Assembly (NCBI RefSeq): GCF_033097365.1
Contig: NZ_AP028461.1
Span: forward strand, 5,084,001 to 5,148,000
DNA length: 64,000 nt
From: Actinoplanes sichuanensis
GTDB taxonomy: Bacteria > Actinomycetota > Actinomycetes > Mycobacteriales > Micromonosporaceae
Reading direction: 5' to 3'
Within the stretch, counting starts at the first letter, position 1. Each line of letters begins with the position of its first letter. This document shows positions 1-64,000 of the stretch, piece after piece. Both the position numbers and the translations under genes were made by a program. The notes beneath the pieces are model-generated. The model worked only from the letters and a program-made list of their open reading frames with translations, was not told the origin of the DNA and did no database searches.

Positions 1-114
1 GGTAGTCCGGGGCTGCGACGACCGCGGCAGCGGGTGACCACGGCTGCACGATGTCGGCACGATCACGGCCGGACAGGATGGAGGCATCCAGTCCGCACCG
101 CCTTGGAGGGCACC

Positions 115-453
115 GTGGCCGCGTACACCCTGACTTTCGACCGTGCCGTCGCGACCGTGGCCGCGATCGCGGCCCTGATCGCCCTGATCGCCGGCGTCCT
201 GGCCCTGATCCGCGGCCGGGATCCGCGAGTCGCGCTGATCGCCGGTGCCCTCACCCTGCCAGTCGGTGTCTGGGTGCTGGCCACCGCCGACGGCGGCCCG
301 GGCACCGGAAACGGCGTGGTGGGCGGTTATGCGAGCGTGGCGTTCGGCCTGACCGCCGTCATCCTGGGCGGCCTGGCGCGCACCCGCTCCAGGTCAGAGC
401 GTAGGGAACACCACGCTGAAGAACAGCGTCAGGGCGATCGCCCAGATCAGTGA
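115..453 (+). CDS. DUF6223 family small membrane protein
   Basis: A 112-residue protein with three hydrophobic segments at about residues 12-32, 39-58 and 73-88. The glycine-rich stretch ADGGPGTGNGVVGG (about 58-71) matches what I know of the DUF6223 family, whose function is unknown. I chose the GTG at 115 because GGAGGG (105-110) sits 4 nt before it; a longer reading from 34 lacks such a site. The charged tail after residue 90 runs over the last 60 bases of the convergent gene at 394-1239, so the natural C-terminus may be shorter than in homologues. Confidence 0.75.
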   Translation: MAAYTLTFDRAVATVAAIAALIALIAGVLALIRGRDPRVALIAGALTLPVGVWVLATADGGPGTGNGVVGGYASVAFGLTAVILGGLARTRSRSERREHHAEEQRQGDRPDQ

Positions 454-1239
454 GCCGACGAGCGCCGTCACCCACGGCTGGCGGCTCTTGACCAGCAGGA
501 ACGGCGCGTGGATCAGGAACGCGAAGATCTGTCCGAGGACGCCGGTCTCCCGGATCACCTTCAGTAGCTGGTCGGAGACCGTGTCCAGATGGCTGACCTG
601 GAGCCCGGCCTCCATACGCTGCGCCACCAGGCCGTAATAGCCGAACACCGTCGGGAAGAGCCAGAACGGCGTGATGCGTACGAGGATGGTCTCGGACAGG
701 CTGCCGAACGCGACCGTGTAGATCACCGCCGCCGACCCGAGACCCAGCACGATGAGGCTCGCGTAGAAAACCCGCAGCACCCTGCTCGCCGGGGTCGCCT
801 GCACCGCCGTGGCCGTCGCCGTCCGGACCGGTCGGTGCGGGTGGCCGCACTGCGGGCAGGCAGTCGCCGCGACCGAGATCTGCCGGCTACACGCCGCACA
901 GGCGGTGAACACCGGCGCGGCGTCGACCGCTCCGTCAGCCGGCTCGCCCGGCCTGCGCCGCCCGGTGACCAGGACCACTATGCCGCCGACCAGACCGGCC
1001 ACCCCGGCCGCGAGCAGCATGTTCCGGTTGTACTCGGCGTCCTCCTGACGCCGCAGGGTGCTCTCGGCGTATTCGCCGAACCGCTCGCGCTCCTGCTGGT
1101 CGGCCACCGTGCGGGCCTGCTCCAGCTGCCAGGCGCGGACCCCGGCTTCGCGATCGGCGTCCTGCCAGGACGTGATGCCCAACAGCAGCAGCGGGATGCC
1201 GAGCACGAACAGCAGGATCCCGGAAGCGCGGCGCGACAT
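394..1239 (-). CDS. Membrane protein with a cytosolic zinc ribbon
   Basis: A 281-residue protein starting at ATG 1239, preceded by GAGGAG. It has an N-terminal membrane segment (about 7-22), a charged stretch, a second segment (about 73-92) and at least two more in the C-terminal half (about 160-180 and 258-277). Between them lies a four-cysteine knuckle, C114-x2-C117 and C128-x2-C131, typical of a zinc ribbon. Zinc ribbons in such membrane proteins are usually cytosolic and structural; the actual role is unknown. The 3' end overlaps the convergent DUF6223 gene by 60 bp. Confidence 0.8.
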   Translation of the reverse strand: MSRRASGILLFVLGIPLLLLGITSWQDADREAGVRAWQLEQARTVADQQERERFGEYAESTLRRQEDAEYNRNMLLAAGVAGLVGGIVVLVTGRRRPGEPADGAVDAAPVFTACAACSRQISVAATACPQCGHPHRPVRTATATAVQATPASRVLRVFYASLIVLGLGSAAVIYTVAFGSLSETILVRITPFWLFPTVFGYYGLVAQRMEAGLQVSHLDTVSDQLLKVIRETGVLGQIFAFLIHAPFLLVKSRQPWVTALVGSLIWAIALTLFFSVVFPTL

Positions 1240-1293
1240 GCGTCTCCTCTACGTGGACGGCCCCGTGTCGAGGCCACACCGTAGTCGAAGACC

Positions 1294-2076
1294 TCAAATG
1301 TCCGCCGGGTACGAGTCGTCGAGGACCATCTCGCGGACCTCGATCAGGCCGGGCCAGTGGCGCGAGACCGGGTCGGTGCCGCGGCGCAGCCAGAGGGTGG
1401 TGCCGTCGGCCGCCACCGCGGTCTCGATCACATGGTCGGCGTCGCCCTCGATCCGGCCGGTCTCGACCGGGCCCAGGCCCAACCGGCCGGACTCGGTCAG
1501 CGGGTCGCCGTGGGTGCGGTAGACCAGGGCGGCACGGCCTCCCCGGTCGACGCTGACGGCGGTCGGGCCGACGCGGGCCAGCCACGGCCGCAGGGCCTCC
1601 GCCGTCGCGGTGAGGGTGGTCGCCGGGACGGTGACGAAGAGCCGGGCGACGACATCGGTGTCGACCGGCTCGACGTCCAAGGTGCGGTCGGGGGTGAGGC
1701 CGTGGCCGTGGGTCGCACCCTCCCAGCCCATCTCCTGACCGGCCCGATCGATCACCAGGCGGGTGGCCGGCAGGTCGAGGGTGGGTACGGTGGTCTCGGC
1801 ATAGCGGACGTTGCGGGAGTACACGAAGTCCTCCTCGCGCCAGCCGAAGCGGTGCAGCAGCGGCCGGGCCATGGCGTGCATGGCGGCTGCCTCGTCCACC
1901 GCGGCCCGGGTGCCGGACAGCAGCAGGTCGGCGCGTTCGACGTCGACGTCGATCCCGTCGGCACCGAACTCGTCGGCGAGCGGGGCGTAACGGCGCAGCG
2001 TCTCGGCGGCGCTCGCGGTGCCGCGGGTCAGCCGGAGCATCGCCGTCATCGCGAACTCCACGTCGTCCTTCGCCAC
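1294..2076 (-). CDS. Hypothetical protein, candidate immunity partner of the ALF-repeat toxin
   Basis: A 260-residue protein that looks soluble and has no signal peptide. I do not recognise a named domain. The start is GTG 2076, preceded by GAGGAG at good spacing; the ATG cluster further upstream lies in the spacer and lacks a ribosome site. The gene begins 58 bp after the stop of the polymorphic toxin gene on the same strand. In polymorphic toxin loci the immunity gene normally sits exactly there. It is larger than many immunity proteins, so the immunity role is inference from position only. Confidence 0.7.
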   Translation of the reverse strand: MAKDDVEFAMTAMLRLTRGTASAAETLRRYAPLADEFGADGIDVDVERADLLLSGTRAAVDEAAAMHAMARPLLHRFGWREEDFVYSRNVRYAETTVPTLDLPATRLVIDRAGQEMGWEGATHGHGLTPDRTLDVEPVDTDVVARLFVTVPATTLTATAEALRPWLARVGPTAVSVDRGGRAALVYRTHGDPLTESGRLGLGPVETGRIEGDADHVIETAVAADGTTLWLRRGTDPVSRHWPGLIEVREMVLDDSYPADI

Positions 2077-2134
2077 AGGAACTCTCCTCACGGTGATGGG
2101 GCCTGGCGGACCAGGCCCCATCATCACTGAACCG

Positions 2135-5100
2135 TCAGTGGGTCACTCGGCCGGTCGGCGAGATGTTGGCGTGCTTGGAATCCTTGCCGAAGAGATCCAG
2201 GCCACCCTTGCCGGGCTCGAGCTGGACGTCCCACTCCTGCTTGCTGGGGTCCCAGCGCCACTGGTAGCCGTACGCGTCGACGTATCCGCCGTTGACCTTG
2301 CGCGGCTTGGCCGCGTCCCAGCCCTTCGGCGGTACGAAGACGATCGGCCCCTGGGTCGGCAGCCGCAGTTGCTGCGCCGCCTTACGGGCACCGGGGTTCG
2401 TCGCGTAGAACTCCGCGGCCTCCTTCAGCAGCGTGTCCATCACACCGAGGGCCCGGTTGGCGCGCGCCAGCCCGGCGTACTCCACGTTGTGCGCCAGGTT
2501 CTTCAGGAACTCCAGGTTGTGCGCCCGCTTGGCGAGCGCGGCGAAACCCTTGAGGTCCTTCGCGACCTTGGCGCTCTTGGCGAACGCGTCACCGAGGTAC
2601 GGGATCATCGAGGCGGCCGAGAGACCGGCGCCGAGCCAGTCACCCTTCCACAGCGAGATCGCCCCGGACGTCCCATCGGCGACACCGGTCGGGTCGAAGA
2701 TGCCGATCAGGTCGAGCAGGAGCTGGGCGATGTCGGAATCGCTCATCCCGACCGCCTCGGGCATCTGGCGGGTCTCGACCGGAGTACCGGAGGTCTCGGT
2801 GTCACCCCCCGTGGGCGCCGGCGGGTTCGGGTTCGGGTTCGAGGTCGCCCACGACTCGAGCAGCTTGCCGGTGGCGACACGCATCGCCTCCAGCGCGATG
2901 GTGGCCGCCTCGGCTGCGCTCTTGCCGGCCGCGATGGCCGACGCGTGGGCCTGGGCCGCCGACTCGTACGCGGCGTCGGCCGAGGCCCGCGCCGACGCGG
3001 CCGAGGAGGTGGCCTGGTCCGCGGACCGCTGGGCGGCGGCCGCCGAGGCCCGCGCGTCGGCGGCCGCGGTGTTGGCGGTCTTGGCCGAGGCCGCCGCCGC
3101 GTCCGCGGACCGCTTCGCCGAGGCCGCCGCGGTGGCCGCCTGAGCGGCGTAACCCTCGGCGGCCTTGGCCGAGTTGGCGGCCTGCGTCTTGTACTTGTCC
3201 GCCTCGGCGGAGGCGCCGTTGGCGCGGGCCGCCAGCTCCGCGGCGAGGGCCGCGTCCTGGGCGGCGAGGTTCGCCGACTGCGCGGCCGAGGCGACCAGGG
3301 CCTGGACGGCCGACACGTGCGCCGCCGTCTGCTCGTCGCGCAGCTTGGCCCGGAACCGCTCGACGGACAGGAACTTCGATCCCATGAAGGTCGGACCGGC
3401 CAGCGCCACCTTGGCGGCGGCCTGCACCTCGGGTCCGCCGGCGTCGGAGATGTCGGCGATCGCGATCCGCTCGTCGGCGGCGGCCGCGGTGTCCTTACCG
3501 GACCGCAGGAAGCGGTATCGGTCCAGCGCCGTGCCCTTGAGCGCCGCCTTGCCCGCGGTCACGGTGGCCGGCCCGCCGGTGGCGATGATGTTGGAGATGG
3601 CGACCCGGTCCTGAAGGTCCCGGCCGGGGTAGTTCGGGAAGGCGAGGAACGCGACGATCTCGGCGTGGCTCTTGTCGAGAACCGCCTTGGCCGCGTCGGC
3701 CAGAGCCGTGTTCTCCGGGTTCTGCGAGATCATCTCGAGCACCCGGGACCGGTCGTCCTGAGTGGCGGCCTCCTCACGGCCGGCGGTCAGGAAGGTGCGC
3801 ATGCTCTCGGCGTCGCCGGACAGCACCTCCTCGGCGGCCTGCGCGGTCCAGGGTCCGCCCTGCTCGCGCAGCAGCACCGCGGCCTTACGGCCGTTGGTGA
3901 GCATGGTGTCGGTGGAGGCACCGCTCGCGGTCGCGGCGGCCAGCAGGCCGGTCGTCTCGGCGGAGACCCGCTGCGCTTCGGGCACGTCGGCCATCACGTC
4001 GGCCGGTTTGGCCAGCTCGACGGCCCGCAGGGCGGACGCGTCGGAGAGGGCGTTGGTGGTGTCGGTGGCGAGGCTCTGCGTCTCGGCGGCGCGGGCCGCC
4101 GCCTGGACCGCTTCGGCCTGGGTGGCCGCGTCGGCGGCGTCCTTGGCCGCGTTCAGGGCCGCGGTCGCGTGCTGGGTGGCCTTGGCCGCGGCCTCCTGGG
4201 CGGTACCGGCGAAGACCGCCGCGGCTTCGGCCGCGTCGGCGGCGGCGTCGGCATGTGCGGCCGAGCGTTCGGCGTACGTCTTGGCCTGCCGTGCCGCGGT
4301 GGCCGCGGTACGGGCCAGCGACTGCGCCTCGTTGGCCGAGCGGGTGGCCGAGGCGGCCAGCCGCCGTGCGCGGGCGGCCTGTTCGCGGGCGCGGGCCGCT
4401 TCCGAGTCGGCGACCGCGGCGTGCCCGGCGGCCTCGTCGGCGGCGGTGGCGGCGGCACCGGCGTTACCGACCGCGCTGACCGCGGCGAGGGCGGCGTTCG
4501 CGGCGGCGTCGGCGGCCGCCACGGCCACGTTGATGAAGTCCAGGATGCCCTTGACCTGGTTGGCCGCGGCCCGGGCCTCCTGGGCGGCGGTCTTGGCGGC
4601 GTCGGCCTTCTTCTTGTCACCGAGCGCGGCGGCGGCCGCGTTGTAGGCGCGGGTCGCGGCCTGACCGGCGAGGGTCGCGGCGTTGGCGGCCCGGGCGGCG
4701 GCCTGGGAGGCGATCCGGGCGGCCTGGCGGGCGGCGGAGGCGGCGTCGACCGCGTCCTGTGCGGCGTCGGCGGCCCGTCCGGCGGCGTCGGCGGCCCGTC
4801 CGGCGGCCGCGGTGGCCTTCTTCGCGTCCTCCTTGGCCGCGGCGGTCTCGGCGGCGGCCTTCTCGGCCGCCTTCTTGGCGGCGGCCGCGGCCGCGACCGC
4901 CTTGTCGGAGGCCTGGCGGGCGGCCAGGGTCTCCTTGGCGGCCGTCTCGCGTGCCGCGCGGGCGACCTCGGCGAGGTCGGTGAGCGTCATGATCTCCTGG
5001 TCGCGGGCCCGGGCGACGTCCTGGCCACGCAGCAGGAAGTAACGGATGTCCTCGGTGGTGCCGGCGAGCGCGGCCTTGCCGTCGGCCTGGACCTGCGGGC

Positions 5101-5650
5101 CACCGGTGGCGACGATCTCGGAGATCCGGACCCGGTCGTCCTGCACAGCGGCCTCGAAGGAGGTGCCGAGCAGGAACGCGCGGACCGCCTCCGGGCCGTC
5201 GGCCAGAGCCTGACGGCCCGCGGCGCCGGTGGCGGCGCCGCCCGCGGCGATCGTGTCGGAGACCTGGAGCCGCAGGTCCTGTTCGAGTGCCTGCTGGAAG
5301 CCACCGTCCAGGAAGGCGCCCACCTGGGCGTCGGTGCCGGCCTGGACCGGCAGGGCGGCGCCGGCCATGGCGGGGCCGCTGGAGGCGACGAGCGAGTCCA
5401 GGCGGGCCCGTTGGTCCAGGGCGCGAGCGGCGTGCTGGCCCTCGGCGACGAAGGTGCGCACCTCGGTGTCGGTGCCGGTCAGAGCGGTCGCGGCGGCCCG
5501 GGAGAGGACCGGCCCGCCGTCCCGGAGTAGGGCGACGGCCCGCGCGCGAACGACGTCGATGGGGTCTTCGGCCGCATGGGCCGGGACCGGTGCCACGCTG
5601 ACGGTGACCGCGGTCGCCAGGGCGGCGACCAGCGTTGATCTTATTCGCAT
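2135..5650 (-). CDS. Secreted ALF-repeat polymorphic toxin with C-terminal toxin domain
   Basis: A 1171-residue exported protein starting at ATG 5650 after GGGGGAG. A Sec signal peptide spans residues 1-26 and ends in AHA. Two blocks of ALF repeats (Ala/Leu/Phe short repeats with D-R-x-R and I-x-x-x-GGP signatures) lie at about 30-225 and 575-770. Each is followed by a long alanine-rich helical region (about 230-560 and 780-970). After a proline linker comes a pretoxin-like hydrophobic segment (about 1010-1070, with GDWLGAGLSAASMIPYLGDA). The last 75 residues hold EWDVQL and end in SPTGRVTH, which I associate with the type 17 polymorphic toxin domain (predicted RNase). The whole suggests a surface-displayed or released interbacterial toxin. 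The toxin family is recognised from memory; the nuclease role is inference. Confidence 0.85.
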   Translation of the reverse strand: MRIRSTLVAALATAVTVSVAPVPAHAAEDPIDVVRARAVALLRDGGPVLSRAAATALTGTDTEVRTFVAEGQHAARALDQRARLDSLVASSGPAMAGAALPVQAGTDAQVGAFLDGGFQQALEQDLRLQVSDTIAAGGAATGAAGRQALADGPEAVRAFLLGTSFEAAVQDDRVRISEIVATGGPQVQADGKAALAGTTEDIRYFLLRGQDVARARDQEIMTLTDLAEVARAARETAAKETLAARQASDKAVAAAAAAKKAAEKAAAETAAAKEDAKKATAAAGRAADAAGRAADAAQDAVDAASAARQAARIASQAAARAANAATLAGQAATRAYNAAAAALGDKKKADAAKTAAQEARAAANQVKGILDFINVAVAAADAAANAALAAVSAVGNAGAAATAADEAAGHAAVADSEAARAREQAARARRLAASATRSANEAQSLARTAATAARQAKTYAERSAAHADAAADAAEAAAVFAGTAQEAAAKATQHATAALNAAKDAADAATQAEAVQAAARAAETQSLATDTTNALSDASALRAVELAKPADVMADVPEAQRVSAETTGLLAAATASGASTDTMLTNGRKAAVLLREQGGPWTAQAAEEVLSGDAESMRTFLTAGREEAATQDDRSRVLEMISQNPENTALADAAKAVLDKSHAEIVAFLAFPNYPGRDLQDRVAISNIIATGGPATVTAGKAALKGTALDRYRFLRSGKDTAAAADERIAIADISDAGGPEVQAAAKVALAGPTFMGSKFLSVERFRAKLRDEQTAAHVSAVQALVASAAQSANLAAQDAALAAELAARANGASAEADKYKTQAANSAKAAEGYAAQAATAAASAKRSADAAAASAKTANTAAADARASAAAAQRSADQATSSAASARASADAAYESAAQAHASAIAAGKSAAEAATIALEAMRVATGKLLESWATSNPNPNPPAPTGGDTETSGTPVETRQMPEAVGMSDSDIAQLLLDLIGIFDPTGVADGTSGAISLWKGDWLGAGLSAASMIPYLGDAFAKSAKVAKDLKGFAALAKRAHNLEFLKNLAHNVEYAGLARANRALGVMDTLLKEAAEFYATNPGARKAAQQLRLPTQGPIVFVPPKGWDAAKPRKVNGGYVDAYGYQWRWDPSKQEWDVQLEPGKGGLDLFGKDSKHANISPTGRVTH

Positions 5651-5845
5651 TATCTCCCCCGTGGTCTGGCCGATCCGACCAGAGAGGACGAATCGGCGCA
5701 GCCGAGTCAATCGCAGGAAGTTGACGCGAATCAATGTTTTCCGCAACCCTGGCACTATGGCGCAGATCACAGCGCCAAGGGTCATGCCCATTGATGGCCC
5801 TCACTAAGGTGCTTAGCGTGCACACCCACGGGGAGGAAACAAATC

Positions 5846-6328
5846 ATGCTCACCACCCGTAGAAAAGTCCTGATCACAGCCGTTGCAGGCGCAGCCGTGG
5901 CCGGTTCCCTGGCCTACGGAGTCTCCGCTCAGGCCGAGGAGGCCGCCGATCAGCCGGCCAGTCTGGTCGAGGACTTCAGCTACCCGGGCGCGGCCCAGAT
6001 CGAGGCCGACAAGAAGATCAAACTGATCAAGGGCGACGGAAAGATCATGCTCGCCGAGTGCGGGTCGGCCACCGACCTCATCCAGGTCGAGTCGTACAAC
6101 AATCTGTCCGAGCCGGTGTACTGCTTCAAGGTGCTCGGCTCGACCGGATTCCTGACGCTGGAGATCCCGAACGTCTTCTTCATCTGGGCCGGCGACGAGA
6201 AGGTCACCGCCACCGTGACGGTCGGCGGTGTCGAGAAGGACCCGGTGGTGGTCGACGCGAACGACGGTGAGCCGGTCGGCGCCGAGGACCCGAAGAACCA
6301 CGCGGTCCTGCTCGAGCTCCGGGTCTGA
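5846..6328 (+). CDS. Secreted hypothetical protein
   Basis: A 160-residue protein starting at ATG 5846, with GGGAGG 8 nt upstream. A signal sequence covers about residues 1-30, with basic residues RRK, a hydrophobic core and the cleavage region VSAQA. The mature part is rich in valine and acidic residues and has two cysteines (in AECGS and VYCFK), which suggests a small beta-rich extracellular protein with one disulfide. I do not recognise a family. It is divergent from the ALF toxin gene and ends at a perfect 12-bp hairpin shared with the convergent GH16 gene. Confidence 0.7.
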   Translation: MLTTRRKVLITAVAGAAVAGSLAYGVSAQAEEAADQPASLVEDFSYPGAAQIEADKKIKLIKGDGKIMLAECGSATDLIQVESYNNLSEPVYCFKVLGSTGFLTLEIPNVFFIWAGDEKVTATVTVGGVEKDPVVVDANDGEPVGAEDPKNHAVLLELRV

Positions 6329-6340
6329 CACCAGCCACGC

Positions 6341-6380
6341 TCGTCGATGCGGACCGGGATGCACCGGCCCGCATCGACGA
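6341..6380. terminator. Bidirectional hairpin terminator
   Basis: Perfect 12-bp arms TCGTCGATGCGG (6341-6352) and CCGCATCGACGA (6369-6380) lie between the convergent stops at 6328 and 6398. A small inner CCGG stem occupies the loop. There is no T-tract, as is common in actinomycete terminators. Confidence 0.7.
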
Positions 6381-6397
6381 CGACTACCAGTCGACCG

Positions 6398-7741
6398 TCA
6401 GAGCCTGCCCCAGATCTGGTTGGTGGTGCCGGCGCAGTCCCAGAGTTGCAGCTTGGCGCCGTTGGCACCGTTCCAGTCCTTGATGTCGACGCACCGGCCG
6501 GAGGAGACGTTCTGCAGGGTGCGCGCCGAGGTGAGGGTGAACCGCTGCACCGGGTTGGCATTGCAGTCGGCCAGCTGGATCGGGGTGTTGTTGGTGAGGA
6601 CTCCCCCGGCCGGGTCCATGCACTTGCCCATCGCCCGTACCGTGCCGTCGGCCTCGAACGTCCATTTCTGGGCGGCGGTGCCGTTGCAGTCCCAGGTCTG
6701 CAGGACGGTGCCGGAGTCGGGCACACCGCCGGGGATGTCGATGCAGCGGCCACTGAAGTTGGACTGCAGCATGGTCGCGCCGGTGGTCGGCGGTGTCGGC
6801 GTGCCACCGGGGTCGCAGTCGTTGGCGGCGACCACGTTGTCGGTGTGGGTGGTGCCGCCGGCACGATACGTGTTGACCGCGGCGGTCGCCTGAGCGGGCG
6901 TGAGCACCTGCTTCTTGGCGTGGTAGACGTAGTCGACCGACTGTAGCCAGGTGCTGGCGCCGCCGGTGTGCCCGGCCAGGTCGATGAACCACTGGTTGAA
7001 GTCGATCGACATGTTCTGGCGGGGGTAGACCTTGCCGGAATGGTCGCCGACGAGCGCGCCGTCGATGTAGTACTTCACGTGGCCGCCGGAGACGGTGGCC
7101 ATCACGTCGTGCCAGCCGTTGATGCTGCGCGACTGTTGGCTGTGCACGTTGTCGGCGTACCAGGGGTCGGCGACATAGGTGTACCAGGTGGTCTGATAGT
7201 TGATCGGGCCCGCCTCGCCCCAGCCGCCGTTGGGCAGGTACTCGGAGAAGTCCATCTCGGAGTAGAGCGGGTCACGTGGGGCGGCGAGCGGGGAGATCGT
7301 GTAGAAGGTCTGGTTCACGTGGTCACCGTCGGCGCCGCCGGCCGGGGTGTCCGAGAACTTGATCCGGGCGAGGTAGGTCCCCTCGAAGAACCGGCGATTC
7401 GGCTGCGAGAACTCGGCGTGCGACGTGCCCGCGGCGGTGCCGTCGGTGACGGCTTTGAGCTGGAGGGCCTTCTGGCCGTCGACGATCGGGAAGGACACGT
7501 TGTCGGGTAGCCACCGGGCGCCGCCGACACCGGGGCCGCCGGCGTTGCTGCGGACGCTCCAGCCGCGCTGGCCGAGGGCCGCGTCGGTGCGTGACGAGTA
7601 GTTGAAATCGTCGAAGAGCACACCACAGCCGGCGGCGGCGTTGCCGCTGGGAGCGGCGGCGATCCCGATGCCGGTCAGGGTGGCCACGGCGACGGCCGTG
7701 ACCGTACCCATGACGATCTTGCGGTTGGGGGTTGATCCCAT
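6398..7741 (-). CDS. Secreted GH16 glycoside hydrolase with ricin-type lectin domain
   Basis: A 447-residue exported enzyme. The start is ATG 7741 with AAGGAG 10 nt upstream. A signal sequence ends near residue 37 (GNAAA). The catalytic domain (about 40-290) carries the GH16 motif E-x-D-x-x-E as EMDFSE: E162 nucleophile, D164, E167 acid/base. A Gly/Pro/Thr linker leads to a ricin B / CBM13 beta-trefoil (about 325-447) whose repeats show QTWDC, QLADC and QLWDC with QKW, QRF and QIW. GH16 enzymes cleave beta-glucans or galactans; the substrate is not clear from sequence. The divergent GntR regulator at 7883 probably controls it. Confidence 0.9.
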   Translation of the reverse strand: MGSTPNRKIVMGTVTAVAVATLTGIGIAAAPSGNAAAGCGVLFDDFNYSSRTDAALGQRGWSVRSNAGGPGVGGARWLPDNVSFPIVDGQKALQLKAVTDGTAAGTSHAEFSQPNRRFFEGTYLARIKFSDTPAGGADGDHVNQTFYTISPLAAPRDPLYSEMDFSEYLPNGGWGEAGPINYQTTWYTYVADPWYADNVHSQQSRSINGWHDVMATVSGGHVKYYIDGALVGDHSGKVYPRQNMSIDFNQWFIDLAGHTGGASTWLQSVDYVYHAKKQVLTPAQATAAVNTYRAGGTTHTDNVVAANDCDPGGTPTPPTTGATMLQSNFSGRCIDIPGGVPDSGTVLQTWDCNGTAAQKWTFEADGTVRAMGKCMDPAGGVLTNNTPIQLADCNANPVQRFTLTSARTLQNVSSGRCVDIKDWNGANGAKLQLWDCAGTTNQIWGRL

Positions 7742-7777
7742 TGGGGGTGGGCTCCTTCGGGGATGAGGCCAGAACTG

Positions 7778-7828
7778 ACCACTGGTAAGGGAATCGGCCG
7801 CCCGGTTACTGTGATCCGAACCAGTGGT
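7778..7828. promoter_or_regulatory. Candidate GntR operators between GH16 and gntR
   Basis: Two near-identical 9-mers, ACCACTGGT (7778-7786) and ACCAGTGGT (7820-7828), are each ACCA-N-TGGT palindromes and are reverse complements of each other. They lie in the divergent intergenic region. The ACCA/TGGT half-sites resemble sites of HutC/DasR-type GntR regulators. Assignment to the neighbouring regulator is inference. Confidence 0.5.
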
Positions 7829-7882
7829 ATGCGTCAATAGACTGCGGAAAAGTTTCTTTACAGTGAGATTCGGGGGGACACG

Positions 7883-8584
7883 ATGCGCCGCGCTGAGGTG
7901 ACCGACCGGTTGCGGGAGCTGATCGACGCGCGGGCGCCGGGTGATCCCCTACCGTCGGAACGTTCCCTCTCCGAGTCGCTGCGCGCGTCCCGGCCGACCG
8001 TGCGGGCGGCCATCGACGAGTTGGTCCGCGGTGGGCTGCTGGTGCGCCAGCACGGACGGGGCACGTTCACCAGCCCGCACAAGATCTCCCAGGAGGTCCC
8101 CGCGTCCGGGCAGCCCGTCCCACCCGCCGACGGCGACTGGACCAGCGAGGTGCTGGAGTTCCGGACCGAACCGGCGGGCGCCCGACTCGGCCGCCGGTTG
8201 CAGGTGTCCCCCGCCGCCGAACTGCTCTACGTCAGACGTCGGCGGATCGTTGACGGCGAACCGATGGCCATCGAGCAGATCCGGCTGCCGGCCGCGGTCG
8301 TGCCCGACATCGCGGCCGCCGACTTCGTCTCCGGGTCGCTCTACCGCCGGCTGCGTGAGCAGTACGGGGTACACCCGACCGAGGCGGTGCAGACCGTCGA
8401 ACCGACGGTCACCGACGCCGACGAGTCCCGCCTCCTCGAGGTGCCGCTGCACTCACCGGCCCTGCTCTTCGAACGCACCACCCAGGACGACACCGGGCGG
8501 CTCATCGAGTTCACACAGTCGATCTACCGCGGCGACCGCTATCGGATCACCAGCCGGCTGCGCCTCGGACCCGACTCGGGCTGA
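7883..8584 (+). CDS. GntR family regulator, HutC/UTRA subfamily
   Basis: A 233-residue protein starting at ATG 7883 with GGGGGG (7872-7877) upstream. Residues 1-65 form the GntR winged helix, with the signature PSERSLSESLRASRPTVRAA followed by the wing GGLLVRQHGRGTF. Residues about 85-230 form a UTRA ligand domain (LLYVRRRRIVDGEPMAIEQI, TEAVQTVEPT, LLFERTTQDD, FTQSIYRGDRYR). HutC-type regulators are usually repressors released by a sugar or metabolite. It is divergent from the GH16 gene, with two ACCA-N-TGGT sites between, so it probably represses that gene and itself. Confidence 0.9.
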   Translation: MRRAEVTDRLRELIDARAPGDPLPSERSLSESLRASRPTVRAAIDELVRGGLLVRQHGRGTFTSPHKISQEVPASGQPVPPADGDWTSEVLEFRTEPAGARLGRRLQVSPAAELLYVRRRRIVDGEPMAIEQIRLPAAVVPDIAAADFVSGSLYRRLREQYGVHPTEAVQTVEPTVTDADESRLLEVPLHSPALLFERTTQDDTGRLIEFTQSIYRGDRYRITSRLRLGPDSG

Positions 8585-8590
8585 GCCCCA

Positions 8591-8596
8591 TATGAT
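8591..8596 (+). promoter_or_regulatory. -10 element TATGAT of the SARP remnant
   Basis: TATGAT lies 7 nt before GTG 8604. This matches the leaderless layout of the intact paralogue at 33618 (TATGCT, 6 nt, GTG). The promoter appears to have survived the decay of its gene. Confidence 0.4.
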
Positions 8597-8603
8597 CTGC
8601 CGC

Positions 8604-10742
8604 GTGCTGACGTGCAGGGTCCTGGGGCCGGTCGAGATCGAGGTGGACGGCCGCCCCGTACCCGTACGGGGCCCGGCTCCCCCGGCGCCTGGTCACCGCG
8701 CCGGCCGCCGCTCAGGGGCGCCCCGTCAGCCGCCGGCCAACCCGAAGAGCTCCCTGTTCTTCTACGTGTCCCGGCTGCGGGCCGGCTTCGGCGCCGACCG
8801 GGAGGCGCTGGTCCGGAACACGCCGCCCCGTACCGGGCCCGGCTCGCCGAGCTGCGCATCGTCGCCGAGGAGGAGCGGTCGGCCGGCGACTCGCGGCCGG
8901 TGACGCCGTCGTCGTGGTCGGCGATCTCGAGGCGGCGGTACGGGCCGAGCCGTACCGTGAGCGCCGCTGGGAACTGCTGATCCTCGCCCAGTACCGCAGT
9001 GGCCGGCAGGCCGACGCGCTGTCCTCGCTGCGCCGTGTGCGTGACCTGCTCGCCGAGGAGCTCGGCCTGGACCCCGGCCCGGCCCTGCAGGACCTGGAAC
9101 GCCGCCTACTGCTGCAGGACCCCCGCCTACTGCTGGACACCCGCCCGCCACGGACACCACGGCCGCTGTCCGCGTTCCTCGGGCGCGGATCACCGCCGCC
9201 CTCGCCGACCGGCCCGCCACGCTGCTGCTCGACAACTGCGAACATCTCGTCGAACCGGTCGCCGACCTGGTCCTGCACCTTCTCGCGCACTGCCCCGGCC
9301 TGCGGATCCTGACCACCAGCCGGGAACCGCTCAGGGTCAACGGCGAGCAGCTGCTCCCGGTCGACCCGCTACCCGCCGAAGCGGCGATCGCGCTGCTCAC
9401 CGACCGGATCGCGGCCCAACGCCCCGGTTGGCGACCGGACGACACCGACCTCGGCCACCTGGCCCACATCGCGGCCGCCCTCGACGGCATCCCGCTCGCC
9501 CTGGAACTCGCCGCCGCCCGGTCCCGGATGATCGGCCTCGGTGATCTCAGCGCGATGCTCGACGATCGGTTCCCCGCGCTCGGGACCGTCCCGCGCGGCG
9601 CGATCACCCCGCACCAGACCCTGGAGGCGGCCGTCGCGTGGAGTGTGGATCTGCTCCCGCCCGACGACCGGGCACTGCTGTCGCGGCTGTGGCCGTTCGA
9701 GGACGGGTTCCCACCGGCCGCCGTCGACGACGACCTCGACCGGCTGTCCGCCCTGGTCGCCCGGTCGGTGGTGGCCGCCGACCTCGACGTGACACCGACC
9801 CGCTACCGGCTGCTGGAGATCATCCGGGCGTACTGCCGAGCTCATGATCCACAACCGGCCGCCAGCCGGGAGACCCATGCCGCCTGGGTACGGGAACTGG
9901 TCGCCCGCTGGGTCCCGGAACTGATCGGCGAGCACTCTCCGCACGCGATGCGGGTACTGCACCGGGATCTCGCGAACGTGCACGCCGGCATCGAACACGA
10001 CCTGACCGCGTCACCCGAGGCCGCGCTGCGTACCGCGTCGCTGATGCCCTGGTTCTGGTTCCGCGCCGGTCACACCGCCACCGGCCTGCGGCTGCTCGAC
10101 GCCGCGCTGACCGCCGCCCCGGACGCCCCGGTCGCCGACCGGGCGAGAGCCTTCGGCGCCGGAGCGACGGTACGGTTCATCAGCGGTGATCTGGTCGGCG
10201 CCGGGCAGTGGCTGGAGCAGGCGCACACGATCCTGCCCGAGCCCACCGACCGGGCCGAACGGATCGTGTACGTCCAGATCCACTACTACGACTCGGTCGT
10301 CCACCACGGCGCCGAGGACTACGCCGCCGCCGGCCGGCAACGGCAGGGCTGGGCGGCGGCGCTCGGCGAGATGGGACTCGGCCGGCTCGGCCTGATCGGC
10401 GCCACCCTGGGCGGCGCCGGATCACCCGTCTACCCGGATGACGCGCTGGCCGCGATCCGCCGCTCGATCCGCCTGTTCCGCGTCGAGGACGACCTCGGCA
10501 ACCTGCTCACCTGCCTGTGCATGGGCGCGCAGGCGCTCGCCCTGGCCGGCCGCCCGGACACCGCCGCGGTGCTGCTGACCGCGGTGCGCGGCTACGCGGT
10601 CCGGCGGGGCATCGACCCGACGCTGGTCGGTCCTCAGTTGACGGCGGCCATCGAGGCGATGCTGCGCGACGCCGACTGGGCCGCCGCGGCCGAAGCCGCC
10701 CGGAATCTCGGCGAGCAGCAGATGATCGAACTGCTCGGCTGA
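8604..10742 (+). pseudogene. Degraded SARP/AfsR-type transcriptional regulator
   Basis: Homology to BTAD-NTPase-TPR regulators is spread over three frames. 8604 to about 8826 gives VLTCRVLGPVEIEVDGRP and SSLFFYVSRLRAGFGADRE. About 8826-8900 gives APYRARLAELRIVAEEER in a second frame. About 8911-9165 gives the BTAD end in a third. About 9184-10742 gives the NTPase C-terminal part and TPR region back in the first. Compared with the intact paralogue at 33618, most of the winged helix, part of BTAD and the whole Walker A region are missing, while Walker B (LLLDNCEHL) survives. A 404-codon open frame from 9528 remains but probably cannot act as a SARP. The gene looks dead rather than mis-sequenced, because several segments are gone. 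Confidence 0.85.
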
Positions 10743-10807
10743 TCGGTTTTGTCGTACCCCACGGCTAAGTTCATCCGCGTTCCCCCTCCTGCCGAAAGGT
10801 GGCCCGG

Positions 10808-12232
10808 ATGCCGGCCGAAACGACGTACCTCGAACTCTCCGAAGACAGCGGGAGTGCCCACAAGTTCTACGAGGTGACCGTCGACGGCACCGACCTGACC
10901 GTCCGTTATGGCCGCATCGGCGACCGGGGGCAGGTCAAGCAGTCGTCGTTCACCACCGAGGACAAGGCACGGTCCGAGGCCGCGAAGAAGATCGGGGAGA
11001 AGGTCCGAAAGGGCTACGCACCGGCGGTCATCGGCCGGCGGCAGCCCCGTTCGGTCACCCGACGGCAGATCGTCAGCACCCGGTCCACCGCCAAGAGCGC
11101 CCCGGTCCTGTGGCGCTACCGGTCCGGCAGTCCCGCGTTCGGGGTGTTCGTCGACGACGACGTCTGCATGGTCGGCAACGAGGCCGGGCTGATCACCACG
11201 CTCAACCACAAGGCCGAGGTGCAGCAGCAGTTCCGGCTACCCGACGGGGTGAAGTGCATCGTCGCCGACGACCGCTGGATCTACGCGGGCTGCGACGACG
11301 GCAACGTCTATGACCTCTCCGGCAAGGTGCCCCGTCTGGCCTATCGGATCGCGCCCGAGATCGACATCTACTGGCTGGACATCCACGACGGCGTCCTCGG
11401 GGTGTCGGATGCCAACGGGGGCATCTCCGCGATCGACCACGAGGACGAGTTCCTCTGGCAGCGGCCCGGCCGCGGTTCGTCGGCGTGGATGGTCCGGTGT
11501 GACGACAACGCCGTCCACCACGGGCACAGTGCCGGCGTGACCAGCTACGACTGGCGGACCGGTCAGGAGTTGTGGCACACCGGCACCCGCGGCGCGGTGC
11601 TGTTCGGCTGGCAGGAGCGCGACACCGTCTACGCGGGCACGTCCGACCGGCAGGTGGTCGAGCTCGGCAAGGACGGCTCGCACCGCCAGAGCTACCGGTG
11701 CGACGCCGCCGTCTTCTCGTGCGCCGCCGCCGAGGACGGCCGTTACATCTTCGCCGGCGACAGCTCCTCTTCGATCTACTGCTTCGACGCCGCCGGGAAC
11801 CGTCTGTGGAAACTGGCGACCGGCTGCGGCTCCGCCTACTCGATGCAGTATCACGACGAGCGCCTCTACATCGTCACCACCGACGGTTCGCTGGCCTGCA
11901 TCGACGCCGGCGAGCAGGCGATCCGCTCGGCAGTCGACGGCACGGTTCCCCAGGTGGTGGATGTGAAGGCGCCGCCGCGGATGGCCGAGGTGGCCCCGTC
12001 CACGACTGTCGAGATCGTCCACGACCCGGCCGACGGCATCGTCGTCGAGTGCGTCGAGGAGTCCGGTCGCCTGCGCATCCGGGTGGTCACCGCCGGCTAC
12101 CGCAACGACTGGCAGGTCCAGTTCCCGAAGGGCATCCGGGAGAGCGGCAGCCGCTACGTCGTGACCGGCATCCGAGAGGCCTCCCGGGGCGGCTTCTACC
12201 GCGCCTACGGCGACATCCGCCGTCTGAGCTGA
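10808..12232 (+). CDS. WGR domain protein with C-terminal beta-propeller
   Basis: A 474-residue protein. The ATG at 10808 follows GAAAGGTGG at 5 nt, so I prefer it to the GTG at 10799. Residues 1-75 are a WGR domain with the core VRYGRIGDRGQV and the F-x-T-x-x-x-A-x-x-E-A-x-x-K tail. WGR domains are known from PARPs and molybdate regulators and bind nucleic acid or protein. Residues about 100-400 contain repeated W/Y-G and D-G-x-x-x-x-G blades (GVFVDDDVCMVGNEAGLI, IYAGCDDGNVYDL, YIFAGDSSSSIYCFD), a PQQ/WD40-like propeller. There is no signal peptide, so it is cytosolic. Its role is unknown. Confidence 0.85.
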   Translation: MPAETTYLELSEDSGSAHKFYEVTVDGTDLTVRYGRIGDRGQVKQSSFTTEDKARSEAAKKIGEKVRKGYAPAVIGRRQPRSVTRRQIVSTRSTAKSAPVLWRYRSGSPAFGVFVDDDVCMVGNEAGLITTLNHKAEVQQQFRLPDGVKCIVADDRWIYAGCDDGNVYDLSGKVPRLAYRIAPEIDIYWLDIHDGVLGVSDANGGISAIDHEDEFLWQRPGRGSSAWMVRCDDNAVHHGHSAGVTSYDWRTGQELWHTGTRGAVLFGWQERDTVYAGTSDRQVVELGKDGSHRQSYRCDAAVFSCAAAEDGRYIFAGDSSSSIYCFDAAGNRLWKLATGCGSAYSMQYHDERLYIVTTDGSLACIDAGEQAIRSAVDGTVPQVVDVKAPPRMAEVAPSTTVEIVHDPADGIVVECVEESGRLRIRVVTAGYRNDWQVQFPKGIRESGSRYVVTGIREASRGGFYRAYGDIRRLS

Positions 12233-12241
12233 TCCCGGCGA

Positions 12242-12271
12242 GCCGGTGGTGGGGCTAGCACCACCACCGGC
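12242..12271 (+). terminator. Hairpin terminator after the WGR gene
   Basis: Perfect 11-bp arms GCCGGTGGTGG (12242-12252) and CCACCACCGGC (12261-12271) with an 8-nt loop start 10 nt after the stop at 12232. Confidence 0.65.
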
Positions 12272-12346
12272 CGGGAGTCTGTTCCATCGTGCCCGGGTGC
12301 GGATCGCGAAAGGCTGAACCCGTCGAAACAAGACGGGGGAGGAACG

Positions 12347-13609
12347 ATGCGAAGCTCAGAGGCACAGGTGATCAGCCGACGGGCCGTTCTCGGTGGAGCG
12401 GCCGCGGCCGCCGCGGGGATATGGCTCACCTCGACCGAGGCGGCCTCGGCGAGCGACCAGGGTGCCCTGGCGGTGGAGCGCGAGGCCGCCCGGCTGGACG
12501 GTTCGCTCGTCGCACTGCGACGTGACCTGCACGCCCATCCGGAGCTCTCCGGTCAGGAGCAGCGGACCGCCGGGGTGGTGGCGGCGCGCCTGCGGGCGGC
12601 CGGGCTCGACGTCACGACAGGCGTCGGCGGGCACGGGGTCGTCGGTGTTCTGACCGGGACCCGTCCGGGCCGCACGGTGGCGTACCGGGCGGACATGGAC
12701 GCGGTCGGTCCGGACGACGGGGGCGGCGGCGCCACCGGCCCGGCCCACCTGTGCGGGCACGACCTGCACACCACGATCGGGGTGGGGATCGCCGAGGTGC
12801 TGGCCCGGCTGCGCGAGCGGCTGTCCGGCCGGGTGGTGTTCCTGTTCCAGCCGGCTGAGGAGAACCTGACCGGGGCCGCCGCGATGATCGCCGACGGCGT
12901 TCTCACGGCCACCCGACCGAGCGAGATCCACGCACTGCACTGCGGCCCGTTCCCGGTCGGCCGGTTCGCGACGACCGCCGGCACCGGCATGCCCGGCCAG
13001 GACCGGGGCCGGATCGTCCTCACCGGCGCCGACGCCCCGGCGCGCGCTCAGCGGCTGGCCGAGAGCATCAACGGCATCGGCACGGTCCGGCGCCCGGCCG
13101 GTCCCGCCGACCTGGAGCAGTTGCTGGCCGACCTGCAGACTCCCGGTGGACCGCTGGCCCGGTTCGTCTTCATGCAGGCCCAGGCCGTCGGCGCGACCGT
13201 GCGGGTCGCGTCGCGGTGCTGGCCGGAGCACCGCTACACGGAGGTGCGGGCCGAGATCAGACGCCGCGCCCGGGCGGCCGGTCCGGCCACCGTGGACTTC
13301 CCGACCGACCCGTTCCCGGCGATGCACACGCCGCAGCGAGCGGGCCAGGCCCTGGACCGTCATCTCCGACGCACGCTGGGCACCGAGCGGGTACTGGCGC
13401 TGCACGCCACGATCCCGTTCAGTGGGGAGGACTACGCCCTCTTCCTGGACCGGATCCCCGGCACCTACACGTTCCTCGGTGTGCGGGCCCCGAACACCGG
13501 GATCGAGACCAGCTATCCGCACCTCGCCACGTTCCAGCCGGACGAGAGCGCCATCGGCCACGGCGTCCGGGTGATGTCCGGCTGGCTGCTGACCCGCACC
13601 CGCTCCTGA
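12347..13609 (+). CDS. Exported M20-family amidohydrolase (hippurate/aminoacylase type)
   Basis: A 420-residue metallo-hydrolase. ATG 12347 follows GGGGGAGG. A twin-arginine-like signal (ISRRAVLGGAAAAAAGIW) ends near residue 35. M20 motifs are present: LRRDLHAHPELSGQE, the dinuclear-metal aspartates in YRADMDAV (116, 118), HLCGHD (H134, C136, H138), the E171/E172 pair in FQPAEEN, HALH (195-198) and FSGEDYALFL. M20D enzymes hydrolyse N-acyl amino acids, usually in the cytosol; export is less common. The lid region after about residue 205 is short and lacks the usual GxGGHA dimer motif, so substrate specificity may differ. Confidence 0.88.
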   Translation: MRSSEAQVISRRAVLGGAAAAAAGIWLTSTEAASASDQGALAVEREAARLDGSLVALRRDLHAHPELSGQEQRTAGVVAARLRAAGLDVTTGVGGHGVVGVLTGTRPGRTVAYRADMDAVGPDDGGGGATGPAHLCGHDLHTTIGVGIAEVLARLRERLSGRVVFLFQPAEENLTGAAAMIADGVLTATRPSEIHALHCGPFPVGRFATTAGTGMPGQDRGRIVLTGADAPARAQRLAESINGIGTVRRPAGPADLEQLLADLQTPGGPLARFVFMQAQAVGATVRVASRCWPEHRYTEVRAEIRRRARAAGPATVDFPTDPFPAMHTPQRAGQALDRHLRRTLGTERVLALHATIPFSGEDYALFLDRIPGTYTFLGVRAPNTGIETSYPHLATFQPDESAIGHGVRVMSGWLLTRTRS

Positions 13610-13619
13610 CCGGAGTCGC

Positions 13620-15131
13620 TCAACCGCCGAGGATGACCAGTTCGGTCCGGCCGCTCGCGGCGCCGGTCTTCTGGACCATCATCAGGTCCGGGCGGGTGTC
13701 GGCATTCCAGTCGGTGACCAGCAGGTCGAGGTGGGCCGAGACGCCCGGCGCGGTGTCCACCTCGGCCAGCGGGCGGCCCAGCTTGGCCGCCCCGTCGAGG
13801 ACCCGCAGTTGCGTCTTGCCGTCGGCGGTCACCGACGCCCGCATCACCACCACGTCGGGGTGGCGATCGTTGTTGTAGTCGGTCACCGCGATCCGGCGGT
13901 CGGCGTTCGCCGGCTCGGCGGTCGCGGTCACCGGCAGCAGGTGCCGCTGGAAGTCCGAGGCGCCGTCGAGGACCTGCACCTCCATCTTCCCACCGGCGGT
14001 GCCCGACGCCTGCGTGACCACCAGATCGACCCGCCCGTCGGCGTTCCAGTCGGCGGTGGAGAACCGGAACCTGTCGTCGGTGGCGGGCAGCCCCGTGGCC
14101 AGACGGTCGACCAGCAACCGTCGGAAGGCCGTGGCTCCGTCGAGGACACTCACCTCGGTGCGCCCGCTCGCGGTGCCGGACCGCTGGACCACGACGAGGT
14201 CGGGCCGGCCGTCACCGTTGTAGTCGGTCACCGCGTACACGTGCCGGTCGTCGGTCGCGCCGAGCGCGGTGCTCCTGGTCAGCAGCAGGGTGGCGAAGTC
14301 GGTGGCACCGTCCATGATGCGGACCTCGGTCTTGCCGGTGGCCGCCGACGAACCCTTGACCAGGATCAGGTCGGGTTTCTTGTCCCCGTTCCAGTCGGCC
14401 AGAGCCAGCTCGTGACGGCCGTCGAGAGCCCCCAGCTCGGTGCCCGCCGCGACCAGCGCCTTCTGATACGGACCGGACGGCACCGCCTGCGGCGCCGGAA
14501 CGACCGGCGCGGACGCGGGCCGGGCCCACAGCGCCGACACGATCAGGGACGCGTCGTGGGCCTCCGGCGCATACGCCAACGGGAACGCCGAACCCTGGAC
14601 ACGCTGGCAGATCGCGCCGATGTCGCCGCTCATCCAGCTGTCACCCGGATGCTTGCGCAGCATCGAGTCGAGGAAGGCGTTCGTCGCATACACCGGGTCG
14701 AGCAGCTGGTCGGGCCGTCCCCAGCCCTGCGAGGGCCGCTGTTGGAACAGCCCGAGACTGTCATGGTCGTAGGCGACGGCATGGTTGTGCAGTGTGCTCT
14801 CGGCGATCGCCGTGGTCACCGCGATGACCGCCGCACGGGGACCCAGCCCGCGCGCCTGAACGGTGCCGATGATGGCCCGGGCGCAGGCGATGCTGCGCGC
14901 GTTGACCGACGAGCCGAGGCGCCGCCCGTTCATCGACGGCCGGACCTGATCGGCGACGGCGCCGTCGTCGGCGGTCACCACGCTCGGCCGGCACGGCGCC
15001 AGCGCGTCCTGCGACGGCGGCCGGACGGTGACGACCGGCCCACCCGCCTGCGCGGCGGTGGGCGGATAGAGAACCGCAGCCGCGATCGTCGCCGCGGAGA
15101 AGCCCGCTCGCCGTGCCCGTTTCGATGCCAT
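13620..15131 (-). CDS. Secreted lysozyme-like protein with FG-GAP repeats
   Basis: A 503-residue protein; start ATG 15131, followed by a signal peptide ending near residue 29 (TAAQA). Residues about 65-200 resemble a lysozyme-like/transglycosylase fold: TAIAESTLHN (candidate catalytic E111) and SLGLFQQRPSQGWG, comparable to the ES and GLFQ motifs of SLT enzymes. From about residue 260 there are five FG-GAP/VCBS repeats, each with a D-x-N-x-D-x-x-x-D calcium loop (DWNGDKKPDL, DYNGDGRPDL, DWNADGRVDL, DYNNDRHPDV, DWNADTRPDL). This suggests an extracellular beta-propeller joined to a cell-wall enzyme. It is convergent with the amidohydrolase, 10 bp away. Confidence 0.85.
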   Translation of the reverse strand: MASKRARRAGFSAATIAAAVLYPPTAAQAGGPVVTVRPPSQDALAPCRPSVVTADDGAVADQVRPSMNGRRLGSSVNARSIACARAIIGTVQARGLGPRAAVIAVTTAIAESTLHNHAVAYDHDSLGLFQQRPSQGWGRPDQLLDPVYATNAFLDSMLRKHPGDSWMSGDIGAICQRVQGSAFPLAYAPEAHDASLIVSALWARPASAPVVPAPQAVPSGPYQKALVAAGTELGALDGRHELALADWNGDKKPDLILVKGSSAATGKTEVRIMDGATDFATLLLTRSTALGATDDRHVYAVTDYNGDGRPDLVVVQRSGTASGRTEVSVLDGATAFRRLLVDRLATGLPATDDRFRFSTADWNADGRVDLVVTQASGTAGGKMEVQVLDGASDFQRHLLPVTATAEPANADRRIAVTDYNNDRHPDVVVMRASVTADGKTQLRVLDGAAKLGRPLAEVDTAPGVSAHLDLLVTDWNADTRPDLMMVQKTGAASGRTELVILGG

Positions 15132-15190
15132 GTGGTACCCGACCCCCGTCGTCGACCTACGTGCCGCACCAATGTGCCACAGATCCCCGT

Positions 15191-15856
15191 TCACCCGAAA
15201 GACGTAGTGCGGGGCGCGAGTCCGTTCTCGTAGGCGTAGACCACGATCTGCACGCGGTCCCGGAGTTCAAGTTTGGCCAGCAACCGCCCGACGTGTGCCT
15301 TCACGGTCGCCTCGGACAGGTGCAGGCCGGCGGCGATCTCGCTGTTCGACAGCCCTCCGGCGACAAGGGTGAGGACCTCGCGTTCCCGGTCGGTCAGCCG
15401 GTCCAGGCGTTCGTCGGTGACCGGCCGGGGCAGGTGCGGCAGGGCGATGTCGAGCAGTCGCCTGGTCACGGCCGGGGCGACCACCGCGTGCCCACCGACG
15501 ACCGCGTGGATGGCACTGATCAGCTCGGCCGGCGGCACGTCCTTGAGCAGGAAACCACCGGCCCCGGCACGCAGCGCCGCATACACGTATTCGTCCAGGT
15601 CGAACGTGGTGAGGATCAGGATGCGGGCCGGGCTGCCGGAACCGACGATCTCGCGGGTCGCCTCGATCCCGTCGAGGACCGGCATCCGGACGTCCATCAA
15701 CACCACGTCGGGCCGCAACGCCCGGGTCATGGTGACCGCCTGGGCGCCGTTGCCCGCCTCACCGACGACGATGATGTCCGGCTGCGCCTCCAGCACCAGC
15801 CGGAACCCGAGCGACAGCAGCGGCTGATCGTCGGCGAGCAGCACCGATACGGTCAC
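15191..15856 (-). CDS. NarL/LuxR-family response regulator
   Basis: A 221-residue regulator. The GTG at 15856 overlaps the kinase stop by 4 nt (GTGA), which fixes the start. The receiver domain (1-120) has D9/D10, phospho-acceptor D55 in VVLMDVRMP, the conserved T and K105 in FLLKD. The LuxR-type helix-turn-helix (about 150-212) reads LTDREREVLTLVAGGLSNSE and SEATVKAHVGRLLAKLELRDR. It is the output partner of the kinase encoded just upstream and probably activates the ABC transporter operon that contains it. Confidence 0.93.
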   Translation of the reverse strand: MTVSVLLADDQPLLSLGFRLVLEAQPDIIVVGEAGNGAQAVTMTRALRPDVVLMDVRMPVLDGIEATREIVGSGSPARILILTTFDLDEYVYAALRAGAGGFLLKDVPPAELISAIHAVVGGHAVVAPAVTRRLLDIALPHLPRPVTDERLDRLTDREREVLTLVAGGLSNSEIAAGLHLSEATVKAHVGRLLAKLELRDRVQIVVYAYENGLAPRTTSFG

Positions 15857-17070
15857 GACGGAACCTCCAGACTCGTGTGCACCCGCCACCCCGGCCCGTC
15901 GCGTGGACCGGCTTCGACCCGGCCGCCGTACGCGGTGGCGCGCTCCGCCATCCCGGCCAGCCCGTGCCGGTCCCCCACCCGGGCCGGCCGCGCGGTCCGG
16001 CCGGCCCCGTCGTCGACGACGGTCACCTCCACCGTGTCCGGGCGGTAGCGCAGCCAGACCTCGGCTTCGGCGTGTGGCCCGGCGTGTTTGAGGGTGTTGG
16101 TGAGCGCCTCCTGCACGATCCGGTAGACGGCCAGTCCGGTGCCCGGCCCCCACTCGCCGGGTGTCCCCTCGCGGTGCAGGCTCACCCGTACCCCCGCGGC
16201 TTCGACTCTCTCGACCAGCGCATCGATGTCGCCGAGCCCGGGTTGCGGCACCCGGCTGCCCGGCTCCGACCGGGCCGTGCCGCGCAGCACACCGACCAGC
16301 CGCCGCATCTCCCCCAACGCCTGCCGGCCGGTCGCCGAGACCTGGCCCATCACGTCGGCGGCGCGCTGTGGCGCGTCGGTCGCGGTGACCGCGGCCCCAT
16401 CGGAGAGGGCGACCATCACCGCGAGATGGTGTGCGACGACGTCGTGCATCTCGCGCGCGACGCGCGCCCGCTCATCGGCGACGGCGAGCCGGGCCCGCTG
16501 ATCACGGTCCTGTTCCAGTCGCTGGGCGCGATCTTCCAAAGCCAGCAGGTACGCCGCACGCGTCCGCTGGTTGACGCCGACCAGCACGGCCGTGACCGTG
16601 ACCGCGGACACCGCCGCGAACGCGCCCCAGGCCGGCCCGTCCTCGATCCGGTTGCCGAACCCCGGCAACACCGTGATCACGGCGGCCAGCCACGCGAACC
16701 GGGCGGGCCGGTAGCGGGCGACCGCGTGCAGGGCGGTGAGCGTGACGGCCAGCGCGGCCGGCGACTGGGCGCCCATCGCCTGGGAGACGATGAACAGCCC
16801 GGTCGCCGCCGCGAAGACCAGGACCGGCGCCCGGCGGCGCCAGATCAACGGCACCGGCAGCAGGACGACCGAGATCCAGTCCAGCGTGTCGGTCGGTTCT
16901 AGGGTCGCGCCGGTACGGCCGGAGAGCACCAGTCCGCACGCGAGCGCCACGAGCACGGCGATCCCGGCGTCGGCCTGCCGCGGGTGGCGGCGGGCGGCGG
17001 ACCGGAGGGCACTCGGGCTCACCGTTCCATTGTGGCCCTTCTCCCCGTCGCCTGTCCGCTCGGTGATCAC
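15853..17070 (-). CDS. Sensor histidine kinase, NarL-type (HisKA_3)
   Basis: A 405-residue membrane kinase. Four or five hydrophobic segments fill about residues 35-165 with little extracytoplasmic sequence. A coiled region (175-200) leads to the HisKA_3 helix AREMHDVVAHHLAVMVALSD with H209. The HATPase domain holds RIVQEALTNTLKHAG, VVDDGAG and GHGLAGMAER-type motifs (here DRHGLAGMAERATAYGG). I chose GTG 17070 because it overlaps the permease stop by 4 nt, the same join as elsewhere in this operon; GTG 17022 is the alternative. Such intramembrane-sensing kinases often respond to cell-envelope stress through a neighbouring ABC transporter. Confidence 0.9.
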   Translation of the reverse strand: MITERTGDGEKGHNGTVSPSALRSAARRHPRQADAGIAVLVALACGLVLSGRTGATLEPTDTLDWISVVLLPVPLIWRRRAPVLVFAAATGLFIVSQAMGAQSPAALAVTLTALHAVARYRPARFAWLAAVITVLPGFGNRIEDGPAWGAFAAVSAVTVTAVLVGVNQRTRAAYLLALEDRAQRLEQDRDQRARLAVADERARVAREMHDVVAHHLAVMVALSDGAAVTATDAPQRAADVMGQVSATGRQALGEMRRLVGVLRGTARSEPGSRVPQPGLGDIDALVERVEAAGVRVSLHREGTPGEWGPGTGLAVYRIVQEALTNTLKHAGPHAEAEVWLRYRPDTVEVTVVDDGAGRTARPARVGDRHGLAGMAERATAYGGRVEAGPRDGPGWRVHTSLEVPS

Positions 17071-17837
17071 GGATCGCGGCGCCACAGCATCGCGCCACCG
17101 GCGGCCAGGATCAGCACGATCCACGTGAGGACGGTCAGGGCGGCCGGGCCCGGCGCGAGCATCTGGAACGGGTTGCCGGAGTCCACGGCGTACAGGGCCT
17201 GGGCGGCCGCGACCGGCACGTAGCGCACCACGTCGTCGGCGAGGTGTTCGGGCAGCGTCGGCTGCAGGATCGCCGGCAGCACCAGCATGCTCAGCACGTA
17301 GACGGTGATCGCGGCCGCGGTGTGCCGGATCAGCGCACCGATCCCGAGCCCGATCAAAGCCAGCACGACCGGGGCGGCGGCCGCTCCGAGCAGAGCACGG
17401 ATCGGGATGTCGGCGTGCTGTCCGGCGGGCACCAGCGCCTGGCCGGCGAGCAGCGCGACCATGCAGGCCGACAACGTCACCGGGAACGCCACCAGGATCA
17501 GCGCGACCGCCTTCGCGAGCAGCACCGGCACCCGGCGGGGCACGGCCGCGAACGTCGCCCGGATCAGCCCGGAGCCGAACTCACCGGTGATCATCAGAAC
17601 GCCGAACACGCCCAGGATCAGCGAGATCACGTCCACGCCCAGGAACGTCTGCGCGGTCAGGGCACGGGGTGAGACCTCGGCTCCGGCCGTACGATAGACG
17701 TTGATGTTGATCGCGATCGCCAGGCCGACGGTGATAACCGCGGCGGCCGCGAGCACCGCCCAGGTCGAGCGGAGAACGATCAGCTTGCCCCATTCGGCAC
17801 GGGTCACCCGGGCGAACGAGATCCGGTGGGCGCTCAT
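17067..17837 (-). CDS. ABC-2 type transporter permease
   Basis: A 256-residue membrane protein with about six hydrophobic segments and a large loop after the first (YRTAGAEVSPRALTAQTFLG), typical of ABC-2 permeases. ATG 17837 overlaps the stop of the ATPase gene by 4 nt (ATGA); the longer frame upstream is an artefact inside the ATPase. It forms the transmembrane part of an exporter with the ATPase at 17834-18712. The substrate cannot be read from the sequence; lipids, peptides or antibiotics are common in such operons. Confidence 0.9.
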   Translation of the reverse strand: MSAHRISFARVTRAEWGKLIVLRSTWAVLAAAAVITVGLAIAININVYRTAGAEVSPRALTAQTFLGVDVISLILGVFGVLMITGEFGSGLIRATFAAVPRRVPVLLAKAVALILVAFPVTLSACMVALLAGQALVPAGQHADIPIRALLGAAAAPVVLALIGLGIGALIRHTAAAITVYVLSMLVLPAILQPTLPEHLADDVVRYVPVAAAQALYAVDSGNPFQMLAPGPAALTVLTWIVLILAAGGAMLWRRDP

Positions 17838-18712
17838 CGGGTCAGCTCCATGTAGGCCTGTTCCAGCGAGGCCCGGTGCGGGGTCAGCTCGTACAGGATC
17901 GCCCCGTGCGACGCCGCGACCTCGCCGATCCGCTCCGCGGCCAGCCCCTCCACGACCAGCGAATCCGCCTCGCGGCTGGTGATCGTCGCACCGGCCGCGG
18001 TCAGCGCGTCCCGCAGGACGTCCGGATCCGGCGAGCGGACCAGGCACCGGTTCGTCCCGGCCCGCGTGATCAGCTCGTCGATGCCGACGTCGGCGAGCAG
18101 CCGCCCGCCGCCGATGATCAGCAGGTGGTCGGCGGTCACCGCGGTCTCGCTCATCAGATGGCTGGACACCAGGATCGTCCGGCCCTGTGCCGCCAGGTCT
18201 TTGAGCAGCGTGCGGATCCAGAGCACGCCGTCCGGGTCGAGGCCGTTGACCGGTTCGTCGAGGATCACCACCGCCGGGTCGCCGAGCAGCGCCGACGCCA
18301 CCCCGAGCCGCTGGCTCATGCCGAGCGAGAACCCACCGGCACGCCGATCGGCCACCGCGCCGAGACCGGCCATCGCAAGAACCTCGGACACCCTCCGGGC
18401 GCCGATCCCGTGGGTACGGGCAAGGCCGGCCAGATGCTGCCGGGCGGTACGCCCGCGGTGCACGGCCCGTCCCTCCAGCAGCGCGCCCACGGCGCAGAGG
18501 GGTGCCGGCTGTGTCCGATAGGGCCGGCCGCCGACGGTGGCCGAGCCGGCGTCGGGCCGGTCCAGGCCGACGATCATCCGCATCGTGGTCGACTTGCCGG
18601 ACCCGTTGGGCCCGAGGAACCCGGTGACCCGCCCCGGCCGAACCGTGAACGACAGCCCGTCGACAGCGGTCGTCGCACCGAAGCGTTTCGTCAATCCCCG
18701 CACTTCAATCAT
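17834..18712 (-). CDS. ABC transporter ATP-binding protein
   Basis: A 292-residue ATPase that opens the four-gene operon. Walker A is GPNGSGKST (34-42), the signature is FSLGMSQRL, Walker B is VVILDEP and the switch histidine is in SSHLMSE. The C-terminal 80 residues form the accessory domain seen in drug- and lantibiotic-type ABC-2 exporters. It pairs with the permease that starts within its stop codon, and the same transcript encodes a kinase and response regulator, so transport and sensing are probably linked. Confidence 0.93.
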   Translation of the reverse strand: MIEVRGLTKRFGATTAVDGLSFTVRPGRVTGFLGPNGSGKSTTMRMIVGLDRPDAGSATVGGRPYRTQPAPLCAVGALLEGRAVHRGRTARQHLAGLARTHGIGARRVSEVLAMAGLGAVADRRAGGFSLGMSQRLGVASALLGDPAVVILDEPVNGLDPDGVLWIRTLLKDLAAQGRTILVSSHLMSETAVTADHLLIIGGGRLLADVGIDELITRAGTNRCLVRSPDPDVLRDALTAAGATITSREADSLVVEGLAAERIGEVAASHGAILYELTPHRASLEQAYMELTR

Positions 18713-18806
18713 GCGGTCGACGCTATGAGCGGACTCCCCCGCGTGGGGAGCGCCCGAGGTCGCGTTCCGGAGCCCGCCGGCTACGACCTGGGTAGCATCC
18801 GGCGGG

Positions 18807-19028
18807 TCAGAAGACGATCGAGGTGACGTCGAACCCGAGCAGGTACGCCACCGACGTGATCGCGATCGCGATGACCATGGCGAACCCGATCAGCAGCCCG
18901 AGCCCCGCCCCACCGATCAGTACGGTCCGCCCGACGGTGAGCGAACTGTCGATGATCGTCCGCCCGAGCGTCGGGTACACGATCGGAGCGGACTGGAAGG
19001 GCGGGAGCGGGATGCGAGATGCGTTCAT
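18807..19028 (-). CDS. Small single-pass or hairpin membrane protein
   Basis: A 73-residue protein with a proline-rich polar N-terminus (MNASRIPLPPFQSAPIVYP) and a long hydrophobic region at about 34-70 (VLIGGAGLGLLIGFAMVIAI and onward). Codons end mostly in G or C, which supports a real gene, but no strong ribosome site precedes ATG 19028. I do not recognise a family. It stands alone, 94 bp from the ABC operon promoter region. Confidence 0.55.
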   Translation of the reverse strand: MNASRIPLPPFQSAPIVYPTLGRTIIDSSLTVGRTVLIGGAGLGLLIGFAMVIAIAITSVAYLLGFDVTSIVF

Positions 19029-19157
19029 GCCGAGAACGATCCACCCGCCACCTCAAGCCGGGCTCCAGCCCTCGTCAAACCCGGCGCAATCGTGAGCGGG
19101 TGTTCACCCGGGGGACGGATTCACGACCGCCGGTTCCCAAACCCCTTGTCGTTGGCC

Positions 19158-19163
19158 TATAGT
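19158..19163 (+). promoter_or_regulatory. -10 element TATAGT
   Basis: TATAGT lies 7 nt before ATG 19171, the spacing expected for a leaderless transcript. No convincing -35 at the usual distance is visible; TTGTCG at 19146 is too close. Confidence 0.35.
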
Positions 19164-19170
19164 CTTGTGC

Positions 19171-19236
19171 ATGGCAGAAAGCTCGCTCACCTGCACTGAT
19201 GTCGGCTGTCCGGGGTGCGTCATGCCGCCCATCTGA
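19171..19236 (+). CDS. Putative 21-residue Cys-rich peptide, leaderless
   Basis: A short open frame, MAESSLTCTDVGCPGCVMPP plus a final isoleucine, with three cysteines. It begins 7 nt after a TATAGT -10 element, so a transcript starting here would be leaderless. It runs convergently into the last 17 bp of the 82-codon gene on the other strand. Codon third positions are only weakly G/C biased and the length is minimal, so coding is uncertain. If real, it could be a small metal-binding or signalling peptide. No modification enzyme is encoded next to it. Confidence 0.3.
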   Translation: MAESSLTCTDVGCPGCVMPPI

Positions 19237-19468
19237 CGAAGCGCTCCACCAGCTCGCCCACCGGCTCGTGGCGCAGCGGCCCCATCACGGCGTGCTCCAG
19301 CTCGTTCCACATCCGGATGGCCAGCTGCGGGTGGTCGTGACCCATGGTGACGATCAGATATTCGCGGGCCGGGTCGCACGGCCACGGCTTCAGGCAACAC
19401 AGGCACTGGTACGACGTACGGTCCGCCTGGTGGGCCAGGCCCATCTCCTCAACGGTCACGACGACCAC
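19220..19468 (-). CDS. Small hypothetical protein with a CLCC motif
   Basis: An 82-residue protein with three clustered cysteines (YQCLCCLKPWPC contributes four in total) in its first 35 residues and a conserved-looking acidic C-terminal part. The start codon is GTG 19468, within the end of the upstream 52-codon gene (20-bp overlap), which suggests translational coupling; ATG 19444 is an alternative. I do not recognise a family. Proteins like it occur beside XRE/DUF397 pairs in Micromonosporaceae as far as I recall, but that is from memory. Confidence 0.6.
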   Translation of the reverse strand: MVVVTVEEMGLAHQADRTSYQCLCCLKPWPCDPAREYLIVTMGHDHPQLAIRMWNELEHAVMGPLRHEPVGELVERFVRWAA

Positions 19469-19607
19469 GCGCCACGGGCTCGGGCCGGCAGACCATGCAG
19501 TCGAGGGTTCGGCCGCATTCCGGGCACCATCGGCCCCGATTTCGTCCGCACATCAGGCCGGCGATCAAGCCGGTGCAGAGTCCCACAATCGCAGCGATGG
19601 CGAACAT
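19449..19607 (-). CDS. Small membrane protein with zinc-knuckle cysteines
   Basis: A 52-residue protein. ATG 19607 follows GGGAGGG at close spacing, which decides the start over a longer reading. Residues 1-20 form one membrane helix (MFAIAAIVGLCTGLIAGLMC). The cytosolic tail has W-C-x2-C and C-x2-C (WCPEC, CMVC), a likely zinc site. It overlaps the start of the 82-codon gene downstream and is divergent from the XRE regulator at 19804. Confidence 0.6.
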   Translation of the reverse strand: MFAIAAIVGLCTGLIAGLMCGRNRGRWCPECGRTLDCMVCRPEPVARGRRDR

Positions 19608-19803
19608 CGTCCCTCCCGAGTGGTCGGCTACGTCTTGCGGGTTCCGATATTCGACGTTTCGGATTTCCGATGGCAACGCCTCAGACCAACTTTTTCGATT
19701 TGATCAAGGCAATTCACCCCGATAGACAAACGACCTATCAGAATGACGCTCGACACCTTCCAATCTGTAACCCCGACACCTCTCAGAAAGAACAGGGGAA
19801 CAT

Positions 19804-20694
19804 GTGTCAACGTCCACCACCGTCGGTTCCACCATTCCCCGCCGAACTCTCGGGATCGCTTTACGCCGAGCGCGTGAGGATGCTCGGGTCACCATGACCG
19901 ACGCGGCCGAGGTGATCGGCCAGACCGTGCAGAGTCTGCGCCGCATCGAGCACGGCGCCGTCTCCACACCCAAGGGAAAGGTCACCCTGCTGTGCCGCTA
20001 CTACGGCGTCCCGGAGACCACGCGCACCGTCCTGGAACAACTCGCCGGCGAGACCCGCGCCAAGGGCTGGTGGCACTCGTACGGCGACGTCGTCCCAGCG
20101 TGGTTCGAGCTCTACGTCGCCCTGGAGCAGACCGCTGACCGGATCCGGACCTTCGAACCGTGGCTGATGCCCGGCCTCCTCCAGGACGTCGGGTACATGG
20201 AGGCGGCGATCCGGGCCGTCGAGCCGGACCTGCGCCCCGAGCAGATCGCCGCCCTCGTCAAGGTGCGCCGGTCCCGCCAGCGACAGCTGACCCGGGCGTT
20301 CCCGGCACCACCCCGATTCGAGGCGATCATCGCCGAGTCGGTTCTGCTCGCCGAGTTACCGGCCGGCGTGATGCGGGCCCAGATCTGGCACCTATTGCAG
20401 GCGACCGAACTGCCCCATGTCTCCCTACGGGTGATTCCACTCTCCGCGGGTCTACATCGGGCGTCGGTCACCGGAGCATTCGGTTTACTGGACTTCGCAG
20501 CCGAGCACGGGAATACGCCACCCAGCACCGTTTACAGCGAGAGCCAGACCGGCGCAATTTATCTAGACAAACCCGCCGAGATAGCTGTATATATGGACGT
20601 ATGGGCGGCTGTGGAAAACGCCGCACTCACCGAATCCCAATCGGTAGAGTCAATGTCACGAAGGTTGAAGGAGCTGAACGATCATGAATGCTGA
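19804..20694 (+). CDS. XRE family regulator with DUF5753 (WhiJ-like)
   Basis: A 296-residue regulator. An XRE helix-turn-helix occupies about residues 17-70 (LGIALRRAREDARVTMTDAA, VQSLRRIEHG). The rest is the DUF5753 effector domain (WFELYVALEQTADRIRTFEP, LMPGLLQDVGYMEAAI, RRSRQRQLTR, GAIYLDKPAEIAVY). Start GTG 19804 is in frame with the HTH; the ATG two bases earlier is not. Its last 11 bp overlap the DUF397 gene, the usual pairing. WhiJ-like regulators act in development and antibiotic control and are modulated by their DUF397 partners. The upstream intergenic region is noticeably A/T-rich. Confidence 0.92.
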   Translation: MSTSTTVGSTIPRRTLGIALRRAREDARVTMTDAAEVIGQTVQSLRRIEHGAVSTPKGKVTLLCRYYGVPETTRTVLEQLAGETRAKGWWHSYGDVVPAWFELYVALEQTADRIRTFEPWLMPGLLQDVGYMEAAIRAVEPDLRPEQIAALVKVRRSRQRQLTRAFPAPPRFEAIIAESVLLAELPAGVMRAQIWHLLQATELPHVSLRVIPLSAGLHRASVTGAFGLLDFAAEHGNTPPSTVYSESQTGAIYLDKPAEIAVYMDVWAAVENAALTESQSVESMSRRLKELNDHEC

Positions 20695-20896
20695 TCTCAC
20701 CGGTGCAGAATGGCGCAAGTCGGCCCGATCCGGCGGCAGCGGTAACTGTGTCGAGGTCGCTCTCGACCTGCCGAACGCACCCGGCAGCGTCGCGGTCCGG
20801 CACAGCCAGCGGCCAGGGGCCGAGGTGATCGTCTACACCGACTCGGAGTGGGCCGCGTTCGTCGACGGCGTGCGCGACGGCGAGTTCGACAAGTAG
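20684..20896 (+). CDS. DUF397 domain protein
   Basis: A 70-residue acidic protein with the DUF397 hallmarks W-R-K-S-x-x-S (WRKSARSGGSGNCVEVA), V-A-V-R-H-S and a C-terminal W-A-A-F-x-x-G. It overlaps the XRE gene by 11 bp and is surely co-translated. In characterised WhiJ/AbaA-like loci the small partner modulates the DNA-binding protein. A perfect hairpin follows the stop. Confidence 0.92.
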   Translation: MNADLTGAEWRKSARSGGSGNCVEVALDLPNAPGSVAVRHSQRPGAEVIVYTDSEWAAFVDGVRDGEFDK

Positions 20897-20902
20897 TCAC
20901 CG

Positions 20903-20940
20903 GGCCGGTCCGGTGGTGGGCGCCCGCCACCGGACCGGCC
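20903..20940 (+). terminator. Strong hairpin terminator
   Basis: Perfect 14-bp arms GGCCGGTCCGGTGG (20903-20916) and CCACCGGACCGGCC (20927-20940) with a 10-nt loop, 6 nt after the DUF397 stop. Confidence 0.75.
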
Positions 20941-21043
20941 TGACATCGAGCGACTTCTTGCGTACCCCGGAAAACGCCGTAACGTCGACCCGACGCGGAC
21001 CGTGACCAATCCGCCCCGCAGTAGGCTCTCACCGGGGGGGTGG

Positions 21044-22099
21044 GTGATCTTGGTGGCGCGTGGTTCCTGGCAGCCCCCTCGTCGGGCCGACCACACCGCG
21101 ATCGTGGGTTGCGACCTGTTCGTCGACGGGGTGTCCGTCGAGAGTCCCGGTTCGACCGCCGACCTCGAGCAGCTGCACGAGAGGGCGCGGGAGCACGATG
21201 ACGGCTTCGTCTGGCTCGACCTGCACGAGCCGACCGAGGCGGCGCTGACCAGGGTCGCCGGGGTGTTCGGGCTGCATCCGCTCGCCGTCGAGGATGTTCT
21301 GCACCGTGAGCAGCGGGTGAAGATCGAGCGCTACGACGACGTGGTGTTCCTGGTGATCCGGGCCGCGCACTATGCCGAGCACGAGCAGTTCACCGCCACC
21401 AGCGAGATCGTCAGTACCGGGTTCGTCAGACTGTTCGTCGGTCCACATTTCGTGATCGCGGTCCGGCAGGGCACCGTCATGGAGCTCAGCTCGCTGCGGT
21501 TCGAGTTGAGCGCCGGCGAGAAGCGGCTCGCCGGCGGCCCCTGGTCGGTGGTGCACGAGATCCTGGACCGGCTCGTCGACGTGTACGGCGATGTCGCGGC
21601 GGCACTGCAGACCGACGTCGACCTGATCGAGGCGGCCGTCTTCACCCCCGGGCGCGAGGTCGCGATCGAGCAGATCTACCAGCTCAAACGGCAGCTGTTG
21701 CGGTTCAAGGCGGCGGTGCTCCCGCTGCACCGGCCGCTCGCCGCGCTGGTCGGGAGCCAGTTCGCCGACCTGCCCAAGGAGACCCGCCGCTATCTGCGTG
21801 ACGTCGCCGATCACCACACGTCGGCGGTCGAGGAGGTGGTCGCCCTCGACGAGGTGCTCAACGCGCTGCTCCAGGCCCGCCTGACCCAGCTGAGCGTGAA
21901 CCAGAACAACGACATGCGCCGTATCGCCTCCTGGGCCGCGATCGCCGCGCTGGTCACCACCATCGCCGGCGTCTACGGCATGAACTTCGCCTACATGCCC
22001 GAGCTGAGCTGGCGGTACGGCTATCCGAGCGTGGCCCTCTTCATGCTGATCAGCGTGTCCGTCCTCTACCGGGCCCTGCGCCGGGCCGGCTGGTTGTAG
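21044..22099 (+). CDS. corA: CorA family Mg2+/Co2+ transporter
   Basis: A 351-residue protein with the CorA architecture: a cytosolic alpha/beta N-terminal funnel (WLDLHEPTEA, LAVEDVLHREQRVKIERYDD), long helices, then two C-terminal membrane helices with the selectivity motif YGMNF (GMN at about 312-314) and MPEL in the loop. It forms pentameric channels for divalent cations in this family. The start is uncertain: GTG 21044 and GTG 21053 both follow GGGGGGG (21034-21040), while GTG 21002 has no ribosome site. It stands alone after the DUF397 terminator. Confidence 0.9.
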   Translation: MILVARGSWQPPRRADHTAIVGCDLFVDGVSVESPGSTADLEQLHERAREHDDGFVWLDLHEPTEAALTRVAGVFGLHPLAVEDVLHREQRVKIERYDDVVFLVIRAAHYAEHEQFTATSEIVSTGFVRLFVGPHFVIAVRQGTVMELSSLRFELSAGEKRLAGGPWSVVHEILDRLVDVYGDVAAALQTDVDLIEAAVFTPGREVAIEQIYQLKRQLLRFKAAVLPLHRPLAALVGSQFADLPKETRRYLRDVADHHTSAVEEVVALDEVLNALLQARLTQLSVNQNNDMRRIASWAAIAALVTTIAGVYGMNFAYMPELSWRYGYPSVALFMLISVSVLYRALRRAGWL

Positions 22100-22135
22100 A
22101 GCCCGTGTCGTGGTCCGGCATGCCAGGATGGGCGC

Positions 22136-22885
22136 ATGCTTGTCGATCAGCTCGTCGAGACCCTCCGAATCGATGGGGAGAGACTGGCCGGGGCGGCCGA
22201 GCGGGCCGGTCTCGATGCCACCGTGCCGACCTGCCCCGGCTGGCGGGTGACGGACCTGGTGCGGCACATCGGCGGTGTGCACCGATGGGCGACCGCCCAC
22301 GTCGTCGAGCAGCGCCGAAACCCGTTCGGGCCGGATGACGAACGCGGCTTCTTCACCGCACCCGACGACGACGGGCTGCTCGACTGGTTCCGGGACGGGC
22401 ACCGCGCCCTGACCGTCGCCCTCGGCGCCGCCGACCCGCGGCTCGACTGCTGGACTTTCCTGCCGGCCGGGTCGCCACTGGAGTTCTGGGCCCGACGACA
22501 GGCCCACGAGACCGCCATCCACCGCGCGGACGCCGAGTCCGCCATCGGCGCCCGACCGCAGTGGCGTCCCGAGTTCGCCGCCAACGGTGTCGACGAGATC
22601 CTGAACTGCTTCTTCCAGCGCCGGCCGGAGCGGCTCGCCGCCGACCCGCCGCGGAGCGTGTCCCTGCGCGCCACCGACATCGAACAGTCCTGGACGATCC
22701 GGATGGAGCGGGACCGGCTGTACGTCGACGCGGGTCACCGGTCCGCCGACCTCGATCTCAGCGGCCCCGTGTCGCTGCTCTACCTGCTGCTGTGGAACCG
22801 CACCGGCACCGAGGACCTGACCGTCGACGGTGACCCGGAGGTCTGGGAGTCCTGGCGCAACCGAGCCACCATCACCTGGAGCTGA
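22136..22885 (+). CDS. Maleylpyruvate isomerase family mycothiol-dependent enzyme
   Basis: A 249-residue DinB/MDMPI-fold protein. The N-terminal four-helix bundle (LAGAAERAGLDATVPTCPGW, VRHIGGVHRWA, HETAIHRADAE) supplies the metal-binding histidines of mycothiol-dependent enzymes, and the C-terminal part matches the MDMPI C domain (SLRATDIEQSWTIRM, GPVSLLYLLLWNR). Such enzymes use mycothiol for isomerisation or conjugation; the substrate is unknown. ATG 22136 lies 6 nt after CAGGAT, suggesting a leaderless start. It is followed after 2 nt by the homocysteine methyltransferase gene. Confidence 0.85.
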   Translation: MLVDQLVETLRIDGERLAGAAERAGLDATVPTCPGWRVTDLVRHIGGVHRWATAHVVEQRRNPFGPDDERGFFTAPDDDGLLDWFRDGHRALTVALGAADPRLDCWTFLPAGSPLEFWARRQAHETAIHRADAESAIGARPQWRPEFAANGVDEILNCFFQRRPERLAADPPRSVSLRATDIEQSWTIRMERDRLYVDAGHRSADLDLSGPVSLLYLLLWNRTGTEDLTVDGDPEVWESWRNRATITWS

Positions 22886-22887
22886 CC

Positions 22888-23790
22888 GTGGAATCGCTGG
22901 CCACCGCGCTGTCCGCCGGTCCCGTCGTGCTGGACGGCGGCCTGGCCACCGAACTCGCCGCCGCCGGTCACGACCTGTCCGACCATCTGTGGTCGGCCCG
23001 GCTGCTGCACGACCAGCCGGAGGCGATCATCGCCGCCCACCTGGCGTTCCTGCGGGCCGGGGCACAGGTCGTGATCACCGCGAGCTATCAGGCCACCTTC
23101 GAGGGGCTGGCGCGGGCCGGGTTCGACGACCGGGCGGCGACCACGCTGCTCACCCGGAGTGTCACGCTGGCCCGGGAGGCTCGGCAGCGGGTCGAGACCG
23201 CGGGGCCGCTCTGGGTGGCGGCGTCGGTCGGGCCGTATGGCGCGATGCTGGCCGATGGTTCGGAGTATCGCGGACGCTACGGCCTGAGTGTCGACGAGCT
23301 GGTCCGGTTCCACCGGCGGCGGATGGCGGTGCTGGCCGAGGCGGGTGCGGACGTGCTGGCGCTGGAGACGGTTCCGGACGTGGTCGAGGCCGAGGCGATG
23401 CTGCGGGTGGTCCAGGAGTCGGGGACACCGGCGTGGCTGTCGTACACGATCGACGGCGACCGGACCCGGGCCGGCCAGCCCCTCGAGGAGGCGTTCCGGC
23501 TGGCCGCCGATGTGCCCGAGGTGATCGCGGTCGGCGTGAACTGCAGCGATCCGGGCGATGTGGCGCACGCGACCGCGGTGGCCGCCGAGGTGACCGGCAA
23601 GCCGGTGGTGGCCTACCCGAACAGCGGCGAGATCTGGGACGCCACCGCCCGCACCTGGACCGGTGAGCCGGGTTGGGGCCCGGAGCCGGTGCGCACGTGG
23701 ATCGACGCCGGCGCCCGCCTGGTCGGCGGCTGCTGCCGGGTGACCCCGGCGCAGATCACGGACCTATCCACCCACCTGCGGAGACGATAG
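22888..23790 (+). CDS. mmuM: Homocysteine S-methyltransferase
   Basis: A 300-residue TIM-barrel enzyme that transfers a methyl group from S-methylmethionine or SAM to homocysteine. The three zinc cysteines are present: C219 in GVNCSDP and C282/C283 in GGCCRVTP. Other family motifs are LDGGLATEL, ITASYQATFEGLARAG and LALETVPDVVEAEA. GTG 22888 begins 2 nt after the upstream stop, so the two genes are co-transcribed. Length is normal for YagD/MmuM. Confidence 0.92.
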   Translation: MESLATALSAGPVVLDGGLATELAAAGHDLSDHLWSARLLHDQPEAIIAAHLAFLRAGAQVVITASYQATFEGLARAGFDDRAATTLLTRSVTLAREARQRVETAGPLWVAASVGPYGAMLADGSEYRGRYGLSVDELVRFHRRRMAVLAEAGADVLALETVPDVVEAEAMLRVVQESGTPAWLSYTIDGDRTRAGQPLEEAFRLAADVPEVIAVGVNCSDPGDVAHATAVAAEVTGKPVVAYPNSGEIWDATARTWTGEPGWGPEPVRTWIDAGARLVGGCCRVTPAQITDLSTHLRRR

Positions 23791-23832
23791 GCTGCCGATC
23801 CACAATGGATCGACGGCTGCAGACGGGTGGAC

Positions 23833-24066
23833 ATGGACTCAACGATCGTTGTCGCATTCGTCACCTCGATTTCGAGTCTGTTCGTCGCCGTCGGGTCAGC
23901 CATCTGGTCCAGACAGAACCAGCGGGATCTGGGCCGCCAGCAGACTGCACTCGAACAACTGAAAGACGATCATGCCCGCCGGATCCGGGACGAGGATCGC
24001 GGTCGTGGATGGGTGACCTCGTCGCAGATCTGCACGCTCCGGACGTACACCGGAATCCGCGTTTGA
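23833..24066 (+). CDS. Small membrane-anchored coiled-coil protein, possibly frameshifted
   Basis: A 77-residue frame from ATG 23833 (GTG 23827 is possible). One membrane helix lies at about residues 3-24 (IVVAFVTSISSLFVAVGSAI), followed by a charged coiled coil (NQRDLGRQQTALEQLKDDHA). The last 20 residues look unlike a protein end. Well-formed coding sequence resumes in another frame from 24009, so the original gene may have spanned 23833-24185 with a one-base shift near 23995-24005. No family is recognised. Confidence 0.5.
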   Translation: MDSTIVVAFVTSISSLFVAVGSAIWSRQNQRDLGRQQTALEQLKDDHARRIRDEDRGRGWVTSSQICTLRTYTGIRV

Positions 24067-24185
24067 AGGCCCTGCAGGATCTGCTGTCGCAACTGGTCCG
24101 CAAGCTCGACGACGAGAAGGTCCTCGTCCATGTCGACGAGGATCGCCAGGTTGTCGCCCCGGGATGGATCGCCCGGTCGGCGTGA
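24009..24185 (+). CDS. Short ORF continuing the preceding gene in another frame
   Basis: A 58-residue frame starting MGDLVADLHAPDVHRNPRLK, with regular heptads (LKALQDLLSQLVRKLDDEKV) and a G/C-rich third position. It overlaps the 77-codon frame by 58 bp. It is either a separate, coupled gene or the C-terminal half of the protein begun at 23833. Joined, they would give a protein of about 117 residues with a membrane anchor and two helices. It ends 7 bp before the convergent gene. Confidence 0.4.
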   Translation: MGDLVADLHAPDVHRNPRLKALQDLLSQLVRKLDDEKVLVHVDEDRQVVAPGWIARSA

Positions 24186-24192
24186 GTGGTTC

Positions 24193-24831
24193 TCAGGTGG
24201 CCGGTTTGCTGATCGCCTCGATGTACAGCCGGTAGGCGAGGGGCGCCAGCTGCTCCTGCCCGGCGACCTCGGTGAATTTGATCGGCCGCGGCCAGCCTCC
24301 GTTGTGCCGGAAGGCGAAGACGGTGCGTGCCTTGGCGCCGACGACCTTGACCTGCATCTGGAGTGGTACGCCCATGCCGTCGATGCGGTCGAGCCGGTGC
24401 CACGGGATGGTGCGGATGACCCGGCCGGACGGGCCGGTGGCGACGTAACCGCCCGGGTAGAGGTAGATGGCGCGGCGGGTGACGTTGCCGATCGCGAGTT
24501 GCGCGAGCAGGTAGGCGAGCCCACCGCCGACGACCGTGTAGATCAGGACGACCAGCCACTCCGGTTCGCGGCCGGAGCCGGCCAGATACATGCCGATCGA
24601 CGCCAGCATGACCAGCAGCAGGCCGGCGACCATGGCGAAGTAGGCCCAGGTGATGATCGCGAAGACCCGGGCGTTGGGGTGCCGGAACCGTTGCACCAGC
24701 GGTCCGAGGTCGGCGGTCTCGGCGGCGTTGTGGACGCGGGGCGGAACGGTTTCTGGCACAGGCACTCCCGAGGGCGGCGACGTCGCGGCCAGCGTAGACA
24801 GCCGATGCCACCATGCATCGAAGTTTGTCAT
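24193..24831 (-). CDS. Membrane protein with a PH-like C-terminal domain
   Basis: A 212-residue protein. After about 50 polar residues come two membrane helices (about 57-82 and 90-112), then a soluble beta-rich domain (YLYPGGYVATGPSGRVIRTI, WHRLDRIDGMGVPLQMQVKV) like bacterial PH domains, ending in a helix. No named family is certain. It faces the small coiled-coil gene convergently and is divergent from the pectate lyase gene, whose start lies 70 bp away. Confidence 0.75.
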   Translation of the reverse strand: MTNFDAWWHRLSTLAATSPPSGVPVPETVPPRVHNAAETADLGPLVQRFRHPNARVFAIITWAYFAMVAGLLLVMLASIGMYLAGSGREPEWLVVLIYTVVGGGLAYLLAQLAIGNVTRRAIYLYPGGYVATGPSGRVIRTIPWHRLDRIDGMGVPLQMQVKVVGAKARTVFAFRHNGGWPRPIKFTEVAGQEQLAPLAYRLYIEAISKPAT

Positions 24832-24901
24832 TTCCTGTTATCCGGGCGCGCCTCCCGCATCTGCAACTCGAAGGCAACTCCCCGTCCCCCAGGAGAGCAC
24901 C

Positions 24902-26536
24902 ATGAAACGAACCACGGCATTCGCCCTGGCCGTCGTCACGGCCGGGGCCGGGCTGCTCGTCGCCGCGCGGGCCGACGCCGCCGCCGGATGCTCGGTCAAG
25001 TACACCGTCTCCAACTCGTGGCCGGGTGGCTTCGGGGCCACCGTCGACGTCACCAACCTCGGTGAAGCGATCAACGGCTGGACGCTCACCTTCGCCCTTC
25101 CCGGTGGCGGGACGATCTCTCAGCTCTGGAACGGCACCGTCACCCAGTCCGGCACGGCCGTGTCGGTCAAGGACGCCGGCTACAACGCCGCCCTGGCCAC
25201 CAACGCGACCACCGGCTTCGGGTTCAACGCCACCGGCGACGCCGCCACCCCGGGCGCGTTCAGCCTCAATGGAGTGGCCTGCACCGGCGGCACCGCGCCG
25301 ACGAGCGCTCCGCCGAGTTCGGCTCCGCCGGCCGGGCCGGTCAAGGCGTTCCCGACCGCCGTCGGTTACGGCGCGGCGGCCACCGGCGGGCGCGGCGGCA
25401 CGGTCTATCACGTGACGAACCTCAACGACTCCGGCGCCGGGTCGTTCCGGGACGCGGTCAGCGCGAACAACCGGATCGTGGTGTTCGACGTCGGCGGTTA
25501 CATCAAGCTGTCGTCGACGGTGCTGGTGAAGAGCAACATCACGATCGCCGGCCAGACCGCGCCCGGTGCCGGCATCGGTGTGCAGGGCGGTGAGGTGTCG
25601 TTCAACAGCGGCACCAACGTGATCGTCCGCAACTTCCGGTTCCGGATGGGCACCGAGGACGCCGACCAGAAGAACAACGGTCTGAACTGGCTGGACGCCA
25701 GCAATCTGATCTTCGATCACGTCTCGATCGAATTCGGGGCCTGGAACAACATCGACGCGGTACGGGCATCGAACATCACCGTGCAGTACTCGATCGACGC
25801 GAACCCGATCGGTCAACAGTTCGGCGCCCACACCGAGACCGGCCCGTACACCTGGTGGCGCAACCTGTGGGCGAACTCGCACAACCGCAACCCGCTGGCC
25901 AAGGCGAACACCCAGTTCGTGAACAACGTGGTCTACAACTACCAGGCCGGGTACACCGCAGGTAACTCCAGCGGCCACTTCCTGCACGACGTGGTGGGCA
26001 ACTACTTCATCACCGGCCCGCGGACCACGAGCGCGTCGAACTACTACTACCAGACCGGTAACCAGCAGATCTTCAACCGGGACAACTGGGTCGACAGCAA
26101 CAAGGACGGCCAGCTGAACGGTTCGGCGGCGGTCGTGCGTGGCGGCGCGACCGAGTTGTCCGCGCCATACTCGGCGGACACCGCGGCGATCCCCACGCTG
26201 TCTGCCGCGGCCGCCTACACCGACGTGGTCGCCAAGGCCGGCGCGATCCCCCGCGACGACGTCGACAAGCTGGTGGTGGCCGACGTGACGTCGCTGGGCG
26301 CCAAAGGCGCGCTGTGGAGCTCGCAGACCGCGACGGGCCTGGGCAACAACGGCTACGGCACGCTCGCCGGCGGCACCCCGGCCACCGACACCGACCGGGA
26401 CGGCATGCCCGACGCCTGGGAGACCCGATACGGCCTGGATCCGCAGATCAACGACGCCAACGGCGACTTCGACCGGACCGGGTGGACCAACGTCGAGAAG
26501 TACGTGAACGGCCTGCTCGACAACCAGTACCCGTGA
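24902..26536 (+). CDS. Secreted pectate lyase (PL1-like) with CBM2
   Basis: A 544-residue extracellular enzyme. ATG 24902 follows AGGAGAG. A signal peptide spans about 1-28 (ARADA). Residues 29-125 form a CBM2 with flanking cysteines and tryptophans (SNSWPGGF, NGWTLTFALPGG, ISQLWNG, ACTGG), known to bind cellulose or other polysaccharide. A Ser/Pro linker follows. The catalytic right-handed beta-helix (about 148-500) shows TGGRGGTVYHVTNLNDSG, SFRDAV, NITIAGQTAPG and FDHVSIEFG, as in PL1 pectate lyases that cleave polygalacturonate by beta-elimination with Ca2+. The C-terminus carries DTDRDGMPDAWE, a calcium-binding type 3 repeat. It fits with the rhamnogalacturonan genes at the right edge. 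Confidence 0.9.
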   Translation: MKRTTAFALAVVTAGAGLLVAARADAAAGCSVKYTVSNSWPGGFGATVDVTNLGEAINGWTLTFALPGGGTISQLWNGTVTQSGTAVSVKDAGYNAALATNATTGFGFNATGDAATPGAFSLNGVACTGGTAPTSAPPSSAPPAGPVKAFPTAVGYGAAATGGRGGTVYHVTNLNDSGAGSFRDAVSANNRIVVFDVGGYIKLSSTVLVKSNITIAGQTAPGAGIGVQGGEVSFNSGTNVIVRNFRFRMGTEDADQKNNGLNWLDASNLIFDHVSIEFGAWNNIDAVRASNITVQYSIDANPIGQQFGAHTETGPYTWWRNLWANSHNRNPLAKANTQFVNNVVYNYQAGYTAGNSSGHFLHDVVGNYFITGPRTTSASNYYYQTGNQQIFNRDNWVDSNKDGQLNGSAAVVRGGATELSAPYSADTAAIPTLSAAAAYTDVVAKAGAIPRDDVDKLVVADVTSLGAKGALWSSQTATGLGNNGYGTLAGGTPATDTDRDGMPDAWETRYGLDPQINDANGDFDRTGWTNVEKYVNGLLDNQYP

Positions 26537-26550
26537 CTCCGGAAGAGTGA

Positions 26551-26563
26551 GGACTAAAGTCCC
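26551..26563. promoter_or_regulatory. DosR/DevR-like box
   Basis: The sequence around GGACTAAAGTCCC (26551-26563) matches the dormancy regulator consensus TTSGGGACTWWAGTCCCSAA over its core, read on the minus strand as CGGGACTTTAGTCC. It lies 15 bp after the pectate lyase stop and 283 bp before the dioxygenase start, so the controlled promoter is unclear. Confidence 0.4.
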
Positions 26564-26725
26564 GACTTCCGCGGATATGCACGGTGTTCGCCGGTCGGCG
26601 TGATCAGCTATCACACGTCGCGGCGCTGCGGTTCCGGTTGGTTGCTTGATCCGCTAGCGGTAAGGGGCGCTCGATAGCGCTTCTGCCGTGACCACCGCTG
26701 CCTCGAGTTCCGCCGAGGCGCGACG

Positions 26726-26768
26726 GTGACGGTGCCGGCCCGGGAGTTCCTCCCGCCGGCACCGTCAC
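26726..26768. terminator. Long perfect hairpin, probable terminator
   Basis: Perfect 14-bp arms GTGACGGTGCCGGC (26726-26739) and GCCGGCACCGTCAC (26755-26768) enclose a second GGGAG/CTCCC stem with a 3-nt loop. It is the strongest hairpin in the gap after the pectate lyase gene, 190 bp after its stop. Confidence 0.6.
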
Positions 26769-26845
26769 TGGGGTCGCCCGATTCCCGATTATCTGAGCCA
26801 GCAGTTACTGTTGGATCAAATACCCCTCGGGAAGCGGAGGCGCCG

Positions 26846-27700
26846 ATGCACCGACAGCCGAAACCCACCTACCAGGGACGCCCACTCCCCCGACCCGACG
26901 AGGAGCTGACCGATCAGGGCCTCGGCTTCGACCTCGGCACCCTGCTCGGCCGGCGGCAGCTCCTCCGCGCGTTCGGGGCCGGCGCCGCGACACTCGGCAT
27001 CGCCGCATGCAGCGAACCGTCGCCGGCCCGGCCCGGCACTCCCGCGCCGAACCGGTCCACCGGCGGGCCGACGGTCGCCGGTTCGGCACCACCGGCCGAG
27101 ATTCCCGAGGAGACCCAGGGGCCTTTCCCCGGCGACGGCTCCAACGGGCCGGACATCCTCGAACGCAGCGGTGTCGTCCGCAAGGACATCCGATCCAGTC
27201 TGGGCGGGTCGACCCTGTCGCCGGGTGTCCCCCTCGACCTCGAACTGACCCTCACCGGCGTGTCCGGCGCCGCGGTCTACATCTGGCAGTGCGACAGCAA
27301 CGGTCGCTATTCGATGTACGGCGACGGCGTCACGCAGGAGACCTTCCTGCGCGGTGTACAGATCACCGACGACACCGGCCGGGTCGGCTTCACCACCGTC
27401 TTCCCCGGCTGCTACCCGGGCCGCTGGCCGCACATCCACTTCGAGGTCTACCCCGACCAGGCGAGCATCACCGACCACCGGACGGTACTGGTCACCTCAC
27501 AGCTGGCCTTCCCACAAGAGGTCTGCGAGAAGGTCTACCGCCTTTCCGAGTACGGACGATCGGCCACCCACCTCGCCGACATCAGCCTCGACACCGACAT
27601 GGTGTTCCGCGACGACCACGCCGCCCGGCAGACCGTCACCGTCAGCGGCGACGTCACCACCGGATACCGCGCCACCCTCGCCGTCCCGGTGAACGCCTAA
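26846..27700 (+). CDS. Exported intradiol ring-cleavage dioxygenase-like lipoprotein
   Basis: A 284-residue protein; ATG 26846 follows GGAGG at 5 nt. The N-terminus has RRQLLRAFGAGAATLGIAAC, a Tat-type signal with a possible lipobox cysteine. The catalytic domain (about 95-280) keeps all four non-haem iron(III) ligands of the family: the Tyr in SNGRYSMY, the Tyr in PGCYPGRW, and both His in PHIHFE. QGPFPGD replaces the usual GPYY entrance motif. Canonical members cleave catechols in the cytosol; exported actinomycete versions have unclear substrates. The stop overlaps the convergent gene by 4 bp. Confidence 0.85.
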   Translation: MHRQPKPTYQGRPLPRPDEELTDQGLGFDLGTLLGRRQLLRAFGAGAATLGIAACSEPSPARPGTPAPNRSTGGPTVAGSAPPAEIPEETQGPFPGDGSNGPDILERSGVVRKDIRSSLGGSTLSPGVPLDLELTLTGVSGAAVYIWQCDSNGRYSMYGDGVTQETFLRGVQITDDTGRVGFTTVFPGCYPGRWPHIHFEVYPDQASITDHRTVLVTSQLAFPQEVCEKVYRLSEYGRSATHLADISLDTDMVFRDDHAARQTVTVSGDVTTGYRATLAVPVNA

Positions 27701-28644
27701 TCCCGGCCGGACGGGGCGGCGAACCGGAGAGTGGTCAGGATCAGGTTGGGATCCTGACCGGTGAGGTAACCGGCGCTGGTCACGTACGCGGTGGCGCCGC
27801 GGACCGCGACCGACGTCGGGTTCTGGAGGCCGTCGGCGGCGGTCAGCAGGGTGGTCGCCCGGCCGGCCCGGTCGATGGCGGCCACCGTGTTCTGGCCGAC
27901 GAGCGCGGCGATCACCGTGCCGTCCGGGGTGATCGTGAAGTCGTCGATGCCGGTCAGGCCGGTCGCCCGGACCTCGACCTTCGCCGGCCCGCCGTGGCGC
28001 ACCGGGATCCGCAGCAGCGTGCCCTGGTCCAGGTTGGTGGCCCAGACCGCACCGTCGCGGACCTTGATCCCGTTGACTCCGAGGAACCCGGTCGAGGCGA
28101 GTTCCGGCGCCGACGACCACACCGTCGCCGGTCCGCCGGACTGCCGTACCGCCGAGATGGTGCCGTGTACCGAGTCGGTGATGTAGAAGGTTCGGCCGTC
28201 CTCGTCGAAGGCCAGCCCGTTGGGCAGACCGTCGGCCGGTAGCGCGGCGACACGCTGCGGCGATCCACCGGGCCGGAGCCGGTACAGGCCCGTCGTCCCG
28301 ACGTCGCCGCTGGCGTACAGGAAGTACAGGGTGCCGTCCGGCCGCCGGACGATGCCGGTGGTCAGGGCGAAGCCGAGAACCGGCGCGCCGACCCCGTCGG
28401 CCGGGGCGGGCAGGGTCGCCAGGATGCGGACCGTTCCGTCCCGGCCGATCGCGGCGACCTGGCGGGCACCGGCGAAGGTGACGTAGGCGGTGCCGTCCGG
28501 GGACAGCACGATGTTCTCCGGCATCTGGCCACCGGCAAGATCGAAATGCACAGCGATGCGGGTACGGGCGGGTCCGGCCCAGGCGGGGCCGGCGCTCAAT
28601 ACCGTCGTCACCGCGAGGCCGGCGGCGATCATGCTCTTACGCAC
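27697..28644 (-). CDS. Secreted SMP-30/NHL-type beta-propeller protein
   Basis: A 315-residue protein with a signal peptide to about residue 23 (SAGPAWA). Start GTG 28644 follows AGAGGA. Six blade-like repeats contain S-P-D-G-T-x-Y-V-T, R-P-D-G-T-L-Y-F, D-E-D-G-R-x-F-Y-I-T-D and T-P-D-G-T-V, as in SMP-30/gluconolactonase-like sugar lactonases and scaffold propellers. Enzymatic activity is not certain because the metal ligands cannot be assigned securely. It may be co-transcribed with the XRE gene upstream, although 142 bp separate them. Confidence 0.8.
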   Translation of the reverse strand: MRKSMIAAGLAVTTVLSAGPAWAGPARTRIAVHFDLAGGQMPENIVLSPDGTAYVTFAGARQVAAIGRDGTVRILATLPAPADGVGAPVLGFALTTGIVRRPDGTLYFLYASGDVGTTGLYRLRPGGSPQRVAALPADGLPNGLAFDEDGRTFYITDSVHGTISAVRQSGGPATVWSSAPELASTGFLGVNGIKVRDGAVWATNLDQGTLLRIPVRHGGPAKVEVRATGLTGIDDFTITPDGTVIAALVGQNTVAAIDRAGRATTLLTAADGLQNPTSVAVRGATAYVTSAGYLTGQDPNLILTTLRFAAPSGRD

Positions 28645-28786
28645 TTTTTCCTCTTTCTTCGGGGGCGTGCGGGCGCGTCCCGACTGTGGGCGGCCCGATC
28701 GGCGGGTTTCCGGGAGTGCGCGGCCCGTTTTCGGGCGCGCTGATTCACCGCACCCGGAGACGGGCGCGGTCAGAAGGAGACGACGA

Positions 28787-29638
28787 TCAGTGAGCGGCGG
28801 AGGCGTGCATCAGCAACGTCATCGCCGCGTGGGACGGGGAACCCGCCTCGGTGGTGGCGATCACCACGTTCTGGCCCAACTCGGTCCGCAGGCTCTGCTG
28901 GGTGACACTCATCAGACCGACGAGGGGGTGCCGCATCTCGTACACCGGTTCACCGCCGGATTTCACCCGGTGCGCGACCCACATCCGGCTGAAGTCCGGG
29001 CTCTTGACCGACAACTCGCCGATCAGCGCGGCCAGCGCCGGATCGTCGGGATGCTGCCCGGACGCCATCCGCAAGGTGCCGACCACGGCCCGGGCCTTGG
29101 CCGCCCAGTCGACGTACAGATCGCGGGTGTGCGGGTCGAGGAACACCAGGTGGGCCATGTTGGGCCGGGTCTGCGCCCGCTGCGGGGCGTCGAGGTCGAG
29201 GTGTCCGGCGAACAGGGCGTGCCCGGCCCGGTTCCAGAGCAGCACGTCACTGTGCCGCCCCAGCACGAGGGTGGGCACCTCGCCCATGGCGGCGATCAGC
29301 TGCCGCACCGCCGGGGTGACCCGCTCCGGCGCGACTCGCCGGCCGGTGGGCCGCCGCCGGGTGCCGTCGGCCAGGTCGTGCAGGTGCCGGCGTTCGGTCT
29401 CGTCGAGGCGCAGCGCACCGGCGAGCGCGTCCAGCACTTCGGCCGACGCGTTCGACGACTGCCCCTGTTCGAGCCGGGAGTAGTAGGACGAGCTGACCCC
29501 GGCCAGCAGTGCCAACTCCTCCCGGCGCAGCCCGCTCACCCGCCGCCGGTCACCGTAGGTCGCCAGGCCGACGTCCTCCGGCTTGAGCTGCGAGCGGCGG
29601 GTCTGCAGGAACTCGCCGAGCTGTCGTTTCGCGTTCAC
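28787..29638 (-). CDS. XRE family regulator with MmyB-like ligand domain
   Basis: A 283-residue regulator. The helix-turn-helix (about 1-75) has LGEFLQTRRSQLKPEDVGLA, RRVSGLRREELALLAGVSSS and YYSRLEQGQSSNAS, the signature of this actinobacterial group. The C-terminal PAS-like MmyB domain (about 110-270) includes LVLGRHSDVLLWNRAGHALF and HPLVGLMSVTQQSL, likely binding a small or fatty-acyl ligand. I chose GTG 29638, just before the conserved region; no strong ribosome site is visible. The usual targets are adjacent oxidoreductase or hydrolase genes. Confidence 0.88.
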   Translation of the reverse strand: MNAKRQLGEFLQTRRSQLKPEDVGLATYGDRRRVSGLRREELALLAGVSSSYYSRLEQGQSSNASAEVLDALAGALRLDETERRHLHDLADGTRRRPTGRRVAPERVTPAVRQLIAAMGEVPTLVLGRHSDVLLWNRAGHALFAGHLDLDAPQRAQTRPNMAHLVFLDPHTRDLYVDWAAKARAVVGTLRMASGQHPDDPALAALIGELSVKSPDFSRMWVAHRVKSGGEPVYEMRHPLVGLMSVTQQSLRTELGQNVVIATTEAGSPSHAAMTLLMHASAAH

Positions 29639-29693
29639 ATCACGAAGTATTCGGCCGTCCGCGGCCGCCAGCCACACCCTGTGAGGGACACCC

Positions 29694-30197
29694 TCACCGG
29701 CTGCGGCGCGGCAGCTTCCAGTCCGGCCGCGGGAAGTGGCAGGTGTAGCCGTTCGGGATGCGCTCCAGGTAGTCCTGGTGCTCCGGCTCGGCCTCCCAGA
29801 ACGGACCGGCCGCGGTCACCTCGGTGACCACCTTGCCCGGCCACAGCCCGGACGCGTCGACGTCGGCGATGGTGTCCTCGGCGATGCGCTTCTGCTCGTC
29901 ACCGTCGTAGAAGATCGCCGACCGGTAGCTGTCGCCGATGTCGTTGCCCTGCCGGTTCAGGGTGGTCGGGTCGTGGATCTGGAAGAAGAACTCGAGCACA
30001 TCCCGGTACGACGTGACCGCCGGATCGAAGATGATCTCGATGGCCTCGGCGTGGCCGGCGTGGTTGCGGTAGGTCGCGTTCTCCACGTGGCCACCGGTGT
30101 AGCCGACCCGCGTGGTCAGCACTCCGGGACGCTTGCGGATCAGGTCCTGCATCCCCCAGAAACAGCCACCGGCCAGAACCGCCTTCTCGGCTGCCAT
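29694..30197 (-). CDS. msrA: Peptide methionine-S-sulfoxide reductase
   Basis: A 167-residue enzyme that reduces methionine-S-sulfoxide. ATG 30197 follows GAGAGGGG. The active-site motif GGCFWG gives nucleophile C12. Other MsrA signatures are [40 protein letters not shown] and the conserved YRSAIFY. Length and motifs are normal for the short cytosolic form; a resolving cysteine is probably the single late one in YTCHF. It stands alone between divergent and convergent neighbours. Confidence 0.95.
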
Positions 30198-30337
30198 CGT
30201 GCACCCCTCTCGTCGTCGTGCCCGTCCAGCATGCCCGATCACCCTCCGAGGCCGCGTGCGCGCTCCCATGCCGTTGGAAACAGTGTTCCCGCGAAACGTC
30301 GAGCGGATTGACTGACGCTCGATTTGTGTATGGCGAC

Positions 30338-30343
30338 TAGATT
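30338..30343 (+). promoter_or_regulatory. -10 element TAGATT, leaderless start
   Basis: TAGATT lies 6 nt before ATG 30350, placing transcription start at or next to the start codon. No ribosome site precedes the ATG. Confidence 0.45.
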
Positions 30344-30349
30344 ACTGTC

Positions 30350-30697
30350 ATGTCAGTGTTCGACCGCGGCACGGAGTATCTCAGCGTGCTGCGAAGGTGT
30401 GGGGCGGCCACCACGGTGACCGACGATGAGTTCACCATTCTCTTGGCGCAGCGATACCGGCTGGGCACTCCACTGCGCGACGTTGAATGCGAACTCGCGT
30501 CCGACCATCCACAATGCCATGTCGCATTCGTGATGGCGGCGGAAAACGGTGAGCACTGGTGGTGGGTGCGATGGAATCCGTTGTCGCACGAGGTTACCGC
30601 CATGGAAATATGTCCGGCGGTGTCCGGGCCCGGACAGGACGACTGCCTACTGCCGGAGGGCCATCCGGGCGGGCACAGCTTCGACTTTCTGCTCTGA
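30350..30697 (+). CDS. Hypothetical protein
   Basis: A 115-residue soluble protein with several tryptophans (HWWWVRWNP) and scattered cysteines (RRCGA, ECELA, QCHVA, ICPAV, DDCLL). ATG 30350 lies 6 nt after a TAGATT -10 element, so the mRNA is probably leaderless. I do not recognise a family. It is convergent with the hydrolase gene, only 5 bp between the two stops. Confidence 0.65.
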   Translation: MSVFDRGTEYLSVLRRCGAATTVTDDEFTILLAQRYRLGTPLRDVECELASDHPQCHVAFVMAAENGEHWWWVRWNPLSHEVTAMEICPAVSGPGQDDCLLPEGHPGGHSFDFLL

Positions 30698-30702
30698 CCG
30701 GT

Positions 30703-31824
30703 TCAGCGGTCGACCCGTACCTCTGGAAACGCCTTGTGCGGGCCGTCGAGGAGAGGTTGCCGACGGCCGCACAGATGCCGGTCGAAGAAAGCGAGAGGAT
30801 AAGCCTGCTGGATCCGGACCGCCCGGTCCGGGGCGAGAGTGCCGATCCATCCGGCGAGTTCTTCGTCGCTCATGTGGAGAATACGGGCCAGTTGCGGAAT
30901 CAGCCATTGGTGATCGATGTATGACGAATGCACCGCACCCTCGGCACGCACGTCGCATTTCCAACCCCGCAGGTAGTGATTCCACACCTCGGCGACACTC
31001 GGTTCGGCGTCCCGGGTGTTCTCGGCGGTCATCAACATGAACGGCCTGTCGATCACGTCGACCGGTGGCTGCGCCTGCATCGGGCCGTCCAGGGCGAGCC
31101 CGGCCCGGACGCGCCGGTCGACGTTCATCGTGACGGCGGTCGCGGTGGCGCCCTTGGACCAGCCCGCCATGCCGACCCGGCGCAGGTCGAGGGCCGCCCC
31201 GAGACCGGCCGGCAGGGGCCGGTGCCCGGCGTCGGGGTTGCGGCCGGCCGCGATGTCCTCGATCCGGTCGAGTACGAAACGGACGTCGTCGCTGTGGTCC
31301 CACGGCGTGTAGCCGATCTCCTCAGACGGCACGGTGAGCCGGCCGTCCGGGAACTCGCCGTACCCGTCGTACGTGGTGTCCACGGTGACCACGACGAACC
31401 CGTGACTGGCGAGTTCCTGCACGATGATCGTCGCCTCGGCGCGGGTGCTGTCGTTGCCGTGCGAATACATGATCACCGGCAGCCTCTCCCGGGTCCGCAG
31501 CACGGGTGCGGCGAGGCGGGCGGCGGTGAGCGGGGCGGTCGCGGTGTCGGCGCCGAAGTCGGCCGAATCGAGCAGGGCCCGCCACGGGGCGGCGGGCAGC
31601 CACGGCACCCGGGGGTTCACGCTCGCCCCCGCCGGGTACCAGACACCGGCCATCAGCTCACGGCCCGGGCCGACCAGGTGCAGGGACACGGTGCCGATGC
31701 GGTGCGGCCCGGTAGGTCGGGGCAGCACGAGCCGCGGTGCGGTGGCCGTGGCCGCGTCGACCGGCAGCACGGCCAGGGTGGCGGCCGCGACGAGCAGGCC
31801 GCGACGGGACAGAGTGGGCTTCAC
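30703..31824 (-). CDS. Exported alpha/beta hydrolase (PAF-acetylhydrolase-like)
   Basis: A 373-residue secreted hydrolase. The N-terminus SRRGLLVAAATLAVLP looks like a Tat or Sec signal. The oxyanion strand is PVIMYSHGNDSTRAEA, the nucleophile elbow GMAGWSKGATAT (Ser in G-W-S-K-G), and a late His is in GAVHSSYID. This pattern resembles PAF-acetylhydrolase/dienelactone hydrolase-like esterases. GTG 31824 overlaps the HTH regulator stop by 4 nt, so the genes are translated together. Substrates are likely lipids or esters outside the cell. Confidence 0.87.
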   Translation of the reverse strand: MKPTLSRRGLLVAAATLAVLPVDAATATAPRLVLPRPTGPHRIGTVSLHLVGPGRELMAGVWYPAGASVNPRVPWLPAAPWRALLDSADFGADTATAPLTAARLAAPVLRTRERLPVIMYSHGNDSTRAEATIIVQELASHGFVVVTVDTTYDGYGEFPDGRLTVPSEEIGYTPWDHSDDVRFVLDRIEDIAAGRNPDAGHRPLPAGLGAALDLRRVGMAGWSKGATATAVTMNVDRRVRAGLALDGPMQAQPPVDVIDRPFMLMTAENTRDAEPSVAEVWNHYLRGWKCDVRAEGAVHSSYIDHQWLIPQLARILHMSDEELAGWIGTLAPDRAVRIQQAYPLAFFDRHLCGRRQPLLDGPHKAFPEVRVDR

Positions 31825-32156
31825 TTTTCCTCCCGGGTGGTTTCGACACGTGCGATGAGCTGCTTCAACCTGTCGATCTCGGCGGCCAGTGCGGCGTCTC
31901 CGGCCGCGGTGAGGGTGATCCAGGTACGGCCGCGCTTACCCTCGTATCCCTTCTCGATCTCGACGAGACCGGCCGTCTCCAGCACACCGAGGTGCTGGGA
32001 GAGGTTGCCGGCGGTCAGCTGGAGCTGGGTCCGCAGGTAGCCGAACTCGACCTTGCGGGCCTCGTGCGCGATGGTCAGGATCCCGAGCCGGACCCGCTGG
32101 TGCACCACGTCGTCGAGGCCGGTGACCGGATGCGCGTCGGACGCCTCGGCGGTCAT
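31821..32156 (-). CDS. Winged-helix regulator (HTH_34/MarR-like)
   Basis: A 111-residue DNA-binding protein. The winged helix (about 12-100) reads VRLGILTIAHEARKVEFGYL, LTAGNLSQHLGVLETAGLVE, then the wing YEGKRGRTWITLT. ATG 32156 overlaps the stop of the membrane gene upstream by 4 nt (ATGA), and its own stop overlaps the hydrolase start. The three genes therefore form a tight operon. The perfect inverted repeat directly before the operon (32837-32867) is the obvious candidate operator for autoregulation. Confidence 0.92.
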   Translation of the reverse strand: MTAEASDAHPVTGLDDVVHQRVRLGILTIAHEARKVEFGYLRTQLQLTAGNLSQHLGVLETAGLVEIEKGYEGKRGRTWITLTAAGDAALAAEIDRLKQLIARVETTREEK

Positions 32157-32836
32157 CGGCGGCGACGCCGGGTCAGGGCGAACACGGCCGCGCCGAGCAG
32201 CAGCACCACGCCGTTGAACACCTGCTCCGGCACGAAGGCACCCCGGCCGCCGGAACCCATCAGCCAGTCGACGCGGAGCGGGGCCAGCACCGCCGCGAGG
32301 TAGACGACGGTGAAGGCGAGCAGGCCCGGGTTGCGCTCCAGCCAGGCCAGCACCAGCAGCGCGATCCCGATGGTGCCGGTCGGTGCGACCAGGCGGTCCA
32401 GCACCAGCGTCCACTCGGGCTGCGGGGTGGGCTGCGCCTGGATGTCGACCCAGAGCCGGAAGCCGACCCAGATCACGACGTAGAGCAGGGCCAGGGCGGC
32501 ACCCGTGTACGCATACGGCAGCACCCGGGCGCCCACCCCGCGGGTCCGGGCGATCCGCACATACCAGTACGCGATCGCCGCGTAGGCCAGCAGCAGCGCG
32601 GGCGGCCAGAACCACACCACCCCGTCGCGGGACAGCCGGCACTCGGTGTCGTTCACGCCCTGGCACTGCACGTCCATACCGAAGTAGTCGGCCGGGATCG
32701 CCAGGAACGTGACCACGGCGAGCACCAGCAGGGCGACCCAGGTGACGCGTTGGTCGCGGCGCACCCGGTGGGCGAGCGCGCGCGTGTCGGACAGCAGCCG
32801 ACGAGGATCCTCGCCGGGCACCGCTTCAGTTGTCAT
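32153..32836 (-). CDS. Polytopic membrane protein, first gene of the HTH/hydrolase operon
   Basis: A 227-residue protein with about five or six membrane helices after a charged N-terminus (PRRLLSDTRALAHRVRRDQR). Extracytoplasmic cysteines occur in DVQCQGVNDTECR. I chose ATG 32836: it sits just inside a perfect inverted repeat and the longer frame crosses the intergenic region. No named family is recognised. Membrane proteins paired with this HTH type often serve as sensors or the regulated transport function; here that is inference. Confidence 0.8.
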   Translation of the reverse strand: MTTEAVPGEDPRRLLSDTRALAHRVRRDQRVTWVALLVLAVVTFLAIPADYFGMDVQCQGVNDTECRLSRDGVVWFWPPALLLAYAAIAYWYVRIARTRGVGARVLPYAYTGAALALLYVVIWVGFRLWVDIQAQPTPQPEWTLVLDRLVAPTGTIGIALLVLAWLERNPGLLAFTVVYLAAVLAPLRVDWLMGSGGRGAFVPEQVFNGVVLLLGAAVFALTRRRRR

Positions 32837-32867
32837 GCCAATAGGTTTCCACAACAAACCTATTGGC
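32837..32867. promoter_or_regulatory. Perfect 12-bp inverted repeat, candidate operator
   Basis: GCCAATAGGTTT (32837-32848) and AAACCTATTGGC (32856-32867) with a 7-nt spacer fill almost all of the 32-bp gap between the two minus-strand genes. It abuts ATG 32836. It could bind the HTH protein of this operon, or act as a hairpin after the upstream gene. Confidence 0.6.
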
Positions 32868-32868
32868 G

Positions 32869-33516
32869 CTAGTGCACGGGCTCCGGAACCCGAACCCGCA
32901 GCAGCACGACGGCGAACGCCACCAGCCATCCACTCCACAGCACATAACCGATGAAATTGGCGAAATCGACGCCCGGCACCTGCAGCGGCGACACCACCCC
33001 GGCCGCGATCAACACCGCGGACAGCCCGCCGAGCAGCGTGAACCAGCGGCCGGCGATGGTCGCGCCGACGGCCACGAGCACGAGGACGGTCCAGGCGGCG
33101 GTCAGCGCATACCCGAGCGTCTCACCGATCAGCGTGCCCAGAACGTGATGGGCCGTGGCGAAATCGTCGGTCGCCCCGTCCGCCGCGAAACCGGGCACCA
33201 GCAGCGGCCAGCGGGCCAACCCGATCACCTGGACCACGGCGGCCGCGATCCCGACCGGCACCGCCGCACGCATCGCCGCCGACCGCGACAACCGCCCGAC
33301 ACCGATCGCGACCGGCGCGAACAGGGCGGCCGAGAACGCCAGCACGCTGAACCACCCGACGATCACCGCCTGATCGGCCCGGAACGCGGTGAGGATCTCG
33401 TCGACCGGCCTCTTCAGCACATCGGGATAGTCGAACACCGATCCGAGCACGGTGAACGCCACATTGGTCAGCACCGCGGCGAGGATCAACAGGCAGGCGG
33501 TCAGCTTGCGGTTCAT
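32869..33516 (-). CDS. DUF4386-like membrane protein
   Basis: A 215-residue protein with six or so membrane helices. ATG 33516 follows GGAAAGG, and a short first helix MNRKLTACLLILAAVLTNVA begins there. Motifs such as LRP/KRPVDEIL, HHVLGTLIGETLGYALTAAW and the general layout fit DUF4386, a family of unknown function. It is divergent from the leaderless SARP gene and ends 32 bp before the next operon. Confidence 0.7.
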   Translation of the reverse strand: MNRKLTACLLILAAVLTNVAFTVLGSVFDYPDVLKRPVDEILTAFRADQAVIVGWFSVLAFSAALFAPVAIGVGRLSRSAAMRAAVPVGIAAAVVQVIGLARWPLLVPGFAADGATDDFATAHHVLGTLIGETLGYALTAAWTVLVLVAVGATIAGRWFTLLGGLSAVLIAAGVVSPLQVPGVDFANFIGYVLWSGWLVAFAVVLLRVRVPEPVH

Positions 33517-33581
33517 GCGAAAACCTTTCCGGAGGTACGGGTGAAGCCACGAACAGCCTGGCGAAAGGGGCTGACGCGGCA

Positions 33582-33611
33582 CTGACGCACGGCTGCGCCC
33601 GGCCCTATGCT
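33582..33611 (+). promoter_or_regulatory. Promoter of the intact SARP gene, leaderless
   Basis: CTGACG (33582-33587) and TATGCT (33606-33611) are separated by 18 bp and make a good -35/-10 pair. GTG 33618 follows the -10 by 6 nt with no ribosome site, so the transcript is probably leaderless. Confidence 0.6.
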
Positions 33612-33617
33612 CGCCTC

Positions 33618-36533
33618 GTGCTGACCGTGGCGATCCTCGGGCCGGTCGAGGTGCGCCGCGACGGCGAACTGCTCGCCGTCCCCACCGGCCGGACCACCGA
33701 GGTGCTGGTCCGGCTGGCGATCGAGGCGGGACAGCCGGTGCGGGCGGCCACCCTGCTCGAGGATCTGTGGCCGGGCGAGGTCGGCGTCGCCCCGAACTCG
33801 CTACAGGCGAAGATCTCCAAACTGCGCCGGGTGCTGGGCGATCCGGGACTGGTCGTCTCCGACGGAGGGGCCTACACCCTGCACGTCGATCCGGCCGACG
33901 TGGACGCCCTGGCGGTCCTGGGCGAACCGGCCGATCCGGTGGCCGCGCTGGCGATGTTCCAGGGCGAACCGCTACCCGCGGCCGGGGCGTGGGCCGAGCC
34001 GTGGCGGGTGCGCCTCACCGAAGCCCGACTGCGGCTGACCGAGGAGAACGCCCCGGACACCGTTGCCGAACTGCGCGAACTGGTGGCGGCTCACCCGTAC
34101 CGCGAAAGGTTTTGGGAGCTTTTGATCACCGCCCTCTATCGGAGCGGCCGGCAGGCCGACGCTCTCGCCGCCTACCGGCAGGTCCGTGCCCTGCTCGCCG
34201 ACGACCTCGGCCTGGCTCCGGGACCGGCGCTGCGGGAACTGGAGAGCCGGATCCTGCGGCACGACACCACACTGCGCCCACCGACCGGAAATCTGCCGGT
34301 CACCGGCGGTGACCTGATCGGGCGGACCGACGACCTGACCGAACTGGCCGCGCTGCTCGCCGACGAACGCCTGGTCACGGTGACCGGGCCGGCCGGTGTC
34401 GGCAAGACCCGACTCGCCGTCGAGGCGGCCCGGCGGGCCGGCGGCGCCTGGCTGGTGCGTCTGGAGAACGCCCGCCCGACGACCATCTGGCCGACCATCG
34501 GTGAGGCGCTCGGGCTCAGCGAGGCGACCGCCGAGACGGTCCTGGCCAGGCTGCCCGGCCTCGGCCCGCTATTGGTGCTGGACAACTGCGAACACCTGGC
34601 CGACGCCCTCGCACCGATCGTCGACCGGATTCTGGAATCAGTGCCCGGCCTGCGGATCCTCGCCACCAGTCAGGTGCCGCTCGGCACCGCGGCCGAGACC
34701 GTCCACGTGCTGCGACCACTGCCGTTACCCGATTCGATGATCCTGTTCCGGCGGCGGGCGTCCCGGCAGCGGCGGACGTTCCAGGCCGACGACGCCGTCG
34801 TCGAAGCGCTGTGCCGGGCCCTGGACGGGCTGCCGCTGGCCATCGAACTGGCCGCGGCCCGAGCCAAGGCACTGTCCGCGGCGGAGATCGCCCACCGACT
34901 GGACGACAGATTCACCCTGCTCAACGACCCGACGAGTCGCCGACCGGTCCGGCAGCGCACCCTGCACGCGGCTCTGGCCTGGAGTCATGACCTGCTGCTC
35001 CCGGACGATCGGCGCGGGCTGTGGGCGCTCGCGTGGTTCGCCGACGGCGCCCACCTGGACGCCGTCGAGCACGTCCTGACCGCCCTGGACGTGCCCGCCG
35101 CACCGACCCTGGACGTGATCACCAGGCTGGTCGACCGGTCGCTGGTGATCGTCGACGAGTCCCCGGACGGCCGGGTCCGCTATCGACTGCTGGACAGCGT
35201 GCGAGCGTTCGCCCGGCAACAGTCACCGGCACCCGAGGTCGCCCGCCGGGCCCACGCCGAATGGTTCGGCGCGGCCGCCACCCGAGCCGCCATCGGACTG
35301 CGCGGTCAAGATCAAGGGCAACACCTCGCGAGGGTACGGACCGAGCGCGCCGACATCGAAGCCGCTCTCACCTGGACCGCCGACCACGACCCGGCGCTGG
35401 GCCTGCGCATCGCGAACGGGTTCGGCTGGGCGTGGGTGTTCCTCGGCGGCGGACGCGACGCGGCCGCACGGCACCGGGCCGCCCTGGACGCCGCGGTGGA
35501 CGCGCCGAAGCCGGACCGGGTCGACGGGCTGCTGTTCACCGGCTGGTTCGAGGCGTCCGGCGGCGACCTGGCCCGCGCCGAAGCCGGAATGCGCGAGGCG
35601 ATCGCCCTGGCCGACACCCCGCAGTCGCGGGCCCGCGCCCACCTGTTCCTGGCGTTCGTGCACAGTCAGCAGGGCCGCCCGGCCGACGCCCTGACCGCAC
35701 TCGCCGAGTACCGCACCCCGACCGCGCCGACGGCCGACCACCCCGCGACTTCCTCCGCCCTCGCAGGTGCTCCCGAAGCGGACTGGGAGAGCGGCGCGGC
35801 CTGGCTGCTGACCGCCTGGGCCTCGCTCGCTTCCGGCGACGTCGCGGCCGCAAGGCAGGCCTGCGACGAAGCGGTCCGGCGGCTCGGACCGACGGGCGAC
35901 GCCTGGGCCCTGAGCCACGCCGAAGCACTACTCGGCGGCCTGGCCCAGGCCGAGCACCGCTTCGCCGACGCGGTCACCCACCTCTCCCGGGCGGTCAAGG
36001 CGGCGGGCGCTCTCGATTTCGGCGCGGCGGCTGCCCTGCACCGGGCCAACCTCGGACGCGCTCAGCACCAACTAGGCGACCTGACCGCCGCCAAGACCAC
36101 GCTGAAGCGCGCCGCCGACGACGCCTACACCGCCGGTGACCTGCGGATCGTGGCCCTGGCCCGGGTTCGCCTGGCCCGCATCCTGCGTGCCGAAGGCCAC
36201 CTGGACCAGGCGGAATCCGAGATCCACACGGCCCTGCACTGGTACGCGACAGCGGGCGGCGGTGACGGCGAACGCCTGGCCGAATACCTGTCCGCCGCCC
36301 TGGCCGCCGACCGTGACGCCGCGGAGGCGGGCGCCGAACTGGACCGGGTCCTGGCCGCCGCCCGGGCCGACGGCGATGTGGAGATCACCCTGCTCACACT
36401 GGACCGGTTGGCCCTGCTGCGGTCCGACCCGGCGCTCGCCGCCGAGGCCGACACCCTGTTCCCGACGGCCCGCCACCTGATCACCGACGCTGACCGCATC
36501 GATCGGGCAGCTCGTCGAGCCACGCCCGGATGA
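33618..36533 (+). CDS. SARP/AfsR-type regulator: winged helix, BTAD, NTPase, TPR
   Basis: A 971-residue regulator. Residues 1-85 are an OmpR-like winged helix (VAILGPVEVRRDGELLAVPT, NSLQAKISKLRRVLGD). The BTAD follows to about 230 (PYRERFWELLITALYRSGRQ, DDLGLAPGPALRELE). The STAND/NB-ARC ATPase has Walker A GPAGVGKT (about 256-263) and Walker B LLVLDNCEHL (about 318-327), then DGLPLAIELAAARAKALS. The rest is TPR-like. AfsR-type SARPs activate antibiotic or other secondary metabolism genes. No biosynthetic cluster adjoins it. A decayed paralogue lies at 8604-10742. Its 3' end overlaps the convergent esterase by 53 bp. Confidence 0.93.
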   Translation: MLTVAILGPVEVRRDGELLAVPTGRTTEVLVRLAIEAGQPVRAATLLEDLWPGEVGVAPNSLQAKISKLRRVLGDPGLVVSDGGAYTLHVDPADVDALAVLGEPADPVAALAMFQGEPLPAAGAWAEPWRVRLTEARLRLTEENAPDTVAELRELVAAHPYRERFWELLITALYRSGRQADALAAYRQVRALLADDLGLAPGPALRELESRILRHDTTLRPPTGNLPVTGGDLIGRTDDLTELAALLADERLVTVTGPAGVGKTRLAVEAARRAGGAWLVRLENARPTTIWPTIGEALGLSEATAETVLARLPGLGPLLVLDNCEHLADALAPIVDRILESVPGLRILATSQVPLGTAAETVHVLRPLPLPDSMILFRRRASRQRRTFQADDAVVEALCRALDGLPLAIELAAARAKALSAAEIAHRLDDRFTLLNDPTSRRPVRQRTLHAALAWSHDLLLPDDRRGLWALAWFADGAHLDAVEHVLTALDVPAAPTLDVITRLVDRSLVIVDESPDGRVRYRLLDSVRAFARQQSPAPEVARRAHAEWFGAAATRAAIGLRGQDQGQHLARVRTERADIEAALTWTADHDPALGLRIANGFGWAWVFLGGGRDAAARHRAALDAAVDAPKPDRVDGLLFTGWFEASGGDLARAEAGMREAIALADTPQSRARAHLFLAFVHSQQGRPADALTALAEYRTPTAPTADHPATSSALAGAPEADWESGAAWLLTAWASLASGDVAAARQACDEAVRRLGPTGDAWALSHAEALLGGLAQAEHRFADAVTHLSRAVKAAGALDFGAAAALHRANLGRAQHQLGDLTAAKTTLKRAADDAYTAGDLRIVALARVRLARILRAEGHLDQAESEIHTALHWYATAGGGDGERLAEYLSAALAADRDAAEAGAELDRVLAAARADGDVEITLLTLDRLALLRSDPALAAEADTLFPTARHLITDADRIDRAARRATPG

Positions 36534-37338
36534 CGGCCGTACCCTCGCGGAAGTGACTCGCCTTCGGTTTGTTGAGGAATCCGTGCGAGCTGCCCCTGAT
36601 GAACGTCGAACTGACCGGGATCCCCTCAGTTTCCAAACGCCTGGCGTAAAGCTCGCTGGACGCCCGTAGCGTGTCCCCGTCCGCGTCGACGAACAACGTC
36701 GGCGGGATCGGTTCGACCGCGGCCGTCGCCGGGCAGGCGGCAGTGTCCGCCAGCACCGACGCGTCACCCACGAAGTTCAGCGTGATCCGCCGATAGACCT
36801 CTGCGGTGAACTGCCGTTTCACCCCCGAGGCGTCGATGCCGGCCCGCAACTCGGCCGGGATCTCCGGCAGCTCGACGTGGAACGCCCCGTAGGCGAGGAT
36901 CAACCCGGCCGGCCGATGCTCCCCCGCCCGCAGCGTCGCCGAGGCGGCCAGGTTCGCACCCGCACTGGCCCCGCCCAGCACATGCCGATGCTCCGGATAG
37001 CGCCCGACCGTGTCGAGGTAGGCGTCCAGCACATCCTCCACCGGCACCGGGAAGTTGTTGCGGTGCGGCCGGATCGGGCGTTTCGGCAGCAGCAGCGGCA
37101 GCATCGACACCTTGCGATAATCCACCGCGACGACCGGCCGACCGGTGCGGGCCAGTTCCAGCGCGACCGCGTGCGACTCGGCCATCCGAAGACTCCCGCC
37201 GACGTAGGCGCCACCGTGCGCCCACACGACCACCTCGGCGTCCGGGCGTGGCACCGCCGGCAGGTACTCACGGGTACGCACCGGCCCGTGCCGCCCGGCC
37301 ACCGTCCGGGAACGCCAGGTCACCTTGACATCCGTCAT
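36481..37338 (-). CDS. Alpha/beta hydrolase, hormone-sensitive-lipase type
   Basis: A 285-residue cytosolic esterase. ATG 37338 follows GGAGAGAGA. The HSL oxyanion motif HGGAYVGG, nucleophile elbow GGASAGAN, acid in DADGDTLRAS and base in GSSHGFLNK are all present. This family hydrolyses short acyl esters or lipids. Its last 53 bp run antisense to the end of the SARP gene, an unusually long tail-to-tail overlap. It has no operon partners. Confidence 0.9.
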   Translation of the reverse strand: MTDVKVTWRSRTVAGRHGPVRTREYLPAVPRPDAEVVVWAHGGAYVGGSLRMAESHAVALELARTGRPVVAVDYRKVSMLPLLLPKRPIRPHRNNFPVPVEDVLDAYLDTVGRYPEHRHVLGGASAGANLAASATLRAGEHRPAGLILAYGAFHVELPEIPAELRAGIDASGVKRQFTAEVYRRITLNFVGDASVLADTAACPATAAVEPIPPTLFVDADGDTLRASSELYARRLETEGIPVSSTFIRGSSHGFLNKPKASHFREGTAVIRAWLDELPDRCGQRR

Positions 37339-37516
37339 GCTCGAACTCTCTCTCCGCGGTCCGGGTCCATCCTGACCGCGCATTGTCGCCGAACGCCTCG
37401 GACAGGCCCACTGGAGTAATAGTGAACGCGCCGGATCTGCCGGTAACCGACGCTCCACAGTCCTTGAACAGCGTCCTCCTAGGCTCCCCGCCGAAAGGTT
37501 TCGACAAGGAGGATCA

Positions 37517-37948
37517 GTGAATTTCTCAAGCAGGCGATTCGCCACCACCGGAATGGCGATCGCCGCCGTGACCGGATCGCTTCTGGCGATCTCCCCGCCC
37601 GCTTCGGCCGCCTATGCCTGCCCGGCGAGGCAGGTGTGCTTCTTCCAGGACTATCAGCAGCAGGGCAGCCCGGCCACCCTGTCCGGGCTGGTCGAGGGAG
37701 CCGGCGGGGTGAGTGTTTTCGGCGACCACAAGTTCCACAACGGCGTGAACCTCAATGACCAGGCGTCGTCGGTTCACAACAACACCGGCCTGTGGCTGCG
37801 GGTCTATGAGAACAACGGTTACGGCGGCCGTTCGCAGCTGATCTCGCCGTACGGAAAGGCGAATTTCGGCGGCGACGTCCGCAACGACAAGGCGTCCTCG
37901 GCACGCTTCGAGGAACCCTGCCGGCCGAACGAGCCGTGGTGCGTCTGA
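37517..37948 (+). CDS. Secreted peptidase inhibitor I36-like (beta/gamma-crystallin) protein
   Basis: A 143-residue protein. GTG 37517 follows AAGGAGG. A signal peptide spans about 1-32 (PPASA). The mature part has a Cys pair near the start (ACPARQVCFFQDYQQQG) and repeats of the crystallin-like fold (RVYENNGYGGRSQLISPYGK), as in the I36 inhibitor family typified by SMI of Streptomyces. It probably inhibits an extracellular metalloprotease, or is a structural homologue. Two more cysteines near the end (PCRPNEPWC) may form a second disulfide. Confidence 0.85.
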   Translation: MNFSSRRFATTGMAIAAVTGSLLAISPPASAAYACPARQVCFFQDYQQQGSPATLSGLVEGAGGVSVFGDHKFHNGVNLNDQASSVHNNTGLWLRVYENNGYGGRSQLISPYGKANFGGDVRNDKASSARFEEPCRPNEPWCV

Positions 37949-38018
37949 GCACGCGCCGCTGACCCGAGACGGCATCGTGGTCCCGTCCCGCGCGCAGTGA
38001 TGACGCGCCGCCTCGGCC

Positions 38019-38024
38019 TAGGGT
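38019..38024 (+). promoter_or_regulatory. -10 element TAGGGT, leaderless start
   Basis: TAGGGT ends 6 nt before GTG 38031 of the LysR gene; no ribosome site is present between them. Confidence 0.45.
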
Positions 38025-38030
38025 AGGGCT

Positions 38031-38963
38031 GTGGAACTACGGCAGCTTCGCTACTTCGCCGCGGTCGCGCAGGAGTTGCACTTCGGGCGGGCGGCTAAAC
38101 GGTTGCACATCTCCGGGCCGGCGCTGTCGCAGCAGGTCATCTCGCTGGAGCGGGAGCTCGGGGTGGCGCTGTTCACGCGGGATCGACGGTCGGTGGAGCT
38201 GACCGCGGCCGGCCGGTCGCTGCAGGAGGACGCGCGGGAGTTGCTGGCGCTCGCCGAGGCCGCCGCCGAGCGGGCCCGCCAGGCGAACGGGGAGACCACC
38301 CGGCTGCGGATCGGGTATGTCAGTTGGCTACCCGACAACATCGAGGCCCTGGGTGTGTCGCTGCAGGTGGACAGCTGGGTGCTGCCGTCGCACGCGCAGG
38401 CCGATCGGGTCAGTGACGGCAGCCTCGACCTGGCCATGGCGTGGGTGACGACGTCCGGTGCGGCCGAGCGGAAACTGTCCGCGCATCTGCTGTGCGCGGA
38501 GGAGTTGCACGCGGTCGCGCCGGGCGTGACGGCGCACGAGCCGTTGCCCGCGGCGGAGTTGACCGTGCTGGTCGACGCGGACGAGGCGGCCTGGTCGTCG
38601 TGGAACGTGTTCGCCGAGGAGTTCGCGGCGGCGGTCGGCGCGACCGTGGCCCGGATCAGCGACGGCGGGGTGGCCGGGCCGGCGTTCTACGCCCACGTGA
38701 GCCGGCTCGGGCGGCCGGTGCTCGCCTCACCGAAGCGGCTGGCCGGTGCGGCGCCGCCCGGTTTCGTCAGGCGTACGGTCGCCGGCCCGGTCCCGCTGTG
38801 GACATGGTCGCTGCTGCACCGGGCCGACGACGATCGCCCGGCGGTCCAGGCGGCGGTCGAGTCGCTGGTGGCGGTCGGGCGGGGGCACGGCTGGACGTCA
38901 CCGCCCGGCGAGAGCTGGTGGGTCCCGGTCGACGACCCCCACCGGCTGTCACTCGCCCAGTAG
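38031..38963 (+). CDS. LysR family transcriptional regulator
   Basis: A 310-residue regulator. The N-terminal winged helix is typical: MELRQLRYFAAVAQELHFGR, AAKRLHISGPALSQQVISLE, RELGVALFTRDRRSVELTAA. The remainder is a periplasmic-binding-like effector domain, rather diverged. GTG 38031 is probably leaderless. Its 3' end overlaps the convergent TetR gene by 15 bp. No divergent partner gene exists, so its targets are unknown. Confidence 0.92.
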   Translation: MELRQLRYFAAVAQELHFGRAAKRLHISGPALSQQVISLERELGVALFTRDRRSVELTAAGRSLQEDARELLALAEAAAERARQANGETTRLRIGYVSWLPDNIEALGVSLQVDSWVLPSHAQADRVSDGSLDLAMAWVTTSGAAERKLSAHLLCAEELHAVAPGVTAHEPLPAAELTVLVDADEAAWSSWNVFAEEFAAAVGATVARISDGGVAGPAFYAHVSRLGRPVLASPKRLAGAAPPGFVRRTVAGPVPLWTWSLLHRADDDRPAVQAAVESLVAVGRGHGWTSPPGESWWVPVDDPHRLSLAQ

Positions 38964-39488
38964 GACCCGGATGTTCGGCCACAGCGCGTCGAGGCGCCGG
39001 ATGTCGTTGTACAGCTTGGCGAACATGATCTGGCCCTCGATCTGCGCGACCACGGCCCGGGCCGTATCCGGGCCGGTGAGCTGCGCGATCATGTCGACCT
39101 GGGCGTCGAAGACCTCCCGGAGGCGGCCGCGGATCGTCTCGGTCCGCTCGTTGCTGAGCTCTAGGGCGAGGTTGCCGTAGAGACATCCGGCGATCGGTTC
39201 GGCGGTCAGGCTACTCACGATCACCTCGGTGAGCCGACGCAGGCGATCGATCGGCGGGTCGTCACTGCCCAGGATCCGCTCCCAATCGGCCCGCTGCGAC
39301 TCCCACTGGGTGTCGATCACGGCGAGTGCCAGGGCATCCTTCGATGCGAAGAAATAATAGAAACTCCCCTTCGGTACGCCCGCCGTCGTGCAGATCTCCG
39401 CGACGCCGATCTGCGAATATCCCCGAAGCTCGATCAGCTCCTGCGCGGCGGCGAGGATGCGCGTCTTCGAGTCACTCCGGCGTCCCAT
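38949..39488 (-). CDS. TetR family regulator
   Basis: A 179-residue repressor. The HTH (about 8-55) reads TRILAAAQELIELRGYSQIG, VAEICTTAGVPKGSFYYFFA, SKDALALAVI; the C-terminal part resembles the TetR_C_16/LmrA-YxaF type (GCLYGNLALELSNE). A palindrome CTAGACGACTGGTCGGCTAG lies 18 bp upstream of its ATG, and related GTAGACAACCGGTCTAC sites precede the SnoaL-like gene at 39636 and the SDR gene at 40755. It very likely represses itself and both genes. Confidence 0.93.
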   Translation of the reverse strand: MGRRSDSKTRILAAAQELIELRGYSQIGVAEICTTAGVPKGSFYYFFASKDALALAVIDTQWESQRADWERILGSDDPPIDRLRRLTEVIVSSLTAEPIAGCLYGNLALELSNERTETIRGRLREVFDAQVDMIAQLTGPDTARAVVAQIEGQIMFAKLYNDIRRLDALWPNIRVLLGE

Positions 39489-39506
39489 CCCGGAATCCTA
39501 TCCCCG

Positions 39507-39526
39507 CTAGACGACTGGTCGGCTAG
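39507..39526. promoter_or_regulatory. Palindrome upstream of the TetR gene
   Basis: CTAGACGACTGGTCGGCTAG is a palindrome (CTAG-N-CGAC-NN-GTCG-N-CTAG). It shares the pattern TAGAC-N-AC-N-GGTC with the two operators at 39594 and 40775. Confidence 0.6.
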
Positions 39527-39593
39527 GAGCCACGCCTTCTCAGCAGGGAGGAAAGCCGTCCTGGAAGACCGCGGCCGACCCGGTCACGATGAG

Positions 39594-39610
39594 GTAGACA
39601 ACCGGTCTAC
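39594..39610. promoter_or_regulatory. TetR operator before the SnoaL-like gene
   Basis: GTAGACAACCGGTCTAC lies 25 bp before ATG 39636. Its reverse complement occurs exactly at 40775-40791 before the SDR gene. A shared CAGCAGGGAGGA element lies 41 bp upstream (39541-39552). Confidence 0.7.
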
Positions 39611-39635
39611 TACTCACCTCCTCAGGAGCCCGACC

Positions 39636-40004
39636 ATGACCGACCTCAGCCGCATCGTCACCGAGACCCTCGACGGTTGGAAGAACGGCATCGACCGGGG
39701 GCGGCCCGCCGACGTCGCCACCCAATTCACCGAGGACGCCCTGTTCCAGGGCGCGCTTCCGGACTATTCGATCGGGCGCAAGGGGGTCGAGGAGTACTAC
39801 GCCCGCCCGCACGCCGCCGGGCTGCGCGTCGACTACGTGATCCGGGAGATCCGCCCGCTCGCCGACGGCGTGGTGTCCGCCTACGTCGATCCGACGTTCA
39901 GCCGCCCGGACGGCAGCGTGCTTCGTTACCACCTGACCGTCATCCTGAAGCGGATCGACGAGCACTGGCTGATCAGCCACTACCAGGTGTCGCCGATCGC
40001 CTGA
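39636..40004 (+). CDS. SnoaL-like / SgcJ-type NTF2-fold protein
   Basis: A 122-residue protein of the NTF2-like superfamily: LDGWKNGIDRGRPADVATQF, FTEDALFQGALPDYSIGRKG, VEEYYARP and HWLISHYQVSP. These proteins are small cytosolic enzymes or ligand-binding proteins, often linked with oxidoreductases. The promoter carries the same operator as the SDR gene at 40048-40755, so both are probably induced together by loss of TetR repression. The active-site residues cannot be assigned. Confidence 0.85.
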   Translation: MTDLSRIVTETLDGWKNGIDRGRPADVATQFTEDALFQGALPDYSIGRKGVEEYYARPHAAGLRVDYVIREIRPLADGVVSAYVDPTFSRPDGSVLRYHLTVILKRIDEHWLISHYQVSPIA

Positions 40005-40047
40005 CGCCGAACGGCCGCGGACGCGGTGTCCGCGGCCGTTCCACCGG

Positions 40048-40755
40048 TCAGTGACCGGCGTTCTGTCCCCCGTCGACGTGCAGGATCTCGCCCGTCACGA
40101 ACGGGGCGTTCTCCAGGTAGAGCACGGCGTCGACGATGTCGCTGACCTCACCCATGCGGCCCATCGGGTGCAGGGCGCCACGCTCGGCGTACGTCTCCGG
40201 CGGGTTCATCGGTGTCTTGTGGATGCCGGGCGCCACCGCGTTGACCCGGATGCCGCGGGTCGCGTACTCGATGGCGAGGGCCTTGGTGGCCGATTGGAGG
40301 CCACCCTTGGTCAGCATCGCCACCGCCACCGGCAGGTTGCGGTCGGCCTGGTCGACGAGACTGGTGGTGATCTGCACGATGTGGCCGCCGCCCTGCGCGA
40401 GCAGGTGCGGGACGACCCGCTGCGTCATGTGCACGAACCCGGCCAGATTGACCCCGACCAGCCACTGGAAGTCCTGCTCGGTGTACTCGGTGAACGGCTT
40501 CGCGGCGAACACCCCGGCGTTGTTGACCAGCGTGTCGATCCGGCCGAACCGCTCGATCGCGGTGCGGACCACCCGGTCGGCGGTCGCCGGGTCGGCGATG
40601 TCGCCGGCCACGGTGACCAGCGCCGGGTCCGCCGACTCGCCGACCGACCGGGACGTGCCGACCACCGCGTAGCCCGCTTTGCGGTAACCCGCCACGATCC
40701 CGGCCCCGAATCCCTGCGACGCACCCGTCACGATGGCGACCTTCTGCGAGTTCAT
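40048..40755 (-). CDS. Short-chain dehydrogenase/reductase
   Basis: A 235-residue classical SDR. The NAD(P) motif is TGASQGFGAGI (TGxxxGxG); NNAGVF and the helix with VAMLTKGGLQSATKALAIEY follow. The catalytic Tyr-x3-Lys position reads V-A-M-L-T-K, so the usual tyrosine is replaced, while the lysine is kept. TTSLVDQADRN supplies a serine/threonine. This suggests altered or lost oxidoreductase activity. ATG 40755 follows AAGGAGC and the TetR operator lies 19 bp further upstream. Confidence 0.88.
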   Translation of the reverse strand: MNSQKVAIVTGASQGFGAGIVAGYRKAGYAVVGTSRSVGESADPALVTVAGDIADPATADRVVRTAIERFGRIDTLVNNAGVFAAKPFTEYTEQDFQWLVGVNLAGFVHMTQRVVPHLLAQGGGHIVQITTSLVDQADRNLPVAVAMLTKGGLQSATKALAIEYATRGIRVNAVAPGIHKTPMNPPETYAERGALHPMGRMGEVSDIVDAVLYLENAPFVTGEILHVDGGQNAGH

Positions 40756-40774
40756 GACCTTGCGCTCCTTAGTA

Positions 40775-40791
40775 GTAGACCGGTTGTCTAC
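40775..40791. promoter_or_regulatory. TetR operator before the SDR gene
   Basis: GTAGACCGGTTGTCTAC is the exact reverse complement of the site at 39594-39610. The matching TCCTCCCTGCTG element is 42 bp further upstream at 40834-40845, mirroring the left promoter. Confidence 0.7.
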
Positions 40792-40893
40792 CCACTTCTA
40801 GCGCCGCTGCCCGAGCCTCGTCCACGACCGATCTCCTCCCTGCTGGGAAGCGCGGCCTCTCAGGCTCAGGACGAGGGGACGACGCCGATCGCG

Positions 40894-41646
40894 TCAGCCG
40901 TGCCGGTTGACGAGGGCGACCACCTGGTCGTAGTCGCCGCGGACCTCGGCGTACCGCAGGAATCGGACCCTCTCGACCTGGATCTCGGTGGCCTCCGGCT
41001 GAGTGCTGATCAGCTCGACGACCTCGCTGATGTACTCGTCGAGCGGCATCGACGTGGGGTCCTCCCGCTGCCCGGGCGTCAGATCGGTGGCCACCTTCGG
41101 CGGGACGAGTTCGAGCACCCGCACCGACGTGTCGGCCAGTTGCAGGCGGACCGCCTCGCTGAGTAGGTGGATCGCCGCCTTGGTGGCGCTGTAGGTCGGG
41201 TTGGGCGCGAACGGGATGAAGGCCAGCCCCGACGACACGGTGACGATGGTGGCGTCCGGCCGGGTGCGCAGGTGCTCGATGAAGGCGGCGATCAACCGGA
41301 TCGGGCCGAGCAGGTTGGTGGTGACGATCTCCTCAGCCGGTCCGAGGAAACCGGCCGGGGTCGTCCAGTCCTCGAAGCGGATGATGCCGGCCATCGGGAT
41401 CAGCACGTTCACCTCCGGGTGCTCGGCGATGACCTGTTTGGAGACGGCCGCGATGGCGTCCGGGTCGGTGACGTCGAGGCGGTACGCGTGCAGGCCGGGG
41501 TGTTCGGCGACGATCCGGTCCAGCAGTTCGGTGCGGCGGCCGGCGATGATGACCCGGTTGCCCCGGGACCGCAGTTCGAGGGCGAGGGCCAGGCCGATTC
41601 CGCTGGTGGCGCCGGGGATGAAGACGGTGTTTCCGGTGATGTTCAT
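40894..41646 (-). CDS. DltE-type short-chain dehydrogenase
   Basis: A 250-residue SDR. It has the cofactor motif PGATSGIGLALA, the active site S-S-G (VSSGLAFIPF) and Tyr-x3-Lys in YSATKAAIH, so unlike its neighbour at 40048 it keeps the catalytic residues. The C-terminal part (LELVPPKVATDLTPGQ) matches the DltE-like group. The substrate is unknown. It is divergent from an XRE regulator at 41748, a common pair in actinomycetes, and is probably its target. Confidence 0.9.
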   Translation of the reverse strand: MNITGNTVFIPGATSGIGLALALELRSRGNRVIIAGRRTELLDRIVAEHPGLHAYRLDVTDPDAIAAVSKQVIAEHPEVNVLIPMAGIIRFEDWTTPAGFLGPAEEIVTTNLLGPIRLIAAFIEHLRTRPDATIVTVSSGLAFIPFAPNPTYSATKAAIHLLSEAVRLQLADTSVRVLELVPPKVATDLTPGQREDPTSMPLDEYISEVVELISTQPEATEIQVERVRFLRYAEVRGDYDQVVALVNRHG

Positions 41647-41697
41647 GGTCCCCAGCGTCGGCGGGGCGCGGATCGCGTACCAGAGATCGGATGTCGG

Positions 41698-41712
41698 GGG
41701 ATCAGCGATCCC
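41698..41712. promoter_or_regulatory. Palindrome between SDR and XRE genes
   Basis: GGGATC (41698-41703), AGC, GATCCC (41707-41712) form a perfect 6-bp inverted repeat in the 101-bp divergent intergenic region. It is a candidate operator for the XRE protein. Confidence 0.45.
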
Positions 41713-41747
41713 TGTCTACCGACCACCGATCCCCGGATACTTCCCGC

Positions 41748-42590
41748 ATGGATCGTGATGGCCTGGCCGAATTCCTCGTCCGCCGTCGGGAGGCGTTGCA
41801 GCCGTCGGACGTCGGCCTCAGCCCGGGGCCCCGGCGACGCGCGGCCGGGTTGCGCCGTGAGGAGGTCGCCCAGCTCGCGACCATGTCGACCGACTACTAC
41901 ACGCGCCTGGAGCAGCGGCGTGGTCCGCAGCCCAGCCCGCAGATACTGGCGTCGCTGGCCCGGGCGCTGCGGCTGACCGCCGACGAGCGGGACTACCTGT
42001 ACCGGGTGGCCGGGCACAGCGCCCCGGACCGGGTGGCGGTCACCGACTACGTCGCGCCGGGGTTGCTGCGGATCTTCGACCGGCTCACCGACACCCCGGC
42101 GCTGATCTTCAACGCGCTCGGCGAGACCCTGGTCCAGAACGAGCCGGCACGTGCGCTGCTCGGCGACGCGAGCCACTTCTCGGGTCTGGAGCGCAGCAGT
42201 TTCCACCGGTGGTTCTCCCGTCCGGAGCTGGAGCGACGTTCCTATCCGCCGACCGACCACGATCGGCAGAGCCGCGCCCAGGTGGCGTCGCTGCGGGTGG
42301 CGTACGGCCTGCTGGGTCCGGCGTCGCGGGCCGGTGAGATGGTGCGTGACCTGATCGCGCGGAGTCCCGAGTTCGCCCGGCTGTGGGAGGCGCAGGAGGT
42401 GGCCCGCCGATTCGAGGACCACAAGACGCTGATCCATCCACGGATCGGGCCGGTCGAGGTGGATTGCCAGGTGCTGTTCACCGAGGACGAGTCGCAGGCC
42501 CTGCTGGTGCTGACCGCGGCGCCGCGCAGCGAGTCGGAGAGCAGGCTACGGTTGCTGACCGTGCTCGGCACTGAGGAGTTCGCGGGCTGA
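41748..42590 (+). CDS. XRE family regulator with MmyB-like ligand domain
   Basis: A 280-residue regulator of the same group as the one at 28787. The HTH (1-75) reads LAEFLVRRREALQPSDVGLS, RRAAGLRREEVAQLATMSTD, YYTRLEQRRGPQPSPQI. The MmyB-like domain (about 100-275) includes PALIFNALGETLVQNEPARA and VDCQVLFTEDESQALLVL. ATG 41748 lies 6 nt after GATACT, so it may be leaderless. It is divergent from the DltE-type SDR and probably controls it. Confidence 0.9.
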   Translation: MDRDGLAEFLVRRREALQPSDVGLSPGPRRRAAGLRREEVAQLATMSTDYYTRLEQRRGPQPSPQILASLARALRLTADERDYLYRVAGHSAPDRVAVTDYVAPGLLRIFDRLTDTPALIFNALGETLVQNEPARALLGDASHFSGLERSSFHRWFSRPELERRSYPPTDHDRQSRAQVASLRVAYGLLGPASRAGEMVRDLIARSPEFARLWEAQEVARRFEDHKTLIHPRIGPVEVDCQVLFTEDESQALLVLTAAPRSESESRLRLLTVLGTEEFAG

Positions 42591-42599
42591 TCCGGGTGG

Positions 42600-43124
42600 T
42601 CAACGAGCGCGCAGACCGTCCAGGATCAGGGCCAGCATCGGCCCGGTACGGTCCGGCGCGGCCCGCCACAGGGCACCGGTGAACTGCAGGAAGTCGACCG
42701 GCTCGGCGTCCGCCCGGATGCTGCCGTCGTCTTTGCCGGCGTCGAGCAGGCTGGTGATCGCGCCGATCACCGGTCCGTAGCTGCGGGCCGCGATCGACTG
42801 GTGCGTGTCCGGGCTCAGGGCCGAGCCGAACGCGTGTTTCCTCCGCATCCCGTCGACCAGTTCGAGGGTCCACTGCCGCAGTGCCTCCACCGGCGCAAGC
42901 GTGGCCGACAACTCGGACACCGAACCCACCAGCCGTTCGATCTCCTCCTGATATATCTCCAGGATCAGTGCCTCCCGTGACGGATAGTTCCGATACAGGG
43001 TGCCCGGACCGACCCCGGCGAGCTGCGCGATCCGGTTCATCGAGGTGTCGTCGTCCTCGGCGAACGCCTGCCGTGCGGCGGCCAGGATGCGGGCCCGGTT
43101 CTGGCGGGCGTCTGAGCGGACCAT
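42600..43124 (-). CDS. TetR family regulator
   Basis: A 174-residue repressor. The HTH reads RARILAAARQAFAEDDDTSM, NRIAQLAGVGPGTLYRNYPS, REALILEIYQEE. The C-terminal part belongs to the SbtR-like group (FLQFTGALWRAAPDRTGPML). It is divergent from the MBL-fold gene at 43195, and two GGAGA-NN-TCTCC palindromes lie between them. It probably represses both genes. Confidence 0.93.
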   Translation of the reverse strand: MVRSDARQNRARILAAARQAFAEDDDTSMNRIAQLAGVGPGTLYRNYPSREALILEIYQEEIERLVGSVSELSATLAPVEALRQWTLELVDGMRRKHAFGSALSPDTHQSIAARSYGPVIGAITSLLDAGKDDGSIRADAEPVDFLQFTGALWRAAPDRTGPMLALILDGLRAR

Positions 43125-43140
43125 GCCCCTCCTTGCGATC

Positions 43141-43178
43141 CGGAGATCTCTCCGTTAATTTAGTGGAGACCTCTCCAC
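43141..43178. promoter_or_regulatory. Paired TetR operators
   Basis: CGGAGATCTCTCCG (43141-43154) and GTGGAGACCTCTCCAC (43163-43178) share the palindrome GGAGA-NN-TCTCC. Their centres are 23 bp apart, about two helical turns, between the divergent TetR and MBL-fold genes. Confidence 0.7.
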
Positions 43179-43194
43179 AACTTACTGGAGCCGC

Positions 43195-44436
43195 ATGCGC
43201 GACATCAAGCGACGCCGCTGGTTACGCCGCACCGCAGCCGGCGTCGGCGCCCTCCTGCTCCTCGCGGTCGTCGGCGGCCTCGTCTACGTGCGGACCGAAC
43301 CGTTCGGCGCCTCCCCCACCGGCGACCGGCTGGCCCGCAACGAGCAGTCCCCGCAGTGGCAGGACGGTGAGTTCGTCAACCCGCAGCCGCAGTGGCTCTC
43401 CCTCTGGGCGGCCACCACCAGCTCGATCCTCGGCTCCGGTGACACCAGCAGCCCCGATCGACCCCTCGAGATCAAACCCACCGACACCGGGGTGTACGCC
43501 GTGCGCCCCACCACCGGACTGCGGATCACCTGGTTCGGCCACTCCTCCACGCTGGTCGAGATCGACGGGGCACGGGTGCTGCTCGATCCGTTCTGGGGCG
43601 AGCAGTCCGGCCCGGCCGGCCTGATCGGCGTGCAGCCGTTCTATCCACCACCGGCCGCCCTGACCGCTCTCGGCCCGATCGACGCGGTCCTGATCTCGCA
43701 CGACCACTGGGACCATCTGGACCAGGCCACGGTCACCGCGATGGCCGACTGGACCACCACCTTCGTCGTACCGCTCGGCATCGGCGCCCACCTGGAACGC
43801 TGGGGCATCGCCCCGGACCGGATCCGGGAACTCGACTGGTGGCAGACCACCACGGTCGGCCCGGTCGAGCTGACCGCCACCCCGTCCCGGCACAGCTCCG
43901 GCCGCAACCCGCTGCACAGCAACGAGACCCTGTGGTCGGGCTGGGCACTTCGCGGCCCGCAGCACCGGACCTGGTATTCCGGCGACTCCGGATACTTCGC
44001 CGATCTCGAACAGATCGGTAGCCGACTGGGCCCGTTCGACGTCACGCTGATCGAGTCCGGACAGTACGACCCGGGATGGCCCGACAACCACCTCGGCCCG
44101 GAGCTCGCCGTGAACGCGAACGCGCTGGTCGGCGGGAAGCTGATGATCCCGGTGCACTGGGGCCTGTTCAACCTCGCCCCGCACAACTGGACCGAACCGG
44201 TCGAACGGGCCCGCGCCGAGGCCCGCTGCCGCAACCAACCGCAACTGGTGCTGGTCCCGGGCGTACCGACCGAGCCCACCCCGGACGCCGTGGCCGCTCA
44301 GCAGCAGTGGTGGCCGCACCTGTCCTGGCGTACCGCGGCCGACACGCCGCTGCACCCGACCGTGGCCGGCGACCCGGACCGGCGGATCGACTTCACCCCT
44401 TGCGTGCCGAGCCGGGAGCAACGCCCAGGAGGGTGA
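43195..44436 (+). CDS. Membrane-anchored MBL-fold hydrolase (NAPE-PLD/UlaG-like)
   Basis: A 413-residue protein with a basic N-terminus and one membrane helix (about 14-31), so the enzyme faces outward. The metallo-beta-lactamase fold shows TWFGHSSTLVEIDGARVLLD, the metal motif SHDHWDHLD (HxHxDH), ATPSRHSSGR, WYSGDSGYF and PVHWGLF. This layout matches the NAPE-PLD-like lipid phosphodiesterase group, which may cleave phospholipid head groups. Expression is probably controlled by the divergent TetR repressor. Confidence 0.9.
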   Translation: MRDIKRRRWLRRTAAGVGALLLLAVVGGLVYVRTEPFGASPTGDRLARNEQSPQWQDGEFVNPQPQWLSLWAATTSSILGSGDTSSPDRPLEIKPTDTGVYAVRPTTGLRITWFGHSSTLVEIDGARVLLDPFWGEQSGPAGLIGVQPFYPPPAALTALGPIDAVLISHDHWDHLDQATVTAMADWTTTFVVPLGIGAHLERWGIAPDRIRELDWWQTTTVGPVELTATPSRHSSGRNPLHSNETLWSGWALRGPQHRTWYSGDSGYFADLEQIGSRLGPFDVTLIESGQYDPGWPDNHLGPELAVNANALVGGKLMIPVHWGLFNLAPHNWTEPVERARAEARCRNQPQLVLVPGVPTEPTPDAVAAQQQWWPHLSWRTAADTPLHPTVAGDPDRRIDFTPCVPSREQRPGG

Positions 44437-44494
44437 AGGCGAACGTCAGTACCCGACCGATGAGGTGGTCCGGTTGATGCGGCCCGAACCGGGG

Positions 44495-44500
44495 TATAGG
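44495..44500 (+). promoter_or_regulatory. -10 element TATAGG
   Basis: TATAGG lies 38 bp before GTG 44533, leaving room for a short leader with the GGGA ribosome site at 44522-44525. This supports 44533 over GTG 44500 as the start. Confidence 0.35.
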
Positions 44501-44532
44501 TGATCGCTGTCACGGGGGACAGGGAAGCCGAT

Positions 44533-44925
44533 GTGGTCAGTGAATTGAATGCCGAGATCGAACTACCGGACGGCAACGGCGCGGCGTCGACCGCCCGGGC
44601 TGCGCTGCGGGCACTGCTGGCCGGATGGAGACTCACCGACGAGGCCTGGCTGTACGACGCGACGCTGATCGTCAGCGAGCTGGTCACCAACGCGGTCCGG
44701 CACGGCGGCGGCTGCCTGGCCCTGCACGTGCACGCCGACGACGGCGACGTCAGCCTGGCCGTGACCGACGGCTCCGCCGAGATGCCACACCGCCGCACCG
44801 CCGACGAACGCAGCGCCGGCGGCCGTGGCCTGGTCTTCGTCGACGCCTTCGCCGAGACCTGGGGCGCCCACCCGCACGGCGACGGCAAGCAGGTCTGGGT
44901 CCGGCTGGCCCCCTATCCGGCCTGA
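44533..44925 (+). CDS. Anti-sigma-factor-type ATP-binding protein (HATPase_c_2)
   Basis: A 130-residue single-domain GHKL ATPase. The N-box is LIVSELVTNAVRHGGG, the G1 box VTDGSAEMP, and the G2 box RSAGGRGLVFVDAFAETWG. Such RsbW/SpoIIAB-like proteins bind sigma factors or anti-anti-sigma factors in actinomycetes. The start is GTG 44533; GTG 44500 would add 11 residues but lies on the predicted -10. No partner STAS or sigma gene is adjacent. Confidence 0.88.
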   Translation: MVSELNAEIELPDGNGAASTARAALRALLAGWRLTDEAWLYDATLIVSELVTNAVRHGGGCLALHVHADDGDVSLAVTDGSAEMPHRRTADERSAGGRGLVFVDAFAETWGAHPHGDGKQVWVRLAPYPA

Positions 44926-45045
44926 CCGGGTCGGTGCTCTTCGCGCACCACGGTTTCGCGCGTCCAGGCGACGGGCACAGCAGACCCGTGGCGGGGACTC
45001 GTTCCGCCGACCGGCATTTCCGAACGCGGACAGGAGAACGAAACG

Positions 45046-45297
45046 ATGGCGATGATGAAACTGGTGGCCGGGCTCGCGGTCGGTTACGTCCTCGGCTCAC
45101 GCGCCGGTCGCGGCCGGTACGAGCAGATCGCGGCGACCGCCCGCAAGGTGAACACCCATCCCACCGTCGTGCAGGCGCAGGAGAAGGCCAAGGCGCTGAT
45201 CAACACCGGCACCGAGAAGGCCACCACCCGGCTGCACGCGATCGCCGCCGACGAGCCGGTCCCCGCCGCACCGGTCACCGGCCGCCCGGCGCTGTGA
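45046..45297 (+). CDS. YtxH-like small protein
   Basis: An 83-residue protein with a short hydrophobic N-terminal segment (MKLVAGLAVGYVLGSRAGRG) followed by RYEQIAATARKV and a helical, lysine-rich tail. This matches small YtxH-like proteins of actinomycetes, membrane-attached and of unknown role. ATG 45046 follows AGGAGA. Its last 23 bp overlap the convergent MFS gene. Confidence 0.8.
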   Translation: MAMMKLVAGLAVGYVLGSRAGRGRYEQIAATARKVNTHPTVVQAQEKAKALINTGTEKATTRLHAIAADEPVPAAPVTGRPAL

Positions 45298-46621
45298 CGA
45301 TCGGGTCGAGGGCGGTCCGGTCCAGGGTGTACCGGCGCTGCAGGAGGACGGCGACCGTCATCAGGGCGGCCGGGACCAGCGTGAAGCCGTAGCGGACCGC
45401 GGCCAGGGCGCCCGGTGACTGGGTGATCTGGTCGCCCGCCGCGCTCGCCACGAAACCCCCGGCCAGCAGAACCGCGGAGAACACGTAGGGGCCGACCGCG
45501 CCGCCGGTGGCCTCGGCCGCCGTCCACAGGCCGGTGTAGGCGCCGGCCCGGGCCGGGCCGCCCGGTCCGGACGCGGCGATCACGTCGGGCACCATCGACA
45601 ACGGCATCAGCTGCATCGCGGCGAACGACACACCCAGCAAGGCCATCGCCGCGACCAGGACCGGCAGGCCCGGCCCGGCCCCCAGGGCCAGCACCAGCGA
45701 ACCCGCCACGAAACCGGACTGGGCGGCCAGCAGGCAGCGCTGTTTGCCCAGGCGGCGGGCCGCCACCACCCACAGTGGCGTGGTCAGCACCGCCGGGCCC
45801 ATGAACAGGGCGACCAGGGCCGGGGTGAGTTCCGGTCGGCCCAGCTCGTACTTGGCGAAGTACGGCAGGGCGGCCAGCACCAGATTCATCGTGACCGCCA
45901 TGGTCAGGTACGAGGCGGCCAGCACCCGGAACTGCCGGTCGCGCAGGGCCGCCAGCAGTCCACCACGGTGCGCGGAGGCGACCGCCGGAGCCGACGGCGC
46001 GGCCCGGTTGAGCCGGCCCACCCCCAGGATGCCGGTCAGCATGGCGGCCAGCATGACCACGCCCAGGATCGCCGCCATCCGCCCGTAGTCGCCGACGTCC
46101 GGCACGGTCCCGGTGAGCAGCGGCGCGACCACCCCGCTGAGCAGCACACCGATGGTGATGACGGTGTTGCGGAACCCCATCAGCCGGGTCCGCTCGTGGT
46201 AGCCGATGCCGAGGTCGGCCGGGGTGGCCAGGTACGGCACCTGGTAGGCGGAGTACAGCAGGTTCCCGACGACCAGCGCCACCGCCACCCAGATCGCGGC
46301 CGGTGTCCCGCGCAGTCCGGCCGGTACCGCGAACAGCGCGACGAACGTGACGACCACCGCGCAGCCGACCAGCATCACCCGCCGGCGGTGACCGACGGCG
46401 GCCCGGTCGTCGTCGGTGACCCGGCCGATCCACGGATGCAGCACGATGTCGGCGATGTTCGGGACCAGCAGAGCCAGGCCGGCCACAGCCGGTGGCACGG
46501 CCAGCACGTCGGTCAGGAAGTAGAGCAGCAGGATGCCCGGCACGGTCACCCAGATCCCCATGCCGATCGAGCCGGTGGCGAACGGGAGGACGGCACGCAG
46601 AGGCAGGCGGCGATCGTTCAC
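45275..46621 (-). CDS. MFS transporter, GPH-like
   Basis: A 448-residue protein with 12 membrane helices. Family features include the loop motif HPWIGRVTDDDRAAVGHRRR after helix 2, LLYSAYQVPYLATPADLGIG, and HERTRLMGFRNTVITIG, resembling the glycoside-pentoside-hexuronide:cation symporter group. The substrate may be a sugar or glycoside; this is a family inference. It is divergent from the SARP-ATPase gene at 46714 and may be a target of it. Confidence 0.9.
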   Translation of the reverse strand: MNDRRLPLRAVLPFATGSIGMGIWVTVPGILLLYFLTDVLAVPPAVAGLALLVPNIADIVLHPWIGRVTDDDRAAVGHRRRVMLVGCAVVVTFVALFAVPAGLRGTPAAIWVAVALVVGNLLYSAYQVPYLATPADLGIGYHERTRLMGFRNTVITIGVLLSGVVAPLLTGTVPDVGDYGRMAAILGVVMLAAMLTGILGVGRLNRAAPSAPAVASAHRGGLLAALRDRQFRVLAASYLTMAVTMNLVLAALPYFAKYELGRPELTPALVALFMGPAVLTTPLWVVAARRLGKQRCLLAAQSGFVAGSLVLALGAGPGLPVLVAAMALLGVSFAAMQLMPLSMVPDVIAASGPGGPARAGAYTGLWTAAEATGGAVGPYVFSAVLLAGGFVASAAGDQITQSPGALAAVRYGFTLVPAALMTVAVLLQRRYTLDRTALDPIVTAPGGR

Positions 46622-46687
46622 AGGTTGTCCCTTCCGGGGAGCCGACGGAGCTGATGATAGAGACGTCGATGTGTAACGGCGGCGCGG

Positions 46688-46704
46688 TACGATCCGCCCG
46701 GAGG
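46688..46704 (+). promoter_or_regulatory. -10 TACGAT and ribosome site GGAGG for the SARP-ATPase gene
   Basis: TACGAT (46688-46693) is followed by GGAGG (46700-46704), 9 nt before GTG 46714. This decides the start over ATG 46654 or 46669, which would lie upstream of the promoter. Confidence 0.45.
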
Positions 46705-46713
46705 TCGAGAAAC

Positions 46714-49700
46714 GTGCCGGTCGATGCCGTTGATGAGCTGCGGTTTCAGGTGCTCGGCCCGTTGCGGGTCTGGCGCGACGGGGCCGAAGTGGACAGTGGT
46801 CCCCGTCAGCAGGCGCTGCTGCTCACCCTGTTGCTGACCCGGGTCGGGCGACCGGTCAGCACGGCCGAGCTGATCGACCTGATCTGGGGTGACGAGGCGC
46901 CCGCGAGCGCCCTCAACGTCATCCACAAGTACGTGGGGGCGCTGCGTCGTGTCCTCGAGCCGCGGCTGCCGGCCCGGGAGTCCGGCGGCTACCTGCATCG
47001 ACGCGGCAACAGCTACCTGTTCACCGCGGACGCGGACCGGCTGGACCTGGTCGCCTTCCGCGGACACGTCCGCTCGGCGGCCGCCGCGGAGGTCCGGGAG
47101 GCGGCGCTCGACCACTACCTGCGGGCGCTGGATCTGTGGCGTGGCCCGGCCGGCGGCGGTACGGCCACCGCCCTCGACGACGAGTTCTACCGCGCCTGCA
47201 CGGCCGCCGCCGACCTCGCCGTGTCGGTCGGCCGCCCGGACCGGGTGCTGCCCGCCCTGCACTTGGCCACGTCGATGGCGCCGTTCCACGAGCCGGTGCA
47301 GGCCGCCCTGGTCACCGCCCTGGGCGCGGCCGGGCGGCAGGCGGAGGCCCTCGCCGTGTTCCGCACGGTCCGGGAGCGGCTCGCCGACGAACTCGGCATC
47401 GATCCGGGCCCGGCGCTGCAGCAGGCGCACCACCACGTCCTGGCCCAGCCGCCGCTGCCGGTCACCACCGTCGAGCCGGCCCGACCGGAGAGCGACCTGG
47501 TCGGCCGGGTCGAGGAGTTCGCGCTGCTCCGGCGTACCGTCGAGGGTGCTCTGACCGGGGGCTCCGCGATCGGTGTCGTCGAGGGTGAGCCGGGTGTCGG
47601 GAAGACCCGGTTGTTGCAGGAGGCCGCCGCGGTGGCGACCCGGGGTGACGCCCTCGTGGTGTGGGGCCGGTGCCTGGAGGGTGCGGGCACCCCGTCGATG
47701 TGGCCGTGGGAGCAGGCGCTCGGCCGGATCGTGGCCGGCCTGCCCGCCCCGGCCCGGGAGAAGTGGCTGGCCGGCGAACTGGGCAGCATTCTGGAGCCCC
47801 GCGACGGCGCCGATCGGACGCTGCCCGACGGCAACGCCCAGTTTCGACTCTTCGAGCAGGCGGTCGCGCTCGTCGGTGAGTCGGCGGCGCAGCGGCCGAT
47901 CCTGCTGATCCTCGACGACCTGCAGTGGGCCGACGTCGCGTCGCTGCAGCTGTTCCATCACCTGGCGGGCCGGCTGCCGGGTGGCACCGCGATGATCGCC
48001 GCACTGCGCGACCGGGCGCCGACGCTGAGCCCGGCCCTGTCCCGGGTGCTGGCCACCGCGAGTCGGGTGCCCGGTCACCGGCGGCTGCGGCTCGGCCCGC
48101 TCGGGCTCGGTGAGGTGGCGGCGCTGGTCCGTACCGAGGTCGGCCGGGATCCGGACGGTGAGCTCGCGCGGGCCATCCACGACCGGACAGCCGGAAACCC
48201 GTTCTTCGTTCTGGAACTGTCCCGGCTGCTCAGCGAGAAGGGTTCGCTGGGTGTGCCGAACACGATCCGGGACGTGGTCCGCAGCCGGATGGCCGGGCTG
48301 GACGACCACGCCCGTGACCTGTTGCAGGTGGCCGCGCTGATCGGCCGGGACGTCGACCTGCGGCTGCTGTCGCGGGCCACCGGTGTCGGTGTCGCCGACT
48401 GCATGGACCGGCTGGAACCGGTGCAGGCGCTCGGCCTGCTCGAACCCGGGCCCGAGGATCCGTCGTCGATGCGCTTCGCCCACGACCTGGTCCGCGAGTC
48501 GGTGTCCGAGACGACGGCGAAACAGCAGATCATCCGGCTGCATCTGCGGGTCGCGGACGCGCTGGAACAGACCCACGCCGACGACGAGGTGGTCGCCGAA
48601 CGACTCGCCTACCACCTGTGGGCGGCCGGTCCGCTGGTCGAGCCGGTACGGACCGCGGAGGCGCTGATCCGGGCCGGTCGTTGTGCGGCCGGCAAGCTGG
48701 CGTTCGACTCCGCCAACCGGCAGCTGCGGTACGCCGTACAGGTGACCAGATCGTCGGGTTTGATGGATCTCGAATTGGCGGCGCTGACGCTGCTGGCGAT
48801 CGTGGTCCGGCGGCAGGCCGGCTTCGACGCCTCGACGGTGGACCTGCTGGACCGTGCCGAGTATCTGGCCGGCACGCTGGGCCGGGCCGCGGAGGCCGCC
48901 GACTTCCTGTTCATCCGCACCATGGGCGCCTACACCGCTCTCGAGAAGGACCGGGACCGGCTGGCCCGCCGGATGCACGAGATGGGGCAGGGTTCCACCG
49001 ATCCGGCCGTGCGGCGCTACGGCCGGCAGTCGTGGGGCCTGCATCAGTGGGATGTCGGCAACATCGGCGAAGCGGTTCGTCTCCTGTCCGAGAAGGATCA
49101 CGACACCGGTGTCCTGGCCGCTCCGCAGACCCCACTGCGCCGCGACGGCGCCATCCCCGGCGAGGGCCCCGGCTGGTGGGCCGTGACGACCGCCCTGCAC
49201 GACGACGTGCCGACCGCGCTGGCCCTGGTGGACAGCTGGGACGCGCCGAACGACCCCTACGCCGCGTCGGTCTGGGTCTACTACACCACCATGATCGCGT
49301 CGATGGCCGGGGACGCCGACCTGGCCCGCCGTGCCGGAGAACGCTGGGCGACCGAGGATCTCGAACGGCTGAACGCCCAGATCGGCCACTACGTCCGACA
49401 GAGCCGCTGCTGGGCGCGGGCGCTGACCGGCGACGATCCGGCGGGCGCCGCCGCCGAGGCCGAGGAGCACCTGGCCGCGAACCTGGCCGATCCGCCGCAG
49501 TGGGGTGTCGCGTTCCATCACGCGCTGGTCGCCGAGATGTGGCTGGCGGCTGGCCGCTGCGACCGGGCCACCGCCGCTCTGGACCGGGCCGACAGAGCCG
49601 CCCGGGAGTACGGCCAGCGATACGCCGAAGGCCTGTCCCTGCTGCTCAAAGCACGCCTCCTACAGGCGAGAGGGGAACCGTCGACAGTGGTCCGGGCAGC

Positions 49701-49782
49701 CGCCGAACAGGCGTCGAGTCGCTCCCGGTCGGGCGGGGCACTGCTGTTCGCCCGCCGCGCCGATGAGTTCCTCGCCGGATGA
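46714..49782 (+). CDS. Large SARP regulator with AAA_16 ATPase
   Basis: A 1022-residue regulator. An OmpR-like winged helix (about 8-95: FQVLGPLRVWRDGAEVDSGP, ALNVIHKYVGALRRVLEP) is followed by the BTAD to about 245 (ADELGIDPGPALQQAHHHVL). The AAA_16 domain starts with LVGRVEEFALLRR and has Walker A GEPGVGKTRL (about 291-300) and Walker B ILLILDDLQWAD. The C-terminal half is helical repeats. It is a SARP-LAL type fusion, usually a pathway-specific or global activator. The aminotransferase gene overlaps its stop by 4 nt. Confidence 0.92.
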   Translation: MPVDAVDELRFQVLGPLRVWRDGAEVDSGPRQQALLLTLLLTRVGRPVSTAELIDLIWGDEAPASALNVIHKYVGALRRVLEPRLPARESGGYLHRRGNSYLFTADADRLDLVAFRGHVRSAAAAEVREAALDHYLRALDLWRGPAGGGTATALDDEFYRACTAAADLAVSVGRPDRVLPALHLATSMAPFHEPVQAALVTALGAAGRQAEALAVFRTVRERLADELGIDPGPALQQAHHHVLAQPPLPVTTVEPARPESDLVGRVEEFALLRRTVEGALTGGSAIGVVEGEPGVGKTRLLQEAAAVATRGDALVVWGRCLEGAGTPSMWPWEQALGRIVAGLPAPAREKWLAGELGSILEPRDGADRTLPDGNAQFRLFEQAVALVGESAAQRPILLILDDLQWADVASLQLFHHLAGRLPGGTAMIAALRDRAPTLSPALSRVLATASRVPGHRRLRLGPLGLGEVAALVRTEVGRDPDGELARAIHDRTAGNPFFVLELSRLLSEKGSLGVPNTIRDVVRSRMAGLDDHARDLLQVAALIGRDVDLRLLSRATGVGVADCMDRLEPVQALGLLEPGPEDPSSMRFAHDLVRESVSETTAKQQIIRLHLRVADALEQTHADDEVVAERLAYHLWAAGPLVEPVRTAEALIRAGRCAAGKLAFDSANRQLRYAVQVTRSSGLMDLELAALTLLAIVVRRQAGFDASTVDLLDRAEYLAGTLGRAAEAADFLFIRTMGAYTALEKDRDRLARRMHEMGQGSTDPAVRRYGRQSWGLHQWDVGNIGEAVRLLSEKDHDTGVLAAPQTPLRRDGAIPGEGPGWWAVTTALHDDVPTALALVDSWDAPNDPYAASVWVYYTTMIASMAGDADLARRAGERWATEDLERLNAQIGHYVRQSRCWARALTGDDPAGAAAEAEEHLAANLADPPQWGVAFHHALVAEMWLAAGRCDRATAALDRADRAAREYGQRYAEGLSLLLKARLLQARGEPSTVVRAAAEQASSRSRSGGALLFARRADEFLAG

Positions 49783-50963
49783 GCGGGCTGTCCGAAATCG
49801 CCCGCGGCCTGTCGGCGCCGCAGGGGTTCGTCGTCGCCAGTCAGGCCGTCGCCACGCCCGACGCGATCCGGCTGGTCGGTGGTGTCCCGGCGGCCGAGGC
49901 GCTGCCGGTGCGGGAGTTCGCCCGGGCGTCGGCCGAGCTGTGGCAGGACCCGGCGGCCGCTATCGCGAGCCTGCAGTATTCGGCGCCGCACGGATTCCCC
50001 GGCCTGCGGGCGTGGATCGCGAACCGGGAGGGTGTCGACCCGGACCGGATCGTGATCACCAACGGTGGCATGCACGGCCTCACCCTCGCGGTGCTGACGC
50101 TCGTGGAACGGGACGCGACGGTCGCGGTCGACGACCCGGTGTTCCCGGGCTTTCTGTGGGCACTGGAGGTCGCCACCAAACGGGTCCTGCCGGTGCCGCT
50201 GGACGCCGACGGGCTCGACGTCGAGCACCTGGCCCGGCGCCTGGCCGCCGGGGAACGGATCGCCGCCGTGTACACGGTGCCCGACTTCCACAATCCGGCC
50301 CAGGTCTGCCTGTCCGCCGACCGGCGACGAGCCCTGGTCGAGTTGGCCGACCGGTACGGCTTCCACGTGATCGTCGACGACCCGTACCGGGAGCTGCGGT
50401 TCGCCGGCCGCGACCAGGGCGTGCGCGCGTTCCACGATTCGGACCGGGCGGTCCACATCAACACGTTCACCAAGACCCTGGGCCCGGGCTGGCGGGTCGG
50501 CTGGATGGTGCTGCCCGGACACCTCGTCGACCCGGTCATCCGCCTGCGCAACCGGCTCGACGTGCACACCGGCTCGGTCACCCAGGCCCTCGTCGAACGG
50601 GTCGTCACCAGCGACGACACGTGGTTCGACGGGCTGGTGCGCGATGCCGCCGCGATCTACCGGGAGCGCGCCGGGGTGCTGGTCGACGCGCTCCACGAGC
50701 ATCTTCCCGGCGCCTTCGAGATCAGGGCGCCGGAGGGTGGACTGTTCCTGTGGGCGCGGCTCACCGACGACCGCCTCGACCCGGCGGACCTGTTCCGGCG
50801 GGCGGCCGCCCGCGGTGTGCTCTACCAGCCGGGACAGTTCTTCGCCGCGGACCCGGACAACAGCTCGTCGGACCGGTTCCTGCGGTTCGCCTACAGTGAC
50901 CGGTCGCCGGACGAGTTGCGGGAGGCGGTCCGGCGGCTGGCGTCGGCCTTCAGGTCCGGATGA
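49779..50963 (+). CDS. PLP-dependent class I/II aminotransferase
   Basis: A 394-residue fold-type I enzyme of the MocR/2-aminoadipate group. The PLP lysine is K232 in NTFTKTLGPGWRVGW. Other motifs are TNGGMHGLTLAVLTL, DDPVFPGFLWALE, YTVPDFHNPAQVCLS and VDDPYRELRFAG. ATG 49779 overlaps the SARP stop by 4 nt (ATGA), so the enzyme is made only with that regulator. It probably transaminates an amino acid for a small pathway. Its end overlaps the convergent 2TM gene by 14 bp. Confidence 0.92.
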   Translation: MSGLSEIARGLSAPQGFVVASQAVATPDAIRLVGGVPAAEALPVREFARASAELWQDPAAAIASLQYSAPHGFPGLRAWIANREGVDPDRIVITNGGMHGLTLAVLTLVERDATVAVDDPVFPGFLWALEVATKRVLPVPLDADGLDVEHLARRLAAGERIAAVYTVPDFHNPAQVCLSADRRRALVELADRYGFHVIVDDPYRELRFAGRDQGVRAFHDSDRAVHINTFTKTLGPGWRVGWMVLPGHLVDPVIRLRNRLDVHTGSVTQALVERVVTSDDTWFDGLVRDAAAIYRERAGVLVDALHEHLPGAFEIRAPEGGLFLWARLTDDRLDPADLFRRAAARGVLYQPGQFFAADPDNSSSDRFLRFAYSDRSPDELREAVRRLASAFRSG

Positions 50964-51159
50964 CCCGGCGGGCCGCGGCCCGGACGCCCCAGACGTGCGC
51001 GATCAGCCCGGCACCCCAACCGATGATCGACCAGATCGGCCAGAAATGCAGATCCGGGGTGAACAGCCACCACACCAGGACCTGGATCAGGTTGGCGGTG
51101 AAATAGCACAGGGCATGGATCTGTACGCCCCGCCGCATCCCCTCGTCACTCTTGGACAT
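50950..51159 (-). CDS. 2TM domain small membrane protein
   Basis: A 69-residue protein with two membrane helices (about 14-34 and 38-58) and the motif GVQIHALCYFTANLIQVLVW, PIWSIIGWGAGLIAHVW, typical of 2TM-domain proteins. Its start overlaps the end of the alpha/beta hydrolase gene by 14 bp, so the two are probably translated together. The role is unknown. Confidence 0.8.
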   Translation of the reverse strand: MSKSDEGMRRGVQIHALCYFTANLIQVLVWWLFTPDLHFWPIWSIIGWGAGLIAHVWGVRAAARRVIRT

Positions 51160-51853
51160 TCTCGGCGACCGCCTTCTCGATGAGGGCCACCGCGGCGGCC
51201 GGGTGGGAGACGAACACCAGATGAGAGGCGCCGTCGACGACCGTGGCCGTGGCGCCGGAACGCTCGGCCATGAACTCCTGCGCGGCCGGCGGAATGATCC
51301 GGTCAGCCCCGCTGATCAGGTTGTAGGTGGGAATCGAGTGCCACGCCTGCGGCCCGGAGGCCGGTTCGCCGAGGGCCGCACCGGTCGCCGGTCGCTGGGT
51401 GAGCGCCAGCAGCGCGGCCTGCTCGGCGGGCAGGTCACCGGCGAAGTTCCGGTGGAACACACCCGCATCGATGTACAGGTCGACCTGCCCCTCAGCCAGC
51501 GGAACCGGCCTGAGCGACTGACCCACCGTGCTGCCCGGAAACCGCTCGACCAGCTGCTGCACGCTCTCCCCGGTCTCCGGGACGAACGCCGCCAGATAGA
51601 CCAGCGCCTGGACGTCGTCGGTGGCGGCAGCCGAGATCACCGCACCGCCGTACGAGTGCCCGACCAGAACGATCGGTCCGGCAATCGACGCCAACAGCGC
51701 CCGGACCTGGGCCGCGTCGGACGACAGCCCGCGCAGTGGGTTCGGTGCCACCACCACCGGATATCCGCCGGCCACCAGCTGTTCGATGACCGGCTGGAAA
51801 CCGCTGCCGTCGGCGAAGGCCCCGTGCACCAGCACGATCGTCGGCTTTGTCAT
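51146..51853 (-). CDS. Alpha/beta hydrolase
   Basis: A 235-residue cytosolic hydrolase. It shows TIVLVHGAFADGSG, the nucleophile elbow GHSYGG, APNPLRGLSSDAAQ, and a late GASHLVFVSHP with the catalytic histidine. It is a close paralogue of the exported-looking hydrolase at 54550-55314 (same TIVLVHGAFAD, NPLRG, SSD and HSYGG blocks). The gene is divergent from the fusion oxidoreductase at 51989, placing one paralogue on each side of it. Family members hydrolyse esters or act as C-C hydrolases; the substrate is unknown. Confidence 0.9.
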   Translation of the reverse strand: MTKPTIVLVHGAFADGSGFQPVIEQLVAGGYPVVVAPNPLRGLSSDAAQVRALLASIAGPIVLVGHSYGGAVISAAATDDVQALVYLAAFVPETGESVQQLVERFPGSTVGQSLRPVPLAEGQVDLYIDAGVFHRNFAGDLPAEQAALLALTQRPATGAALGEPASGPQAWHSIPTYNLISGADRIIPPAAQEFMAERSGATATVVDGASHLVFVSHPAAAVALIEKAVAENVQE

Positions 51854-51988
51854 GTCTGAACCTCTCTGTCAGGTGTCAGCGGAAAGCTAACGGCGGCCAC
51901 TTGACGGGAAATGGACCGGATCATTCAGTCGAAATAAAGTCGCCGTCACCAGGCTGACCCCGAAAAGACATTGATCTGAGGGGTACGG

Positions 51989-54538
51989 ATGGACGCGCTC
52001 GAAGAATCCGATGTGGTCGTCATCGGATCAGGAATGGGTGGTCTCGCGGCCGCCCGCACGATCGCACAATTCGGCCGGCGACGCGTTCTCGTCCTGGAGC
52101 AGCACTACACGCCGGGCGGGATGACCCACGAGTTCACCCGCGACGGCCGCTACCGGTTCGGCACCGGACTGCACTACATGAGCGCCGACGCCGGCCCGTT
52201 CCTCGACTTCATGACCGACGGCCGGGTGCAACTCAACCCACTGCCGGACGACTACGACGTACTGCACTTCCCGGATTTCGACTTCACCGTCCCGGCCGGG
52301 CGCGACCGGCTGCGCGACCGTCTGACGCAGTGCTTCCCGGACTCGACGGGCGAGATCGACAGATTCTTCACCACGATCCGGCGGGGCATGACCGGCCTGG
52401 CCGCCCGCAACGTCCTCGCCGCCATGCCGGCCGGGATCCGCCGCCTCGGCACGCCCGTCGTCGAACGGCTCTACCCGTCGACGTACCGGTCGCTGGCCGA
52501 ACAGATACGCCTCAGCTTCCGCGACCCCGAACTGCGGGCCGTCCTCGCCGCCCGCTGGGGCCTCTACGGAATCCCACCGCGATCCAGCGCCTTCGGCTAC
52601 CACGCCGCGGTCCCGTTGACGTTCTTCATGAACGGCACGGCCCATCCGGTCGGCGGTCCCGGCGAGATCGGCCGGATCATTCTGGAGACCCTGCAGCGGT
52701 ACGGCGTGGAAGTGCGCCCGAGGCAACGCGTGCAACGGGTCACCGTGGACGGTGGCCGGGCCACCGGCGTGGACGTGGTGGACACCGCGAGCGGGCGCCG
52801 CTACCACGTCGAAGCCGGCACCGTCGTCTCCGCGACCGGGGTACGCAACACGTACGCCCTGATCGGCCGGGAGAACGAACTGGCCGAACTGCCCCCGGAG
52901 CCGTCGGCCGCCATGCTGTTCCTCGGCATGAAACGGTCCCCCGCCGAATTCGGGCTGCACGGCGAGAACCACTGGTTCATGCCCGACCTCGACGGCGGCG
53001 ACGGCACCCTCTACGTGTCGTTCCCGTCGCTCAACAATCCGGCCGCCCGGACCCACACCGTCGAGGTGCTGGAACTCGTCGACCCGGCGATCGTCGACAG
53101 ATGGCGGACGATGCCCGCCGACCAGCGGCCGGACGACTACCGACGGTTCAAGGAGGAGACCACCGAACGGCTGCTCGACCGACTGGAACGGCAGTGGCCC
53201 GGGTTCCGGGCGGCGATCGAGTTCACCGAGCTCGCCACCCCGCTCACCTTCGAGAACTACCAGCACAGCGTGCGCGGCTCGTTCTACGGCCTGGCGGCCA
53301 CACCGCAGCGGCTCCGATCGTCGCGCGCGGGTTGCCGTACCCCCGTGAAGAATTTGATCGTCGCCGGTCAGGACGCCTGGGGCTCCGGCGTCGTCGGGGC
53401 GCTGGCCGGCGGATTGATGGCCGCGAACGCGGTACTCAGCCCGCGCCAGACCGGGCGGATGTGGCGGACCGTGCAGTCCGCCATCCCGGTCCGGAATCCG
53501 CAGACGCCCTGGTCGGGATACCTGCGGGTGGCCGCGATCGAGGAGCTGACGCCGACCGTCCGGCGGATCCGGCTGGCTCCCCTGGACGGCGCGACGATGC
53601 CGTTCACCTTCGTCGCCGGGCAGTACCTCAAGATCGAACTGCCGGTCGCGGTCGAACCGATCGAGCGCTCCTACTCGATCTGCAGCGGCCCCGGCCAGAC
53701 CGGGTTCGTGGAGATCGCCGTCAAACACGAGCCGGGCGGACTCGGATCGGGTTTCCTGCACACCGAACCGGAGACCGGCCAGGCGCTCCGGGTCAGCGGC
53801 CCCCACGGCGACTTCACCTGGCAGCCGGGCGACGACACCGGGACGCTGCTGCTGATCGGCGGCGGGGTCGGGATGACACCGCTGATGAGCGTACTCGCGG
53901 CGGCCGCCGACGCCGGATACGACGGGCGGATCGTGCTGCTCGCCGCCCACCGGTCCGAAACGGAGCGACTCTTCGGCACCGAGCTCGCCGCCCTCCAGGA
54001 ACGGCTGCCCGGGCTGCGGAGGCTCACCTTCGTCAGCGGACGCAACGGGCGGATCAGCGCGGGCACCCTGCGGCCGTTCGTCACCACCACGACCCGGGCC
54101 CACCTCTGTGGACCGGCGCCGATGATGCAGGACCTGATCGGACACCTGATCGACCTCGGGATGCCGCGGGACCGAATCCACACCGAGGCCTTCACATCCG
54201 GGCGCAGCCGGCAGACCCGCAGGGAGAAAGCGCAGGCCATCGCCCGTACCGCCGAAGAAGCCGGAATCGCCGCGTTCCGCATCGACGTCCAGGACTCCGG
54301 GCCCGGCTTCCCGTGTCGGCCCGGGCAGACCGTCCTCGACGCGGCCAACCTGGCCGACGTCAAGCTGCCGCAGTCCTGCGGCGAGGGCTCCTGCGGTACC
54401 TGCCGGGTGCTGGTCCGCGCCGGCGAACACGAGACCGACAGCCGCGGCATGTTCTCCACCGCCGAACTGGCCGAAGGCTGGCGGCTGGCCTGCCAGACCC
54501 TGCCCACCGGCGACCTCACCATCGCACTCGACAAATGA
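51989..54538 (+). CDS. Fusion: RetSat/CrtI-like flavoenzyme + FNR reductase + [2Fe-2S] ferredoxin
   Basis: An 849-residue multidomain redox enzyme; ATG 51989 follows GAGGGG. Residues 1-500 resemble all-trans-retinol saturase/carotenoid desaturase-isomerases: FAD motif VIGSGMGGLAAA (GxGxxG at 13-18), QHYTPGGMTHEFTRDGRYRF, GTGLHYM, and the C-terminal FAD loop VAGQDAWGSGVVGALAGGLM. Residues about 508-735 are a ferredoxin-reductase module: RSYSIC (FAD), GGGVGMTPLMS (NAD(P)H) and CGPAPMM. Residues about 765-849 are a plant-type ferredoxin with C797-x4-C802-x2-C805 and C835. The protein could thus take electrons from NAD(P)H to its own desaturase/saturase centre. I know no characterised protein with this order. 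It heads a four-gene operon. Confidence 0.9.
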   Translation: MDALEESDVVVIGSGMGGLAAARTIAQFGRRRVLVLEQHYTPGGMTHEFTRDGRYRFGTGLHYMSADAGPFLDFMTDGRVQLNPLPDDYDVLHFPDFDFTVPAGRDRLRDRLTQCFPDSTGEIDRFFTTIRRGMTGLAARNVLAAMPAGIRRLGTPVVERLYPSTYRSLAEQIRLSFRDPELRAVLAARWGLYGIPPRSSAFGYHAAVPLTFFMNGTAHPVGGPGEIGRIILETLQRYGVEVRPRQRVQRVTVDGGRATGVDVVDTASGRRYHVEAGTVVSATGVRNTYALIGRENELAELPPEPSAAMLFLGMKRSPAEFGLHGENHWFMPDLDGGDGTLYVSFPSLNNPAARTHTVEVLELVDPAIVDRWRTMPADQRPDDYRRFKEETTERLLDRLERQWPGFRAAIEFTELATPLTFENYQHSVRGSFYGLAATPQRLRSSRAGCRTPVKNLIVAGQDAWGSGVVGALAGGLMAANAVLSPRQTGRMWRTVQSAIPVRNPQTPWSGYLRVAAIEELTPTVRRIRLAPLDGATMPFTFVAGQYLKIELPVAVEPIERSYSICSGPGQTGFVEIAVKHEPGGLGSGFLHTEPETGQALRVSGPHGDFTWQPGDDTGTLLLIGGGVGMTPLMSVLAAAADAGYDGRIVLLAAHRSETERLFGTELAALQERLPGLRRLTFVSGRNGRISAGTLRPFVTTTTRAHLCGPAPMMQDLIGHLIDLGMPRDRIHTEAFTSGRSRQTRREKAQAIARTAEEAGIAAFRIDVQDSGPGFPCRPGQTVLDAANLADVKLPQSCGEGSCGTCRVLVRAGEHETDSRGMFSTAELAEGWRLACQTLPTGDLTIALDK

Positions 54539-54549
54539 GGGATCGATTC

Positions 54550-55314
54550 ATGACGACCACCCGACGCACCTTCCTCGCCGGTTCCGCCGCTGTCGCGGCC
54601 GGCATCCGGACACCGTCGAAGCCGAAACCGACGATCGTCCTGGTACACGGCGCGTTCGCGGACGCGAGCGGCTGGAATCAGGTCGCCGAACGGCTCCTGT
54701 GTGACGGTCATCCGGTCATCGCGCCGGCCAATCCGCTACGCGGGGTGTCCAGCGACTCCGCCTATCTGGCGAACATCCTGGCCACCCTCGGCGGACCGCT
54801 CGTGCTCGTGGCCCACTCCTACGGCGGCATCGTCGTCACCAACGCGGCCACCGGCAACCCGAACGTGAAAGCGCTGGTCTACGTGGCGGCGTTCGCGCCC
54901 GACCAGGGCGACACGCTGATCGGGCTGCAGACCCGGTTCCCCGGCAGCCGGCTCGACGAGGCGGCACTCGACTTCCGACCGTACGGTGACGGGCTCGTCG
55001 ACGGATACCTCAAGCGTGACGCGTTCCGGCCGGTGTTCGCCGGCGACCTGCCGTCGACCACCACGTCGCTGATGTGGGCCGGTCAGCGCCCCGCCGACAC
55101 CCGCACCCTGGGTGAGCCGTCAGGCGCACCGGCCTGGCGGAGCATCCCCTCGTGGTATCTCGCGGCCCGCGACGACCGGGTGCTGCCGGTCGCCGCGCAA
55201 CGGTTCATGGCGCAGCGGGCCGGGTCACGGCTGCGGGAGGTCGGCGCCTCGCACGTCGCCATGATCTCGCAGCCCGCGGTGACCGCCGAGGTCGTCAAGC
55301 GCGCGGCGAGCTGA
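54550..55314 (+). CDS. Alpha/beta hydrolase with Tat-like N-terminus
   Basis: A 254-residue hydrolase, paralogous to the one at 51146. ATG 54550 follows GAGGGA at 7 nt; ATG 54535 overlaps the fusion-gene stop (ATGA) and is an alternative. The N-terminus TTTRRTFLAGSAAVAAGI looks like a short Tat signal, suggesting export, which its paralogue lacks. Motifs: TIVLVHGAFADASGW, nucleophile AHSYGG, late GASHVAM. It is the second gene of the operon. Confidence 0.88.
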   Translation: MTTTRRTFLAGSAAVAAGIRTPSKPKPTIVLVHGAFADASGWNQVAERLLCDGHPVIAPANPLRGVSSDSAYLANILATLGGPLVLVAHSYGGIVVTNAATGNPNVKALVYVAAFAPDQGDTLIGLQTRFPGSRLDEAALDFRPYGDGLVDGYLKRDAFRPVFAGDLPSTTTSLMWAGQRPADTRTLGEPSGAPAWRSIPSWYLAARDDRVLPVAAQRFMAQRAGSRLREVGASHVAMISQPAVTAEVVKRAAS

Positions 55315-55319
55315 CCGGC

Positions 55320-56558
55320 ATGCAACCAGCTCTCCTCGCGCTTGCGCTCGGCACGTTCGCGATCGGCACCGGTGAGTTCGGCAGCAACGGGATCATCCAG
55401 TTGTTCGCCACCGACCTGGGCGTGTCCATTCCGGTCGCCACCCACGCGATCACCGCGTACGCCGTCGGGGTGGTGATCGGTTCGCCGGCCATCACCCTGC
55501 TGGCGGCGCGCGTCAACCGCCGTACCCTCCTGCTCGGTCTGATGGTGTTGTTCCTGATCGGCAACGCCCTCTCGGCGGTCGCACCGAACATCACCCTGCT
55601 CGTGGTCTTCCGGTTCGTGGCCGGATGTGTCCAGGGCGCGTTCTTCGGAGCGGGCGCCGCCGTCGCCGCCTACCTTTACGGGCCCGGCCGCGGAGGCAAG
55701 GCGTTCGCCACCGTGATGGGCGGGCTCACCATCGCCACCATCGTCGGGTCGCCGCTCGGCACCCTCATCGGCCAGCAGGCCGGATGGCGGGCGATGTACT
55801 GGGCCGTCGTCGCGATCGGGCTGGTCGCCGCAGGCGCCCTGTTCATCTGGCTGCCGCGCACCCGCGACCTGCACGGCGGCTCGATCACCGGCGAACTCGG
55901 GGCACTGCGCGCGGCCGCCGTCTGGCGGATGGTCGCGGTCGCCTCGCTCGGCATCTCCAGCATCTTCGCCGTCTACACGTTCATCGGGCCGTTCGTCACC
56001 GACGCGGCCGGGCGGGACGCGTCGCTCGTGCCCATCGCACTGGCCGTGTTCGGGGTCGGGATGGCCGTCGGCAACAGTCTCGGCGGGCGGATCGCCGACC
56101 GATCCGAGAGCAACGGCCTGATCCGAGGGTACGGGGTGACGCTGCTCCTGCTCGTGCCGATCGGTCTCGGCGGCGGCGACATCGCGGTCCTGTTGCCGTG
56201 CCTGTTCGGGGTGGGCGCGGCGATGATGTTCGCGATCCCCACCATTCAGGTGCGTCTCACCACGCTCGCGCCGGGCGCACCGACCCTGATGGGTGCCCTC
56301 AACCTGGCCGCCCTCAACCTGGCCAACTCGCTCGGCGCGGTCGGTGGGGCCGTCGCCCTCGACGCCGGCGGCGGCACCCTCTCCACGGTGTGGGCCGGAT
56401 TCCTCCTGACCACCGCCGGGTTGCTGCTCTACCTGGTGCGACGGCGCCCGTCCTCTTCGGCCCGGCAGCCGTCGTCCTCGGCCCAGTGCCCGTCGTCTTC
56501 GGCCCAGCAGCCTCTCTCTCCGACCCGACTGCCTTTCTCTTCGGTGCCGCGGCCGTGA
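55320..56558 (+). CDS. MFS exporter, DHA1/AraJ-like
   Basis: A 412-residue transporter with 12 membrane helices. ATG 55320 is 5 nt after the hydrolase stop. Typical motifs: ALGTFAIGTGEFGSNGII, the helix 2-3 loop AARVNRRTLLLGLMV, and FRFVAGCVQGAFFGAGAAVA, as in AraJ/CmlR-like drug and sugar efflux proteins. The extreme C-terminus is a low-complexity tail of PSSSA repeats encoded by three 21-bp tandem repeats. The stop overlaps the next gene by 4 nt (GTGA). It probably exports the product or substrate of the pathway. Confidence 0.9.
   Translation: MQPALLALALGTFAIGTGEFGSNGIIQLFATDLGVSIPVATHAITAYAVGVVIGSPAITLLAARVNRRTLLLGLMVLFLIGNALSAVAPNITLLVVFRFVAGCVQGAFFGAGAAVAAYLYGPGRGGKAFATVMGGLTIATIVGSPLGTLIGQQAGWRAMYWAVVAIGLVAAGALFIWLPRTRDLHGGSITGELGALRAAAVWRMVAVASLGISSIFAVYTFIGPFVTDAAGRDASLVPIALAVFGVGMAVGNSLGGRIADRSESNGLIRGYGVTLLLLVPIGLGGGDIAVLLPCLFGVGAAMMFAIPTIQVRLTTLAPGAPTLMGALNLAALNLANSLGAVGGAVALDAGGGTLSTVWAGFLLTTAGLLLYLVRRRPSSSARQPSSSAQCPSSSAQQPLSPTRLPFSSVPRP
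56448..56510 (+). repeat. Three tandem 21-bp repeats at the end of the MFS gene
   Basis: Units at 56448-56468, 56469-56489 and 56490-56510 each encode PSSSA plus two variable residues. In the next frame the same bases read VLFGPAAVVLGPVPVVFGPA, which misleadingly extends the downstream gene upstream. Confidence 0.8.
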
Positions 56559-58069
56559 ACGACGAACAGTTCCGCCGCCTCGCCGCCTACGGTCAGGCCG
56601 AACACGCCGTGCCCGGCCGGGATCTGTTCACCACCGGCGACCGGTCCTACGACCTCTTCCTGCTCGAAACGGCAGCCGTCGAGATCGTCCGCGATCAACG
56701 GGTGATCTTCCGAGCCGGGCCCGGTGACTTCCTCGGCGAACTCGGCCTGCTCACCGGCCAACACGTCTACCTGACCGGCCGGGTCATCTCGGCGGGCACC
56801 GTGATCCGGCTCGGCGCCGCGAACCTGCGCCGTGCCCTGGCCGAACACGCCGACCTCGCCGACCTCCTGATCGAGGCGTTCCGGCAGCGACGCGAGGTGA
56901 TCCGGACGACCGCGGGCACCGCCCTGCGGCTCGTCGGTCGTCCGGACACCGCGCTCGCGCTGCGCACCTACCTGGCCCAGCTCCTGCTCCCGCACGCCTG
57001 GCAGGAGACCTACCCCGGCCTCACCCCCGACGACCTGCCGGCCGCCGTCATCGACCGGACGGTGCTGCGCCGCGCGACTCCCGGCGCCGTCGCGGAAGCT
57101 CTCGGCCTGACCTACCGCCCCGACGACCGCGAGGTCGACCTGGTCGTCGTGGGCGCCGGCCCGGCGGGACTGGCCGCCGCCGTCTACGCCGCGTCCGAGG
57201 GCCTCAGCACGGTGTTGCTCGACCGCGGCGGCATCGGCGGCCAGGCCGCCAAAACCGCCCGAATCGAAAACCATCTGGGCTTTTCACACGGCATCAGCGG
57301 CGACGAACTGACCCGCCTGGCGATGCTGCGGGCCCTCAAATTCAACGTCAGAATCCATTCCCCGTGTACGGCCACCGCCCTCGATCTCACCGATCCGCAC
57401 CGGCCGACGGTCCAGCTCGACGGCGGTGCTCGGATCAGGTGCCGCGCGGTGATCGCCGCGACCGGAGCGAACTACCGCCGCCTCGACATCCCCGGCTGGG
57501 CCGCGTTCGAGAGGGCGGGCTGCATCCGCTACGCGGCCACCGAACCGGACGTCCGCGACTACGCGAACCAGCCGGTGACGGTCCTCGGCGGCGCCAACTC
57601 GGCCGGTCAGGCGGCCCTGTCGCTGGCCGCCCACAACGCCACGGTCGACCTGATCGTCCGAGGCACCCGTGTGGGAGCCAGGATGTCCACCTACCTGGTC
57701 GACCGGATCCGGGCCCACCCACTCATCCGGCTCCACCTCGGCAGCACCGTCGACGCGCTGATCGGCGGCGACACCCTCAGCGGCGTGGTCATGTCCCGAG
57801 CCGAGACCCTGGACAGCCGAGCGCTGTTCTGTTTCATCGGAGCCACCCCGGAGACCTCGTGGTTGACCGGCGTGGCCACCGACGACAACGGTTTCCTCCG
57901 CACTCCGGGCCCGCTCCCGTTCCAGACGAGCACCCCACGGGTCTTCGCCGTCGGCGACCTGCGCGCCGGCTCCACCAAGCGGGTGGCCACCGCCGTGGGC
58001 GACGGAGCCGGAGCCGTCTCCTCGGTACACACCGCCTTGGCCGCCCGACTCCCCACACCCGCCACCTAG
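56555..58069 (+). CDS. cNMP-binding domain fused to thioredoxin-reductase-like flavoprotein
   Basis: A 504-residue protein. GTG 56555 overlaps the MFS stop by 4 nt. Residues about 10-130 form a cyclic-nucleotide-binding domain (DRSYDLFLLETAAVEIVRD, GPGDFLGELGLLTGQHVYLT). Residues about 190-500 form a TrxB-like domain with FAD motif VVGAGPAGLAAAVYAASEG, GGIGGQAAKTARIENHLGF, NADPH motif VLGGANSAGQAALSLA and the end motif VFAVGDLRAGSTKRVATAVG. The usual redox CxxC is absent: the region reads IRYAATEPDVRD. So it cannot reduce thioredoxin in the normal way. It may be a ligand-controlled NAD(P)H oxidoreductase serving the operon. Confidence 0.9.
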   Translation: MNDEQFRRLAAYGQAEHAVPGRDLFTTGDRSYDLFLLETAAVEIVRDQRVIFRAGPGDFLGELGLLTGQHVYLTGRVISAGTVIRLGAANLRRALAEHADLADLLIEAFRQRREVIRTTAGTALRLVGRPDTALALRTYLAQLLLPHAWQETYPGLTPDDLPAAVIDRTVLRRATPGAVAEALGLTYRPDDREVDLVVVGAGPAGLAAAVYAASEGLSTVLLDRGGIGGQAAKTARIENHLGFSHGISGDELTRLAMLRALKFNVRIHSPCTATALDLTDPHRPTVQLDGGARIRCRAVIAATGANYRRLDIPGWAAFERAGCIRYAATEPDVRDYANQPVTVLGGANSAGQAALSLAAHNATVDLIVRGTRVGARMSTYLVDRIRAHPLIRLHLGSTVDALIGGDTLSGVVMSRAETLDSRALFCFIGATPETSWLTGVATDDNGFLRTPGPLPFQTSTPRVFAVGDLRAGSTKRVATAVGDGAGAVSSVHTALAARLPTPAT

Positions 58070-59108
58070 AAACGGTGGAGGCGCGGGATGCTGTGCAGCG
58101 TCACCGGGAGGTCGACAATGGCCGGACCCTCGACGGTCGTGCCGTCGTCGGTGAACCAGGTGCCCGGTGGGACGGCGATGCGGCGGGTGGTCGCGGACGG
58201 CGACAGCACCGGGGCCACCAGCAGGTCGGGACCCAGGAGGAACTGGTCGACGACCTCGGCCAGTTCACTGTAGTGGTAGGCCATCGGACGCAGGATCGGC
58301 TCTCCCGTGGTGGCGGCCGAATCGATCAGCGTGTCCAGTAGGGGCCACAGCGCCTCCCGAACCCGTAACGCCTCCCGGACCGCTGCCTGGTGAGGTGGGT
58401 CGAGACGGTCCGGGAGGACGGAGAACTGCATCATCGGCGTACACGCCGCCAGTTGCGCGTATCTGACGTAGAGCTCCTGGTCCCGGCCACCGGCCACACT
58501 GACCGCGCTGATCTCCCCGCCGCCGACCATGTCCGGGCACGTGTAGGCGTACCCCAGAAGTGATTGTGCGGCCATCTCCGGAATCAGCGACCGCAACCCG
58601 TCGTTGCCCCAGGTCGGGGGTTTGTCCCGGAGCCGCTGGGCGAGCGGCTCGCCGCCGAGCCCCCAGCAGGCCCGCACCTCGTTGTACGGATACCCGAGCC
58701 CCACCGAAGCATCACCGCGAACCCGGCTTCCCGCAGCGTCGCGATCATGCCCGGCGGGTCGGGGAACCGGGCCCGGTCGAAGACCCATGTCCCGTACGCC
58801 GGCGACCACGAGTCGTCGATCATCAGCACGCCCGGCGGCATCCCCAGGTCGAGGATGCGCCGGGCGTACCCGAGGACCGACTCCTGGGTCGGCGTGTACG
58901 GCATGTCGATCCACGTGTTGTACTGCGGCGCCCGGAACATCCGCCGTGCCGGTGCCCGCCCGGCGGGCCGGATCTGGGAGAGGTAGGCGTCAGCCGAAAC
59001 GGCCAGGTCCCGGGCGAACGCGGTCCGTCCGAACGGCATGGCCGTCCCGTCGAGGACCGCGCCACCCCACCAGAGTTCCCCCGGCAGCAGGGGTATCCGC
59101 AACGTCAT
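58066..59108 (-). pseudogene. GH31 glycosidase remnant with internal deletion and frameshift
   Basis: ATG 59108 overlaps the PL11 stop by 4 nt, so this was the second gene of that operon. From 59108 to about 58712 it reads as GH31 (TFGxWP-like context RAPQYNTWIDMPYTPTQESV, GMPPGVLMIDDSWSPAYGTW, FPDPPGMIATLREAGFAVML). It then shifts frame and resumes to 58066 as GLGYPYNEVRACWGLGGEPL, RDKPPTWGNDGLRSLIPEMA and YTCPDMVGGGE. The section that normally contains the catalytic nucleophile aspartate is missing between the two parts. It shows no sign of being functional. GH31 members in pectin loci act on alpha-linked side chains. Confidence 0.85.
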
Positions 59109-60901
59109 CCGCCCACGTATCTGATGTTCGGCTGGGCCGGGGTGCTCATCCCGGTACCGAGGAAGTAGTCGACGTGATGGGACTGGAGGTAGCCCTTGAG
59201 GGTCATCGCGTTGCGGTACGCCGGGTTGTGGGCCGGCGTGTACAGGCGCGTCGAGGTCGGCTGGTCGGTGGTGAAGATGACCAGCTCACTGGAGTCGGCG
59301 TTGGTGAAGACGACCTCCTCCCGCCAGTCCCCCAGGATGTCGCCGACCATCGCCGGATAGGTCGTGCTCGCGTTCACCGCCCCGAACTTCCACGTGGTGA
59401 CCAGCCGGTTCACTCCCGCTGCGGCCGGATCCCACTTCTCGATCTTCCCGTCGTTCAGTAGTTCCATCCCGAGGTCGCCGTCCCACCACAGGCCCTGCTG
59501 CGGCCACGGGCCCGCGGTGCTCGACTGGGTGAGCCGGTTGGTGGGCGCGTTGTAGACGCCGGAGAACGACCACACCTCCATTCCGGGGTGTCGGGAGTCG
59601 ATGTCTCCGGCCATTCCACGGGCCACGTCGGCGACGCCGGATTCGACGTGCCGCCACAGCATCGCCCCGGTTCGCGCGTCGTAGTAGTACTCGCGCAGGC
59701 CGCTCGGATTGTCCTGCTGTACGCCGTACCCCTGTAGGCCGGCTCGGCTCGGGTCCATCTTGGCCAGGTGATACCGGTCGCCGTGCACGATTCCGGCGCC
59801 GCCGAGGCTGTATCGCAGCGTGCCGTTCCCGTTGAGCAGGAACCCGATCTCGGCGACCTCGTCGATTCCGTCACCGTCGACGTCGATGATCCGGGTGTTG
59901 TGGCCGTCGGCGGCGTTCAGGCTGCCGCGCAGCCATTTCCACTTCAGCTGAAGGGCGCTTCCGGTGAAGACCCAGGCGGATTCCATCAGGTTGAAGGCGC
60001 CATCGGCTTTGCGATTCTTCATGTACGCGACAAGCGTCGGCGTGGTGCCGTCGAGGTACCCGACCCCGAGCCGGGCACCCATCGGCCCGTCGGCGAGGTA
60101 GTCGGTCGGCACCGCCGCGGTGGCACGCGGCGCCCCGGTGCGCCCGTCGAGGATGGCCAGGAACTGTCGATTGTCGTCACTGTTGGTGAACGTCGTGCCG
60201 TCGCCGAACGTCACTCCGTCGGCGATCCGGACGGCCACCTCGGCGTACCCGTCGCTGTCCAGGTCGTAGACGGTGACGCCGTCCCAGTGCCCGACGTCGA
60301 TCGCTGAGCTGCCCGGCTCGATGTTGTCCTGGTTGACGCTGTTGGCCCCCAGGTTGATCGACCACAGGAACCGGCCGTCGTTGCGGTAGGCCTCCACGGT
60401 CTGCGGCGACGTCTGCCTGTCGACGACGTAGTCATACTGTCCGTCACCGGTCAGGTCACCGACCCAGACGAACTTGACCTTGCCGCCGGCCCGCAGCGGC
60501 ACCCGGACGACGGGTTCGATCGCGTGGTTCGCGGTCAGCGTGAACGAGCCGCTCGCGGCGGTCTCGGCTCCACCGACGACCGGCCGGACCCGATAACGAT
60601 TGGCGACGGTCGGGTCGGCGGTGGTGTCCAGATAGTTGGTCCCACCGGTGAGAACAGCGGCATTGACCTTGGCGTACGTGACACCGGCGTCCACTGATCG
60701 GTAGACGTTGAAGCCGATTCCGGCCGGGTCGAGGCCGAGCAGCCGCCAGGTGACGAGAATGCCGTCGGCCCGGCGGACGGCGACGACTCCACGGCCGAGG
60801 TTCTCCATCGGCCGTGGCGCGGCGGCGACGGCGGCCGTGGGGGCGGCACCGACGGTGAGGACGAGGAGCGCTGTCATCAGAATGCGGGGGATGTGGCGCA
60901 T
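59105..60901 (-). CDS. Secreted rhamnogalacturonan lyase (PL11)
   Basis: A 598-residue extracellular enzyme. ATG 60901 follows AGGAGG. A signal peptide spans about 1-27 (APTAAVA). PL11 features include MENLGRGVVAVRRADGILVT, WRLLGLDPAGIGFNVYRS, a beta-propeller with calcium loops (DLTGDGQYDYV, DLDSDGYAEVA, DVDGDGIDEVAEIG), GHWDGVTVYD, and the C-terminal GYLQSHHVDYFLGTGM. PL11 enzymes cleave rhamnogalacturonan I backbone by beta-elimination. An AAACGTTT palindrome lies 48 bp upstream, so expression is probably under LacI-type repression by a pectin-derived signal. Confidence 0.92.
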   Translation of the reverse strand: MRHIPRILMTALLVLTVGAAPTAAVAAAPRPMENLGRGVVAVRRADGILVTWRLLGLDPAGIGFNVYRSVDAGVTYAKVNAAVLTGGTNYLDTTADPTVANRYRVRPVVGGAETAASGSFTLTANHAIEPVVRVPLRAGGKVKFVWVGDLTGDGQYDYVVDRQTSPQTVEAYRNDGRFLWSINLGANSVNQDNIEPGSSAIDVGHWDGVTVYDLDSDGYAEVAVRIADGVTFGDGTTFTNSDDNRQFLAILDGRTGAPRATAAVPTDYLADGPMGARLGVGYLDGTTPTLVAYMKNRKADGAFNLMESAWVFTGSALQLKWKWLRGSLNAADGHNTRIIDVDGDGIDEVAEIGFLLNGNGTLRYSLGGAGIVHGDRYHLAKMDPSRAGLQGYGVQQDNPSGLREYYYDARTGAMLWRHVESGVADVARGMAGDIDSRHPGMEVWSFSGVYNAPTNRLTQSSTAGPWPQQGLWWDGDLGMELLNDGKIEKWDPAAAGVNRLVTTWKFGAVNASTTYPAMVGDILGDWREEVVFTNADSSELVIFTTDQPTSTRLYTPAHNPAYRNAMTLKGYLQSHHVDYFLGTGMSTPAQPNIRYVGG

Positions 60902-60945
60902 CGAAACCTCCTGGAGGTTCGAGATCGGGGATGAAGAGCCACGCA

Positions 60946-60959
60946 TTAAAACGTTTACA
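60946..60959. promoter_or_regulatory. LacI-type operator before the PL11 gene
   Basis: TTAAAACGTTTACA contains the palindrome AAACGTTT (60949-60956) centred on CG, as in LacI-family sites. Similar motifs precede the genes at 62991 and 63187. Confidence 0.55.
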
Positions 60960-61077
60960 GGCCCGTCATGAAATCAGCTCCGTCGATTAATAGTCAAGCC
61001 CCTCGAAAATGGCTCCCGGAAACGACTGATAGCCACTCGTCTCCATTGTCGACAAGCGGCTGAACAGTGCGGAGAAA

Positions 61078-61853
61078 TCAATTCAGGGCGGCTCCCAGTG
61101 CGTCGATCAGGGCGGCCCGGAGTCTGCCGCCGAGCCTGGTACCGGGCATGCCGAGGTAGCCGTGGACCGCTCCCGGCTCGACATGCAGCTCGGTGGGGAC
61201 GCCGGCCCGCATCAGCCGCCGCGCGTAGTCGACGTCCTCCGCCAGGAACAGGTCGAGAGTCCCGACGGCCAGAAAGGCCGGCGGCAGCCCGTCGACGTCC
61301 CGGTTGTGCAGGGCCAGGGCCGCGGCGAGCCCGGCACCGGCGCTGCTGCCGCCGATCGCGATGCGCCCGGCGTCCGCCCCCGGCGCGTCGTGGTGCAGCC
61401 AGGCGAGCACGTCCCGGCCGTCATTCAACCCATGGGGGTACGGGTACTCGGGCGCGAGCCGATAGTCGGGCGACACGATCACCGCCCGTAGCTCGTGCGC
61501 CATCCGTTCGAGCAGGTCCTGCCCGTGCTCCGGCAGCCCGGTCAGATACCCGCCGCCATGCAGCCAGAGCACCGCCGGAAGCCGCTCCCCCACCGCCCCG
61601 ACCGGCCGAACCGTCAACACCCGACAACCGGGTCGCTCCTGCCCGACCGGCCGAACCGCCGGCACCCGCCGGCCGAGCCACTCCTCACCGACCGCGACCG
61701 GCAGCCCGGTGACCACACCCGGAACCGCGGGCCGGTCCCGCTCCGCCCCGGCCCGGACGCGGGCCAGTCCGAATCGTCGAGCGCGAGTCTCGGCCCCGGA
61801 TCCATGGCCAGAGCCAGTTCCGGATCGAGCAGCCGCCGCACCTCCCCGCTCAC
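61078..61853 (-). pseudogene. Frameshifted alpha/beta hydrolase (HSL type)
   Basis: The gene starts at GTG 61853 after GGGAG and reads VSGEVRRLLDPELALAMDPG, RLALDDSD, as is typical for HSL-family esterases. Near 61765-61780 the homology passes to another frame, continuing as LARVRAGAERDRPAVPGVVT, LPAVLWLHGGGYLTGLPEHG, the elbow IGGSSAGAGLA and PGAVHGYLGMPG to 61078. All catalytic motifs are in the second part. A one-base change explains the break, so it is a recent pseudogene or a sequencing error. In pectin loci such esterases may remove acyl groups. Confidence 0.75.
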
Positions 61854-61895
61854 CGCCACTCCCGGCAAGCGGGGTGAACGCGCGAGCGAGCGGAC

Positions 61896-61963
61896 GCACG
61901 AGCCAGACGAAGGCGCGGGCGAAACGGGCGCACGAGCCGGACGAAGGCGCGAGCGAAACGGGC
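61896..61963. repeat. Two tandem 34-bp direct repeats
   Basis: Units at 61896-61929 and 61930-61963 differ at two positions. They lie in the intergenic space between the frameshifted esterase and the dehydrogenase. Function unknown; probably replication slippage. Confidence 0.75.
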
Positions 61964-61983
61964 GCCGCGCGTCCCGGGCGGCA

Positions 61984-62991
61984 TCAGGCGATCCAGGCGA
62001 GGTGGTCGAGGTGGATCCGGCCGCGCAGGGGGTCGCCTCGCAGGAATCGGGCGATCTCCGCGGTGGCGAACTCGCCGAGGCGGCGCACCTCCGGGCCCTC
62101 GGCTCCGGCCAAGTGCGGGGTGATGAAGACGTTGTCCAGGGCGAACAGTGGATGGTCGGTCGGCAGGGGTTCGGGGTCGGTGACGTCGAGCAGGGCGGAG
62201 ATCCGGCCCGTGACGCATTCGGCGACCAGTGCGGCCGTGTCGATCAGGGCGCCCCGGGCGGTGTTGATGACGACGGCGCCGTCCGGGAGCAGGGCCAGGC
62301 GGCGGGCGTCGAGCAGGTGGCGGGTCTCCGGCAGGGCTGGGGCGTGCAGGCTGAGCAGGTCGCTGTGGGCGCAGAGGGTGTCGAGGTCGCGTAGTTCGGC
62401 GCCGAGCGACCGGGCCTGACTCGCGGTGACGTGCGGGTCGGCCAGCAGCACGGTGGCGTCGATGTCGCGGAGTCGTTCCAGGACGAGGCGGCCGATGCGG
62501 GAGGCGCCGACGATGCCGATCGTGGAGCCGAGCAGGCCGGGACCGCGGTCGGCGGGCCAGCCACCGGCCGGGCGGGGTGCGGCGTAGCGGCGGGCGCGGG
62601 TGAACGCCGCCTTGGCGCCCAGGGTCAGGGCGGCCATGGTGAATTCGGCGACCGGCAGGGCGTTGGCCTGAGCGGCCGAGGTGACGACGATGCCATGTTC
62701 GAAGACCGCTTCGTCGACATGCCGTTTGACGGTCCCGGCAGCATGCACGACGGCCCGCAGGCGGGGCGCGGCGGCCAGCACGCCACTGTCGATGCGGGGC
62801 GCTCCCCAGCCGCTGATCAGGATCTCCGCGTCGGCGAGAGCGGCTCGGGCGGCCGGCGAGTCGAACGTGGTGAACGTGACCGCGGGGTCGAGGCGGACCA
62901 GCCGGCGGAGGCGGTCGAGGACGGGTACGGGGAACGCTTCCTGTCGGGCTCGCTCGGAGAGCGCGAAGACCGCGGTGGGTCGATGGGGCAC
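61984..62991 (-). CDS. D-isomer-specific 2-hydroxyacid dehydrogenase
   Basis: A 335-residue NAD-dependent dehydrogenase. GTG 62991 lies 8 nt after TGGAGG; GTG 63000 would overlap that site. The cofactor motif is GIVGASRIGRLVLERL with the acidic residue in LLADPHV. The catalytic Arg region reads VINTARGALIDTAAL, the Glu region LLDVTDPEPLPTDHPL and the His region FITPHLAG. It reduces 2-keto acids or oxidises 2-hydroxy acids and could act on uronate or rhamnose breakdown products, given its neighbours and the AAACGTTT site before it. Confidence 0.9.
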   Translation of the reverse strand: MPHRPTAVFALSERARQEAFPVPVLDRLRRLVRLDPAVTFTTFDSPAARAALADAEILISGWGAPRIDSGVLAAAPRLRAVVHAAGTVKRHVDEAVFEHGIVVTSAAQANALPVAEFTMAALTLGAKAAFTRARRYAAPRPAGGWPADRGPGLLGSTIGIVGASRIGRLVLERLRDIDATVLLADPHVTASQARSLGAELRDLDTLCAHSDLLSLHAPALPETRHLLDARRLALLPDGAVVINTARGALIDTAALVAECVTGRISALLDVTDPEPLPTDHPLFALDNVFITPHLAGAEGPEVRRLGEFATAEIARFLRGDPLRGRIHLDHLAWIA

Positions 62992-63012
62992 GTCGGGCAC
63001 CTCCAGATGTTT

Positions 63013-63020
63013 AAACGTTT
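63013..63020. promoter_or_regulatory. LacI-type operator before the dehydrogenase gene
   Basis: The palindrome AAACGTTT, in the context TGTTTAAACGTTTTCTAG, lies 22 bp upstream of GTG 62991. Confidence 0.55.
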
Positions 63021-63096
63021 TCTAGCACAGGCGGCACACTCCGCCCAGCCCGCGGACTAAGTCCAGCAAGCGAGCGCGGGAAACTCTTGACCGTCG

Positions 63097-63112
63097 ATTG
63101 AAAGCGTTTTAT
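63097..63112. promoter_or_regulatory. LacI-type operator before the ABC permease gene
   Basis: GATTGAAAGCGTTTTA contains AAAGCGTTT, a LacI/cre-like half-symmetric site, about 75 bp upstream of ATG 63187. With the site at 63013 it lies in the divergent region serving both genes. Confidence 0.5.
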
Positions 63113-63186
63113 CTTTCTGGCACCTTGTTTCCGCGAGGTTAAAGATCACGACCGCGCGGTCAGAGATCACGAGAGGTGAGGCCCGG

Positions 63187-64000
63187 ATGGTGACGGTTAC
63201 CCCGGCCCCGGCCAGCGCTGACCGGAAACCCGACGAACCGGCTGCCGCGCCCGCTCGCCCCGGGCGGCGCCAGCGCATCCGGGCCGGCCGGGCGCTCTAC
63301 CTGCTGCTCCTGCCCGGGGTGCTGTACTTCCTGGTGTTCCACTACGGAGCGCTGTTCGGCAACGTGCTCGCGTTCCAGGACTACGTGCCGTTCCTGGGGC
63401 TGCGTGACAGCGCCTGGGTGGGGTTCACCCACTTCGAGCGGATGTTCGGCGATCCACTCTTCTGGAGCGCGGTCGGGAACACCGTACTCATCGCGCTGTT
63501 GCAATTGATCTTCTTCTTTCCGGCCCCGCTGGCGCTCGCGCTGCTGCTGCACAGCATCGTCGGCGACACCATCCGCCGGTTCGTGCAGAGCGTGGTCTAC
63601 CTGCCGCACTTCCTGTCCTGGGTGATCGTGGTCGCGCTGTTCCAGCACATGCTCGGCGGCGCCGGGGTGGTCAACGGCTGGCTCGCCGACCTCGGTGTCG
63701 GCGGCATCCAGGTGATCGGCGATCCGGACCTCTACAAGCCGCTCGTGGTCGCGCAGGTGATCTGGAAGGAGTGCGGCTGGGCGACGATCATCTTCCTGGC
63801 CGCACTGGCCAACGTCGACGAGCAGATGTACGAGGCGGCCGCGATCGACGGTGCGTCGTGGTGGCGCCGGCTGTGGCACGTCACGCTGCCGGCCATCCGC
63901 CCGGTGATCATCCTGCTGCTGGTGCTGCGGCTCGGCGAGTTCCTGTCGATCGGCTTCGAGCAGTTCTTCCTGCAACGCCAGTCGGTCGGTGCGGAGGCGG
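63187..64000 (+). CDS. Sugar ABC transporter permease (LplB/YteP-like), cut by the window end
   Basis: The first 271 residues of a permease; the frame stays open to the end of the window. ATG 63187 follows GAGGTGAGG. After a proline-rich cytosolic stretch the first helix (RALYLLLLPGVLYFLVFHYG) begins, then NVLAFQDYVPF, GFTHFERMF, four or more helices, and the EAA loop YEAAAIDGASWWRRLWHVTLP (split here only by length) that contacts the ATPase. The LplB/YteP branch imports oligosaccharides, including rhamnogalacturonides. It probably starts an import operon that continues to the right. Confidence 0.9.
   Translation, partial: MVTVTPAPASADRKPDEPAAAPARPGRRQRIRAGRALYLLLLPGVLYFLVFHYGALFGNVLAFQDYVPFLGLRDSAWVGFTHFERMFGDPLFWSAVGNTVLIALLQLIFFFPAPLALALLLHSIVGDTIRRFVQSVVYLPHFLSWVIVVALFQHMLGGAGVVNGWLADLGVGGIQVIGDPDLYKPLVVAQVIWKECGWATIIFLAALANVDEQMYEAAAIDGASWWRRLWHVTLPAIRPVIILLLVLRLGEFLSIGFEQFFLQRQSVGAEA

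Follow-up and report, generated by a model that had tools for sequence, protein, structure and literature searches.

Retinol saturase (RetSat) saturates the 13,14 bond of retinol and, to our knowledge, its physiological electron donor has not been established; nor do we know of any CrtI, CRTISO or RetSat enzyme that carries a fused reductase and ferredoxin. Work on this flavoprotein superfamily is made difficult by redox partners that vary from enzyme to enzyme or have yet to be identified: in the excerpts of PMC3382138 (articles are cited here by PMC number, from excerpts), CRTI works with O2 or quinones and CRTISO requires reduced FAD, while CRTI supplied with reduced FAD isomerizes prolycopene but not 15-cis-phytoene. 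For Castellaniella defragrans, the excerpted text of PMC4109377 describes CtmAB as COG1233 proteins, a name for the superfamily that we take from that paper and not from a COG assignment of the fusion described below, together with a 2Fe-2S ferredoxin (ctmE) and an NADH:ferredoxin oxidoreductase (ctmF); mutants in ctmA, ctmB or ctmE could not use limonene and still used perillyl alcohol. In the P450 CYP116B46, electrons pass from NAD(P)H through FMN and a [2Fe-2S] cluster to the catalytic center (PMC7260179, excerpt).

Results

Analysis of a 64,000-nucleotide stretch of the Actinoplanes sichuanensis genome (the window) confirmed a single open frame for 849 aa, starting with ATG, whose translation and Pfam matches reveal three modules in one chain (cf. 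Table 1), as an earlier note made from the sequence had claimed. The protein opens with a full-length flavin amine oxidase-type domain bearing a dinucleotide motif, which makes it a member of the CrtI/CrtISO/RetSat superfamily. It continues with an FNR-type reductase, in which FAD_binding_6 is followed by NAD_binding_1 and the R-x-Y-S and C-G-P motifs are present, and it ends in a plant-type [2Fe-2S] ferredoxin recognized both by Fer2 and by the spacing C-x4-C-x2-C-x29-C.

Table 1 Features of the fusion locus in window coordinates. Residue ranges refer to the fusion protein, and the bit scores given for its Pfam matches exceed the models' own cut-offs.
Feature	Coordinates	Strand	Basis and remarks
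AfsR/SARP-like regulator, large C-terminal part	46576..49782	+	NF053617, 132.3 bits against a cut-off of 1430; start chosen by us
Class I/II aminotransferase	49779..50963	+	PF00155
Divergent alpha/beta hydrolase of 235 aa, separated from the fusion start by 135 bp	51146..51853	-	PF12697
Single-chain fusion: CrtI/CrtISO/RetSat-superfamily flavoprotein, FNR-type reductase, plant-type [2Fe-2S] ferredoxin	51989..54538	+	Pfam, 25 copies
N-terminal flavoprotein domain, residues 1-483	51989..53437	+	Amino_oxidase PF01593 (16-483), 58.3 bits against a cut-off of 19.8; NAD_binding_8 PF13450 (11-75), 44.1 bits
Linker 1, residues 484-511	53438..53521	+	Column conservation; boundaries set by us
FNR-type reductase, residues 512-737 (flavin part 512-612, NAD(P)-binding part 613-737)	53522..54199	+	FAD_binding_6 PF00970 (513-611), 51.3 bits; NAD_binding_1 PF00175 (622-715), 36.0 bits
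C-terminal plant-type [2Fe-2S] ferredoxin, residues 767-846, C797/C802/C805/C835	54287..54526	+	Fer2 PF00111 (767-840), 59.0 bits
Second alpha/beta hydrolase, 11 bp past fusion stop	54550..55314	+	PF12697
MFS transporter, Cmx/CmrA-type efflux pump relative	55320..56558	+	PF07690; start chosen by us
cNMP-binding domain fused to thioredoxin-reductase-like flavoprotein	56555..58069	+	PF00027 and PF07992; GTG start chosen by us

Including the copy in the window, 25 distinct full-length fusions were found, the other 24 being 61-83% identical to it. Their hosts are Actinoplanes and its kin, Nonomuraea, Acrocarpospora, a small related family and a Streptomyces contig; the last copy (L011) lies on a contig of 6.6 kb and could be a contamination of that record. 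Genome searches covered one phylum, contigs were scanned by exact peptide patterns, which retrieve close relatives only, and the family survey was made with the N-terminal domain as its only query and covered families other than that of Nonomuraea; viral contigs yielded no relative with which the alignment could be deepened. Four open frames of 836-896 aa (L102-L105) were rejected as further fusions, as they gave no FNR-ferredoxin match at E<=1e-3. In the alignment, G13/G15/G18/E37 of the dinucleotide motif, the R-x-Y-S flavin motif (560-563), the C-G-P motif (707-709) and the cysteines C797, C802, C805 and C835, all four already named in the earlier note, are invariant in 25/25 copies, and conservation is lowest in linker 1 (a mean of 0.64 over its columns vs 0.74-0.81 elsewhere). 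Three full-length comparisons gave the window copy a dN/dS of about 0.22-0.32, taken as the ratio of the dN and dS values; since such a ratio is accompanied by 24 other copies preserved in one frame, the fusion lies far beyond chance. In a tree of 17 of the 25 fusions and 19 stand-alone relatives (near-duplicate stand-alone loci were omitted), the fusions form one clade, separate from the others, with a support of 100/100. The host genome is a single contig of 12.1 Mb, which together with the other full-length copies rules out an assembly join or an isolated fusion, outcomes that the earlier note had named among its refutations, along with homologs that are always split. Only remnants of the gene were detected in two close relatives.

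We then asked how far the N-terminal domain can be classified. Its scores stay below the cut-offs of the CrtISO equivalog model TIGR02730 (116.2 bits vs 586.9) and of the CrtI phytoene desaturase model TIGR02734 (104.5 vs 238.1) and far below that of TIGR02733 (91 bits), and no RetSat match occurs among the best 25 of the protein's 52 family matches. The designation "RetSat/CrtI-like" proposed previously thus appears tenable at the level of the superfamily only, no CrtI, CrtISO or CrtD cut-off being reached. The genome also holds a second CrtI-superfamily stretch, 4.2 Mb away and 26% identical, with one stop within the match, beside which an IDI-like frame was read by eye; the fusion therefore need not be the carotenoid desaturase of this genome, an identification that is not favored.

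Among the matches listed, the reductase part is nearest to the PaaE, GbcB and BenC models, which describe donors for reductive half-reactions. The nearest named one, PaaE (TIGR02160), reaches 151.2 bits against a cut-off of 420.8, and the ferredoxin subfamily model TIGR02008 reaches 40.3 bits against a curated cut-off of 81.15. In the PDB, the sequences that match the reductase best belong to a P450 reductase and to a dioxygenase reductase. An AlphaFold2 model built from a nine-sequence alignment (mean pLDDT 54.8, pTM 0.40) was good in the reductase part only, and Foldseek matched it to reductase parts of flavohemoglobins and to CYP116B, with nothing on the N-terminal domain or on domain contacts; for the C-terminal half, the CYP116B family ranks with the best matches in sequence as well as in the confidently modeled part. 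Superfamily members of the CrtO/CrtP type have oxygenation roles, and in the fusion, too, the N-terminal flavin might react with O2, once supplied with electrons by the relay, and oxygenate a terpenoid. An NAD(P)H chain of its own is a typical oxygenase feature, the reductase part is closest, among the matches listed, to oxygenase reductases, and the CrtO model does match weakly (42.5 bits against a cut-off of 1000); that match, however, spans 107 residues only, and no flavin-monooxygenase or P450 family is found among the 12 Pfam matches, so that we regard such an activity as improbable. The earlier note had assigned FAD to the reductase as a second flavin. The flavin and NAD(P)H motifs are indeed intact, but to judge from the sequence this cofactor could also be FMN, by analogy with CYP116B46 (PMC7260179, excerpt).

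The fusion is the first of a tight run of four genes, followed by an alpha/beta hydrolase, an efflux-type MFS transporter and a thioredoxin-reductase-like gene, and the four are probably co-transcribed. With the ATG at 54535 as its start, the second hydrolase would share 4 bp with the end of the fusion gene, and the thioredoxin-reductase-like gene overlaps the MFS stop by 4 bp. A twin-arginine-like stretch was noticed by eye at the N-terminus of the second hydrolase. The transporter remains below the cut-off of its Cmx/CmrA-type family (NF033135, 266.1 bits vs 400), as the thioredoxin-reductase-like protein does for TIGR01292 (175.9 vs 343.45). Alpha/beta hydrolases are strongly linked to the fusion gene: of the 15 genomes with an ortholog of the divergent one (at least 73% identical), 12 have it no more than 10 kb away from the fusion. 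A limit of E<=1e-90 used in a further comparison was set post hoc, in view of this ortholog search. Homologs of the AfsR/SARP-like regulator (labeled "BTAD" in our scans), some of them weak, occur near 18/25 fusion genes, and those of the aminotransferase near six. A role in anti-phage defense was rejected, as PADLOC returned weak partial matches only for the three proteins submitted. The thioredoxin-reductase-like gene raises the question of whether the protein might be an NAD(P)H-dependent donor that passes its electrons mainly to an outside partner such as this neighbor, with the N-terminal domain sensing or storing a ligand. A homolog lies near 9/25 fusion genes, but none was found in the sampled flanks of the other 16 loci, and the N-terminal domain, with its intact FAD motif, is the best conserved module of all (mean column conservation 0.81); we consider this arrangement very unlikely.

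Plasmid genes of proteobacteria are the closest stand-alone relatives in the tree, and such annotation as they carry reads "NAD(P)/FAD-dependent oxidoreductase". Of the five closest, one is unannotated; aldehyde dehydrogenase genes lie within 5 kb of two, and 3-(methylthio)propionyl-CoA ligase genes are likewise within 5 kb of two. Such surroundings are no less compatible with an oxidative role. An FNR-ferredoxin gene adjoins 3 of 20 stand-alone relatives (13 + 7 distinct loci) and was not found by BLAST in the flanks of the other 17, mostly about 1.5 kb and in a few cases 5-8 kb. All three belong to genus g24 (L097-L099, three genomes), where the superfamily flavoprotein and FNR-ferredoxin genes stand in tandem on the same strand, 22 bp apart. 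This flavoprotein is placed outside the fusion clade on a long branch, and the tandem sits in a biosynthetic-looking cluster.

The main rival to a reductive reading is an oxidative use resembling that of limonene dehydrogenase, in which the N-terminal domain would dehydrogenate, or hydroxylate with water, an allylic C-H and the electrons would exit via the built-in ferredoxin and reductase, with NAD(P)+ or some other molecule accepting them. Besides the aldehyde dehydrogenase genes just mentioned, the Castellaniella limonene system (ctmA, ctmB, ctmE, ctmF), with its own ferredoxin and reductase (PMC4109377, excerpt), speaks for it. On the other hand, (i) the covalent-flavin histidine consensus of limonene dehydrogenase and delta-24 sterol desaturase given in the excerpt of PMC11061730 (G-F-L/R-x-N/S-T/L-H-A) is found in 0/25 fusion copies, the comparison being with this published consensus; (ii) limonene dehydrogenase consists of two different, adjacent flavoprotein subunits, whereas the fusion is one chain with one such domain and has hydrolases as immediate neighbors; (iii) the acceptor of positive potential that limonene dehydrogenase needs, according to the excerpted part of PMC12583861, fits NAD(P)+ poorly; and (iv) Pfam detected no alcohol or aldehyde dehydrogenase among the five scanned neighbors of the fusion in the window. 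We therefore think the oxidative direction rather unlikely.

Discussion

These findings led us to favor, with slightly better than even confidence, a self-sufficient NAD(P)H-driven flavoenzyme whose N-terminal flavin saturates or isomerizes a lipophilic substrate at a C=C bond and which most likely serves to modify an ester-linked natural product or xenobiotic. The central FNR-type domain would have its flavin reduced by NAD(P)H, electrons would then pass singly through the C-terminal ferredoxin, and this would in turn reduce the FAD of the N-terminal domain, a transfer that we propose for the fusion; the reduced FAD could saturate or, in a non-redox manner, isomerize a double bond in a molecule that would be lipophilic and probably either conjugated or terpenoid. 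Together with the hydrolases, the MFS exporter, the thioredoxin-reductase-like protein and the AfsR/SARP-like regulator, the enzyme would most likely act on an ester-linked compound of the kind named above. The reductive reading is supported by the motifs preserved in every copy, the CYP116B46-like order, a reductase nearest PaaE/GbcB/BenC, the need of CRTISO for reduced FAD, the g24 tandem, the second CrtI-superfamily stretch of the genome and the hydrolase linkage. Against it stand CtmAB, alone among the characterized enzymes of this kind that we found in having both a ferredoxin and a reductase of its own, and described in the excerpt of PMC4109377 as limonene-oxidizing, the 17 stand-alone relatives with no adjacent FNR-ferredoxin gene, and the remnants in two close relatives. 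More tentatively, and with clearly less than even confidence, the fusion may found a class of self-sufficient double-bond reductases/isomerases, encoded in a regulated hydrolase-efflux operon of actinomycetes that disarms or remodels a polyene-like natural product.

A chain carrying its own donor would let NAD(P)H drive reductive or isomerase chemistry in vitro, and the direction of electrons in members of the superfamily with a ferredoxin of their own would become directly testable against the Castellaniella system. The matches listed in the open-licence PMC literature contained no corresponding single-chain protein, in line with the earlier note, which knew of no characterized protein with this order. 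CrtI, CRTISO and RetSat have the superfamily domain and the FAD motif in common with the fusion. CtmAB, together with CtmE and CtmF, resembles it as phytoene-dehydrogenase-family flavoproteins with their own ferredoxin and reductase, but is formed by separate genes with two catalytic subunits and is described as oxidative (PMC4109377, excerpt). The partnership is thus precedented, but in split form, both there and in genus g24, where the flavoprotein is about 31% and the FNR-ferredoxin 27-28% identical to the fusion. PNPOx-FNR-Fd and MOSC-FNR-Fd fusions in relatives (L029, L034) have a similar C-terminal reductase-ferredoxin cassette with another N-terminal domain. Of the earlier interpretation, the claim that one chain brings along both its reductase and its ferredoxin stands, whereas P450-BM3 is not its closest analog: the order of a catalytic domain, an FNR/phthalate-dioxygenase-type reductase and a C-terminal [2Fe-2S] ferredoxin, as found by Pfam and as given in the excerpt of PMC7260179, equals that of the CYP116B P450s (P450-RhF type; PDB 6laa, which is CYP116B46, and 6kbh). 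The catalytic domain of these is a heme P450, absent from the 12 Pfam matches of our scan, and that of the fusion is a CrtI-superfamily flavoprotein; as a biocatalyst, the fusion could match the role that CYP116B P450s play in hydroxylation.

Domain architecture and gene neighborhood

The fusion gene encodes a flavoprotein, an FNR-type reductase, and a [2Fe-2S] ferredoxin in one chain, and the uninterrupted reading frame together with the order of the Pfam domains bore out the three-module architecture proposed in the earlier note. NCBIfam models for carotenoid isomerase, CrtI, and CrtD matched the N-terminal half and those for PaaE, GbcB, and BenC the C-terminal half, while none of the best 25 of the 52 matches, CrtI included, reached the model's cut-off. 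The RetSat/CrtI-like label therefore held at the level of the superfamily and nothing narrower, and we call the N-terminal family the CrtI/CrtISO/RetSat superfamily or COG1233, the latter following the usage for CtmAB in PMC4109377 and not a direct assignment of the fusion protein. A sequence search of the PDB with the N-terminal 500 residues returned five weak relatives, the foremost being gamma-carotene desaturase (4rep, 49 bits), followed by phytoene dehydrogenase (4dgk, 28 bits). The best matches of the whole protein, all across the C-terminal half, were reductases of the P450 and dioxygenase kinds together with 6kbh and 6laa, two full-length self-sufficient P450s. The AlphaFold model was of poor quality.

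Features of the fusion protein and its surroundings in the window (start codons of the genes downstream of the fusion are our choice)
Feature	Position	Strand	Basis
Fusion gene	51989-54538	+	849 residues, no inner stop
Flavin amine oxidase/NAD_binding_8 domain	up to residue 483		Pfam, above own cut-off
FAD_binding_6	residues 513-611		Pfam, above own cut-off
NAD_binding_1	residues 622-715		Pfam, above own cut-off
Fer2	residues 767-840		Pfam, above own cut-off
Second alpha/beta hydrolase	135 bp upstream of fusion	divergent	Pfam
Alpha/beta hydrolase	11 bp after fusion (4 bp overlap with upstream ATG)	+	Pfam
MFS transporter	5 bp after downstream hydrolase	+	Pfam
cNMP-binding domain fused to thioredoxin-reductase-like flavoprotein	56555-58069, 4 bp overlap with MFS	+	Pfam
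GH31 gene, seemingly broken by frame change	58066-59108	-	
GH31, N-terminal part	58584-59108	-	GH31 Pfam models; frame differs from C-terminal part
GH31, C-terminal part	58066-58914	-	GH31 Pfam models; frame differs from N-terminal part
Rhamnogalacturonan lyase family 11 protein, beside GH31	59105-60946	-	RGL11_C, 249 bits

We infer that the fusion and the three genes downstream of it form an operon. The GH31 and RGL11 genes next to it are possibly a locus for plant cell-wall degradation.

Recurrence and conservation of the fusion

Scanning genome_contigs with exact peptide patterns yielded eight loci, with matches starting at residues 1-27 and ending at 846-848; by record name they belong to Actinoplanes (2), Paractinoplanes (2), Winogradskya, Acrocarpospora, Nonomuraea, and Streptomyces, the last of these possibly a contamination, since its contig is only 6.6 kb long. 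In the window's own family (354 genomes), the N-domain query (E ≤ 1e-35) matched in 30 genomes: 19, including the source genome, carry the fusion in one frame, two, both close relatives, carry remnants alone, and nine only stand-alone relatives, that is, superfamily flavoproteins devoid of the fused reductase-ferredoxin. One genome (G727) holds both the fusion and a stand-alone relative. The remnants cover residues 5-121 (L091, genome G460) and residues 3-27, 122-223, and 514-538 (L090, genome G485), and thus the gene is dispensable in some species. Two of the five genomes in a further family (that of G047) have the fusion. When the phylum was sampled evenly, E ≤ 1e-100 was reached by one of 396 genomes, the source genome itself; the fusion is therefore rare and clustered. 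None of 72,556 plasmid records contained a site that spans 80% of the protein.

Altogether, 25 distinct single-chain copies were assembled. The earlier note had allowed for homologs that are always split and for an isolated fusion or assembly join here; instead, the fusion is real and recurrent. Tested motif positions were invariant in all 25 copies except for residue 624 (G, A, or S). The dN/dS values of the window copy versus three others were 0.22, 0.32, and 0.28, and conservation was highest in the N-domain (0.81) and lowest in linker 1 (0.64; residues 484-511, ahead of the reductase).

Evolutionary history

A maximum-likelihood tree was built from 36 N-domains, comprising 19 stand-alone proteins and 17 of the 25 fusions. 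A single branch, supported at 100/100, sets all sampled fusions apart from the rest. Closest to them among the stand-alone sequences are plasmid genes from Photobacterium, Tistrella, Paraburkholderia, Variovorax, and Acidovorax, which attach through inner branches of 90-93 bootstrap that are not starred. Transfer of the fusion between lineages is suggested, because the Nonomuraea and Streptomyces copies nest among those of the Actinoplanes family, by a weak fork and, for Streptomyces, on a short contig. One split pair (L085) fell elsewhere, on a long branch flagged by a program warning; if it is correctly placed there, the partnership of superfamily flavoprotein and FNR-ferredoxin arose at least twice.

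Neighbors and split partnerships

The neighbors of all 25 fusion loci were surveyed by tblastn (1e-15) in flanks of 0.15-9.5 kb per side. Homologs of either hydrolase were found at 19 loci, of an AfsR/SARP-like regulator at 18 (weak matches included, without a control), of the thioredoxin-reductase-like protein at nine, of the MFS transporter at eight, and of an aminotransferase at six. An ortholog of the divergent hydrolase (at least 73% identity) occurred in 15 of 21 fusion genomes, within 10 kb of the fusion in 12 and on another contig in three, against a background of 2-18 hydrolase homologs per genome at E ≤ 1e-30. Family-wide, at E ≤ 1e-90, a limit picked after seeing the results in fusion genomes, 15 of the 19 fusion genomes had the ortholog, compared with 9 of 335 others (Fisher p 5e-17, uncorrected for kinship). 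In the PDB, none of this hydrolase's relatives scored above 38 bits; pyrethroid hydrolase and salicylic acid-binding protein 2 are two of them.

An FNR-ferredoxin gene adjoined the flavoprotein gene at 3 of 20 stand-alone loci; BLAST of the surroundings (flanks mostly 1.5 kb) found none beside the other 17. The three come from three genomes of one genus (g24), in which 22 bp separate a 501-aa superfamily gene from a 397-aa FNR-ferredoxin gene downstream, both confirmed by Pfam; an 82-aa ACP-like gene comes next. Read by eye, the surroundings of these pairs (L097-L099; G565, G581, G596) look like a biosynthetic cluster, with ACP-like, UbiD-like, MaoC-like, acyl-CoA-dehydrogenase-like, and lysine/ornithine N-hydroxylase-like frames. 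Stand-alone genes of several actinobacteria (L100-L103, L105, also L107 and L110) adjoin frames that by eye resemble 3-oxoacyl-ACP synthase, and annotated ketoacyl-synthase genes lie near stand-alone relatives on plasmids of Streptomyces and Pseudalkalibacillus. By eye and annotation, this looks like a recurring partnership for assembly of the polyketide/fatty-acid type. In related genomes, a similar FNR-ferredoxin cassette is fused after a PNPOx domain and after a MOSC/YiiM domain (L029, L034), and the cassette is thus promiscuous.

Proposed mechanism and comparison with known systems

By analogy with the self-sufficient P450 CYP116B46, whose matching module order and whose electron path are described in PMC7260179, we lean modestly toward a reductive, NAD(P)H-driven enzyme. 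In the CYP116B46 crystal the cluster lies about 25 Å from the heme, and therefore even that enzyme is taken to depend on domain motion or relay residues. In the fusion, electrons would pass from NAD(P)H to the central flavin, then to the [2Fe-2S] cluster, and finally to the N-terminal FAD, which in its reduced form may serve isomerization or saturation. Reduced FAD serves saturation in retinol saturase. Isomerization with reduced FAD is described for CRTISO and for CRTI, which isomerizes prolycopene but not 15-cis-phytoene (PMC3382138).

An oxidative use resembling that of limonene dehydrogenase would fit the genes for aldehyde dehydrogenase and CoA ligase that lie close to some of the nearest stand-alone relatives; however, the covalent-flavin consensus given in PMC11061730 is absent from all 25 fusion copies, and limonene dehydrogenase reportedly requires a high-potential acceptor (PMC12583861), which makes this use rather unlikely. 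That the fusion is an oxygenase seems more doubtful still, and we give very little credence to its being an electron donor for a partner protein.

The earlier note knew of no characterized protein with this module order, and we found none of this single-chain kind in the open-licence PMC literature, which is no proof of absence in print; the arrangement itself is genuine and conserved. It combines two known kinds of protein, CrtI-superfamily flavoenzymes and self-sufficient reductase-ferredoxin fusions. In Castellaniella defragrans, as described in PMC4109377, one cluster holds ctmA and ctmB (COG1233), ctmE (2Fe-2S ferredoxin), and ctmF (NADH:ferredoxin oxidoreductase), and ctmA, ctmB, or ctmE mutants grow on perillyl alcohol but not on limonene. 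There, superfamily flavoproteins have their own ferredoxin and reductase as separate genes, whereas the fusion is a single chain. Given this system and the split pairs of g24, a ferredoxin-linked superfamily enzyme is already known, and what is new is its union in one chain.
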